From Tubiluchus corallicola (lineage: Eukaryota > Priapulida > Priapulimorpha > Priapulimorphida > Tubiluchidae): 64,000 nucleotides of DNA. The stretch covers positions 124,001 through 188,000 of the forward strand of contig JAQGDQ010000232.1 in NCBI GenBank assembly GCA_030141605.1, given 5' to 3'. Within the stretch, counting starts at the first letter, position 1. Each line of letters begins with the position of its first letter. The notes under the pieces are model-generated. The model searched no databases. It saw only the letters and a list, made by a program, of their open reading frames with translations, and had not been told where the DNA came from. Both the position numbers and the translations under genes were made by a program. Positions 1 to 64,000 of this stretch are shown here, one piece after another.

Positions 1-3000
1 CAGGGGACAATCCTGATGCTCCAGCACCAAGGGAAATGATTGATCTTGAGGTAGCTACCTGTTGTTCTTAATATTCTGTTTTACTCAAAAGGCTTAATGC
101 CTAAAAAATTCCTATGTTGGTTAGTGGTATTCACTGTTTCGTTTTTCCAAGGCTGCTTTTTTACGGAATAGTGCTAACCCACAGTATTATACACTCTTGT
201 TAATTTTTGGCCTCTCCGCCATGGAAGGTATGCGACAGTTTTTACATTCTTACCAATACTAGTTTAACTATTTTTATCACTTGTACTCTTTTATCACGTA
301 ACTTTTTTCTTTGTGTTTTTATTATCTCTTGTTTCTGTGCAGTATTTTGTTTTAAATGAGGTCAAGTTCTCTCTTCTTTTCCTTATTTTTTTATAATCTT
401 ACAATGTTTCTTTCAGGCATCATTTGAAAAACTGGAAACAGAAATGACGGAGGCAAACACGAATGCAGAAGCCTTGAGACGAAATTATTTAGAACTCACA
501 GAGCTTAAACACATTCTTCGTAAGACCCAAGTGTTTTTTGAAGAGGTATGCTTTTAAACGTTAACAGTACTAAGAAGTAAATGTTACTAGGCATTATCAG
601 TGTTTTAACTTTACGTGTTTTATTTTTTTAATCTTGTCAATAAAATATTCGAGGGATTTCTTGTGTGAGAGATTTTTTCCAGCTGTTTTTTGGATAATTT
701 GAAGGTTAATGACATTTTTGTTAGTGGTGTGTTGTTGGGAAGTCACAAAAAACATGTTTTAGACACTTGAAAAGATTTTGTGCCTTTAAAGATAGCATAT
801 GAAATGCATATATAATCATCAAGCATTTAATTTATAATGCAAAACTGGGGCAACTTCAAAAAAAAAAAAAATGAAATAAAATAACAAAAACCGCAATAAT
901 TTGTCCAGTAAAGTAGGGCATCGCCACTCCACTTAACTTATTAGTACCGTTTCCGATAAAATGTCTTTTTTAAATTGACAGCGAATTACAGAAGACTTCT
1001 ACTTGCTTATACATGTAAATGTTTTTATAGATGGGACAGGGAGTAGCAGAGACCCTCATAATGACTGCAGCTGTTAGCACTCAGCAACTAGTTGAACCTT
1101 CCCCGCAACCTGCTGTTAGAGTTCCAAAAGCCTCTTCCACTGGAGGTGAACTTCAGCTGAGGTACACTCTACGATAATGTGTAATTAATTAATTATTGAC
1201 TTATTGGAGCTTTGAAATTAACATCTGTTTGAGCAGTTTTCAATAAAAAAAGTTGCAAAAGCATTATTTTTGTACTTTTGTACTAGCTTGCTGGTATGAC
1301 AATCTATTCCTGGTTTGATGTAATTTTCGTTTTTCGATGGTGGGTGTTTAACTGTTATCTAATATGTTTCAATTTAAAAAATTTGTTACCCTGGTAGCTT
1401 AGTAGTAGCTCCTAGCTGTGTCATAGTACTGATGCGATTTTTAGGAACTAAAACTATTTCTATAAGTGTGTAATTTCTCTTTTGGGCAAGCAGTTATTTG
1501 AAAAGCTAACCGCATTAATGTAGTTCATTATTTGCATTTTTGTATAGTTTTGTTACTGGTGTTATCGCTCGTGAACGAATACCATCATTCGAGCGACTCA
1601 TGTGGCGAGCAACTAGAGGCAATGCTTATCTGAAGTTTGCAGAAATTGAGATTCCACTTGAAGACCCAACAACGGTATAACTCTTTTACATTAGTTACAT
1701 TTTAGTAATAACAGGTACTTTCTGCCAGAACGTAAATACAGTTTACTTTTCATATTAATAGATAAACCACAACACAAATTATTATGCATTTATGGATTTT
1801 TGAAAAAATTAAAAATTTAAATAATGTGGAGATGTGGCACTAGAATATAAATTAAGTGCTCCAAGTATCGTCCCATATTTATAAGTAGCGAACACTGTGA
1901 TGTTTAAGACCATCGTACAGGTGATATTCCTCCTATGTATCACAAATGGCATGATTTTGGTTTATTGTTTATTGCATTTCACTTTATAGGGTTATCAAGT
2001 CAACAAATCTGTCTTCATCGTTTTCTACCAGGGCGAACAACTGAAGACGAAAGTTAGAAAAATTTGCGAAGGGTTAGTGTAGTAACGGCTAATGTTTGCT
2101 CTCTATGACCATGTTAAGTTGATAAAACTGAGTGTGAAAATCATACTGAACGATTTTCATTTCAAGGGAATTTCACCACAGCAGAGTGTATGTAATGATA
2201 ACTTTCATTTAGCTTTGTTATTTCAAATAAAAAGCTGTGGTTAAGATTTGAATTGACATCCGGAGTACGTAATCATATCCACACAGGGTGTACCTTTTAC
2301 CTTCTCTGTTTGCTACAACAGATTGGGTGGATAGTAAACGTTGGTGATCCATACCCTATTGTAATTCTTAAATGTTAAATTAATGGTCAACTCAAAGTAG
2401 GATTGTGTTGCATTTCTACAAACATTTCAAAAGCTGTAGCATCTGTAAGTTCAAAACTAAACAATAATAAATGTTCCAAAAGTACATTTTTGTCAAAAAA
2501 TTGCAGGTTCTGATGTGTCTTTTTTATATTTCCCGATGGTGATACAAAATGAAAATTTAGATTAATATTGTGGACCGGTACTATATTTACCAACTGTATT
2601 TGCAAGTAGATATTGTTATATCTAAATACAAAATAAGAAAAAAATATTTAAACATCTACTGTTTTAGATAGAGTTGGAACTGGACTAGAAGTCCAGATCC
2701 AGAGATTTGGGTCTCTTAAACTTTTAGCAATGTGTAGGGCTATATTATGTTTCTTTAATAAACCGTATTTTCTGTCCTTCTTAGCAAATCTACACACGAG
2801 CTTTAATAAGACTCATAGCTCCAATTAAAAATCTTATCAAGTAAAAACGTGTTTGTTTGAAAACTTAAATAAAACCGTATTTGGATGAATTTCAGCACAC
2901 CTAGAACAGATGCTGTTCAATCTTTTCAGGTTTCGTGCAACCCTTTACCCCTGTCCAACAACACCACTTGAGAGACAGGAAATGGCTATCGGTGTCATGA

Positions 3001-6000
3001 CACGTATAGAAGACTTAAATACTGTAAGTCTTAAAAATAAATTTAAAAATTTGTCTGCACTCATGTAGATGAGTTATATTTCAATTGAATATGAGGAGCG
3101 TGTTTATTATTCACCTTTAAAACATTTGATTGGCTGGCTTTCATACATGTTTTGTTTTTTATCGTTTCTCATGGTAGTTAGCTAAATAATTTTTATAACA
3201 AATTTTGGATGTGTTTTGTTGCTTTAAGTTAACTGTTACAATTTAGTTTGATTAAGAACCTTAAGTTCTCTCACTTACCTATTTTCTGTTTTCTATTCTT
3301 TTACTGTAAATATTATTATTTGATAAGATTGCATTTTCACTATTAGCTTAGTTTGCTAGACCAAGGCTTATATACAGGATCATATATAGATTAATCTGAA
3401 AATAGCACTGAAATATCAAGCATCTATAAGCATAATTGTGAAGCATAAGTTATAACTACTGTAGTACTGTGTGTTTATTGCTATATTATGTGAAAATAAA
3501 AATTCTTGAATTCTTTAACTCTTGAATTTAAAATCATAATATGTCAATTTACGATAGATAATTAGTGAGTGGTGTTCCCAAATTCAACTTCTTTCTCAAA
3601 GCCTACTGTTGAATTTGGTAGATGACCACTGGTATATGCCTATACATTACACCAAACTTGTGAAAATTGAGTGAAAGCTTATTTAGGTTGTGCAAAGGTT
3701 GCGCACTCTACTTTTTGCATTAACTTTATTTAATACGCCTAATTCAGTCAGTTTTCTCTTACGCCTTAGCATATTTAAAAGTTGTGCATTTACTAATTAG
3801 CATCCTGCCCACTGCCATCCATTGATGCAATTTGACACTGAAGGAAGAAGAGAAATTTTGATTTTTGTTTGTTATTTTACGAAGTTTTTTAACGTGAGCA
3901 ATGGTTCATGATGGCCATTTATCTTTAGGTTATAGGACAGACAGAAGATCATCGTCATCGTGTGCTGGTAGCTGCTGCGAAGAATATCAAAGTCTGGTTC
4001 ACCAAGGTGCGAAAGATCAAAGCAATATACCACACGTTAAACCAGTTTAACCTAGACGTTACCCAAAAGTGTTTGATTGCAGAATGCTGGTGTCCTGTGA
4101 TAGACTTGGACAAGATACAGATAGCTTTACGGCGTGGGACAGTGAGTATAGGTTTTGCTATTATTTGTTATGTTACATGCAACAGGTGCCATTTTTAAAA
4201 AAATGCTATTTTATAAACGTCACTGTATTGTAATACATGTTGCCTTGCTTAGTTTTTATTATTCAGCTGTGTTGGTAAGTGACAAATATCAGAAATTATC
4301 TGGTATTGCTTTCTTTCATACTACATTATCACTAGGTTCATTTACTGCAATGATAGAGGGTGATCACTGATCAGCCTCTACTAATTTGTTTAGTGTAAAA
4401 ATTAATGTACTAGTTACATGAAAAATTCTTTATTTGGCCATATGGGCTATCAAGGATAATTTTTATGCTAATCTTATTTACGGATGAACAGGTAAAGGAC
4501 TCCAAGTTACAGTCGCTGTGACAACAAACATCGTTAGCCATAAGGTATTTAAGCAGCAGTTAATGAACATAACAACACTGAGATGCTACAAATGAATAAC
4601 ATAGATAATGACTTTTGCAGCGATTTAGGTGGTTGTGAAATTCAAACCTTTACTGTGAGTAGAGTAGCATCCATTGTCCATTACCTTAACTACGCGGCGA
4701 TCACTTATAAATGATGAATAAGAAATAAATTAGGAGATAAAAATAAATAACAAATAAATAAATTAGGTAAGATGATACTGATCAGTTTGCCCAAGATTTT
4801 GAAAGACAAGCTATTTTTATTCCTATTAAGGTTGTTTTTTTGTTTATTGCATGTGTTTTTATCTATTATTAACTGTTTTTAGTTCTATTTTATATTATAC
4901 TATAAACATTATAGATGGTATGCACTGTGCAACACTGTTAAAACTAGATGTCAGTATCACAGATTGCTAAAAATACAGTGTTTAAATTGATTTTTGCATT
5001 TTTGGTGTTTATATGTTTAGTTGCCGACTTGCACAGATACTTATATGACGTTCATTGATTTGTGGAGAGTTCTTGATCTAATAAAACTTCCAGGCAACTC
5101 TGACTTTAAAGCGTTATCGTTAAATAATTTACCAGTTAATAATTATAAACTACAAAGGATTTTGTGTTTTAACATTAGTTCTTTATCATTAATAATATCA
5201 AAATATTATTTTTCTCTGCCATGCAATTATTCCCATTTTTTTCAATTTGTATACATTTCACCATTGTTTGATAAGTGGTTATATGAAGAATTGTGAAATC
5301 ACAAATGATTTCCTGGTATTTAGAATTCGATGGAATTCTCGAGTACTTGATTTTGCTTTCAAAATTGGGAGTAGTTGTTGACTTATTACATGAAATTCTG
5401 CCTGGAGAGCAAATACATCTACTGGATGATGAGTTTACCTTTCTAACCGTGCATTTAGACTAAACATTGTAGAGATTCAGTTTCATCATCTTTGTTTACT
5501 TAACCAGATTCTTGCTACTGCATTCATTATATTTCATTAGTCAACTTTAATAAAAAAATGAGTGTACTAATTCAAAGGGCATTTTTACTGTCTAGCTATT
5601 ATTCTTATAAGTCAACATTTCAAAAAATTTTTCAGAACTGATGGCAAATAAAATGTACACGTGTTATTGGCGATGAAATGTACCCTCTGGTGCAATTGTG
5701 CTGTAGTAACTCACCACAGCAATGATAGTGATAGTCATTGATTTCTTCTGAATTTACTATCGGATCAAAATCACATACAAAACCATGTTGCCACTAGACT
5801 AGAACAGAGCAAAGAGTTTACCTGCATCATACTGAATTGTTTTCAAGTTCTAATTTACAATTTTTATATTCATCTGAACTGTTAATAGCATTTTCGTTAT
5901 GCATGTGATTATTTTTGCTAAAAACACCCAGTTTTTAAATATGACATTTCTTAATGGAAAAGGTTGTAAAGCATATCCGACCTACACTTAAAAGTCATCA

Positions 6001-9000
6001 GTGATGGCTGCGAATCAGGCAATTGACTAGTCCATATTTTATCAATTTTTATAGCAAAATTTATTTTACAACTCATTATTTTTTCACAGTCAGATATTGT
6101 GAGCACATTATAATAATAGAATTTAGTAAGAAGCAACTAATGGGTTGAATTTTTAAGTAATTAGTTTGATTCTGTCTAAAAATGTTTGCATTTGGACTTG
6201 ATGTAGAAAATGCTGACCATTTTTGTCTGTGGAACAATTAGCATTTTTTTTGTTGTTTGTAAGGAGAGAAGTGGTGCCTCTGTACCGTCCATTTTGAATC
6301 GTATGCAGACTAAAGAGAATCCTCCAACCTACAACCGCATAAACAAATTCACAGCCGGATTCCAAAACTTAGTTGATGCTTATGGAGTCGCTGATTATAG
6401 AGAAGTTAATCCAGGTACAATTGGTTTCTAGTAAGGAGATTAAGGATGGAACACTCAATATGTTGTTTTCGAAGTCACTGCATTAGATCAAAACATACAA
6501 TCCCTACCTCACAGGATAGACAGAGTTCCCGGCACTGTGTTCTATCAACTTGAAGGGGAAAAATGGAATGTCAAAGTATACCCCAAATAACTTTCCGTAC
6601 AAAGTTGTAACATGAAATAATTTGATCAAATCAATTTTTTACATTAATTTTCCCAAAAGGTCAGTAGTCACTCGCGCAAAGGGGCTACAGTATAAGCATG
6701 CAGATATAAATGCATGTCCAGAGAAATAGAATTCAGTTAACTAATTTGTTTGTGGTATGAGTCTTATTTATATTAGCATTTAAGCTTTTCATATATGCTT
6801 TCAAGTTTAGTTTCAAGATTGAATAAATCTGTGTTTCTATCATTGACAAATAGTTTTGGAAAATTGTTGTTCATTTATTTGCAGCTCCGTACACTATTAT
6901 CACCTTCCCATTCATCTTTGCTGTAATGTTTGGTGATGCTGGACATGGAGTGCTCATGGCTTTGTTTGCTTTGTGGATGGTGCTAAAAGAAAAACAACTA
7001 ATGGCAAAGAAAAGTGATAACGAAGTATTAACAATAAAGATGCCACACCATAATAATTTCATTTAATTTAAAAATTATGTTGATTTACATTTTAAGTAAT
7101 TGAGAAAATCTAAATTTAACTCGAATAGTGCAGTAAAATCGACTCAAAATTGATTTACTTCCAAAAAAATGTGCAGAGTTTTCTGTCAATTTTTGCTTTT
7201 CATAAAAACTGCACCCAAGCAAATTTTATCACTGTTTAAAAATAAGCAGTTATATATTTTGTTATTAATGAGGTATAAACGATTTTCTTCACACATATGA
7301 GCTGTGAATTAATACAATTTTATTCTCTGTTACAGATATGGAACACATTTTTCGGGGGTCGCTATATTATACTCTTAATGGGAATTTTTTCCATTTACAC
7401 TGGCCTTATTTATAATGACGCTTTCTCAAAGTCACTCAATATCTTTGGCTCTAAGTGGGCATCAAATTGGACGTAAGTAGAGTACTAGTCTGTTAGATCT
7501 GGTTTATGCCAGTGCCTGCAGCTGGTTACAAAATACATTATTATAGTTGTCTCACCGGAGTAAGCAACTGTAAAATTATCGGTTATATCTATCCGGTTCT
7601 GTCTATGTGTTTGTCTATCTGTCTGCCTGTCACCTGTTTTTCCTGGCTGTGGAGTAATGTAGAAAGTTGGTGCGGGTGGATTAGACTCGGACTCTATAAA
7701 TTTTTAGGTCAGTTGGTGCAGATTTGGATTTTTTACAACTTTTTAATGATTCGTGTATTACAGCTCATGCTGCAATCTTCTTACACAGCCAAACTAATTA
7801 CGACTGGCTAGTAAAGTATCAGATAACAAGAATCAGTAACACGTGTTTTCTTCTAAAACCAGGCCATTATGGTTGCTGTACATGTTTTCACAGAGTTTAG
7901 TATCATTTAAAATTGGAAAATATGAATATACTGTTTGATATTTCATTTACTGTGGGCATTGTTATTTAAAGCTTTAAACTCATGGGCATTGTGAGTTGGA
8001 CATATCATTTAAAAATTTTTCACTTAAAAATGAATCTTCCAGTTTTGTCTGTATCGAATTGTAACATGAACTAGCCAAATACTCTATATGACAGTAGTTG
8101 CTTTGTCACTAAAATTTAGTATCACTTAAAGTGTCAATGCAGAAAATAGTTCTTTACAGTAGTCTCAAAATGTACCGATCTCATTGGGGCAATAAATCTT
8201 TTTAACCCGTTTGGAATATTCAGCTGTTGGCCTGTGACCTCTGACTCTTGGCTACAGCTTCAAGAACAGTGCTGCTTGTGATAATCCCTCGAGTCATAAG
8301 CATTTCACACCTACAAGACACTGTTTAAATATTAGAGCACAGTGTAACAACAGATGTCTTCAAGGTGTTAAAACTGACATGAAGTTTTTTACCGCTTTTT
8401 CACAAATAGAGATACTTATCTACATTTCAATATTATTAGGAGAAAATAAGCACATGTAAGTACAAAATGTGCAAATGAAGAGCTGTTGAATTTGGACATG
8501 CTTTATTATTTTAGATATACTTTTAACTAAAGTTTGCTAAATAAGCTGCTTCTTGATGAAAGAGCATCGAATACTGAAGCCGAACCATCTGTGAGGCTCT
8601 GACATTTGCTTAAACATGTGCATATTTAATATCAGAAATTAATAAATTTGTGATATTTTGCTTATAGGGAAGAAGATATAGAGCACCACGAATCCTTGCA
8701 AATGTGTCCAAATCGTTATAATTGCAGTGATGTGCAGGGAAAGCCAATCCACAAGGATTACTTTGGTTATCCTTATCCATTTGGAATTGATCCGGTATAT
8801 CCAGCTCTTGTTTGCTACTGTTTTTCCTACTGAAAATTTTCAAGTGTTTGTGAAATAAAGTCATGTTAAGCTTTGGTTGTTAAGCTTTCTTGCTATGCAG
8901 AAACTGTGCGTTCTTGATGGGAAGTCGAGCAGTACAGTTATAGATTCCAAGGTGCCAAACTGATTCTTTTTTTGCTTTCTAAGACCAAATACTTTTTTGT

Positions 9001-12000
9001 TTTATGCCTGTACTTTCGAAATAATTTTACTGAGTGACTTGAAGGTAGAGGTTATCATTACATAGCTTACCAGACTTGTGAATTGTTTTTTAGATCTGGC
9101 AAATTTCGGTAAACAAGATCACTTATACAAATTCTTACAAGATGAAACTGTCTATCACTCTTGGTGTTGTTCAAATGTTGTTTGGCATTGTACTCAGCAT
9201 TTTCAATCACAGGTAAAAACATGCTTCAATTTGCTCTTTGTTCAACAAAAAGGCGCGTTGTTGCTCTATCACTTTACTAAATTAAATTTGTTTTAGTCAA
9301 ATTTTTATGAGTTTACAGTTCACCGGATAACAAGTTTTTGCAGTTTCCATGTTTTAGCATACTTGTGAAACATGTAACATTGGTCATGTCATCAGGTTTC
9401 CTATTTAGAAATGTTTTGTTTTTGTGTTTTTATTGTTTAACAGTGTCCTCTTCTTGTAAGTTTTATTTTTATTTTTTTAGTTTTTCGCCTGTGTGTCTGT
9501 GTATCGAGTGTTACCTGTTACCTATCCACTTTGTACCTAATGGCACATAAGCCTCTTCTACTCTTCTCTGTCAACAGTTTGCCTCATTTCAGCTTCATTT
9601 GCTTGCTAGCTGCTGCAGTACTGAGTGAAGGCTTTCTAAAATTGAAGGAATGGTAGATAAGTGGATAAGTAGATGAAAGTTTAATATTTAGGGTGGTTAT
9701 AGCTGAATGTTCTACTCTTGTTTTCTGTTGAATCCGTTTCCAATCAGTGAAATTTTTTCCAAGGTTGTTTTTGAAAAACAAACCTTTGCCTGTGATACAT
9801 CCTACTGTCCACTTTATCCAGCTATCATAATGGAGTCAATGATACGTGTTGGACTCTTTTATAGAATACACCCAGTTTTATATATTGAAAAAACTATTTT
9901 TAGTTCTACCAGTCAGTGTTCTTTGTTCTTGCTATGTGTATATGAAGCTGCATGTATACACAAAACGCAAGTGTTTAACTGCTAAGGTAGATTAGCCATT
10001 CACCTGAGTGAGCAGTTTCTTAATTGTAGAGGATTTTTATAGCTTAAATGATTCATTTTGTTTTCAGGTACTTCAAACGACCATTGAATATCATTGCAGA
10101 ATTTATTCCCCAGCTCATCTTTATTAACTGCATATTTGGGTACCTTGTCATTCTTGTCTTTGTCAAGTGGATTGCTTACACTGGAGAGGATGCAGCATGT
10201 GCTCCTAGCCTGCTGCTAGGATTGATAAATATGTTCATGTTTAAGTATGTTCCTGATGATGCTGAACCATGTTCACAGAGGAACATATATCATGCACAGG
10301 TTTGTATAGAGATGTAGTGAGAGTGGGTGAGATCTTCTTGCCCATTCGTATGTATAAATGTAAACTATGCTGCGACAAAAAGTATTTTGTTTTCTATGAA
10401 CATGGTAGCTATTTTGCTCATTGAATAATGTTGACTGACTTTTAGTGCTTGAAAAAGGCACTGACATAATTATAGGTAAATTTTGCAAGAGAATTGATTT
10501 AAGACCGTAATGTGCCCTTACAGAAGTCTGTTTTCTGGTTCCAAAACAATAAAAATTTTGTCGTTGTGGGACAGCAAATGTCGTTAGAAGTAGTCTTTAT
10601 TTTGTAGACAAGAGAATCAAATCTGAAAGTCAGGTGACAAAACTTTGTCAAAGTATTCTGTATTAAAATTAATTGGAATGTCATCTGAAGTCAATATCTG
10701 TGATATTTAAAATTCCCACATACAACACATATGTAGGGCCAATTTATATTTATAAGTCTGCTTGGTGCAAACACTTTCTTGGACGTTTCAGAACAGTACA
10801 TATCTTATTTTTTGTACATTGTAGAACTGGATAATGCAGATTTACATTAGTGGATCATTAAGAAAATTAAATTCAAGTGTTAGGAAGGATTAACATTAAG
10901 TGAGAGAAAAACACTGATAAGAGAACATGAAGTGAGAGAAAAACACTGATGTGAGAACATGAAGTGAGAGAAAAACACTGATGTGAGAACATGAAGTGAG
11001 AGAAAAACACTGATGTGAGAACATGAAGTGAAAGATAAACACTGACGATAGAATGTGAAGTGAAACACTGAGGAGAGAACATATACTGAGAGATAAACAC
11101 TGATGTGAGAACATCAAGTGAGATGTAAACACTGATGAGAGAACATGGAGTGAGAGATAAACACTGATGTGAGAACATGGAGTAAGAGATAAACACTGAT
11201 GTGAGAACATGGAGTAAGAGATAAACACTGATGTGAGAACATCAAGTGAAAGATAAACACTGACGATAGAATGTGAAGTGAAACACTGAGGAGAGAACAT
11301 ATACTGAGAGATAAACACTGATGTGAGAACATCAAGTGAGATGTAAACACTGATGAGAGAACATGGAGTGAGAGATAAACACTGATGTGAGAACATCGAG
11401 TGAGAGGTAAACACTGATGAGAGAACATGGAGTGAGAGATAAACACTGATGTGAGAACATGGAGTAAGAGATAAACACTGATGTGAGAACATCGAGTGAG
11501 AGGTGAACACTGATGTGAGAACGTGGAGTGAGAGATAAACACTGATGTGAGAACATCGAGTGAGAGGTAAACACTGATGTGAGAACATCGAGTGAGAGAT
11601 AAACACTGATGTGAGAACATGGAGTGAGAGATAAACACTGATGTGAGAACATGGAGTGAGAGATAAACACTGATGTGAGAACATGGAGTAAGAGATAAAC
11701 ACTGATGAGAGAGAACATGGAGTGAGAGATAAACACTGATGTGAGAACATCAAGTGAGAGGTAAACACTGATGAGAGAACATGGAGTGAGAGATAAACAC
11801 TGATGAGAGAACATGGAGTGAGAGATAAACACTGATGAGAGAACATGGAGTGAGAGATAAACACTGATGTGAGAGCATCAAGTGAAAGGTAAACACTGAT
11901 GAGAGAACATGGAGTGAGAGATAAACACTGATGAGAGAACATGGAGTGAGAGGTAAACACTGATGTGAGAACATGGAATGAGAGATAAACACTGACGAGA

Positions 12001-15000
12001 GAACATGAGTGAGAGAATATGGACTGAGAGAACATGAAGTGAGAGATAAACACTAATGAGAGAACATGAAGTGAGAGATAAACATTGATGAGAGAACATG
12101 AATTGAGAGATAAACACTGATACGAGAACATGAAGAGAAAGATAAGCACAACCTTTGCTTCATGGGAGAACATGAAGCGAGAGATAAACACTGATGAGAG
12201 AACATGAATTGAGAGATAAACACTGATACGAAAACATGAAGAAAAAGATAAGCACTGATGTGAGAACATGAAGCGAGAGATGAACACCGATGAGAAAAAT
12301 CTGCAAAAAAGTAATGCTTTTCCTTTCAACATAATCAACTTTTAATTTTTGTTCAGTAGTGTATTTTTAACGTATTGTATCTATTTTCTTCAGCCAGCGC
12401 TGCAATACATTCTAGTTGTCCTTGCTGCCATTTGTGTTCCCTGGCTTTTGCTGTTAAAACCTTTTGTACTGCGACATAGACATCTAAAAAGCTCTACCAA
12501 GGTGAGGGATACTTGATATGTTTTAATTATCGTAACATCTAAAATTGGCTAATCTGAGTCAAGGATATTAAGTTGAGGGATACCTAGACAACTTGGACAA
12601 ATACTTATCATTTCAATAGAATATGTCTAATCATTTACATTACATGTGTTGTGTATGATAATTCAACATTGCAGGACATATGTAATATGATTGAGTATTT
12701 GACTGATTAGACAGTTTAATGGAATTTTCCCTGTTTTCTTTTTTGGGTTATTTCTCTTTCGCAACCAGTTTCAACAAGTTTAGTGTAAAAATAATCAATG
12801 GAGACTTGGAAATATGAGATTGAAACCAACCTTGATTTCTATTTCTGGTACCATCTTGTAAAAAGTGTTGTCTTTTAAAGGTGTAAAAGGGTTTAGTAAC
12901 TTTCTGAGAAGCAATAATTGCCCTGTATAGCCTCTCAAAGATTAACTTAGTGTTTGAATTAAGATATTTGTCTGTATCATAGGGTGCAATATTAAGCGTA
13001 ATCTTGTCCATTTTTTAATGATACATGTACCTACTAAATTTTACTGCATTAAGATTCTAACTAATTGTCTGATCTATTTGCATTATCACTATTCTAATGC
13101 TGCATTAAGCTTGATATAGCAGTAGCCCCCATATGCATATATATGTTTCATAAAATGGGATTTCTGACTGAAGTTTTTGAGATATACACACTAATAGTAG
13201 TAATAGTGTTACTATTTAATTACTACTAGAATAACAATATCCTTCTGTTTTTCAGAGGCAGCTAGTTGAAAGTGGGGAACTTCGTGATCCGGCAGGCGTA
13301 CAAACTACTGTGATTGATAATGATGTTACTCAGGTGGTACAAGAAGGGAGCATTCCAGAAAGTTCTACTGAGCATAGACATGAAGAAGAAGAGGTGTGTT
13401 TGGTCACTTACTTGCATTTTAATATTACATTCATATTATTTAAACAGTAAAACAGAGAAAACTGCTTGAAGTTCAAATCTGTAGCTGAATAGAGTTTCAT
13501 CATACCAACAGTTCATTTGAGTAACAAACAGGAGAGCCTGGGCTCTTCAGGAGTATTACTTCTATCATTCGTTACTTATGTCAGATTTGCAGATGTGATA
13601 AAAATTCTCTTAACTGATGATGTAACAGCATCGTGTGAGCAATAAATATCAATGTGATTTTGTAAATGTGCATCAGCATATTGGATTAATTATTTATTTT
13701 ATTATTCACAATCAGTTAATTTGCTTGTGTAAGGCCTCCCTTACTACAGCAGTTTTGATGTGAACGACACAGTTCTGGTTTCAGTTTTTCTCTGATGCCC
13801 TGATCTCACCCATCATCAGCTACAGACATGATATTTAAATATGATATGAAGTTCAGCATTTTCTGTATTAATTTTATCTACAAAAATGTTGCAAATGAAA
13901 CACTGCATATAGTTTTACTACCTGTCAGTTAGTTTCCTTTGTTAACCTAGTAAGATGTCTTCATACCAGCACTTTTACCAATTTGCATTCTTACATAAAC
14001 AGCTTCACTTAACCTTTTTTCTTTCAGTTTGAATTTGGAGAGGTGTTCGTCCATCAGTGCATTCACACCATAGAATATTGTCTGGGATGTATCTCACATA
14101 CAGCGTCATATCTACGACTCTGGGCTCTTAGTCTAGCCCATGGCCGTGAGTGTTTTCAGCAGTTCCCACTTTTCAGTTTGGCGAGTTACCACTGAACTTC
14201 ACCTTGTTAAGAATAGTCTTAATTCTATTATTTCATCTTTAGAATAATTTTTCTGAGTGCTTTGTCCTCATTGTTTGCGATGAAACAAAATCCAAACCAA
14301 AAAATACATTTCAATTTGCCCAACGCACTCTGGCACTGACTATGTGCAAAAAACAAACTTTTGCTATAATAATTAACCTACCTTGCTGGTGGTGAATAAA
14401 AGTGTTAACATCACAGCACTGTCCTGCTTCTGATAGGAAAAAAATCGTGAAACTGAATTGTAGAATTACATTTGTTCCCTACTGTTGGTTGCGTTAAATT
14501 GCTGAATTAAACTGGTGGCATGTGTCAAGGATTAGACAAGATAAGTGAAACTTTACATTTTGTCTGAACGTAATTGTATAATGCAGGTAACAGACAAAAG
14601 GAATAGGTTTCGCATAAAGTTTGATTTAAGCTTCTATGATAAGATGAGATACTGAACCAGCAGAGGCGTCCTAGTGTTCTAACCACATTTGGGTGCATAT
14701 ATGCTCTCCCTTAGTAAGAGAATTAGCTAGATACATATAGCAGTTAGAACCACACAGAAGCAGTCTTTCTGGGAGTCGTGCATCCATTTACTAACCAGAC
14801 CCTGGCACTGCTTATCTGTCAGGTCCAAGCACTCATTGTGGTTATTCTGCTTTTCCTAAGCATTTCTTTTCTTCTAAAGAAAAGTGTATATCCAAAAAAG
14901 CAAAAACTTATTTTAGGACTTCTCAATCATACTATAAAAGTTGGTTTTGAAGAATTATTATTTTACAGAGCTGTCTGAAGTTTTATGGTCCATGGTGCTG

Positions 15001-16482
15001 CGAATTGGTTTTTCCATGAATGGCTGGTTTGGTTGCATTGTCTTATACTGCGTATTCGCTCCATGGGCAGTGCTCACTGTAGGAATTTTACTAGTAATGG
15101 AAGGGCTGTCAGCTTTTCTGCATGCTCTTCGACTGCATTGGTATACCCGTTTTTTTATTTATACTACTTATATTATAATTGCAGCTTAAGAATCCATTGC
15201 TGAATTTTTTTAACTACTTACTCGTATAGTTGGTACTTTGTTAAGACATTTGAGAAACCCTTTGATAAACATATTCGCAGGTGCTGTCCGAACCAGTCCG
15301 GATGCTTCTCACATACCAGCTAACTTAGTACATTTTCAAGTCTGGCTTTAAGGAAAAGGATACCCTATGAGCTAAAAAGAGAAAAATTTTGTTAATTCCA
15401 AACTAAGTGCATTTATTACAGCTTGTATACAACTATTAAATTTTTCAATTTGTTTCAAACTCGTATGGTTATACTTCTTATTTCCATAAGTTACTTATTG
15501 ACATTGTAAACCAGGGGTGTGCAAATTATCTGACTAGCCGGGCTACATTAAACTTTCCCGCAATTCCTGTGGGCCACAGGCAGTTTGATCAAGGAGCCAA
15601 GTACAGAAAGGCCTAATAACGATTTTTTTTTGCATCCGACCCACGTACATCATTACTACTACACCCAAGAAACTATTTTAGAAGTTATTAAAATTTCTTT
15701 TAAAAACCATATATTTCTACTTTCAGGACAGATAGTGGTAATTTCATTACAATGCATATTAGTAATGTGTATCACACTGTCTGTGTAGTACAGTGAAATT
15801 AAGCTACAACCATCTTGTAAGGGTTAATGGCATCTGATCTAGTAGAAAAAACTACCCACACTATCTTTGGGATCATGGCATGGACTTCAGCTGGATACAC
15901 TCAATTAATCGCCCGGGCCGCACTTTCATTAGGTTGACAAATCTTCTCGCGGGCCGCACAAATTCTCTCGGCGGGCCGCAATTTGCACACCCCTGTTGTA
16001 AACAAACACAGAAGCTTTCTGTGGAGATGCTTAAATTTGCATGGATTGTTACATTTGACAGAGAAATGTTTGAGGTCCCAGCTCAAGCGTTGAATGTGGG
16101 GCCTTCTTATTGCCGTTCATATTTGATAACTGCTGAACATTCAATACAAAAAATAAAAGTTAATTGATAAATGGTACTAAAATTGTAAATATTTTAGACT
16201 TTACTCATTGTCAGTGTATGCAGATAAATAAGATATTATTAATTTATTTACTTGCAGGTATTTAACTTGGAAAAAATATGAAACAGTAAGATATCATTTC
16301 GTTTCATATAGAAAATTTCATTCGGCGATAGTTGAAGTTATCTCTTTTTATGATAGACAATATTTGCTTGTTGTTACAGGGTGGAGTTCCAGTCCAAGTT
16401 TTACAGTGGTGTTGGCTACATGTTCATTCCATTTTCGTTTGAAGAAATTTTGAAAGAGGCATCTGATGAACCTGAATTATGA
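1..16482 (+). CDS. ATP6V0A: V-type proton ATPase 116 kDa subunit a, 18 exons, 5' end missing
   Basis: Subunit a of the membrane Vo sector of the proton-pumping V-ATPase; it holds the proton half-channels and links the rotor to the stator. I joined these exons by GT-AG borders and continuous phase: 1-50 (partial), 417-545, 1031-1161, 1548-1674, 1990-2072, 2930-3023, 3929-4141, 6264-6414, 6885-7024, 7336-7472, 8668-8794, 9094-9212, 10068-10299, 12394-12501, 13256-13393, 14028-14145, 14969-15140, 16380-16482 (stop TGA 16480-16482). They give about 790 residues with no stop or frameshift; the family is about 830-850, so only roughly the first 50-60 residues are missing. The first eight exons encode the cytosolic N-terminal half ([34 protein letters not shown]). 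The rest encodes the multi-spanning membrane half ([62 protein letters not shown]). The Arg codon at 14115-14117 in YLRLWAL matches the essential channel arginine (Arg735 of yeast Vph1). An NWT sequon in the luminal loop is also present in vertebrate homologues. I cannot tell which isoform this is. Confidence 0.97.
10891..12298. repeat. 32-bp minisatellite array in a V-ATPase intron
   Basis: About 44 head-to-tail copies of a 32-base unit of the form GAGAGATAAACACTGATG followed by TGAGAACATGGAGT, with frequent TGTGAGA/AGAGAGA variants and a few shorter or longer copies. The plus strand is almost entirely purine plus a little T and C. Variants are not randomly placed: the same short runs of variant units recur (the stretch near 11030-11110 reappears near 11250-11330), which points to block-wise duplication. 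The array fills most of the intron between exons 10068-10299 and 12394-12501. Because 32 is not a multiple of three, all frames cycle through the array and long spurious open frames result. Confidence 0.95.
14028..14145 (+). CDS. ATP6V0A: V-ATPase subunit a exon with the essential channel arginine
   Basis: This exon of the same gene is set apart because it encodes the functional core of the membrane domain. It reads [16 protein letters not shown] followed by [11 protein letters not shown]. The Arg codon at 14115-14117 corresponds to the arginine known to be required for proton translocation. The exon ends in phase 1 (a single C) and completes a Gln codon with the AG that opens the exon at 14969, giving the conserved LAHGQLSEVLW. 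This confirms both splice sites. Confidence 0.95.
15512..15995. mobile_element. hAT-type MITE in the last V-ATPase intron
   Basis: A 484-base element bounded by inverted ends. The left end begins CAGGGGTGTGCAAATT; the right end is its reverse complement (AATTTGCACACCCCTG) and the match continues loosely into GGCCCGCC-like bases. It is flanked on both sides by the same 8 bases, TTGTAAAC (15504-15511 and 15996-16003). An 8-bp target-site duplication with CAGGGGTGTGCAAA-like ends is the hallmark of the hAT superfamily. There is no transposase reading frame, so it is non-autonomous. Repeated GGGCCGC motifs lie near the right end. Confidence 0.9.
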
Positions 16483-16697
16483 AAAAGGAAGCTTAAGATT
16501 TGTAACTGATGATGTTTATACTAAACTCTTTTGGCATTAGTTGATTTATGGAATACGGTAGAGGTGCGTTGATTGTTTCTCACTTTATTATATATGTATG
16601 TATTCTCATATTTAAGCCTTTTTTACAGACTTACTGGGACCAGTTTATTGCACAATGACATTGATAGAAAAATCAACAATAAAATCATACAATAAAA
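16483..16697 (+). other. Likely 3' UTR of the V-ATPase subunit a gene with polyadenylation signals
   Basis: AT-rich sequence directly after the stop codon. Two AATAAA hexamers occur at about 16678 and 16691, roughly 200 bases after the stop, and are plausible cleavage/polyadenylation signals. The true end of the transcript cannot be read from sequence. Confidence 0.5.
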
Positions 16698-18220
16698 GAT
16701 AGAAAAATCGGGATTCTTCAGCACATCCTGTGCTACTTTCAGGTGGGAAAAGAGAAACAAATATTGCTAAATATGTTTTTTTAGATTTTTCGGTTTATAG
16801 TACAATCCATGAGCAAAAAACATACAACACAGAAAAATTTGCATAAAAAAGTAGAAAATACTTAGTCAATTACTAGCAGCAGAGCACAGTGCGTAGCGGG
16901 TACACTAATATACATAACAGCAAAATACATTGTTAGTAATTATGCTGCTGATGTATAAATCAAATTCCAAACTCTTTGTGGTGTGTTGAACAAATGAGGA
17001 TAGAAGAATGAAACTACTTGTGGTGTGTTACCAGCAGAGGATCTGCGTAAAACTATTTTTGTGGCCAGACTCTAACTGGAAAACAAGAATCAAAGTTGTA
17101 CTTTATACTAAATCAAATTATGTATGTTATAAATCATAGTGTACCTGAATAATAATCACCTAGACCTGAGGGTCTGGCTTTCTATAATACTGTGCTACCA
17201 GTGATATTTTATGCAAAATGCATCTTTTGCTTTTCAATACTGTATCTTCTTTGCTTAATGAGTGACAGTGTTTGCTATGCGATTGTGTCATAAGTGAAAA
17301 ATTCATAACAAACTAGTACTTGTCACAAATTTAAATGCTGCGCATGTGCAGAGAGAGATTACTAGCCTGCAACATCGATCAGTACTTCGCGAGTGTGTCG
17401 TTCAAGGACTGTACTTACCTAACTATCATATGCAGCTTTTGTATCATACAACATGGTGCCCATTATTAAAATGCTCGTCTAACAAAATGTTTACCTAACA
17501 GAATTTGAATAACAAATTGGTTTTACCTTACAATTGGCGTGAGTCTAGCAAAATTTAAGTCTATGGTGTTTATTAATATTTTGTTTTCTCGGCCGATTTC
17601 CAGTTTTTTGTCGTATGTGTTACCATTGCTATTTGCAGTTTTGAAATTTTGAAAAGTTAGCTTATTTTTAACGAACAAATCTCAATTTAGAGGCAATTTC
17701 GTTTTCGTCATTATTTCTGCTGACCAAAATTTGGATGATTTTTAATGCATGTTTCAGATATAGAATCATTTTGCAGCTCCTGCTTTTGGGTTTGTTTTCA
17801 AAAATATTACGTCTAAAACATGCTGTTTAAAAGATCTCATACCATGGTTAGATCTGAGTTTTGAATTGGATTGTGAATCTAGCAAAGATTGTGACTCAGT
17901 TTAACGAACGTCGACATTTTGAAAATGTGCCTTCTTATTATATATATATCTATATAGATATAGATATATATATATTTACAGTTATATACACATGAAATAC
18001 ATCAAGTAGAGCAAAACAAATGTGCCAAAGTTTTGATCACTATATCATACGAAGATAATTGTAACAGAATCACTTGAAAATCACCATACTGGTATTACAG
18101 CCAATTGTGTGTAAGCACCAAAAATTTAGGTCTTGTCCTTAGATTTGTTTTTCTATTCACAGTATATTTGCGAGTTATTCAAGCTGAACTTAATTTTGGT
18201 GATATTCCATCTTTAAAGAT
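16698..18220. other. Intergenic, no gene seen
   Basis: AT-rich sequence with no convincing open frame, splice-bounded exon or transposon end. A palindromic AT stretch (TATATATATATCTATATAGA and its complement) lies at about 17940-17975. Confidence 0.6.
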
Positions 18221-18224
18221 CAAG

Positions 18225-18700
18225 AAAAGGCAATTTTAAAGTGTCCCAAAAATGTTTCCATACAAAGCTATATTACTTAGCATTACACTTACCCGCTTTT
18301 AAAAGACTAGAAGCTAGAAAAGTAACTAGAAAAAATTATTAGTAATTTAAAATGTTCGTTCAAACTGGTAAAATGTCATTGACTCACCTTCCCAGTGTGC
18401 GCCACTGACTCACCAAAAAAACTTATTTTTAATCTTATTTGAAAGATACAGTAATTTATACTTCTGCTTAGTTAGTGAAGTGTGCACTACGAGTGCACTG
18501 GTTTAGTTTATTTTTTCAGATTTTGCACAGTGTTATCTAAACTTGTTTTAAACGACCTATTACCAAAATGGCTGTGCCTGATGGTCATTGCGGGAGTTTA
18601 AATTTATAAATTTTGTACAGTGTTTCTGCTAAGAGAAGTTCTGAGCACAATAAGTTAGTATATAGGTGATAAAAAACTCCAAGAAGAATTTTTATTAGTT
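18225..18700. repeat. Dispersed repeat, copy 1 (non-coding part of a transposon)
   Basis: Clearly related to 58410-58815 in the same orientation; both contain AATTATTAGTAATTTAAAATG-like text, CTGGCTCACCAAAAA-like text, TTTTTAATCTTATT, TTAGTTAGTGAAAT-like text and GCGGGAGTTT in the same order. Its first about 75 bases are also matched in reverse orientation at 36609-36695. It adjoins the transposase remnant at 18810-19190, so it is most simply the 3' non-coding end of that element. Confidence 0.75.
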
Positions 18701-18809
18701 TTTATGTAAATAAAGAGTTTTCTTATGCTTTAAATACACAAACGTTTTAAATCAACAAGTCAAAAAACTTAATAACCCAAAACAAATTGTGTGTAACTAT
18801 TTTTAAAGT

Positions 18810-19190
18810 TTATAGTAAGTGCTCTATGTGTCCACCATTTTCAATGCATACTAGACAAAGGCATTTCTTCCAACAGCTGACACAGTTTCTGATTTTCTAA
18901 GGGGTGTATGGTCCCAGCACTCAAAAATACTTGCTTTTAGTTCCCTTGCATTAAAATTAAATGGCTCTGTGCAGCTATTGTACACTTTCCCTTTAATCCA
19001 GAGGATTAAGTCCCTTTTTTATTGACAACAAATCTTAATCAGTGCTTTGTTTTGTGTGGTGAAGACTATGTTAAAACTGGTTGATTTGATTTCTTCATTG
19101 TTTAGCTGGCACGTATTAAGTGCTTTCTGGCTCAACATGGCTGTTTTTCAATTGATGATTAGCTGACATTGTCCTGGCATTAAATTTTTA
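18810..19190 (-). pseudogene. Mariner/Tc1-like transposase remnant
   Basis: Read on the minus strand with frame changes, this stretch gives DLILWIKGKVYN, then NARELKASI, and finally CIENGGHIEHLL and a stop (18810-18812). Further upstream lies QDNVS. The order QDN-A/S, LWGY-(I/L)-K-(G/D)-KVY, ELKA-I and a C-terminal NGGH-EHL is typical of eukaryotic mariner/Tc1-type DDE transposases. Internal stops and at least two frameshifts make it non-functional. I recognised the family from motifs only, and the intact length is lost. Confidence 0.5.
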
Positions 19191-19199
19191 ATGTGTAAA

Positions 19200-21635
19200 A
19201 GCTTTATGTCAATAACTTAAAAACTGCTAAAGCTATAACCTTGTAACTTTCACAGCCGAAAAGTTAATGTTTTGTGATGTCACGCTGTGAAATTATAGTT
19301 TTCTGATTACTTGCTTCTAATATTATTATTGTCTAAACTTCGGCACATTTTTTTGCTCCAACCGACTTATGTATATATGGTGGGAAATGACATTTAAGCA
19401 ATGTAAGATCTTACTTGCAAATATGCTCACCCACCATGATTTTTATAGCGAATTTTACTCTCGTTATTTTGCAGTTCGTTAAAACTCAGTTAAATTCTGT
19501 ACTTTTTGCAAAAATCTAAACATGGAAGAGCTTTTCTATTTTTTATGTTTTTTTACAATTCTCCAAGAACAAATAGAGCTTTCTCTGTAATAATTGTTGA
19601 TAACTATACCGTATTTTATTATTGTTACTATTTTTCCTATATATATATATCTTAAAAATTCAACTTATAATATGTATATTAACACATTATTTTGTTATTT
19701 CACTGATGTAGTTTATACTTTTTCTACCAGATATTTTTTACTTCAATAAACCAACCTGTTAACATTGATAAACATTTGTCACTATTTAATAAAACTATGC
19801 ATGACAATTTAATGCTTCTGTGGTGTTTTTTGTTTTTTATTTGCAACATACATTACAATTAATTTTCATCTAATTTATGGATATTCTAAATTAAGTTTCT
19901 TTGTGGTTCAGTTTTTTGACTATTTGACAGCTGGAGTAAGTTTGCTAAAGAAGCATTGTTAAAAAGATATGTTTGTTTTTATCTGGGTGATCTTGGGTAC
20001 TATTACATGAAAGACTTGCACCAAAGGTACCTGCTGCTTCCTTGTCTTTCACACTGAATTCTCAGAGTGAAGATGTAGTAAATAAAGAGCCACCTGCATT
20101 GCAGATTTCTTGCCATGAAATTCTGAATAATATCAGGTAGATGTATAATATCAGGTGACAAAGTTAAAAATGGTTGAGGTTGTCTGTTCAATGTTGATTG
20201 TGCAGCACAGGTCTCACTCATTTTATTGGCAATAATAGTATTGTAAAGGTGGTATCACCCTTTTTGTAAACAAAACAAGAAAGCTACATTGTAGTGAGAA
20301 ATTAATAATTCTGCAATCTTACATACTACATCTATTTACATATTATCAGTTTTCTTATACTCTTTCTAGTATTTCTAAATTATGCATTGTTATAATGACA
20401 TTACACAAGTACATACTACACAATAAGAACAGAAATTTCAATTAAAAGCCTCTTGATTACAATATTACTCTCCGTCGTGCAAGTAACTGATGGTATAATA
20501 CACTGACAAAGTGCAAAAGTTTTTTTCTACGCTAAGGTTGTAATACCTATAAAATTCGATTTGTTGTTTGGACACTTATAAATGAAACATCAAATCGTAA
20601 ATAATAAAAATGCTAAGCAGAAAAAGTACGACAACTTTTTATTCATGATGTAAGGTTAAGTGCATAACTGCATATATTGATAACGATTTTCGTATTTGTC
20701 TTTGGACACCACCACTTGCAAGTACATGTATTAACATTTTATAAAATATTGAATAAAGTGCTGAAAAACGCGTGTTTGTGCAATTACACTCTGGTAATCT
20801 AATCTATATTTAGCTGCCTGCAGAAATATAACAAGGAATGTATAACTTTTGGTCAGTAATACTTTAACAATGAATTTCAAAGAAAGAGTTAATTATTATT
20901 TAGTCATTAAAGTTGGCATTTTGCCTTTTTCATCTATTTGTGCATTTTGCCACTGAAACTTTAGAACTGCACTGTAGATTGGAATCTTCTTTACAACTAC
21001 CCTAGTGCTTTTTGGGGGGTTCCTCGTGAGATTTTACCTGAAACTGCGCTCATTTTTGTAGGCATAAATAATAAATGCAACAGGTTTTTTAATGCATAAT
21101 TGTCAGATGTGTTAAATGATGCTCTAGTTATCGAAAGTTAGTTACAAAACGTGTGAGTGCGTGCGTTCTAACACATAAGGGTTATAGTTTGTAATTTATA
21201 GTTTACAATAATTATCAGTCACTACAATGAATTTTTGGTGTTAACTTTCTTCCATTTGATTGTATAATCGCTAATTCTGTCTGCTCACAAGTTTTACAAA
21301 CTTATATTTAATAATAAGTAGTCACTAACTGCATTTCTACGTTTAATAAATTATTTGCGCTCAGCTGCAGACATTTTAACAACACATGTAGTGAGTTGTA
21401 ATTTGAAACTGTGTTTGTATTGAATTAATATTAAACTTGAATGAAACCACTTAAGAACTGCATGACGTATGTAGAATATGTTGCTTATGTAGAATATTGC
21501 CACGAGAATCTATTAGCTACCGATCTGTTAGAATTTTGTTATTTCCGCTGGCAGTGTGGGGGTTTTCCTAATACATGAGCCAAAATCTTGTACGCATTTC
21601 TGCATCTGTGCATCAATTAACTGATGTTTTTAGAC
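19200..21635. other. Intergenic, no gene seen
   Basis: AT-rich. The first bases (about 19190-19330), with AATAACTTAAAAACTGCTAAAG, may still belong to the decayed transposon. The longest open frames (about 70 codons) have no coding features or recognisable motifs. Confidence 0.55.
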
Positions 21636-21681
21636 TTTATTGAGGTTGCTGCTTCTGCGTATATGCTTGTGTCATGCGGTT

Positions 21682-21992
21682 TTAAGTTGAATCAGCTTTG
21701 TTAACAGCCATATTCCGATGAAGTGCTTCAAAGATCATATTGCCAAATGGCTGGTAATTACGTTTGCCAAACATTGAGCCATATATTCTCCTTTTTCCGA
21801 AAATTGCTCCCTGAAACCGGCGATCTACTGAATGGCTGGTGTCACTTTTCTTGCCAAACGGGGATGCTTGTATTGGTGCCCGACGATTGATTTCACCTGG
21901 CTCGCGATCTGCTTCATGTCCTCTTTTTGCTGTTCCAGTATTGCCGTCACCATTGTCTTCAAAATCAAATTGTCTTCTAGTGTCTCTTTTAC
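21682..21992 (-). CDS. Neuropeptide precursor, second coding exon (APIQASPF, FQGAIF and IYGSMF amides)
   Basis: Opens after TTTTGTACAG in phase 1 and reads GKRDTRRQFDFEDN, onward to the TAA at 21682-21684. It carries most dibasic sites: KR, RR, KK, RR, KRR and KR in about 80 residues, with three well-formed amidation signals (SPFGKK, AIFGKRR, SMFGKR). Reading the exon in either other frame meets stops or gives no processing sites, so the frame is secure. Confidence 0.85.
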
Positions 21993-24900
21993 CTGTACAA
22001 AATAAATAAATTCATTATGTGTGCTTCTTCTATTCCCTTCGATTTTAGTATGTAGACAAAGCGTTCTCATATGTGTACTTTTCCACATTATGGTAAATGA
22101 ACAATACATAGCAAAATACTTAATATACATTTATCATTAATCTAACAGAAAGATGTTGCGGGATAACGGTCTAATCTTTCTGTGCTGTCAATAAAAAAGC
22201 ACAATTCTGTAACCAGAGCTTCGCAGGCGATATCACATGAATGAAACACTCCTTCAAAACAGTGGCATAAAACTAAACTAAGTACAATTGTCTTTAACTT
22301 TTGTACTCATTTCCATTATTATAACTCTCATAAACACAAATTATATTAGTAAAGTTAGAGTATTACAATCATAATATTTAACAAAATTAAACAAGTATTT
22401 TCAACTTTTTTGTTATTCTACGTTCTGCAGCAAGACTAGTGTCAAAACATAAAACTTTCTATGACTGAAGTAGCCGTTGTTTTTTCAGTGTTGCAGTTTG
22501 GTGGTTAAAGTAGCCATTGTTTCAGTGCTGCAGTTTGGTGGTTAAAGTAGCCATTGTTTCAGTGCTACAGTTTGATGGTTAAAGTAGTCATTGTTCCAAT
22601 GCTGCAGTTTGATGGTTAAAACGGTCGTTATTTCATTTTAAAGTGCTGCTGCAGGGTGGTTTTAAGTTTCCTTCATGCAAGGTTCTCTCTTGTAAACACG
22701 AAAATTTGAATGTTTTATTCTGTAAACAAACTTTAAGGAACAACTTTAATGCTTCCAACATTCAAAATAATTCAGTGAATGTGCACACACGTTGACTGAT
22801 ATCACTAACAGACTGCTGCATTTTCAATTCATAATTATTGGTATGGATAACTTTAGATGTTGCGCCGCTTGATGTGCGAGTATCTAAGAGAACCCATAAG
22901 CCAATTATTTGTTGTGATAGGTATCCAGTTTTAGGGATCGTCTCTTAACTTTGAATAACTAGAAAAATGTAAAACGTTGAGTCACAAAACTTGCAAGGGT
23001 AGACATCTGGGGCCTTGGCAATGATATGGTGAGCGACTAAAACTGTTCAAAGGATCAAAAACGATGGACAAAATTCATTTTTTTTTATAAAAGTATACCC
23101 TACACTATGCACCATAATACCTATGTAAGAATTTAGATATTTTGGTGTAGATGTGCACATGGGTGCTCAGAATTGCTGTAGGTACGGTGAGCCTTGTCGA
23201 AAGGGTCACAGTAATAGGCACAGAAATGTGAAAATGCCAGGGTAGGGTAACGAAACTTTAAGGGCAGATACTTGTGGTAGGGGGATAGATAATAACGTAG
23301 TGAACGGTGATCTCATTCTTGATAGGATGAAGGACACAGGAGAGACACGAAACTTCCAAGATAGACTAGGGTAGGGTCAGCAGTAGTGCGGTTAAAAAGC
23401 CAGAATTTTTCGAAAGGCACGAGAGAAAATTTGAGCAAACTGGTCAGTCACACATGAGTGAACCGCACTGAGTTAGGTATGGTCAAATAATAGTTAATCA
23501 CGAGCGCTATGCACACTGGCGAGTCACACATGAGAATAATAATCTACAGTTTTTGACAGGAGTAAATTAAAACCACACTGGACCAGGCATAGTCATGAGA
23601 TAAATAGGGGCATGCTCACGGACTTGGATATGAATTCATTCAGTCTTGTTTTAATAGCATCAGAAATTAGTTTTGTTGACCCTAGAAATGTGTCTTGACT
23701 TTTTGGCGAATAAAGCCGAAACGTAATTTATAACTTCATTTTTACATGAACTTACTCTGCATCTTTTTGTTTGATTGCTCTTAATGTAACATAATTTTGT
23801 TGCCATTGTTTCAGTGCTACAGTTTGATGGTTAAAGTAGTCATTGTTGCAATGCTGCAGTTTGATGGTTAAAACGGTCGTTATTTCATTTTAAAGTGCTG
23901 CTGCAGGGTGGTTTTAAGTTTCCTTCATGCAAGGTTCTCTCTTGTAAACACGAAAATTTGAATGTTTTATTCTGTAAACAAACTTTAAGGAACAACTTTA
24001 ATGCTTCCAACATTCAAAATAATTCAGTGAATGTGCACACACGTTGACTGATATCACTAACAGACTGCTGCATTTTCATTTCATAATTATTGGTATGGAT
24101 AACTTTAGATGTTGCGCCGCTTGATGTGCGAGTATCTAAGAGAACCCATAAGCCAATTATTTGTTGTGATAGGTATCCAGTTTTAGGGATCGTCTCTTAA
24201 CTTTGAATAACTAGAAAAATGTAAAACGTTGAGTCACAAAACTTGCAAGGGTAGACATCTGGGGCCTTGGCAATGATATGGTGAGCGACTAAAACTGTTC
24301 AAAGGATCAAAAACGATGGACAAAATTCATTTTTTTTATAAAAGTATACCCTACACTATGCACCATAATACCTATGTAAGAATTTAGATATTTTGGTGTA
24401 GATGTGCACATGGGTGCTCAGAATTGCTGTAGGTACGGTGAGCCTTGTCGAAAGGGTCACAGTAATAGGCACAGAAATGTGAAAATGCCAGGGTAGGGTA
24501 ACGAAACTTTAAGGGCAGATACTTGTGGTAGGGGGATAGATAATAACGTAGTGAACGGTGATCTCATTCTTGATAGGATGAAGGACACAGGAGAGACACG
24601 AAACTTCCAAGATAGACTAGGGTAGGGTCAGCAGTAGTGCGGTTAAAAAGCCAGAATTTTTCGAAAGGCACGAGAGAAAATTTGAGCAAACTGGTCAGTC
24701 ACACATGAGTGAACCGCACTGAGTTAGGTATGGTCAAATAATAGTTAATCACGAGCGCTATGCACACTGGCGAGTCACACATGAGAATAATAATCTACAG
24801 TTTTTGACAGGAGTAAATTAAAACCACACTGGACCAGGCATAGTCATGAGATAAATAGGGGCATGCTCACGGACTTGGATATGAATTCATTCAGTCTTGT

Positions 24901-25583
24901 TTTAATAGCATCAGAAATTAGTTTTGTTGACCCTAGAAATGTGTCTTGACTTTTTGGCGAATAAAGCCGAAACGTAATTTATAACTTCATTTTTACATGA
25001 ACTTACTCTGCATCTTTTTGTTTGATTGCTCTTAATGTAACATAATTTTGTTGCATTAATGTTTTCTCGTTTCTTGTACTACTTTTGTGATTTTCAATTC
25101 ACTAATATCAGACAACAATGATACACCTCATTTATATTTTTATTCTACGTGGTTTAGTTTAATCCATTTGGTACATTACGCATTCAGTCATTCAATGTTC
25201 TTACCTCTGTAACCGTGAGAAACTAGAACCTTCTCAAAATGAGGGCTAATTGGTGATTTTCCGAAATAAGGGACAATTTCTGGGTAAATTTCTTCCATGG
25301 TATATGGTACGTCTCTTCCGAATATGGAGCCATGGATTGGCATGCCTCTGGCATACCTCTGTTGGTAATCATCATTTAAACCGTCTGACCCAAAAATATC
25401 GACTACAGCTTCTGGATCTTGTCTCTCTGATCTATACATCCTTCTATAGGGGCTGTAATAAATTTCTTGGCTTTTCTGATAGTTGTTTGGAGATCTAGGC
25501 AGCAAATACACCGGGGAAATAAAGATTGCCAGGAGAAAAACTGCTATTATAATTCTCGATAAATCTGTTTGCATTGTTGAGCT
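21682..25583 (-). CDS. Secreted multi-peptide neuropeptide precursor (xGSIF/GAIF/GSMF-amide type), two coding exons
   Basis: Exon A is 25583-25205 (ATG 25572-25574) and exon B is 21992-21682 (stop TAA). The donor AGA-G/GTAAGA and acceptor GTACAG/GT fuse in frame to a 226-residue protein. Residues 1-24 are a signal peptide (hydrophobic IIIAVFLLAIFIS). Predicted processing: GMPIHGSIF-G at 77-86 between single Arg residues; a GYR-G-KR site created by the splice junction (121-126); RR-APIQASPF-G-KK at 160-172; RR-FQGAIF-G-KRR at 181-192; IYGSMF-G-KR at 193-201. Glycine before basic residues predicts C-terminal amidation. Further degenerate copies (VVDIFGS, VPYFGKS, YQPFGN) lack full cleavage sites. 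There are no cysteines after the signal peptide. The ATG lies 9 bases after an acceptor (TTCTTTCAG), so a non-coding 5' exon is expected upstream. AATAAA occurs at 21641-21636. Neuropeptide-precursor class: confident; the exact family: not recognised, with a SIFamide-like C-terminus as inference. Confidence 0.85.
22470..22622. repeat. 37-bp minisatellite, four copies
   Basis: Four successive copies of a unit like GTAGCCATTGTTTCAGTGCT followed by GCAGTTTGGTGGTTAAA, 37 bases each (the first about 40). The last two copies are included in the 1.25 kb duplication that starts at about 22551. It lies in the intron of the multi-peptide precursor gene. Confidence 0.85.
22551..25053. repeat. Near-perfect 1.25 kb tandem duplication in the peptide-gene intron
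   Basis: Two direct copies, about 22551-23802 and 23803-25053, with a period of 1251-1252 bases. By eye I find only a few differences: GTTCCAATG against GTTGCAATG, TTTTCAATTCAT against TTTTCATTTCAT, and one T in a homopolymer. Neither copy has an open frame of note or recognised transposon ends. The duplication lies wholly between the two coding exons. It could be recent in the genome or an assembly artefact of heterozygous haplotypes. Confidence 0.95.
25205..25583 (-). CDS. Neuropeptide precursor, first coding exon (signal peptide and GMPIHGSIF-amide)
   Basis: Begins at an acceptor (CTTCTTTCAG/AGCTCAACAATG), has the start ATG at 25572-25574 and ends GGTTACAGAG/GTAAGA at 25205. It encodes residues 1-123: the signal peptide, an acidic and tyrosine-rich spacer, then YAR-GMPIHGSIF-GRD and the spacer that contains VPYFGKS. 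Confidence 0.85.
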
Positions 25584-27344
25584 CTGAAAGAAGAAAAACA
25601 GTTTATAGATATATGAACAATACGGTGTTTAGGAACAATAGCATTTTTTTGTAGATAACATTGACAAACGAATGTGCACTAAGCCAGTGAAATCATAAGA
25701 TTAAATAACATATTTAGAATAGCACATAGCAAAGAACACAAGCATAGAGAATTATATTTACAAAATAAGTTACTGTTACCGAAAGCGGCAACGTCTGAAA
25801 TATTTAGTTATTAGCAAAAAGTAGTGCGTAACTGAGTTATATAAATAGATTGTAACATTGAAGTTTTCTGTATACGAACTGAAAAGCAGGTAAGGCTACA
25901 TTAACATTTCCACGATTACATGCGAGCAGCATACCAACGTGTCATGCACATATTTTGTGGCTGATTTTGCACAAACAAAATAAAATTTCTATTCCTTGGA
26001 AAATTTGAAAAGTACAAGTATTCATTGTCACATAAACCAGTGAACAATTCTTACTAGTTAATATGATATAGGTGCTACAGGTTATCAATAATTTAACCTG
26101 TAATAAAAGTGCCACTGTAATTTTGTGCATGGTTTTAAAGATCCCCATACTGTGTAGAATTCTTTACAGATTCTCCATTAAAAAATCATTCTCAAAGAGC
26201 AACTACCAAAGTGATAGACCTGCAAAAAGAACCTGCTAAATGAATGAGTCAAACGGGCGGCGTTATTGATTTTTTGCCACAAATTTCTTCCTATTAGCGG
26301 AGGAGACTTACCATGCTATGTCGTAAGCCATATGGCACTGAGTTTACTGCTATCTAAACAACAAAATGTGATTAACACACCAACACAGACAACACTAAAT
26401 CATGCAACAAATTACATAAGCACAATTCTGTGTCATGCTTTTGGTTGCGTATTAATGGCACAGTAATTATTGGTTAATTTGCATAATTTTTGCATATAGC
26501 TGCAGTAAGAGCACACAGCTTAAACCCAGTGGAAGTTTTTTGTGCGCAAAAGTTATCGCGCATGGTGCTTGAGATATTGTAGAACAGAAGCTTTGTTCTA
26601 CGTGAAACTTCTTTTTCTAAACTTGTGCTAAAATTCTCACTTTTGGTTAACTTATTGTGTTTTTGCTTTGCACGATTAATAGCGCAAGGATTTATAGGCA
26701 CATTTATTGATATCCAGTTTCCACGTGGTTTTACTGAGTTTGTAGAGAATATACATAAAGATTTTAATCAGCGGCTTCAAATAAAGAAAACTTTTCACTT
26801 TAAAATTGTAATTTAATTTGTACTCTTCAGTTAACTACAGGGAGATTATAGCCATGTGACGGGAAAATTTGTGGCAATAAGTTTATCGCAGCAATTATGA
26901 GAGTTATGCACAATGGAATATACTACTAGAATAAGCTGATGGAGTATGTTTACAGGTTACATTTAACTGAGAGCGCATGCGCAGACGTACATCGGCTTAC
27001 TAAGCATATTCTATGTACTTTTTTACGAAAGGGAGCATTTACAGGGTACATTTAAGCCTTGCGTACAATCATAATGCTTTTATATACAGCACTATAATTT
27101 TATTAAATACATAGGTAGTATGCTAGTTTATCACTGCATCTCGAAAGTGGTGCTGAGATGACGTGAGCACACTACTGATCGCTGACAATTCTCATGTAGG
27201 CTACTATCAATTACAAAATATGCGAATCAACCATTGGCTTGAGTTTTTGTAATAGCTGATTTTTGCGAAGTAGTTCTGGTAAAATGTGCTATAAATGAAA
27301 TGTGTCAGCCAAATAATATTATTTAATAAAAATATAGTCTATAT
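25584..27344. other. Spacer between the two peptide genes, no coding sequence seen
   Basis: This AT-rich stretch should hold the 5' non-coding exon and promoter of the multi-peptide gene, since that gene's first coding exon begins at a splice acceptor. I cannot place them. Open frames here are short and lack ATG starts or splice signals. Confidence 0.5.
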
Positions 27345-27346
27345 TA

Positions 27347-27531
27347 CAGTCAACTCTGTTTAAGTCGTATGATCGTATGGTATGGGACTAAGGAAATATC
27401 TTTATGCTAATGGAAATATGGGTTATATAACTATTTTTAAGCACACGCAGAAGAAGAAGACGACTTGGGAGTATGATACGTGTTAATAGAAAATTTAAGT
27501 TAATCATACACGAGTTAGGCAGAGTTGATTG
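27347..27531. mobile_element. Pogo/mariner-type MITE with TA target duplication
   Basis: A 185-base element starting CAGTCAACTCTGTTTAAGTC and ending with the inverted counterpart (CGAGTTAGGCAGAGTTGATTG). TA lies on both sides (27345-27346 and 27532-27533). CAGTCAACTCTG-like ends and a TA duplication are typical of the pogo branch of the Tc1/mariner superfamily. It is too short to encode a transposase. It sits about 180 bases beyond the stop codon of the QGGVF peptide gene, possibly in its 3' UTR. Confidence 0.85.
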
Positions 27532-27711
27532 TACAATATAAAACATTATGAATATATATTTAGCCGAGGGATCACATTTACTAGGTATACATTAGCTGAG
27601 GGTACATTTACACGTTACATATAAGGTTGGTTCTGTCTCGACAACGATTAACGTTAGTAAAACCTTAACGAAAGCGTAGTCGCAGTGTGGTAGTGTCACT
27701 AAACAAACTTG

Positions 27712-28119
27712 TCAGGCGTGGTTTCCCAGTATCCGTGTGGAGCATGCTGCAACTTGTCGTACGCAATCTGTGTTTGGTTTGTGCACACATTTAGCTACGA
27801 TTCTTAGGCAGTCCCTGAACAATTGTCGTAAAACTGGGTTTGATTCATGGTGTTCTACCATGTAGGGTTGGTCAGAGAAAAGGATATGCTGCTGTCTTAG
27901 GTTTGGATCAGAGCGTTTGCCAAACACGCCGCCTTGTTGTAACACGGGTAATCGTCGCCTGTAGTAATTACGCAGCGCTTCATCATTGAAATTGCGAAGC
28001 GCTTTGACTGAGACCCAGGCGGCTGGTTTGTTAGACTGTGCCAGTACAAGACTAGTGAGAGAAAGTAAAGATAGAAGAAAACACCCAAAAAGTGCAGTAG
28101 ACGATGCAACAGTTGTCAT
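27712..28119 (-). CDS. Secreted neuropeptide precursor with LPVLQQGGVF-amide and two Cys-x6-Cys motifs (SIFamide-precursor-like)
   Basis: A single coding exon of 135 residues. Residues 1-27 are a strong signal peptide (LFGCFLLSLLSLTSLVLA-Q). One peptide is framed by full processing sites: RRR (54-56), LPVLQQGGVF (57-66), Gly67 as amide donor, Lys68-Arg69. The tail has four cysteines, 104, 111, 119 and 126, spaced C-x6-C-x7-C-x6-C (DCLRIVAKC and DCVRQVAAC). From memory, arthropod SIFamide precursors carry a GSIF-G-KR peptide followed by a tail with one C-x6-C pair. Here the tail has two such pairs, and the peptide sits further from the signal peptide. The ATG lies 7 bases after an acceptor (TTCTTTTCAG), so a non-coding 5' exon is expected. 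Secreted precursor: confident; kinship to SIFamide: inference. The gene is about 2.1 kb upstream, in transcriptional sense, of the multi-peptide precursor. Confidence 0.85.
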   Translation of the reverse strand: MTTVASSTALFGCFLLSLLSLTSLVLAQSNKPAAWVSVKALRNFNDEALRNYYRRRLPVLQQGGVFGKRSDPNLRQQHILFSDQPYMVEHHESNPVLRQLFRDCLRIVAKCVHKPNTDCVRQVAACSTRILGNHA

Positions 28120-28126
28120 TTTGTGT

Positions 28127-31100
28127 CTGAAAAGAACAAGTAATGTTATAAAGAAATGTTCTTGTGCTGTGTCAGTTTGGATATGCAGTTACAAACTGTG
28201 CACAATATTGTGATTACATTAAACTTTTTACAAGAATATAACAATGCAAAAAATATTTTTGACAAGAGCCTTCGACATCTGTAAATATAAAATGCCAAAT
28301 ATGCTAAAACGAAGTACATGAAATTAAAGACAGTTCGTCCACAAATACTGTACATTCATTATAAGTCAATTAGTTAATCAGTCACTTATTTGTTGTCTTC
28401 CATTTTATGTTGCAAATTCCTAAGAATATTAAAATGAGAAAATTACAATGCACTAAAGCTAGGGCAACGTGTAGACATTATGGCACCATAGATTTGAGTG
28501 TACGTAAACATATTACTTTTTATTTCGATACATAGAATACATATTAGGCATCTACACTTGTACTACTTGAAGTCCATAATTAAAGGCGGTTAAATTAAAA
28601 GTCTTAATACAACCTATTTTTGTAACGTGGAATGACGAGTCATGACTATTTTACGTTTTTTTCTTATTTTTATGGCACTTTATGCCCTGAGAAAAATGAT
28701 AAATATAATTCTTCATCCACATGACCTATTGCATTCTGACTACTGTATTCACTTGATTAACTTTTTTGTTAGACAAAATAATTTATTAGACAACAGCCCA
28801 AATCAAATTGCGCGAGAGCTAATGGCTTGAAGTTAAACAGATGAAAGGTTTATAAGGGCATAGTAGTAATATTTGTAGTTTTAATACATGCGAGAGTAAT
28901 ATGTCTCGAAAAAATAACGGGCAACCGGCTGTGAAATTAGCACTTTTGGTTCTGTACAGTAACCTTTATGAAGTGCAAATTTCACGCTGCATTCATTGTC
29001 ACGTAATTCCCGTAAACTATATGAAAGTCACTTAATCGAAACTTTAAAAAAATACCAGCACTTTCTCTATCTTTGAAAATGTGCCAGATAATGGATAATT
29101 TTAACATAATTTTAATGTAATATAATTTTTAATCATCCGTTAAGAAGTAAATTATTTGTCACCAGTTTGAATTGAAAGCATAAAACCGGCGAAGCGAATG
29201 GAGAATTTAAATATCATTTGAAAGTGGAACAAAAGTTAAAGCAATGAATAACTTTGACGTTTTTTGCAATATTGGTCGGCAGAATAGTCCCGTGTTAGAA
29301 TAGGAAAAAATGATTTGTCAATATTTTGAGATAATTTATATAGTGAACATTCACCTTTCTATAACTCATCTCAAAAAGTGGCCAAAATTTGCCAGCCAAA
29401 CCGAGCCATTGCAAAATCCATAGGGCTTTTTCATGCTTCAGGTGTGTGCATACATGGCTACTTTATATTTTACATAGTAGTTAAGCAAAATCAAGTAGAA
29501 AGCCAAAATAGTAATCTGAGTTTCACTGAGAATCAATCCCGTAATGCAACATATTGTATCCTACTGTACTGTAAGCCAGATTACGTCACTCGGAAGCTCT
29601 AGTTAACCATTCTAGGTTGTGGTTCACTACCTATAGTGATCATTAATTCGCACAAGTTTCCCCGTATCGCTCTATGCTATTGACACGATTATTGCCATAG
29701 AAAAATTAATTTTATCATATCTACTAAGAACAGCGACTGTTCAAATAAACACGTATAATTGTGTAATTGAATGCCGTGACCCTAGGGGCGACGTGTCGCA
29801 ATTGAGAGCTCAGTGATTATCATGTTAACAAAACGATTGGTAACATTAAGTTTTGTCTTGGTGTGTCTTTGGGGACCTGTTATGAATACTATACACGATA
29901 TATGGTATATTCAACTTTGTATACTGCTGCGTCCGTGTTCAACCGTTCCAGAGCTGATAAACACAAAAGGCCATTATCGGTGACTAGACGAGCCTGGGAC
30001 AGTTCTCACTGCCTGAAAGCCGAGTAGGCGTCTTCATTACCCGAATTTTAACTCCAAAATAATTTAATGATTTAAGATCCACTGGGATGCAAAAGAACAA
30101 TGACAAGAAAAGGGGTAATAAACATGACAACATCTGGTAGGATGTATGATAAGTGATATAATAAAACATGTCCGAAACACAGCTCATAGTGGAACGTTAT
30201 ATACGCAATTCGCAATTAGGTCTTAGTGATTAGTGATTAATGATCATTCCACTTGGTTTTTCTTTATTGGATTGTCGTCCCATCTAAAACCACCTTCTTA
30301 ATTGTTCCCGCGTTGTAGGACCCTTTTTTTTAATTAATCACTGGCGGTCGGTAAACTGTTTCGAAAAAGAATTCCGCCATTTTTCTGTCAAATTGTGTAA
30401 CATGTATGAGGCGAAAGCCAAAGCGTTTTTGACCTGGCAATCACAACATACACATGTCTCCCCGAAATGTGTGAAAAAGTAAGATGCAGAGAACTTAAAT
30501 AACACCACCTGGGTCCACATAATTGTGAACCATCTCTAATATGATAAAATGCAATTTGCACTACAGTGCAGTACTCGGGGCAAGATTAAGGTGTGATCAG
30601 TACTAACAGCAAAATGCAAGTAATATAATGTAATACGAATAGTTTAGCGATTTAATTAAAGATCATTATTCGACAAACTTTATCAAGTTCATACAAATTT
30701 TTGGCTTTGTTTACAGTAAGTTGTGTCATAAAAGAGGTAATATGTTCAACATAGTCATCATATTTAATTTCGGGACATTCTAAGACCGCATGACTACATA
30801 TATGAAAAGAGAAATAAGCTAAAGATCTACTGAAGTGCTTGTGATGTCCTAGAAATAAATTATTCTTATTTTGCATATACGTTTCAAATGTTGACCTATA
30901 CCTGCAACCCTTATTCTGTCTAGTTTGTCGCACAATAACATAATTTTGTAACAAAAAATTCCTCGTACAGTGACTATCTCCCTACGCATTATGCAAGATG
31001 TTTGTTAATAGATAGGCTGATGTGCTTGTGTTGACGTGACTTCATGCTTTTCTATTGACTTGCAGCAAATTGCAGGAAATTGAAAAATGCTACTGACAAA

Positions 31101-34015
31101 TCAAAGTTAAATTTGAATTGTGTAATCAAAATATTATGATTGCTTGTTGCCCGTCTCGTAGTTTGCGTGATTTCTGTGTGAAATGGATAATTTTTACGGC
31201 TGGTCACGTTTAAAGAAAAGTGTGTCAATTTGCAGCAAATCCGTATATTTTGCTGACTCTGTGTTTGAATGCTATTGTAGTATAATGGGTGTTTAGCTAT
31301 TTAAGCGCGTGTTCGAGGCCATGCTCAACTGCAAAATTAAATATGAGTTTTGAGAGAGGGGTTTCCCAAAATTATAGAAGATATACATAATTCTGTTTGC
31401 ATAACGGACACTGCTACTGTGATGTGTAGTTTAGGTATAAGCCTGGTCTCATTAGAGACTGACTTTTAATTTCATTAAAATCTGTAAATATAACAAAGTA
31501 TTTGCATCTGAAAACACCTTTTAATATTCTCTTTTTTCAAAAGATGGTGCTACATTATTAGCATAAATTACTACAGAAAGATGTCATCGACTATATTTTT
31601 GTTGACGTGATGAATATTATATATATAGTAATATGTAGTAGTAATAGTCTGTTATGCAAATTTTCTTGATATTGAACAATCCCCAATTAAAGGCTAATAA
31701 GACGCAAATTATCCTGTTTTTATGCAGTTTTCCCAGAGGCTTGACGACCTTTTTAGCTCCTTTTATGTTTAGCAATTAAATAAACGCCCACGCAATGCCA
31801 TCTGGACAAACGGTAAATGACAGGTTCTCGCTGAACAGCTGTGACGTATGTCATGCACATTCATAGTTAAAATATTGAACAAAACTTCAAAGGAGAAGGT
31901 TTCTTTTTATCAAGTGACTTTCTAAAGTACAAGAAATTAGGTTTGATTATAGGCAAATAGATGTAATTAAGTATTATAAAAATTCAAGTTTCTGTTATTG
32001 AACAAACTGTTTTGTTACTTAGCAAATTTGTTACTCAGAAGACAGTGACAATAACTGCAACAGCACGAGTACTGCTATGGATAATAACAGCATCAGTACC
32101 ACTGATATCGTTTTACCCTGATCATCAGCGCCGTTGCCGATCGTTCAAAACATAACAAACGTCAACGTAGCCGATGCGACTATGAACAATAACAACCATG
32201 AAAAACAGCATCAGTATTATCATAACTTCCACTATCAGCAGCAATAGTAGCAACAGTAACAAAAACAACAAGAACAGCACCACTGCAACAACCATCACCA
32301 GCAGAAACAACAAAACAGAGCAACAATAATGAACAACTTTCAATTCTCTATGTAAGCACATTTCCGTTCTTTCTGGATTCAAAGTGTGACTGCGCGCATT
32401 TTTCACTGTTCATTCCTACTTAACGAACAAATTCATCCTACATTGCTTTTAATTACTGTAGCAAACTTGTTTAATTAGCAGAATCTAGATCATCTGCAAC
32501 CTGTCATCATTGTCATATATAGCAAGTATCATACTGAAATTTCCCTTTTTTTGTTTATGCTGTTAACACTACATATAATAGGCTTATTGCAAACACAGCA
32601 TCTCATATAAGCTGTTCACCTTATTGCGCCACCTGTTAGAAGTATTACTGAACTAATAAATGTTTGTGACCTTTAGAATATGATCTATGCAACGCGAAAC
32701 TGCAACTCAGTGTCAAAGCCAAAACGTCTAAAATTGCTCAATGTCCAAGAACTGAACATTATTCTATGGTCGTCTGCTTGCATTGGTTTTCACTTTACAC
32801 GCGGGAACTAAATGTTAAAACAACTTGCACAATTTACTATCAGGAGAGAAGAAAGACGGCTACAGTTTCTCCTTTTATGTTGTCTTTCAATGTCTGAAAA
32901 TCTGTGAATTAGCCGAGATGTTTTCAGTAACATGATGAGACAACGAGCAATGGCAATTAAACCATACAGACGGCCGATAGTCTCTGGCTTTTAAATGGCA
33001 CTAAAGCTACTGATGAAGACATTAAGAAACTTATTAGAGCGTCACATAAAATAGCCGCGATAACAATTATAATCACCAGGTGCGCCGCGTCGAATCTACT
33101 TGCAAATTTTTTTTTAATTATGTTGATAAGAGATTCATAATTTGATTACATGAGGATGTTTATTAAAAAGATGCGGTCGAGATTTAGCAGCTGATATTCT
33201 TAATTAGCGCTAAAAAGGCTGCAAGATAAAAGATACAGTTTACGCTTTTGGTGTGTAAACCAGTTTTTTCTGCCTTTGGGTGCCCTTTTCTTCAAACAAA
33301 CTTTACAAAATGAAGTTTATCAGATTAGACTCCACGGAAAGGTTTCACTGCATGGCGGAGCAAATAAATATAACGAAATTTATAAGTACCTATCCATATT
33401 TAACAAATGCATAAGCTTATATAGAAAACAAAATAAAATAAAGCAAAGGCGAACGCAAACAAATAAATATACAGCTTGATATCATATACTATGTTGTTGC
33501 CAGCTGACAAACAGTTAATTGTTAGCTTAAAACAACTGGTAACCCTTACAAATAAGCAATTTTACATTTAAGTTTTTAATTCAGATATGATTGTTATTAT
33601 TATGTACACATGAACTTCATTTGCTGATTGCAAATTTAATGCTATAGTTAGGTGCCTGACCTAAAATATTATATTCGTTGCAAATAAAATAATAAATTCT
33701 CTGTACTGTAACACGTTCTTAGAGTCGTGATGAAACTCTGCGTTACTGCAGACCTGCTCATTACTGTAGACTCACGAATGATTCCAAATATTCTACTATC
33801 TAGGTGCCTATAAGCCTACTCACACAGCTAGATTGTCCACGCTTTTTGACGTTGCTGTAGTAAACAGATAAATTAATATTATCTGACACTTGATATTAAT
33901 GTGGACTTACAGGTGAAGGATGTTATTTTATCTTTGATAGTACTAAAAGCTTGTAGGAATATTTACTTCGTCTGTTTCTTCGACGTTGTTAATACGACAC
34001 GTGAATTTAGATTAC
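28127..34015. other. Intergenic, no gene recognised
   Basis: AT-rich sequence. The 5' exon and promoter of the QGGVF peptide gene are expected in the first part but cannot be placed. A minus-strand open frame at 30652-30954 (100 codons, no ATG at its start) has coding-like composition but no recognisable domain. An imperfect CAN triplet stretch (mostly CAA/CAG/CAC) lies at about 32200-32335. Confidence 0.5.
32200..32335. repeat. Imperfect CAN triplet repeat
   Basis: A run of AGCAGCAATAGTAGCAACAG-like triplets (CAA, CAG, CAC, TAG interrupted). On the minus strand it produces a leucine/valine-rich spurious frame. Confidence 0.6.
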
Positions 34016-34019
34016 GTCA

Positions 34020-34311
34020 TTGCGCGTTCAGACCAGCTAGCTTTCTCGCCAAGCAAACTCACCAAGTAACTCGCGAGCGTGTTCACACTAAAGCTTACTG
34101 CAAGTTACTTTCAGACGGTAAGCGTGAGCTAACATTTCGCTGCGAGAAATGTCGAGCGTAACTCGCCAAGGCGTTCATACTGGACAGGAAGTCATCACGC
34201 AGCAGAGACTTTGCAATTTCTTGCTGACCATAACTCGCAATGCAGTTCACACTTACGAGTTTGGCGTCAGAGAGAAAACTCGCGACAGAAAACTTGCTAA
34301 TGCAGGCGCCG
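34020..34311. mobile_element. GGCGCGTTC-family MITE, copy 1
   Basis: Starts near TGCGCGTTCAGACCAGCTAG and ends near GCAGGCGCCGTAA. The reverse complement of its right end (AGCAAGTTTTCTGTCGCGAG, then TTTTCTCTCTGACG and AAACTCGTAAGTGTGAACTG) closely matches the left end of the element at 48220. The interior repeats TTCACACT/GTTCATACT and CTCGC motifs. TAA follows the right end. There is no coding capacity; plus-strand open frames here are incidental. Confidence 0.7.
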
Positions 34312-37300
34312 TAATTCTTGCCGCTACTGTGGACGTAGGGAACTCACCTTATCTGTCTTTGATGTTTTTGTAGACGTCGTTAAACGAAATTGTAAATATC
34401 TGTTATATATATATATATAAATTCTAAGAAAATTGTATCATTCCAAAGCTTAGAAATAAGTTCAGATTAAATAATTTTTTTATGTTTCTACAGGTCAATT
34501 CAGAATAGGGCTCACCTAATCTTTGGTTGCAGTAGAGCACAAATAAATTTAGGTTGTCGATAATTGTCGATTGATATCTAATTTTCGACATTACTATAGA
34601 TCCACATCTATCAGCGAATTTAGGTCCTATCACCTATTCATGTGAGTTTAGGTTCTAAAATTTTTATCATGCCTACGGTTTTGACCACAGCAAATAAAAC
34701 CCCACGACCCAACTGTTCATTTTCTGAAAAGCCACGTTAAGTAGGAACATTGATCCAGTATTCTACCTTTATGTGAGATGAATGAAATGCGTGCCTCACC
34801 GTGTATCAGATGTTCCTTAATTTAACCCTACGAAAATTAATGCACTTTTACCCATACGGTTGCTATGCATCGTTTACCTCAATCTGCTTATACAAAGTCG
34901 ATATGAAAGAATCGCGTGCCAGGAATTAGATAATTCGCTGTAGCAAGTTGCTTTTTAGTCAGTCCTTTAAGTGCCGCGCGTTTTCGCTTTCATTTTTTAG
35001 TTCATTTTATATCTTATAGTTTTAGTTACGGCAATACCGCTAGGGTGTTAGACTTTGTTCTGTGGAAGGAAAAAATGTAAACTTTCAAATAGCATTCGCT
35101 CAAAGAGACGTGCTCACTGTACGCACTGTGCACTGTGCAAACCTATATTCAGATTGATTAAGTCATTATTAGATATTTCATTAATATCTTAAATATGTTT
35201 AATATATAGAAAATATTAAATATGGCGTAGTTTCAGAGTATCGTATTTAAATATTTTTTCGCTTAGTTTGAAGCATTCTAGGGCATAAACGCCAGTTTGC
35301 TAAATGTGTTTCCACGGCCATCTTGTTCTATTAAAGGAAAGGCCAAGCCTTCTGGAATGTTAGGCACGCTTCGATGTCTACGGAAAATGTTAGAAAGATT
35401 TAGTAATTAGTAATAAAAATGTAATATGCACCTTGTGTAATTAGTAAAGTCACTTTAAAATCGCAACCACTTCACACTTAGGCGCTACCATTCTTCCACC
35501 AATGACGTCATTCATCGACTGATGAAAAACAGCGCATTGCCAATTTCCGTCAAATGTATAAGTTTTTGCAAAAAATTTGATGGCTAATTTGTGATATTTT
35601 TGCATCAACATTAGGTAAGCTGCAGAAGTTTGAATTATTTTAAGCTGCGTACGCTCACAGAAAGCCAAAACACACTTGTGAAAAGTCGCGCAGCCCACCA
35701 GTTATGTCAAATTTTCAAGTGAATGATGGCTACTCAAATCAACACTTTCTTTCAAAGAAATTTCGCTTATGCCGACACTATAATGACAGAATTTTAATGC
35801 TTTTACCTGAAAGCAGATTCGAAAAGAGACTGGACTTAAAAAAGCATTCATTCATTGGGGAATGACCTATATTAAAATTTTATGAAGAGAAAGCGTGGAC
35901 TACGGGATTTAATCTACAGGATTTAATAACGTAAAAGTGTTTATTTAGAAAGGCTGCAGAAATTGCGAGACGTCTGTTTTCCTTCTCAAGTCGCTGGAGA
36001 CTCCGTTATACATAAAAGTACAAAATGGTGTTTTCCACAAACAAGAGTGTTGAGAAGTTGTAATGGTACATCTCATACTTGTGTTTCTACACCTGGAACC
36101 ACGAAGCTTTTAAACTGCAACTAGGTTAGGCGTACAACATGAACAGATATTAAAGCTGGTCGAGGTAAGCTGATGCTAGAAAAGAGCAAATTGTTCAAAA
36201 TTCTGTAACATAGTAAAGGACAGATACTTCATGGCCATAGCGCAGTCGCACAGACTTGAAGAATCTTAATTCTAACTCTGTCATTAATTCTAATACACTG
36301 AATGAAGGTCAGAAAGAAGAATGAACATAGATAAAGCTAAAAAATTTGTCTTGAAATTTTAAATCGTTTTAACAGTAAGTAGTTTGAAACCACTTGAGAT
36401 AACATTGCGTAAAATTTGAGAAAATAGTCAGAGCATTCGTAGCACACTCTTCTCAAACTAAACAAAAGTATAAATTACTTTATGTTATGTTGTCAATAAA
36501 ATCAATAATATGTTTTTGTGCAGTGGTGTATACTGGATTGATACAGTGACATTTTACCAATTGTCGAGCGAATGTTTTAAATTACTAAGATTTTCTATTC
36601 TAGTAACATAAGCCTTTCAAGCACTTAAGCGTAATGCTAAGTAATATAACTCTGTGTGGAAAGTTTTTTGGCGCATACTTTAAAATTGCCATTTCTTCCC
36701 CTTTAAATAAAATTAATATTTAATTTTACTAACGACTAACGGCAAACGACTAAGCCAAGCGATTTTTACAGTGTTTGACGTCACCACGCCTACTATACCC
36801 ACACACGTGTCTACATATTGTAAACAAATTTGTACTGTTGATTGTTATAATTGCAGAATATGTAGGTGATTTTATCAATATCACCTAGGGCCTCCTGTTT
36901 CCTGAACTGAGCGATTTTTACAGGTTGAATTGACAGCCGTATCATTGAAACAATGAAGAAAATCTTTACAGCAACGTGCGGGCAAGAAAAGCCAAAAGCG
37001 TTAACTAATCGTGCACAGATTTCAATACAAACGTTTCCAAGGGAAATATAAGTACGTAACTTTGAACAGGATATCCGAACAGTGTTTGAATTATTCACTG
37101 AAATTCGAAAGAGTGTTGCTTTTGTTCATTCATACAAACATGGTCATGACTTATCTTTTAGATATTTTATTTTTGAAATAAACTTATTTTTTAACCGGTA
37201 GTTTTCTTAAACTTTTTCAATTCAGGATAAGTAGCATGGAATCGCTAATATTATTCTGAAAGTTACACAAGATTTTATGAAGAAAATATTACAATGTCAT

Positions 37301-38160
37301 TGTAAACGTTTTTATTTTTAAAGTGTCTTTTCATTCTAACAATAATTTACATTCTTTCCGATTGTAAAAGTCATAAAAGTTGTACCACTAAAAATTGTTT
37401 CCATCACTGGTGTCGCTATATTAACTTTTAATAAAATATAAAACTTGTAAACATGTAAATCGTTCCGTGGAGAAGCGGCTCAGAGGAAAAGCCAGAAGAA
37501 TAAGTAACATTTTTGTACTTGTAAGCATTAATTGTATGTAGGCTTATTAGAAAACGAAGTATAAGAAGAGGTACCTGTGAATTATTTTCCAAAAGTAAAT
37601 GTAAATATAGTCTTTTTGAGTCATTACACGTGGTTTAGCAAAACTTGTACCACTTGCAGCTCAGCGTTGTTGTATCTTGATAACAGTTGACGTGAAGAGA
37701 TGTACATACATATTTATGTAGATATACTTTATTATATGAATGCCCACCACGACCTTTTATTTAAGTTATGAATGGTCCACGTCAATTTGATGAATTGTCC
37801 TCATGCACGCGACCTGTCTTCCCACGATTCATTGCTTTTATTTACATGAGTTTCTTTATTCAAGTCAGTCACAAAAGAGCAGATGTTGGTACAAATATTG
37901 ACCAAATTGACCATATGCTGCTACGTTCGTCTAGTTTAGTTATTTCCGCTAGGCACACTTTATAGGATATCTATATTATTCTTTAGACGCAAACTCACTT
38001 CTGTGCAGAGTAGCAATGCAATGTAAGATTTTACCCAATCAGTTAAAATCACGCTGAAATGCTTGCTGAAATGCCATTCGTTATAGACAAACCATAGCAG
38101 ATCCAATAGTACAGTTTCTTTAATTCGTATTTTGATTTTGCAGGTTTGTCTTAAATTGGT
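34312..38160. other. Intergenic, no gene seen
   Basis: AT-rich. An AT dinucleotide run lies at about 34407-34421, and a reverse-oriented fragment of the dispersed repeat at 36609-36695. Minus-strand open frames at 35450-35698 and 36811-37098 have no recognisable domain or splice context. Confidence 0.5.
36609..36695. repeat. Dispersed repeat fragment, copy 2 (inverted)
   Basis: The reverse complement contains GGCAATTTTAAAGT, then TTATATTACTTAGCATTAC, in the same order and spacing as 18235-18290. It is a short relic of the same element as at 18.2 and 58.4 kb. Confidence 0.7.
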
Positions 38161-38164
38161 ATGT

Positions 38165-38772
38165 TTACTATACCTACATCTACATCTATTCTATATCTGT
38201 ATCTGTATCTGTATCTGTATCTGTATCTGTATCTGTATCTGTATCTGTATCTGTATCTGTATCTGTATCTGTATCTGTATCTGTATCTGTATCTGCATCT
38301 GCATCTGCATCTGCATCTGCATCTGCATCTGCATCTGCATCTGCATCTGCATCTGCATCTGCATCTGCATCTGCATCTGCATCTGCATCTGCATTTACAT
38401 CTGCATTTACATATACATCTACATCTTCAGCTATATCTATACCTACATGTATATATATATCTATATCTATATCTATATCTATATCTATATCTATATCTAT
38501 ATCTATATCTATATCTATATCTATATCTATATCTATATCTATATCTATATCTATATCTATATCTATATCTATATCTATATCTATATCTATATCTATATCT
38601 ATATCTATATCTATATCTATATCTATATCTATATCTATATCTATATCTATATCTATATCTATATCTATATGACTATATCCATACCTATATGTATAATATT
38701 GTCTAAACCTATTGGCCTACATATACCTACATATACATCTACATCTACACCTACATCTATATCTATATATGA
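38165..38772. repeat. Compound hexanucleotide satellite: (CTGTAT)n, (CTGCAT)n, (CTATAT)n
   Basis: Three homogeneous blocks of the same six-base frame follow one another: CTGTAT at about 38195-38290, CTGCAT at about 38291-38393, a mixed short block with TTCAGC, then CTATAT at about 38444-38668, and a degenerate ACATCT tail. Each block differs from the next by one or two bases of the hexamer. The period of six gives long spurious LY, LH and IC dipeptide frames on the plus strand and QM/QI on the minus strand. Confidence 0.97.
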
Positions 38773-38779
38773 GTATAAC

Positions 38780-41700
38780 TGCACTCTTAAACCCGACGGA
38801 ATATCATCTGACAAAGTTGCTAGTCTACACAAGCAGTCTGATAGGAAACTCAATTTACAAAAGATACACAACAAGCTCTTCGCACAAGAAATGAGACGCT
38901 AGAGTGTGAATGAACGTATTCATCAACGAAGTTTGATAATGCGCTATAACTAGTGTGAGTCATACAATCTTATTTAGGTAAAAAATTGATCCATATCAAC
39001 TCACTATTTATTTGTGAGAAAATTTATAGGCTTATCTTCAAGTAAAATAAAGAAAAATGTTAAAATAAGGTAATTGCGACATTTTTTTGTTTTATAATGA
39101 ATTTATTTTAATAAGATTTTAGATAAAAGAAACAAAATTTAACTTTTTTGTTTTCAATTGTTACTTATAATTAAAACACGTCTTGGGCCATGTTTACCTT
39201 TTTGTTGTTGTTTGATTATCATTTTCTGAGTCAAAATAATTTTAGAACAGTTTAAACTAAATTTAGCATATTTATTAATCCTACGAGAGCAGACGAAACA
39301 TTACGGTAGGTGTTCTTAGCTCAAACTTCATTTTTAAGGTTCGTTTCACTTTTTAATGTCAAAAAAGAAGGAGATCAGTAAAGCGTAATTTACTGCTAGT
39401 AAAGCAATAAACGAGTTTTTGTCAGGAATGTTCGTGAGCATGCGTGCCAATTTCGCGCGCATTGTTTGAAATTGTTTCTAACCGACCAACCAACGAACGC
39501 CATCCGTAGTAAATCACCCACTTGGCCGCTTTCCTACTGTCGCCGAATGTGAAAATCTGCCCTTTCTCCGTCCACTAGGACCACTACTAAAGTAAGAATA
39601 ATAATTTTTCTAAAAAAGAACCTTGCACTCTGTTTAACTTTAAGTTTGGATAAATGCAATAAATGCAATGAATTACAGTGTTCTTTTGTATTGCGGACTT
39701 TTTTGAATTGAATTGTGGAATTTTTGAATTTAATGTACTACAGCCTTTAGAAATGCCTTACTAGGTGCTTGGGTTGTTGTTGTAATAGTATTGTAAAGCA
39801 TATTTTATTAGGCCTGTGTCTATTATCACAAAGTTGTGATTAACATTAGTCAAGTCTATACGTGGCCATGTTTTGAGTAGGCGGCATTTGGTTGTGCCCA
39901 CCTGTTTTGCCTTACTATATTGAATGTACTATAATTTTAATAAAGTATAAATGAACGGCCTTTACTATCATTTTAATAAAATATAAATTAACGTCCCTAT
40001 TTAATCAACTAATTTCATTCTTTATTTTTTGCGTCAAACTAGCCTGGTTCAGCTCGTTTACCATGAGATATGGCTTTATTTAAACAATTAATTTCATTCT
40101 TGATGCTTTTGCAAAAAACTAGCCAGATTCGGCCAATTTAGGTTGGTTAAATGAACATTCACTTGCAAAATATCGTTTTAATGGATATTAATTTTTCCGA
40201 TTACTGTTCACCAAGTTTTTTATAGTATGCATACGTGTTTGGATTTCAATTTATTGACCATGACCTTGAGTCAAATTGGCGAAAGGGAAAGTACAATGGT
40301 GTATAGCTGCTATATAACAAGCATCTATATATAGAAGCTATATAAGAAGACTGAAGAACGTGAAATCTTGGAGTTAAGACTTAGGTCAAAGGTCCCCTGA
40401 AGGTCATTCACCGAAAAAAATTCAGTAAGGCAAAAAATGTGGATAAAATTGCAATTTATTCCTGTTAACTAAAATAATGATTATCAGATATTTTTGGTTT
40501 TTTTCGAAATTCACAAGAATGTACATCTTACTGGAAAAGTTTTCCACGCAATGCCTGCAGCGAAGCGTTTGATGTTAAATGTTACGTGTGTGATTGGCAA
40601 AAACGTTCGTTGTTATTATGGAGAAACACTTACAAACTAACTAAATAGTTTCACTAAAATATAAAATGGCTGTCAGGCGCATAAAGGCGCAAAAACCAAT
40701 CTGTGTTTAGCAATAAAGAGCAGTGACACTCAGATAAATGACAAATAATACGTAACAAAAAGGCTGCCTGCTGTACGTGTTGATGTAGTTTTCATATTCT
40801 AATACAATGCCTCTGTGTTCAACTCTATTTGTCCTTTTGTAGCCAGTTAGATCTTCGCCAGGAATTAATTTTCGAGGGGCGTAGGTAAAACCTAAGCTTT
40901 CTCTTGTCCTTAATAGTTATATCGTATTTTTTGGCCTGTCTTTATATTCGCCCCATGTTCCATCGCTCCTACTCTGTGCGCTCCATGTTCAATTCAAGCA
41001 GTTGCACACAACAGTTTCTTTTCACAGTGACACCCGTACAATTAATTTATAAAACAATCTGCGCGCTTTTCATTGTTTTTAGTGACAGCGCTGTTTTTCA
41101 GAAATTTTGGGTGCCTTGGCAACCGCTGCAAATGGGTTCTTTCAGCTAAGTAGTCAGCGCGCTGTTCATTCCGAGAATGACGACTGACCCTGACGAAAAT
41201 CAAGACAAGCTTTCACTGTCATTCAACACTGACAAACTCGAGAATGACATTCTTTTGAATGACCGTGTGGACGGCCTATAAGCTCGCTTAGGGGTAAAAT
41301 AATACGTAATACACATATTAGGTAAGTAACAATTACTCTAGGAGCATTTCAGTACCTGCTAAAGAGCTGTGGTTTTAATAAACACAAAACTAGTTAAATT
41401 TTGGGAAGTAAGCAGTGCAGTAAATAATAATAAAAACTTTGTATTACTAAATCAGCCGAGAGAGCTTAGAAAGGCCTAGATTCTTAGCTATGTTTCTCGA
41501 TGATGCTCTTGCCACTATTTAGTTGACCATCATCCCCTCTCTTGGAGCACGGCTTCCTACACTTTAAATCCATACGCCACGCCTAACCACAGGACAAACA
41601 GAATTGAACGTCGATGCACATATTTCAATATAGGAGGATGCATCAACACGCATTCACGGCAGGCACACATTGTGTTCTGAGATCTGATGAATAGCTGAGT

Positions 41701-43278
41701 GATCAGGGAGTATGCTTTGCAACCAAAATTAAGCAACGCTGAGGCTGTTCAGTGAATATCTGATCGTCTGTGTTTAATAATCGTTAGTTTCTCTCGCCAT
41801 GATTTTGATTGTTTACCTCGTTGAAAATGAATGTAAGTTGTACATCCAAACATTGCAAAAATATCTCGAATGCTTATCTTTAAGAGATATCCTTGATAAT
41901 GACCCACTGTCGTGACTCGCATCAAACATCAAGCAGATCCCATCATTGAATGTTGGATTCCAGCTTACAGAGTCCCAGTGTGTAAAAATGGCCAGAAACA
42001 ATACAATGAAAAGCCGTTTCGCTTCGAAAGACTCATCAAAATAACTTTTCAACTAGTTTCGGTCCAACTTCTATATTTTACTGTTCCGTTTATTTACCAC
42101 TGAACATGACTGAATTCTCTAAGAGCCGACTCAAACTGTGTTAACCTTAGTGTAACTACACTTTACCCTAATTATCTTCCCTTATAATCAGTTTTTGTCT
42201 AATTGTTTTAGTGCATGCAGTAAGGTAAGCACCTGGGTGTATAATGCTGTGGCCAGCCTTTAAAGCTTGATATATACTCTGAATAATTAAATTTGTAGTC
42301 ACCTTCAACCGATGGTTGTTAATTGGAAGCTAGCAGTGGCAAACGAGTCGGCGTGGGAAGAAATTTCTATTCCAAGCTTATCTTACCAAATACTTAACAG
42401 GAATTTAACAAAAATCTCAAAGTCACAAAAGAAACTTTTCTTGCAGCCTAAATTTTACAAAATTAAAACGTTAACTGCTAGTAAATAATGCTTTAGTATT
42501 AGTGTTAGTAAATATTTAAAAAGCGTCACGGTGCAATTATTAATAAAAGCTTCTGTGGTTTGGAAAGTAGGCCAGGAAGAAATAAATCTAAATGTATACC
42601 AATTTTAAAACGCTAAGATTATAAAGATGTTCGTATATTACTTGGGTGTACAACAGGCATCAATAACGGGAAATGTATAATTAGTCCCCAAATTCTTTAT
42701 CGGTGAACAACAATTTTCCCTGATTGTTCAAAGCTGCATAGTGTAAAAAAGGATAAAGTTTCCGTTGTCTATTGTTTGTGCGGTTTTCGTCAGTAGCAAG
42801 GGTTTCGCTAGGCATTGATAAAGTTGTTTCTTCAACAAAGCCGAAAATTTACTTGGCAAAACAGTGATAAATTCACGAACCGATTAGCTAATTAAACGCG
42901 GAGTTTAATTTGTTTAAATTTCTTATAACGAAACGGTAATGGATGAAGAACGACGTACGTGCAAGTGCTAAAGAGCAACAAATTCAGAAATACGAAAAGC
43001 AGCGTTAAAATAAGCTGCAGTTAGATGTCCAGAACAACAATTTACATTCCTAAATTGCAACGATGTATGCTGAATACTAGCAGTGTTGAGAAATTAGACG
43101 GACTACATTATCGACTGGGTATTGCCTGCCTAAGTGTTAACCTGATTACAATATTGGCACATGTAACTAGGCGGAAATATCAAATTACGATTTACGAAAT
43201 ATATAGGTTACTTCGTCTACCAAAATTGAGGCTGGCCTTGCCAACTTTCACTACACGTAGCATAATAGTCGGTCTATT
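38780..43278. other. Intergenic, no gene seen
   Basis: AT-rich. At about 39925-40140 two short degenerate direct repeats occur (CATTTTAATAAAATATAAAT-like and AATTTCATTCTT...AAACTAGCC-like). No exon with convincing splice borders was found. Confidence 0.5.
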
Positions 43279-43279
43279 A

Positions 43280-43502
43280 TGGCGTAGAGACTTCTCTCGC
43301 AACTTGCTGCGCAACTTCTCTTTGAGAGTAAAGTTGCAACGTGTGAACGGTTTGGCAATTTCTCTCGCAACCTGTTGCAACGTGTGAACGGTTTGGCAAC
43401 TTCTCTCGCAACCTGTTGCAGCTTGTGAACGGCTTGGCAACTTCTCTCACAGAGAAATTGCGCAACAAGTTGCGAGAGAAGTCTCTACGTCTTAACGCGC
43501 CA
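43280..43502. mobile_element. GGCGCGTTC-family MITE, copy 2, with internal minisatellite
   Basis: Long inverted ends: GGCGTAGAGACTTCTCTCGC at the left, and at the right the reverse complement GGCGCGTTAAGACGTAGAGAC and onward into TTCTCTCGCAACTTG. The left end has lost about 8 bases of the terminal GGCGCGTTAAGACG. The centre (43338-43440) is two and a half copies of a 41-base unit (GTGTGAACGGTTTGGCAACT followed by TCTCTCGCAACCTGTTGCAAC). Flanks TAT/TTA suggest a 3-base target duplication. Confidence 0.8.
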
Positions 43503-45400
43503 TTAATAATATGATTGTTTATCTGTCTTTCGCCTGATTATGCCACATTTTGAAAATTCTTCGCATGCAAACCTTAGTTGCAAACAAAACGACACATTAA
43601 GGAAGGGTATGAGATGATGAGTAAATGATGCCATCTTCGTTCCGGTTATAAATAAGGACGTACACACATCCCAGCATGACTAAGACTGTTTTAACTGGTT
43701 TAGTGTCTTATATTAAAAGATCATACTTGACAAATAACTCAGTGCTGGTCACACTGTGACCATCAACATTAAGCAGGCACTGAGGACTGAATTATAGCTA
43801 AAAATCTGCCGAGATGTGCAGTCGAATAGACAAGGCAAGAAAATATTTTCAATGTCATATATATTTCGATAATTTTAATTGTGATCTTGAGTTCTACAGA
43901 TCGAAAAGTTTTTTTTATTCTCCTTTGTTTTCAGAGAGTAAAGAATCCATTTTATTCAACATTTGCTTAAGTTTCTGTGTTTTGTTGGAATACAATTTTC
44001 CCTCGTAGTCAGGGCTGGGTTGAGGGTTTCACGGGCTTTAGGTTATCGATAAACGAATGTCGCCATGTCCCACACTGTAAAAAAACCCCACATCTTCGTG
44101 TATCTCGGGTTCTCCTATTTCTAGAGTTACAAATTTCTCTGCAAGACCACAACCAAGTGGCCGGGGGAAAACCTTTTTTCTACAGTGGAAGACGAAAAAT
44201 ATCCAAAAATTGTCATTTTTTTGCTCATTAGGAGAACATCATGTAAAAAACCGTCGTAGCGGCGTCCTAGCGAATAAAATTTGAAAAGAGGAGAAACCGG
44301 GCTACAAAACAACGTGAGTTTCTCTTACAAATACTTCTTCCAGGATGAAGAATTACATCTTAATTTGGGGAACATTTTTGGACAGCTGAGTTTAATATAG
44401 TTGACTTTAGCAAGTTTAGTTATTTTAATAAATGTGTTATCCTCTTTACTAAAATAGTATTATCTTGTTTTAATTAGTTATCGGTCTCAGGACACCAAAA
44501 GCCTATCAAAATTTAGGGCCTAAAGCTAAAATCTTATGAGCCTAATGGTTAATCCGCTCCTGCTAATAGCATTTGTGGTTTTAGCTGTGCACGTGCTTCA
44601 CATCATTAGTAACTGTTTAGCCTTTTTACCCTTGCATTCGAACGTTCTTGTAATCATTGACCCTTGATGTACTGGACTTAATATAACGGATAAATAGTTT
44701 TCATAGCCACTGTTAACGAAAAAAGGTTGAAATGTAAACTTATAGCAATACAGTTGATATAAAAATACCTGTCAAGACTTCTTAATAATAGGAAACACAT
44801 TCTGCACTAAAAAAGACTAATAGTAAGAAAAAAGGAGAAATTTTATTAACTCTTTTGCAAAACACAGTTAATATAGTTGTCGCCTGTAGTCGGTTAAAAA
44901 TTAAAGCTAACTATAATTTTTTTATAAAGTTACCGTTTTTTTAAAACCTTCCACCTTTTAAAACGGTAAAATTTCCGTCACTTTTCCCGTGCTACATGTG
45001 AAAATTTATGAAGGAATTCAAAGATAAACATCGTAAATTGTTTAATCAGGCTAGCTTTGCGTCAGTGTAACCAAGTATCTATTTTAAATTATAGAGAAAA
45101 TGCTCGTCAAAATCGTCTTTCAGGCAATATATCACCAATCCACACAGTGAAGCGTGTTGGTCGCATACTCACAATCAATTATTAAGGAATTTTGAAGAAA
45201 CAGGCCAGTTATTTTAAAGGAATAAAGGAATAGACTTCCAGGAGTTTATTTCTTACCGAAAGAAGAACTACTGTCAACAATGTAGATAGGCTTAATGGTA
45301 CATATATTATAGTAAATATATTTCACGTAATTATATAAATTAGCTTTTGATGTCTATACACTATTTCATATACAATTCTGTTTGTTAGTTAAGATTGCTC
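43503..45400. other. Intergenic, no gene seen
   Basis: AT-rich, with one possible very small MITE at 44073-44187. No coding exon recognised. Confidence 0.5.
44073..44187. mobile_element. Possible 115-bp MITE with CACTGTA ends
   Basis: CACTGTAAAAAAACCCC at the left is inverted at the right (GGTTTTTTCTACAGTG-like, reverse complement CACTGTAGAAAAAA). I could not find a convincing target-site duplication, so this may be a chance inverted repeat. Confidence 0.35.
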
Positions 45401-45401
45401 T

Positions 45402-45468
45402 TTCGTTGATGCTGCTGCAGGAACTACTGCTGCGTTGCAGTTTATGCTACTGCTGTTTCTTTTACTTC

Positions 45469-45510
<42 letters not shown>

Positions 45511-45561
45511 ACTACTGTTGTGTTACAGTTGCTGCTGCTGCTGCACTACTGTTGTGTTACA

Positions 45562-45603
<42 letters not shown>

Positions 45604-45660
45604 ACAGTTGCTGTTGCTGCTGTTACTCTTACTTTTGGTGTAATACTGCCGGTGCTGTAG
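45402..45660. repeat. CTG/TGC-rich triplet array with 33-bp higher-order unit
   Basis: A (GCT)n tract broken twice by GCACTACTGTTGTGTTACAG, giving two copies of a longer unit at about 45498-45565, then a pure (GCT)n run of about 14 triplets to 45603. The array shares the core TGCTGCACTACTGTTG with the array at 48285-48500. Open frames through it (Leu, Cys or Ala runs) are spurious. Confidence 0.9.
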
Positions 45661-48215
45661 CGATGATGATGCGATGGTTATCATTATTGTTGATGTTGTT
45701 ATTATTTCCTGCTTTTTTGTTGCCAAAACACTATTTAAACTTACATTACAATTTTACTGTTGACACTTCTGTCGCGCTGCTTATACAGTTTAAAACAGCG
45801 TTAGTATTACATTCCCGTAAACTTTGCGTACCCGTGTGTATGGGGTAGCGAAAATTGTTTATGGGTGATTTCACTGATCAGGTACGAAATTACTACCCCG
45901 TTCCGTAGCTTTTACACTGTGAATTATTTTTGTTTAGCCTAAATGCTACAGTTGCTGCCTCTTATAATGAGGTTGATAATTGCCTCAGATCACTTTACTT
46001 ACTGCCACTTTATGCACATCATCACTGATGCTGCGAATATAACCCTTTACTTAACAAAGCTGCAGGAGATTCAAGGTGACACTTTTGTACCACCTGCCAA
46101 CGTGTGATAGACCCAAGGGGTTTCAAAAGACATAGACCTGCGTATTCTGGGAAATCTTTGGAAAATGTGACTTGTAAATCCTGAAGGGAAAGTGATGTAC
46201 ATGTTCTTTAGGATGCGCTCTAGTGAAAACTTGAAAGGACAAAACAAGCCAAGCTAAAAATGAGCACTACTTCGTGGTTGGTATTTTTGTACAGTTTTTG
46301 TCCATCAATAAGGTCAGCACTCTGCAGCATCATTGTTTAACTTTCCTACCAAACACTCACTGTGACATCGCTCATTTAAGGACACCTACCGTGATCATTC
46401 CGTGGGGCATATTTTACGAGACACCGTAAATGTACCATACTAAGTGCGTGGCATAGCTTTTTGGGTCGAGGCTCGTCCCAAATCGCTACTTATCTGGATC
46501 TTGTTCTTTTTGAGGGATAACCTTTTGAAAAAAGCATACCGCGCCATGAAATTAGCCATGAATTAGCAATGGATTGTTATGAAACATTACAAGACTATAC
46601 TAGAAAAAAATTTGCAACGATTGACAGAGTCAGATTTTTGATCACCTGTGTATTACAATGGCCCCGAAAACATTTTCAAAAAAATCGGAAAAAAGTGAAA
46701 AAAACATTTTCAAATGGCTCTGCCAGTTTACAACAGGTCGTCATGAAACTTTACAGGAATATACTCAAACAGTTTCCCCTCTCACTGATGGAGTCGGATT
46801 TTTGACCCGCCATTTTGAATTCAAGAAGTGGCGATAACATCACTTTCGAAAAAAAAGCCTAAGGCTTCGCTAGTACTAAGTGGATCATCACGAAACTTTA
46901 CAGGAAAATACTAGAACAAATTTCGTATCGATTTGCCAACTTAAATTCTCGATTGCGGCATTCTAATCACGATCGCGAAATTAGCTAGTCCATCGACCAA
47001 TAGTTCGACTCGAGCTTGCCATGTTACCTTATGAACATATCTTTTTCGCGGTGAAGCCAGTCTCGTTCTCGTTCTCGTTGTTCAGGTAATAAATTTTTAG
47101 ACTGTTTTACATTGTGACGTCACAATAGAGTTATTTTCCATTCTAATTTTTTATAATATGTAACACGAACTCTATGGCAACGCTAAATGGCGCCTTAAGT
47201 AACCTATTCAGGAAGTGGATCCACGACAACAATAAATAGTGTTCAAACGATACATCCAGGCAGTTCGACAGAAAAAAATCAATAAGTTAGTAGCTCAGTG
47301 CTTTGCATTCTGGACTAGTTTAATAAAATACAACCAAAAACATCCTCAGCAGAGTTATGTAATAGGTGAAATCTGATCTAACAAATAACGCTCGACCCTA
47401 CCATCGTGGTACACCGAGCAAAAATAATTTTGTTCTCATTTTTTCCACATTGCCCAAAATTGTTATTAACAGGAAGACATTAACCAAAACAGACTTTCTC
47501 AAAAGAGCAGTGAAAACACCTATACCGTTTCTGTGCAGTGAAAACTTTAACATAAATAGACATAGTACCAAGTAGATGCATCAGCATGATCAATACATTG
47601 TTACACAGTTCAAAAAGCGCACTGTTCAAAATTCACGCGCGTGTGTGTAGGTTTAATGAAAGTTAATTTCTGTAATCGTGCTACGTAATACATTTTGTAT
47701 TCGAAATTGATGTAACTCTGCATTAAATATTTATGCATTTCGTTGCATTAGAATCAGCGCATGCTTGGACTGGCATTGGCTAATGATATTACCTCAACAA
47801 TTTACTGAGTTTCTTATGTTGAATTAAAACAATTTATGTACAATAATAGTTCATCTTTGAGTAACTCCGCCGGGAATTAGCACGGCAGCGTGACTAGATG
47901 TAGACAAGAACCCAAAAGCTGTTTATTTAACCACTCTGAAGTCGTTTTTACATTATACACGGTTTCCTCAGATCATATAGTTTCAAAATGTTAATCGGAG
48001 AATGGCTTTCTTGATAATAAATGTTTTCAACTGCTATGTAACATAATAACAGCACCTTCAAAACGCTAAGATGTCTGACCAAACTCGATATATATGACTA
48101 CACGTGGATATCTTCAACTGAAACGTGTACAAAAAACATGATGGGCGTTGAAAATTGCCTAGAGTTGTGTAAAGCCGAAAAGAAGATGTAATACAGACAA
48201 TTCAGACAAGACAGA
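45661..48215. other. Intergenic, no gene seen; degenerate tandem repeat at 46.57-46.95 kb
   Basis: Three related stretches, each with (T)CATGAAACTTTACAGGAATA-like text followed by CTAGAA(C/A)AAA and GAGTC(A/G)GATTTTTGA, begin near 46575, 46738 and 46888. They form a diverged tandem repeat of about 150-165 bases. Otherwise no feature was found. Confidence 0.55.
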
Positions 48216-48219
48216 CTAA

Positions 48220-48574
48220 CGGCACGTTCAAATTAGCGAGTTTTCAGTCGCGAATTTTCTCTCTGACAGAGCAAACTCGCAAGTATGAACTGTTTTGCTG
48301 CTGCTTCACTACTGTTGCTGCTACTGTTGCTGCTGCTGCTGCACTACTGTTGGTGCTACTGTTGCTGCTGCTGCTGCACTACTGTTGGTGCTACTGTTGC
48401 TGCTGCTGCTGCACTACTGTTGGTGCTACTGTTGCTGCTGCTGCTGCACTACTGTTGGTGCTACTGTTGCTGCTGCTGCTTCACTACTGTTGCTGCTGCT
48501 GTCTCGAAAAAAAAAAATTACAAGGTATCTGACACAAGTTACTTGGCGAGAAAACTCGCTGTTTGAACGCGCCG
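48220..48574. mobile_element. GGCGCGTTC-family MITE, copy 3, carrying a 33-bp minisatellite
   Basis: Inverted ends CGGCACGTTCAAATTAGCGA at the left and, as reverse complement of the right, CGGCGCGTTCAAACAGCGAG; TAA lies on both sides (48217-48219 and 48575-48577). A 3-base TAA/TTA duplication suits the PIF/Harbinger superfamily, but without a transposase this is tentative. The interior, 48285-48505, is five copies of a 33-base unit (GTTGGTGCTACTGTTGCTGC followed by TGCTGCTGCACTACT). Its three frames give Leu-rich, Ala-rich and Cys-rich spurious peptides. Confidence 0.8.
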
Positions 48575-48577
48575 TAA

Positions 48578-51020
48578 TAGTCATGGGCAGTTCCCGAACC
48601 ATCAAATTATTTCACCACCTTAAAGGTCCTATGGCACTATTTTTTCATGTTATTTTCTTTTATAGCGTAGGCGGAATAACATATTTCTTAATCTTAACGG
48701 AAACTCTCAATTCTAATGGTGACCTCTCTTTCTTCACATTTTGAAATATTTCTCCCGATTTTTCACACGTTACTTGAACGTGAAAATCACACAAAACGCC
48801 TCCATAGTTGTGATAGAACATTCTTTCCCTTTGTCACACATAGAATCGCTCATCTATCCTGCTAGACATAGCGAAAAATAAAGTCTGGGCAGCTACACGA
48901 CGAACTAAGATACTCGATTTTACAAAACTTATATGCACGTCGATCAGCAGTCAAACTGCAGACCATAAGAATATTTCTGACTTAAAGATTTAAAGCTTGT
49001 CTGAATGGCACATCGGGCAAAAGATAACTTGACGGTGAGACATTTATAAAGCAGAAATGATCAGAAAACAGAAAATTAACTGCAACAAGAAAGCAGCTCA
49101 GCGCGAAATACTAGTAATGTCACGCAAAAACTTTTACACGATGTACCTCTTTACTAATATTTTTTCATCTATCGAATATAGTGCATTCAAGTAAATGTGG
49201 ACAAAGCTATGATTTGAGCTTAACATTAAAAATGCTTCGGCGAGTACCCCATTCTCTCCATCACAGGCGTACCGCTTGACTTTTCCCACATGTAAATACA
49301 GCGAGAGTCACACATGCGCAGTATGTGTGGCTCCTTAGTATTTCAATGCTAACTAAAGCGAAATGTGTAAGTTTATATAAAATAAACCCGCTTTTTTGTT
49401 TCGCGGTAAGCAGTAGTGAATTTTGACAGCAAGTGTCTACCAGAGTGTCAGTGGACCTTTAACTCGATACCATGGAATTTTAGATTGTATTCTTTTTGTT
49501 CATTAGGTAGAAAGGCTACTGAATATAATAAAACTAATAGGCTCAATAGTTCAGAAGACTATAACCTAAATTGGGATGCCAGGCTAGTACGTTCCATTTT
49601 GGACTTATAGTATTGTTATTATAGTAGATTATAGTATTGTTAATGGTTTACGTATTTGGCCACATCTTATAGTAACCGAGTGAATCAAGGAGTCGGTCGG
49701 TCAGTCAGTCAGCAAGTGCTAAACTGCAAAACTGTTGTCAAGGCCTAAAACGCTTACTGTGTCTTCTGTGATCTAGCGTTACTGCTTGAACGCCTTCTTC
49801 CTAAGTGAGCTTTAATTAGGCGTAGTAATTTAGTAGAAACGAAAATCATCCCAACTGTGAAAATCGTCCGCCCGTTGTTAGCCTGTAATATGACTGCCTT
49901 ACTGAAATTTCTTCCCTACCATTTACTTTCTTGTATAACACACTTCTGCTACGTAATTTTATATTTTCACATCTCCTTCCGTGGCAAAGAATCCTTCGTT
50001 TTGAGTAAAGTTATTACAACTGGTCTGATCATATCTGTGCTTATTAGACAACAAAAAAGTTAATTGGTCTCATCGCCCGCTACGTTGTTCTCTGTAATTA
50101 TAGATATCCCACGAAGCATGTATCCATATGTCGTTTGCTTGTAAATTGAGCGAGCGTACTTAGGAACTGGGTTTTAATGAATGCAGTTAATGAGAAGCGA
50201 TGAAATAAGCTATGGACAAAATATTCGTTGTAAAGATGTTGATTTGGCATTTTGCTGTTTTTAATTCACAACAGGTATAAAAAAGGCCGTAAAACCACTG
50301 TTGAAAGAATAAGTTTATTACGGCTTTACTGATTTTATACACAGAGAACCTGCATTTATTATTGCATCTAACTGCGTGGTCGGTAATTTGATGGCAATTT
50401 AATGGTAAAAGTTACATTAGATTTATAATCTAACTTATATAATAGTGTGTCCTGTGCGCGCGTTTCTGGAGTCCACTTTGAAAAGTATTGACATATATAG
50501 TATATAGATGATTTACAAAAATATTGGGTTATATAACAGTTACTAGGGAAATACATCGATTAACACATTTCATTGAAATCCTGAAATAGAACGATCTTCA
50601 GAAAATTAATGTTTGTACACGTTGTCACGATCCATATTGTTAAAAATAACGTAACCACGTGCCCGCACAAATTTCCGGGCTGAACTGCGAAGTCTAGCGC
50701 ACGCGCAAACCTTGGAAGTAACTCACGTACATGAGTGATCATAAATTGACCGTGTAAGATCATATAGGTATCAAAATTGCTGGCCAATGTCCATTTTACA
50801 TGGACGGTGTCCACAACTTCATTAGCATTACAGGGAAAAGGTTTATCGGTAAATGAACCGATAATATAATTGTGTATAATTGTGTATGACTAGACTGACT
50901 CGGCAAAATACACGCACTTTGCAGTGCTGTCAATATTACGCTATTGTTACAGGTTTTGTTTTAGCGAATTCGAAAATTAATCTAACTTTTGCGTGATTTG
51001 CTAAATTTTTAGAAATAGGG
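48578..51020. other. Intergenic, no gene seen
   Basis: AT-rich, no recognisable exon, transposon end or simple repeat of note. Confidence 0.5.
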
Positions 51021-51024
51021 CATA

Positions 51025-51220
51025 TTGGGGTAATGTCGGCCACATTTAGATTTTTCCATTATTTACTTTGAATTTGCATTCATATTTTATAAATACTATA
51101 TATATGCTATCTAAATGGTATATATATATATCATATAAAAAGCCATTCTAGGTCATGTGACCTAATTTTAGTGTATAAAAACTGGGTGCCAATATTAACC
51201 CATGGCCGACATTACCCCAC
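51025..51220. mobile_element. MITE with GGGGTAATGTCGGCCA ends
   Basis: TTGGGGTAATGTCGGCCAC at the left is inverted at the right (GGCCGACATTACCCCACTG). TA flanks both sides (51023-51024 and 51221-51222 would be TA and TG/TA by one or two bases). The interior is AT-rich with no frame. The TA flank suggests Tc1/mariner, but the end sequence is not one I can name. Confidence 0.7.
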
Positions 51221-51784
51221 TGTATTATGACATCTGTCTGCTTTCGGAAACAACATTTTTAACACGAAAAACTGAAGACTTATGGTAGAGAATAAACTAA
51301 TCTAACTTATTATCCTAGTTTTAAAATCACTCAACTAACACCAACTTCGTTAGGCATGACATGATCGCATGATCGCAAAGTAAAAATACGGACTTGATTG
51401 ATATTCATAGTCCTTAAAATGATTTTGTTATAGATACATAAACAAAATAAAAGTACAAAAAACTTGACTATAATAGTGATTTAGTGATTTGAAGTCAAGT
51501 CTTCTGCATTTTCATTGTAGTAGGCTCTGCAGATAAATTTCAAATTTTCAAACTCAGGAATTTGCCATATGTAAACCAGAAAGCCTGCCAGAAAGAGTCA
51601 GGAAAATGCAAAATTACACGTAAACCAGAATCACTAAATACGTAAATGAGAAATACCTTTTAAATAGAGTGGACTCGAATCCAAACATTGAAAGAACAAA
51701 TACATAAATTCGCATACAAAGTTCTTATTATGGTGTATTGACAAGTTCAAGAAATGTATCTTACTCTTAATTGCAGCAAAATTT

Positions 51785-51968
51785 ATGCTGCTGAGATAGT
51801 GACGACGGTGATGTTGATGACAACTATTGCATGAAGATGACGGTGACGATGATAACGATCGATGTTGGCGATGATGATGATGATGATAATGATGATTCTG
51901 ATGAAGCCTACGAATATGATGAAGATGACGGCAACGACGACGACGACAATGTTAATGCTGATGATGGG
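51785..51968. repeat. Imperfect GAT/GAC triplet repeat
   Basis: GATGATGATGATGATAATGA-like stretches with GACGGTGACGATGATAACGA variants. A related run lies at 52445-52525. Both are ordinary degenerate triplet microsatellites. Confidence 0.8.
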
Positions 51969-52033
51969 GTGATAACGCAATAGTCTGGTTTTTTTTGCTC
52001 TTATTCAATTTTATCACGTATGGGAAATAATGT

Positions 52034-52034
<1 letters not shown>

Positions 52035-52061
<27 letters not shown>
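52035..52061. repeat. (AT)n microsatellite
   Basis: A pure ATATAT run of about 13 dinucleotides. Confidence 0.9.
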
Positions 52062-52065
<4 letters not shown>

Positions 52066-52444
52066 ACAATATAGTTTCTGCATTGACGATATCTAAGCCT
52101 AAGCTTGTCTGATCAAATTTAAAGAGGAATGCAAACTACCTGAAAACCAAATTTTTAATGCATCTCTTGCAGTGGTATTTTAAATACAATAGAAGCAAGA
52201 GATTTGTGTTTTTCTAACTTGAGTGAATTAAATGAAATCTTAACGTTATTATGGAGGATTAATTACACACAAATAATGTTATGACATTTAAAGTATAATT
52301 TTTAAAGCTAATATTTGCCATTTCTGTGTCTATATTGTTTAGTTTTTTCCGTTGTATAATTTTATTTGTAACGTAATAACGTCATACGTAATTGTGACTC
52401 TGTTGTATTAATGTACTTTTTTATGTACGGATAAATAACAATTG

Positions 52445-52525
52445 TGGTGATGATGACGATGATGACGGTGATGATGATGACGATGATGAAGACGATGATG
52501 GCCAATTGTTGATGATGATGCTCAC
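52445..52525. repeat. GATGAC/GATGAT triplet microsatellite
   Basis: A run of GATGATGACGATGATGACGG-like triplets ending in GATGATGATGCTC. It is the same triplet class as the repeat at 51.8 kb. Confidence 0.85.
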
Positions 52526-53065
52526 AAAATAATCCCTATCTGCTGTCACTTGGAGATCTGGATTGAAACGGTAAGCTGTTTTCGTTCTGTAATGTCATTT
52601 CAGCAATAAGGGAAACCTCTAGAGATTTAGCATCGGTTGTTAATTTTGCAGATCTAAATTAAGAGTACCAAGGGTCTAGTTTGCATTCATTTCTGAATCA
52701 TTTGCGGTTAAACGTTTAACCCATTGGTCTTTGAAACAAATGTGTCTACGTTTTCCTAAAACCATTGCATGACTTCGTGTTTTAAATGACAGAACAACTG
52801 CATCCTGAGCAGCCCACGTGCCTAACTTTAATTGATCATCCAATTACGACAAAAGTTCCTTAATCAATGGACAAGGCAATAAAACTGATTGTAAATTCAT
52901 AAACAGCAACCCTGTCAAAGCTTTGTAAAACGCTACAGGTGTATCCACTATCCAATTATAAAGAAAGGCCGATATTTATTGTTATGATTAACTGACTTTA
53001 CCGCACAGACAAAAACCGTTTGCGTAATGAAGACATTTTCACAAGTCGAAAACAATAATATTATT

Positions 53066-53262
<197 letters not shown>

Positions 53263-56200
53263 GTATTATTACACTACATGTAGCAGGTATCTGAAAATAG
53301 CTTATATTATTGTTTTCGACTTGTTATATAATGTGTCATCCTGTCGCTGTGTCTGTATACTTAAAAGCTGACATTTTTTCCTCTTTTCAATATTTCAGTA
53401 GTATTTAAAATTAGTTGAAAAACAAGTTGGCTACAAGAAACTCATTTTAATTATTAATTTGAAAACAAGCTAATGCACTTGACACTTGCCGGTTGTTACA
53501 CTTTGATCTCCAAACCTTGACTAAATTACAACTGCTAATTAATAATGAATACTTTTTTATATAGATTATTAAATTATGTATGTAGTAAATGATGTAGTGT
53601 CCATGGAGAATCTATACACAAATGTTATATATACAAAGTGTCTATACACGAATGTTATACAACCAGAAATTTCAATGTAGCTAAACGAACAAGTTAGAAT
53701 AAACGGCCGTACCACTGACTAAATGAACAAACAAATAAAAAGACGAATAAACAAACAGACAAGCAATAAAACAAACGAAGGAGCAGAGGAAAGAACAAGC
53801 GAACAAAGAAATGAATGAAACAGCTAGCGAGCAATCCAACAGGTTAACGAACATAGGAAAAAAAGAGGAAAAAATGAGGAAAAAGAAATGAAGGAATGAA
53901 GGAAGGAAGGAAGGAATAACAAACGAACAAATAACAAACGAATGAATAAACAAATTGGTAAACGAATTAATTAGTTAACTGATTAGAGACTGATATAACA
54001 AATAAACAAATAACGAGGAAATAATTAATCCTCTGGAGTTTCGCTGCTTTATTTCCGACTATTGGTAATTTTTTAGTTTTTTCATTCGTTGGTTGGATCA
54101 TTCATTCATTCACTCATTCATTCATTCACTTATTCGTTTATTCACTGTTTAAATCACATTCATACATGAATGAAGGAGCCAACGAACGAATGACGAAAAA
54201 TCGGTAGTCGGACTTAAAACAAACAACTGTACTAAGCAAGACGAACTTCAATTTACGTCAATCAACTTATACTTCATTTTTTTCCAAAAGAATTTAATTT
54301 AAAGGCGACCTTGACTAACCCCGTTTTGAAAGATTGTTTATATGTTGTTGACTAACGTGATACCATAAATTTTTTATTACTCAAGCATACCTATTATTTA
54401 GCTCATGTCGGGTAAATCGTTAGCTGTAATTTAATTGCTAGTAAATCAACAGCAGTTACAGGTGAAACAAAAACGTTATTACAATTACTGACGTAAGCTA
54501 AATAATACTACCTTCACTTTATTTTGTTCTAATCATTTTTATTGATATAACACTAGTGTGATATGAAGGGAAGCCCTTGGCGTTATAGTCTATGGTATTC
54601 TGTGACCAGTGCCGTTTTCAGTTAAATGTTGTAGCTATAAGGTATTCAATCAGACAAAATGACAGGGGGCAAAACAGACAGAGAAGCATACATAAAATGT
54701 GATAAACGCCAAATCAAAATTTTGATCATTAGATAAAGCTTGATATCCTGTTTTTGGACGAATAGATAATAACGGTACATTAGAATTCTTACCCCGTTAA
54801 ACCAATTTCCATGTGGTGAACACAATTATAGTACTGGTCGTTTTACCTCTATTACGTCTGAAGCTGCTTATTTTACGTCTCTAAGTAATTTATATATCAG
54901 ATTAACATCGCAATTAAATACTTAATTACGTGATAGTAAAATTACTTTTACTTACTTGCGTATTAGTAAAACAAAACAGAATACAAAACGTTTCAACTCT
55001 TCCAAAAGCGCTGGCTTGGACCCAAAATTTCTCTTGTCTTCTCGGCTAGCCCTTGCAGAGTGGTGTGTTGCCTTGAATAATTTTGTGGAATCAGCGACTT
55101 CGTTGTTGGAAAATAATTGTTCTGAATCAGAAGCTTGTCTCCGCTCAGACTGACAAATGCATGACAACTGCTAAGCCTTTATTATTTACCACTCTTCCAG
55201 TTTGGACAGCTAGTATTCAATTATTAACATTCTTCTATCATCTATGTGCTTATTGCAAGCAATGATTATTACTCTGTTTCGAGAGTTTTGACAGAAGTTG
55301 TGGTGCGTGGTGCTGCGCAGTGTTGCCAGGTGACACAACGCACAGAGAAACCCACAAGGTTTTAAAGAAGCCCACACTTTCATTGATTGCGCAAAGCTGC
55401 CAACAGGACCATGTTTAGAGAATGCAGCAAATAAACAAAACGTCAATGTTACTTACATCTAATCTAATACATCAAAACGACAGTGTTAGTAACATCTTAT
55501 ATAATACATCCGATTGTATTCTATTTTCAAAAATTTAAGCCTACAATTCAAATTCATTAAACAACTACCTGTCAAGCCCTGACAAAAAGCTTTGATAGAC
55601 GAGGAACAAATGCTGATACTTTTGCCTAATTTTAATTGGTAAACTTGGGTTTAATTTATTTACTGACTTTTAACATGAATGTGCTATTGGTTTTACCATA
55701 TGCTTTAATTTGTGCTGAATTCTCTTATCCAAATTGCTTCAGTTGTATTATGATGATAATACATATTTTAGATGTTCTTTAAGTCATAGTTACATTTTTT
55801 ATCCAAAGCTGTCGGGTGGACTGTGTCCAAAATGCCCGCGTGATCCTTTAGTGAAAAGGGAGTTCTTGAAAACGGGGGTTAAAACTTTCTGGGTTCGGGC
55901 GTTTCACGCCTTCTTGTATCTAGGTCTAACTCTAACTATAGTCTAACTTCTACATAATTACGAAATACATGAGCTTTTCTCTCTATACCGCCGAGAGTAA
56001 GGCATGTTACTTCATATACTGTAAACCTATATGTATGTATAATATTATATTTTATGGTAATTCATATATTATAGGATAATGCGTGGCCACGAGTTGTTTC
56101 ATGAAAATAAAATTGGAATCAGAAACACAGTCGAGTGTCTACGCATTATTTTATTTGAATCATTTTTATAAAATACCATAAAAATCGTGCTTTAGATGTA

Positions 56201-56755
56201 CAAAAATAGAACACCACTGTGTTTTACTTTATGTTGTGTCTGCATTTATTCATATTGGAGTTTTGTAATGAAAATGATCATAATTTTTGTGTAATCTGTG
56301 AATAGACCCAAGTTCCAAACCTCAATGTAAAGTTGTAGGACGTGAACGTGTTTTAAATTACATTGTGCAGGAGAATGATTTTGTTATTGTGATTTTTAAC
56401 GAAAACCGATTAGTGTCATTTTAAATGGTCAGTAAACTAACTAATACTTAGTGTGAACTTGATTGAAAATTAACCATATTACGGCAACCGCATGGCAAAA
56501 CTCAGAACTGTAACACTTCAGACTGTAATTATGGAGGAAAAGCGGAATAGAAGGATTATATCAGTCAGTGCAAAAAATGTGTTCCACACGAGGAAAATAG
56601 CAGAATCGCTTGAAAATTACTACATTGATGTTACAAACATTTATGTGTTAACAGTCAAAATGTTAGATCATTTCTTTAGATTTGTCCAAAGATACAGGTC
56701 AAACAAGTCAAGAAAATAAATGTTGGAACAAAATTTGTGTCACTAAATTAAAATT
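53263..56755. other. Intergenic, low-complexity and one doubtful exon
   Basis: Degenerate tetranucleotide-rich DNA (AACA/AACG/GGAA) at about 53700-53960 and a TTCA run at about 54099-54147. A minus-strand stretch 55152-54958 could be an exon (acceptor TTTGTCAG, donor CGCAA/GTAAGT, about 65 codons), but I do not recognise its product. Confidence 0.45.
54958..55152 (-). CDS. Doubtful exon, unknown product
   Basis: An open frame bounded by a plausible acceptor and a perfect GTAAGT donor. It reads SERRQASDSEQLFSNNEV and later LEELKRFVFCFVLLIR, a charged stretch followed by a hydrophobic one, as in a loop leading into a membrane helix. Joining it in phase after the last recognised exon of the transporter at 59.9 kb gives an immediate stop, so it does not belong there by that junction. 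It may be chance. Confidence 0.2.
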
Positions 56756-56756
56756 T

Positions 56757-56806
<50 letters not shown>

Positions 56807-56827
56807 AAGTGGGTGAGTGAGAGAGAC
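56757..56827. repeat. (GA)n microsatellite
   Basis: About 25 GA dinucleotides, with one AGAAGAG break and a purine-rich tail. Confidence 0.95.
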
Positions 56828-57870
56828 AAGAAGACAAGAACAAAGAGAGGCACAGGAAGACAGTAGGATAGAAGGAGCAAAAGAAAGAAAACGACAGGAA
56901 AACGTCAGCTGCGAAAGCTCAAATACTGAAATCAGAAGAGGAAAATTTTGGTAGATTGAAACGTCATGTCACTTTTGCTTTATTGACATCAAGTATTGAC
57001 ATTAATATGCATCAATTTGTAGGTCATATTGCGGTAACTGGGAAACTTTTAGTTTGTAGCGTCAGCTGGTTGGAGGAACGAAATAATTTATTTCGCACGG
57101 AGATCACAAGAATAAGTAGATTGTAAAATCAAAATTTTATCAAATAACCTAATATTACTCGTTTTTCTCATTGTTGAGAAAAATAACACACATTATCCTC
57201 TTGTTATGCTCAATTCTATTCCGCGCTCCTCTCATTCTCTGTTATATTGTGTTTCTATTCGCTATAAATAACTACTTTTGAATGTAACCTATAATAGTTT
57301 TAATTGTAAATTTGCCTTCAAATAGCTACCGCCAAAAAGTTGTATGTGCAACTGCATTTTAACCGAGCACTTTACTTTTCATTGATCATGATAATAAAAA
57401 CATAATGTTATATGCATAATGCATATGTGTAACTAGTAGAGACTGACAACAACAATTATTATTATCGCTTTATGAAACGCATAATACAGTGATTGAAACC
57501 AACATGCCCACTTGATAGGCTTCGACTGAGAGTAACATTAGTGAACCGAAATTAAAACCGCACACTTGTTTTTGAGAACTCATCACTGTGTCCTAGCTTT
57601 TAGCCACTTTTTTGGCACTTAGGTAGTAGGTTAGTATAGTTTTTCTGTGTATTATTGTCATAATTTCACGGTTTAATAACAATAACCTTTAGAGGTAGTG
57701 ATGTTAGTCGTTATTGCACACTTGACTGCACAGACAGGACACATGGTGCCATCCATTAAGAAAACTGAGTGAACAACAAACGTCTTTCACTTGGATTCGT
57801 GACTTCGTTTCTCGTTCTTCGTTTGTGACACTGTTTTCAGGGAACGGAGAGAGGTGGCAAATAATCTTGT
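56828..57870. other. Intergenic, no gene seen
   Basis: Begins purine-rich (continuation of the GA tract), then AT-rich unique sequence. Confidence 0.5.
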
Positions 57871-57876
57871 TATACA

Positions 57877-58815
57877 GGGTGTCCGTCAGGTGTAAGGCCC
57901 TTGAAGGAAAACGTCAATAACCAACCTGAAAATGAAATCAGTTTTAGTAAAATTTACACGGTGCGCATCAGAATTTTACGTTGGCGTGAGACTCGAATTT
58001 CTAAATTTTTAGGACCTTCTTAAATACAATACGTTAGATCAAAACAGTTAGGGACGGCTTCAAAGAATGCTGTATGTATCGCACGTTACTCAAATTAATG
58101 TACAGTATATTTAATACAAAGAATACGTGTTAAGAATGCATGTGTTGCCATGTGTTGATAAAATTTGCAGACAATATTAAAGGTAACGTTGTCGCATTTA
58201 TCTTTTTAAAACATTTCTAGATGTAAGTGAAAACAATTTATTCTTCACAATGCTTCAAAAGCTATTTGATTGTTTCGATAGCTTGCACTGCTTTCATACT
58301 GTGTTCTGTAAGAAAGTTTTTTGTAATGTATACGTCTTGAAAAGTAAATTATTTGGGATTATATGGCTTATAATGCCAGCTTTTATTGAAGGTTTAAAGA
58401 GGAAGGAAAGGATATATTAAAGTATGTTCCAAGACACTTTCCACACTACATTATTTAGCATTTGCTTACCTGCTTAAAAGACATATGTAACTAGAGAAGA
58501 AAATTATTAGTAATTTAAAATGTTCGCGCCCAGTGGTAAAACGTCGCAGCAGTGTGTACCGCTGGCTCACCAAAAACGAATTTTTAATCTTATTGACAAG
58601 ACATAGTAATTTATATTTTTGCTTAGTTAGTGAAATGTGCGCTACGAAAGCTGTGATTATTTTTTCAAACTTTGTCCAATGTTATGTAAACTAGTTGCGA
58701 ACGACTTACCGTTAAAACGTGCGATTAACGGTTATCGCGGGAGTTTCAATTTACAAGTTTATATGTTGTTACTGCTAACACAAGTCTGTGCACAGTAAAG
58801 CAGTATGTGGGTGAT
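57877..58815. mobile_element. Transposon-derived region: CAGGGTGTCC end and dispersed repeat copy 3
   Basis: TATACAGGGTGTCCGTCAGG at 57871 resembles the TA plus CAGGGTGTCC ends common in Tc1/mariner elements. Downstream, 58410-58815 matches the dispersed repeat at 18225-18700 in order and orientation, for example ATTATTAGTAATTTAAAATG, GCTTAGTTAGTGAAATGTGC and TCGCGGGAGTTTCAATTTAC. Whether the two parts are one element is inference; I did not find the opposite terminal repeat. No transposase frame was seen. Confidence 0.5.
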
Positions 58816-59581
58816 ACAAAATTTCCAGACAAATGTTTTAAAGGAAAACTGGATAATTTTTCGTATCCTATCCCATTAGATCTTTAACAACGCCAAAGCG
58901 TTTCTGGCAGTTAAATAATAGATTAAAAACTTAATTAACAGCAGGCGAATGCAACTAGTGAAAACATCGCAAATGAACATAATTTTCAACAGCACAAACA
59001 TTCCTCGATCGTGTTACACGTGTTTGCAAAGGCGAAAATGGAAGTACAGTGCTACTGTACAACATTCAGGGTGATATTATACTGATATACAAAAATTCGG
59101 CAAATTTAAAGTTTAAAATACAAATTTCCGTTCTGCGAACTCCCGAACGTGTGCGTGCGTCACAACTGAACACCTCATAACTGAGAAGTACAGCACCTTT
59201 TCTTGTACAACAGATTTCCGAGATGCAGGCGCTAGTGCCTAATTAACTTGTGAATAGCGAAATGCATTAAACAGCGAAGAACTAGCCAAGCGAACGTGTA
59301 GTTAAATTTCTGTGGTAATAATTCTTTCACGTAAGCCATTCTTGAAAAAATATCATGTTCCTTTTCAATGTTTTATCGGGTATAGCTATAGTTTTGAGCT
59401 ATAGTTTGAGATGAGTTCTGATTTTCCTTTTAAGCTTTATTTATGAGCGTGTTCTGTTGCTCTTTAAGTGAAATGTATCTTAAATTAATTTATTAGAAAC
59501 ATTGAAACGGTATAAATGATATTTACAGTAGAAGCGAGAATGTGTTCTACTAAATGTTTGTGTAAACATTGCCAAAAGAAA

Positions 59582-59645
59582 AAACAAACAAACAAGCAAG
59601 CAAGCAAATAAATAAACAAACAGCCAGCCAGCCAGCCAGCCAGCC

Positions 59646-59686
<41 letters not shown>

Positions 59687-59745
59687 AACAAACAAACAAA
59701 CAAACAAATAAACAGATAAACAAACAAAAAGTGAGCGAGGAAGAT
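59582..59745. repeat. Compound tetranucleotide array (CAAG, CAGC, GACA, AAAC)
   Basis: Successive blocks of AAGC, AGCC, AGAC and AAAC tetramers. The open frames with Cys/Leu/Val or Gln/Thr periodicity on both strands are by-products. Confidence 0.92.
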
Positions 59746-59869
59746 AACGACCAAGAAATAACTTTGATACATATAGAACAACGATGTACAAATGATGGGC
59801 TGCTGACTTAATTCGGTAGTTAATTCACTAAAAAAAATTAAGCCAGTGTAGCGCCTGACAAGGTCTTAC

Positions 59870-62800
59870 CTATGAAAGTAAAACCAGCCATTAGGCTGAA
59901 CATGCCGAACCACCCAAGTACGTCTGTCAATGTTGAAGACAAAACGGCTCCTATAGGTGACGTAACAGCCTGCAAAAAAGATGGCGCTACAAAAATAGTT
60001 AAACAAACAAATGTAAATTAGACAAGAAAAAACTTTAGGTCTAGTACACCGACAAATTATAGCGGTGAAAATCCAAAAATTATTAAAGTTTAATCATACT
60101 AAAGCAGTTTGCTAATTATACGGAATCAGTTTATCAAGACTAGCGATAAACACGATTACAACAGCGCTAAAAGGATTGAGATTACAAACTGTCATTGCAA
60201 AACTTACAGCACCAGTGAAAATGAGACCAAAGTTGACACCAAAGTATTTGCTTCCAAACAGTCGACTAGTTGCAGTTGGAAACAGGGAAAAGTTTCCAGA
60301 AAATGACAGATATATTGCACATATCCAGATGAGAAACATTGCGTTTCCTCCATACGGAGTGGTGATTAATGTGAAAAGGAAAAACATCATGGAGACTTCA
60401 AGACAAAGCATGCACGTCTGAAACAAGTAGAAAAAGATCCGTTCAGATTAATAATTCAGGTATTAGATTAATAATAAACTAATAAGAAATTTCAATTTAG
60501 AAACCTTATTTTTACTTATTAACTATTAAGTATGTTAAAGACTAGGATTATTAACACATATAAAAATACTATTTTAGATATTTTTCGTAAAATACAATGA
60601 TTAGTATTTCTTCTAGGATTTTGGCAAGAAGAATTCTCTTATCATCAAGAAGTCTTGTTCGAACGCTTCTTACATTCCAAAGGCGGTTAACAAAAAATTC
60701 TTCTGCCACACTTGCACAATTATTTTCAGTGTAAGAGTGCCTCAAGTGTGATTTTTGTTGCAATTTGAAATTAACCCAACTTAAGCTATCGCCATCTTCT
60801 CAATCCTAAATCACGGACTTCTTAAGAATTATTTTTTTCTATCTGTGCGCGTTCGTGCGTGCGTGCGTGCGTGTGTATAGTTTTGGTGATTTTGTGTCTA
60901 ATCACCACATAACTACCTTAAAAGATCCGAGGATTTCTTGTCTGAACTTACAATATAAACACTTGCATTACATTGACTGATCTAACTGTGTGAATGATAG
61001 TTGTTTACGGTGTTGCCTTTCAAATCGGCATCCAGTGGGATCAGTATTGTACTCGGCGACCTTTAATAGGTGGTTCAAGGTCAAAAGTCAATTTCAATAA
61101 AGAGCTCGACTCTTCATTCTTTATAGCGTGTACAAACCGAGTAACAGGTTTTAGTGGGGTAATGCTTGTAGTCAGTCAGTTAAGCGGTGAGTGAACTGCT
61201 ATGTTCACTGAAAAACAACTAAACTAACCGAATCGGAAAAAGAACGGCCAAAGTGGCACAAATCAGAAGTCAAAGCTTACAGAAATGTAGGTCATCAAAT
61301 TTGAGTACGCACATATAAATTCTTATGTGTATACACGTTTACAAAATTTTATTAACTTCTCTGTCACAAAATATTTTCGATAATTTTTATAATAAAAAGA
61401 AGAAATTACTACTTACGCGAAACGTGAATTTATCACATAGAAGACCCCACAGAATTCTTCCTGCACAGTTACAAACTGAAGCGAATGAACCGACTAGAGC
61501 TAAAAACTTATCATCAGGTATGAATGTTTGACCATACGCCTGAAAGCACAGAATCGTGTAGGCAAAAAAACAGTGCAAATTAAGCCTATATTTTTTTCCA
61601 ACAGTTTTTTTGCTACGTCAATAATATACAATTAGACTTAAACAATTCTGGCGCTTTTTGCAATTTTTATTGGACTATGAGATAATTTTGGTATGAAATA
61701 AAATATGGAGCTAACAACTTTTTCAGACTAGCACGAAACAAAAAAATCTACTTTTTTAATTTCTTCATAAAATTAACTTTGCGGAGTGGTTTAACTCTGT
61801 TTATTTTTCAGGCGTCGATGACGTAAGAAGGACGTCATTGCACGTCAGAAATAATCCATAAATTATCGCCGCGTCCGGTGTTAGCGCATATCCGCTCCAA
61901 TGCGCACCCATATATTATCAAAATATGAATGCGCTGACGAACATTAAATAGGTTGCATGGTTTCTTATCTTTGACAACTAATCGGAAAACTTCATGACTT
62001 AATCGTCGTTTAAATTAAACCTTTAGAAACACTTTGGATACCCCCGAAAGCACCACGCTAAAAACTCCCATAAAAACTGTCAACTAGGATTCGATTTTTT
62101 TCTTTACGTTTTTCTCGGTGAAAACACTTGGTAAAAAATAATAAGCTTTAACACAGAATTTCATAGGCTTTCTACTCCTTACAACATGGTAAAGTTTGTT
62201 GCAATAATCGTAAAACTTGCAGGTGCGCATTAGACCGGACACTGGCGGTTGGTTGGTGGTAGGTAAATTTTACTGATTGTTTTTCAACTACAATTTATTT
62301 AATATTAGCCATCATTGGTTGATATTTAGTATATACACATAGTATAGACAAGAATTCTACCTTCAAAACCACAGAACGATATGCCTAAATGAATGTTCTA
62401 AGAGCGGTAAGGGCCGCAATGCTTAGGTGCGAGCTATGACTAGACGGCATGCTATAATTACTAATAAACAGATCATTTCACTTGTAATATTTGTGCTTGA
62501 AGGTGATCGCAGTCGATGTAATTTTTTTTATTTTGCTGTACTTACATAATACTAACTTTTATTACCAAGTGACTTGCATTATCATAACTTTGTGAAGAGA
62601 CTTATGAAATGATGTTGTAAGAATTAAGACTTAAAAACGTCCCATGCAGTTTAGGGGCAATATTAATACCTGTCGTCCTCTCAAAGTCACTAAACATTCC
62701 AAATTTCGATACTGTTGAATTTGAAGTTAAATGGGTTGAAATTAAATGGATGGAAAAAGGACAGTTGAGAAACAAAAATGTTCAGCATTTTGTTGCGGTA

Positions 62801-63207
62801 AATATTAGTTACAGGAAACCAGCTTCAAATGTTTTTCTTTCTTGCTAATGAAAGCCTCGTGCTATTGCTAATGTACAGCCACAGCATCCACATGCATTGT
62901 TTACAGCGTTTGTTTTGCCATCTACTAGCTGATTATTTAACTAACACAATAATGCACAAACAGCTTAATGCAACATGTGATAAAATTCATCTAAGCATTT
63001 GAAGAAATTTACCTTGTAAAGCGTTGATATGAACAACACAGCTTGATCATTCAGCAAAAATATAAGCCATGCTGTCCAGAATTCTCTGGTCTTTAGCGCC
63101 TGTTTTGGATGAATAAAAAGACCTTCATGTAGTTCTTCGTCTAAAGCACACAATCTGCTGCTCAGACTAGGTCGAGCTCCGGCTCTAACTAATGGAGTTT
63201 GTTCGGC
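59870..63207 (-). CDS. Major facilitator transporter, C-terminal half (OFA / apicoplast pyruvate carrier 1-like), partial
   Basis: Four exons on the minus strand join in phase: 63207-63013, 61539-61417, 60417-60208 and 59969-59870, about 209 residues. The first encodes the cytosolic central loop (LSSRLCALDEELHEGLF) and a helix (TREFWTAWLIFLLNDQAVLF). The second carries the conserved AYGQTFIPDDKFLALVGSFA and the loop GRILWGLLCDKF, which fits the MFS G-x-x-x-D-(R/K) motif. The third holds three helices (MMFFLFTLITTPYGG, WICAIYLSFSGNFSLFPTAT, KYFGVNFGLIFTGA). The fourth reads SPIGAVLSSTLTDVLGWFGM. This pattern is what I know from OFA-family carriers often named apicoplast pyruvate carrier 1-like or YhjX-like; substrates are small monocarboxylates or oxalate/formate, unproven here. 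The N-terminal helices are beyond the right edge or in exons I could not find, and the last short C-terminal exon (phase 1) was not found. Confidence 0.85.
60837..60880. repeat. Short (GTGC)n repeat in a transporter intron
   Basis: GTGCGCGTTCGTGCGTGCGT followed by more GCGT, then GTGTGTA: a small tetranucleotide microsatellite. Confidence 0.8.
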
Positions 63208-63474
63208 CTAAAATAAAAAATACAGCTCATTAAAACGAACTTTTATAATTTGTTACGAGAGTTATATACTTGAAGAACTGAAAAACAGGCACAAAAGTTT
63301 TTCTCTAAATGCAAGACTGGGATGAGCAAAAACATATTTCACGTAACTACTAACTAGTTCATGTAGGTAGGTGGGTGATCAAGTTGATAGGACCTAAGTC
63401 CACTCCTAGAAAATGTGAAGATGAAAGACCTAAGCTTTGTTCAAGCGAAAGACTTCCGCTATTTCATTCCAACA

Positions 63475-63550
63475 AAACCTTGTTGGCTCAGCGTGTAAAG
63501 CACCTGCTTTGTAAGTAGGAGACACCTTATTCAAGTTCTTGTCCTGGAAA
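63475..63550 (+). pseudogene. Degenerate tRNA-Thr(TGT)-like sequence
   Basis: TTGGCTCAGCGTGTAAAGCA forms a D arm. CCTGC-TTTGTAA-GTAGG forms a good anticodon arm with anticodon TGT (Thr). The next stretch (TTATTCAAGTTCTTGTC) is B-box-like, but its stem does not pair, and the two acceptor strands do not match. This looks like a decayed tRNA gene or the head of a tRNA-derived SINE. Confidence 0.45.
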
Positions 63551-64000
63551 TATTTTTGCATTACTTTCGCTTCGTTCCAGTCACAGGAAATCAGTAGCTT
63601 AATATGTTCTTTTTACGACCCAAGAAATATATGACTAGCACATACACTACATGTTTTTTTTTGCTAAAAGCATTGAAAAGCTGAAACAGTAATTTAAAAA
63701 AAAACGCTTAAAATCGTTTATTAATCACGTTCTGGAAGAGTGTTCTTTTAATTTTTCAATGTTTTTTCGCCTCAAATAAGATACACATGCAGCCTTGCAC
63801 AGGGACGTTTTTATAGTCTTACGAATTCAAAATTTAAAAAAATCATTTTGTTTGTTATAAAAAAGATTAGTTGCCTTTTTATACAGTTTGACATTCAACA
63901 GGTTAGCATCCACCACTCACAACAAGGCGTACTTAATGTAGACGGTGAGGGCGGGACAGGAACCCAAATAATTACCTAAGTTAACTTTCCAATATGATAC
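63551..64000. other. No gene seen at the right edge
   Basis: AT-rich sequence. N-terminal exons of the transporter are expected further upstream on the minus strand (to the right), but none is recognisable here. Confidence 0.4.

Follow-up and report, generated by a model that had tools for sequence, protein, structure and literature searches.

A candidate multi-copy SIFamide-like neuropeptide precursor with a probable tandem relative in the priapulid Tubiluchus corallicola

Introduction

In most polyneopteran orders SIFamide is given as TYRKPPFNGSIF-NH2, and in most Polyneoptera one well-conserved copy is described as standing right behind the signal peptide of a precursor of 71-103 amino acids (PMC7179676). 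The same account of insect SIFamides reports strong conservation throughout insects, together with a multi-copy precursor from the embiopteran R. virgo that carries three consecutive SIYamide copies (PMC7179676). Nematode NLP-10 is reported to activate NPR-35, which has been assigned to the family of NPFF/SIFamide receptors (PMC11532408). SIFamides are further treated as ligands of protostome NPFF/GnIH-type receptors, with peptide similarity to chordate peptides described as very limited and with very little said to be shared between SIFamide and its proposed counterparts in other phyla (PMC4062910). A bivalve peptide, GMNPNMNSLFFamide, has been described as FFamide/SIF-like (PMC4200219).

Within the open-licence literature, taken without supplementary precursor lists (some of which cover priapulids), we found no SIFamide report for priapulids or kinorhynchs. 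NLP-10 peptides have the form ...PF[SN]GGMY-NH2, and the tails of arthropod SIFamide precursors show cysteines in CX6C spacing. Here we analyse two predicted neuropeptide precursors, A and B, in a 64,000-nt stretch of the Tubiluchus corallicola contig JAQGDQ010000232.1, which we call the window and whose positions serve as coordinates throughout.

Gene structure of precursor A

Precursor A lies on the minus strand in two coding exons. Exon 1 (25205..25574) opens with the ATG at 25574 and encodes a hydrophobic N terminus, GMPIHGSIF-G-R, VPYF-G-K and most of a peptide ending in GYR, and exon 2 (21682..21992) closes with the stop codon TAA (21684-21682). The intron between them (21993..25204) is a phase-1 GT-AG intron of 3,212 bases, with the donor GAG/GTAAGA at 25204 and the acceptor TATTTTGTACAG/GT at 21993; the joined exons (25574-25205 plus 21992-21682) run in phase through 226 residues, and this product contains no cysteine. 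About 40 bases past the stop codon there is an AATAAA polyadenylation signal (21636..21641, minus strand), while the end of the 5' UTR (25575..25583, minus strand) is immediately preceded by what is likely a 3' splice acceptor (TTCTTCTTTCAG).

Splice sites were scored against 17 local introns that spliced alignment with a full-length relative (P0002) located in the V-ATPase subunit a gene, which lies where the window begins. Two training acceptors score poorly when left out (-14.4 and -1.2), so one or two of these introns may be misplaced. On this scale, with the training sites themselves included in the window percentages, the donor of precursor A scores 10.0, a value reached by 0.11% of the 7,615 GT sites in the window, and its acceptor 11.5, reached by 0.18% of the 7,155 AG sites; the acceptor before the 5' UTR end scores 8.7, as do or exceed 1.2% of AG sites. 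From the donor to the stop codon, a single one of 182 AG sites is better (22184, score 14.0), and by eye its use in precursor A would shut the frame after four codons. Measured against the codons of the V-ATPase gene, the spliced frame has the best codon use of the six, whether the gene is taken entire or exon by exon. This counts as weak support, because a frame on the plus strand that is not annotated (34128-34370) scores above the open stretches of both exons, which rank 5 and 7 of 76.

A preliminary description of this locus had proposed the in-phase splice from 25205 to 21992 and its 226-residue product, and both the coordinates and the translation proved correct, with strong splice scores. 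It had also held that the amidation site of the GYR peptide is created by the splice. The Gly codon is indeed split by the phase-1 junction into G and GT, and the KR comes from exon 2, so that the GKR site depends on the junction; the unspliced frame reads GYRGKNIE-stop, however, so that a bare Gly-Lys is present even without splicing.

Predicted peptides and motif cluster

Residues 1-26 of precursor A (25497..25574, minus strand) form a probable signal peptide region, judged by hydropathy (Kyte-Doolittle mean 3.5 over 11 residues), in which the cleavage site is not obvious. Four short peptides, each followed by a Gly amide donor, are encoded downstream on the same strand: GMPIHGSIF (25317..25346 with its Gly), flanked by a single basic residue on each side; APIQASPF (21853..21879), with RR before and KK after; FQGAIF (21796..21816), with RR before and KRR after; and IYGSMF (21766..21786), with KRR before and KR after. 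VPYF also precedes G-K, and both it and GMPIHGSIF have single basic sites only. Precursor A shows the general features of a neuropeptide precursor, namely a signal peptide (by hydropathy), basic cleavage sites, Gly amide donors and repeated related peptides, and the original proposal of an intron-split, secreted multi-peptide precursor finds good support. Of the degenerate copies proposed with it (VVDIFG, VPYFG and YQPFG), we retain VPYF, which stands before G-K; in VVDIFG and YQPFG the Gly is not followed by a basic residue, and neither is predicted to be amidated.

Stop-free stretches of at least 40 residues in the window contain the motif [GA][GSA]xFG[KR] five times, with three copies in exon 2 of precursor A, one in its exon 1 and one in precursor B, against a mean of 0.05 and a maximum of 1 in 200 dinucleotide shuffles of the window. 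Without the length limit it occurs at six places in the six frames, and the additional one (54998-55015) is closely preceded by a stop. None of the 200 shuffles had three FG[KR] in one frame; the looser FG[KR] by itself is unexceptional in the window (12 occurrences, against a shuffle mean of 6.2 and a maximum of 13). Growth of precursor A by internal repetition is plausible. Its modules vary at synonymous sites (TCC/TCA, TTC/TTT and GGA/GGC), and these silent differences imply that any duplication is old and speak against recent copy-and-paste.

The neighbouring precursor B

A second gene at 28119-27712 had been overlooked in the preliminary description. Precursor B (27712..28119, minus strand) lies 2 kb upstream of precursor A in the same orientation and encodes 135 amino acids with a signal peptide, probably cut between VLA and QSN, the peptide LPVLQQGGVF-G-KR, and a C-terminal part whose four cysteines form two CX6C units. 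The peptide with its Gly occupies 27919..27951 (minus strand), with RRR before and KR after. The 5' UTR end (28120..28126, minus strand) follows a likely acceptor (TTGTTCTTTTCAG) that scores 10.2, a value reached by 0.5% of AG sites in the window, in a layout like that of precursor A; the ATGs of A and B stand 7-9 bases past a strong acceptor, from which we take it that each gene probably begins with a non-coding exon. In codon score the frame of precursor B is ahead of the other five, yet the score is weak (0.045 per codon), and the open stretch of B ranks 22nd of 76. By eye, A and B show no likeness beyond the peptide terminus. We regard precursor B as probably a tandem relative of precursor A that would yield one F-amide, LPVLQQGGVF-NH2.

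Searches for relatives

Protein searches with precursors A and B, at E values up to 10, returned no relative of either. These searches require shared 5-residue words, which short peptides easily escape, so the absence of orthologues does not follow from this result. The V-ATPase exons, searched likewise, matched 7,820 database proteins, and the many named animal entries among the matches listed indicate that the database does contain animal proteins; the description of the precursor as undescribed fits the sequence to this extent. Pfam searches gave sub-threshold matches only (E 0.13 and 0.14), and NCBIfam searches gave none. For precursor B, a PDB search found nothing, a tblastn comparison with phage records gave no match, and an AlphaFold model made without an alignment reached a pLDDT of 54 and was set aside. 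In the 343.5-Mb assembly, precursor A matches its own two exons only and precursor B has one match; a COX1 search of the assembly gave no match. The string GMPIHG does recur in the genome (L002), as a chance match in a different gene that by eye encodes a TMEM117-like membrane protein.

In a tree of the V-ATPase protein of the window and 41 of the 120 listed proteins, among whose named rows nematodes, tardigrades, kinorhynchs and onychophorans are absent, the window protein groups with Priapulus caudatus (100/99), and nearer still with a transcript contig (97/81). On this sampling the tree places the animal among ecdysozoan worms, probably the scalidophorans.

Comparison with known peptide families

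For five predicted amides (four of precursor A, one of precursor B) the C-terminal hexamer was compared with 20 reference C-termini, using as a null 2,540 hexamers that precede G[KR] in 150 shuffles and 4,000 random sets of five drawn from them. The SIFamide hexamer FNGSIF ranks first of the 20, with a mean of 15.6 that none of the 4,000 random sets reached; this and the following p-values are optimistic, because we chose the panel ourselves after the sequence had been seen, and SIFamide was likewise proposed after seeing the sequence. Of the 20 hexamers in the panel, 18 are taken from general background. SMYamide (12.0) and NLP-10 (10.2) follow, and then, after a wide gap, the bivalve FFamide (3.4, p 0.36). 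The order is the same, again with 0 of 4,000 sets as high, for the four amides of A alone (SIFamide mean 16.5) and for a set of six that includes VPYF (12.2). Taken singly against SIFamide, FQGAIF (p 0.0004), HGSIF (p 0.0008), YGSMF (p 0.0075) and the QGGVF of precursor B (p 0.028) agree with it, APIQASPF fails to reach significance (p 0.13) and VPYF does not fit at all (p 0.92). For the echinoderm SALMFamide, lophotrochozoan FFamide and RFamide families the fit stays at chance level, and FHSWGF, a loose reference hexamer, gave p 0.05 with the five peptides and 109 of 4,000 sets with the four of A. The preliminary description could name no family for these peptides; in our comparison, amidated HGSIF, QGAIF and YGSMF come closest to the SIFamide family.

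The amidated GSIF C-terminus is exact in GMPIHGSIF-G-R, and the other predicted short amides end in the variants GAIF, GSMF, ASPF and GGVF. Where KPPFN would precede GSIF, precursor A has MPIH. The layout in which one copy adjoins the signal peptide and is followed by KR is likewise absent, the first copy of the 226-residue precursor A standing at residue 77 and the peptide of the 135-residue precursor B at residue 57. A genome search for FNGSIFG-type sequences gave three matches, against two in a reversed control, none of them convincing as a canonical gene: two lie among stops, and the third (L005) lies in a 34-residue open stretch with neither nearby splice signals nor a signal peptide.

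Candidate receptors

A genome search for 7tm_1 (PF00001), with scores computed for 147 of 1,297 candidates, yielded at least 164 matches; 70 of these were retrieved, and four were compared with the PDB. Two of the four, L033 and L041, are paralogues with 60% identity. L041 matches NPFF receptor 2 best (158 bits), followed by the QRFP receptor (156), NPFF1 (150) and orexin receptor 2 (136), and L033 matches orexin receptor 2 best (155 bits), followed by NPFF1 (149), NPFF2 (143) and the QRFP receptor (140). The genome would thus hold two receptor paralogues assignable by these matches to the NPFF/QRFP/orexin group, not decisively SIFamide receptors. The remaining two, L055 and L064, are tachykinin-receptor-like, with NPFF receptors scoring lower, and were rejected as NPFF-type.

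Discussion

The peptides of precursor A have in common the core [hydrophobic]-[QHY]-[GA]-[SA]-[IMP]-F-NH2, from which we lean towards reading the gene as a divergent multi-copy member, or a close relative, of the SIFamide/NLP-10 family with precursor B as its tandem neighbour. Counted toward this SIFamide-like reading are also the grouping of the V-ATPase of the window with Priapulus, which makes it ecdysozoan, and the orientation, acceptor-ATG layout and amidated GxF shared by A and B, besides the known multi-copy precursor of R. virgo, the pairing of NLP-10 with NPR-35 and the best match of L041 to NPFF receptor 2. Against it stand the missing PPFN core and single-copy layout, the lack of a homologue and of a convincing canonical gene in the searches above, the lead of only 2 bits that NPFF receptor 2 has over the QRFP receptor for L041, and the orexin receptor 2 match of L033. 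Common descent is what we infer, both for precursor A and SIFamide and for the two precursors. Precursor A resembles arthropod SIFamide in its GSIF-amide C-terminus and close variants, and three copies of A and B have KR after the Gly as SIFamide does; precursor B adds the CX6C spacing of arthropod SIFamide tails. Unlike arthropod SIFamide, precursor A lacks the PPFN core and cysteines and carries several variant copies along a long precursor, away from the signal peptide. Since neither a PPFN core nor a single-copy layout was found on inspection, we call A SIFamide-like and not an arthropod-type SIFamide. With nematode NLP-10 it shares several mature peptides per precursor and the ending P-x-x-G-[SG]-[MI]-[FY], and the QGGVF of precursor B shares its GG, whereas the NLP-10 terminus is a Tyr-amide with PF before it. 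The R. virgo precursor likewise brings several derived SIFamide-like copies together, but in an insect lineage and as consecutive SIYamides; the bivalve FFamide has the F-amide in common, and its terminus MNSLFF matches these peptides no better than chance (p 0.36).

That there is no gene here, and chance open frames merely lie beside splice-like signals, is highly improbable: a homologue is lacking and the codon score by itself is not decisive, but such a reading has to face the splice scores, the motif cluster and the polyadenylation signal in combination. A real amidated precursor might instead belong to a lineage-specific family whose GSIF-like ends are convergent and whose receptor falls outside the NPFF/SIFamide group. 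The protein searches without a relative of A are in line with this, as are the missing PPFN core, the restriction of exact GSIF to one peptide and the misfit of APIQASPF and VPYF to SIFamide; we nevertheless think it unlikely, given that SIFamide and its two close kin take ranks 1-3 of 20 and the fourth reference lies far behind.

The relation between the two genes can be doubted separately. If A and B were unrelated neighbours, the functional product of B would be its cysteine-bearing C-terminal part, and the four cysteines in the tail of B, set against none in A, as well as the lack of likeness past the last peptide residues, would be accounted for. The two genes are, however, adjacent on the same strand, with the same acceptor-ATG layout and with the rare motif [GA][GSA]xFG[KR] in both, and we consider their being unrelated rather unlikely.

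Under the SIFamide-like reading, the spliced mRNA of precursor A would be translated into a 226-residue preproprotein and enter the secretory pathway, where prohormone convertases would cut at KR, RR, KK and some single basic sites, these early steps being modelled on established prohormone processing. The exposed Gly residues would then be amidated, giving FQGAIF-NH2, IYGSMF-NH2, APIQASPF-NH2, GMPIHGSIF-NH2 and probably the ...GYR-NH2 peptide, and this cocktail of short F-amides may act on a G-protein-coupled receptor, likely of NPFF/SIFamide type. Expression, processing, amidation and receptor are in each case predictions.

A more far-reaching idea, which we put forward as a doubtful speculation, is that the SIFamide system was rebuilt in this worm lineage, the single PPFNGSIF ligand and its receptor being replaced by tandem ligand genes, one multi-copy and the other single-copy with a cysteine-rich tail, and by the receptor pair L033 and L041, in an arrangement that would bridge arthropod SIFamide and NLP-10. 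Already under the SIFamide-like reading, a divergent multi-copy form in an ecdysozoan worm near Priapulus, together with its tandem neighbour, would represent an intermediate and would provide concrete ligands for NPFF/SIFamide-type receptors.

Gene neighbourhood

The window opens with a V-ATPase 116-kDa subunit a gene that lacks only its 5' end (3-16476, forward strand), in which spliced alignment located 17 introns, and this gene served as our local reference for both codons and splice sites. One of its introns carries a minisatellite with a 32-base unit repeated about 44 times (10892-12292), through which several reading frames stay open. Among 76 frames scored for codon usage, the open frame at 34128-34370 (forward strand) ranks third highest, with a V-ATPase-like value of 0.161. 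Toward the far end, exons of a major-facilitator transporter lie on the reverse strand at 59841-63207, identified by an MFS_1 match (E 5e-8) that falls slightly below the curated cut-off; by eye, the transporter appears to be of the oxalate/formate type.

Candidate precursors and receptors

The intron of precursor A, the predicted two-exon SIFamide-like precursor, contains a 1.26-kb tandem duplication whose copies (22547-23807 and 23799-25057) are 99.6% identical, reflecting either a very recent event or an assembly artefact. The in-frame acceptor of this intron (score 11.5) is outscored by another, at 22184 on the reverse strand (14.0, the highest in the intron), and splicing to 22184 could possibly yield an alternative isoform truncated past the ...GYR peptide.

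Elsewhere in the assembly, the loci L033 and L041 are paralogous peptide receptors of the NPFF/QRFP/orexin group; the entire 7tm domain is open in both, and a single open frame spanning the whole domain is common to many further 7tm_1 matches.

The tail of precursor B, the predicted neighbouring precursor encoding LPVLQQGGVF, comprises two CX6C units (CLRIVAKC...CVRQVAAC; 27742-27810, reverse strand), a spacing that may be shared with the tail of arthropod SIFamide precursors.
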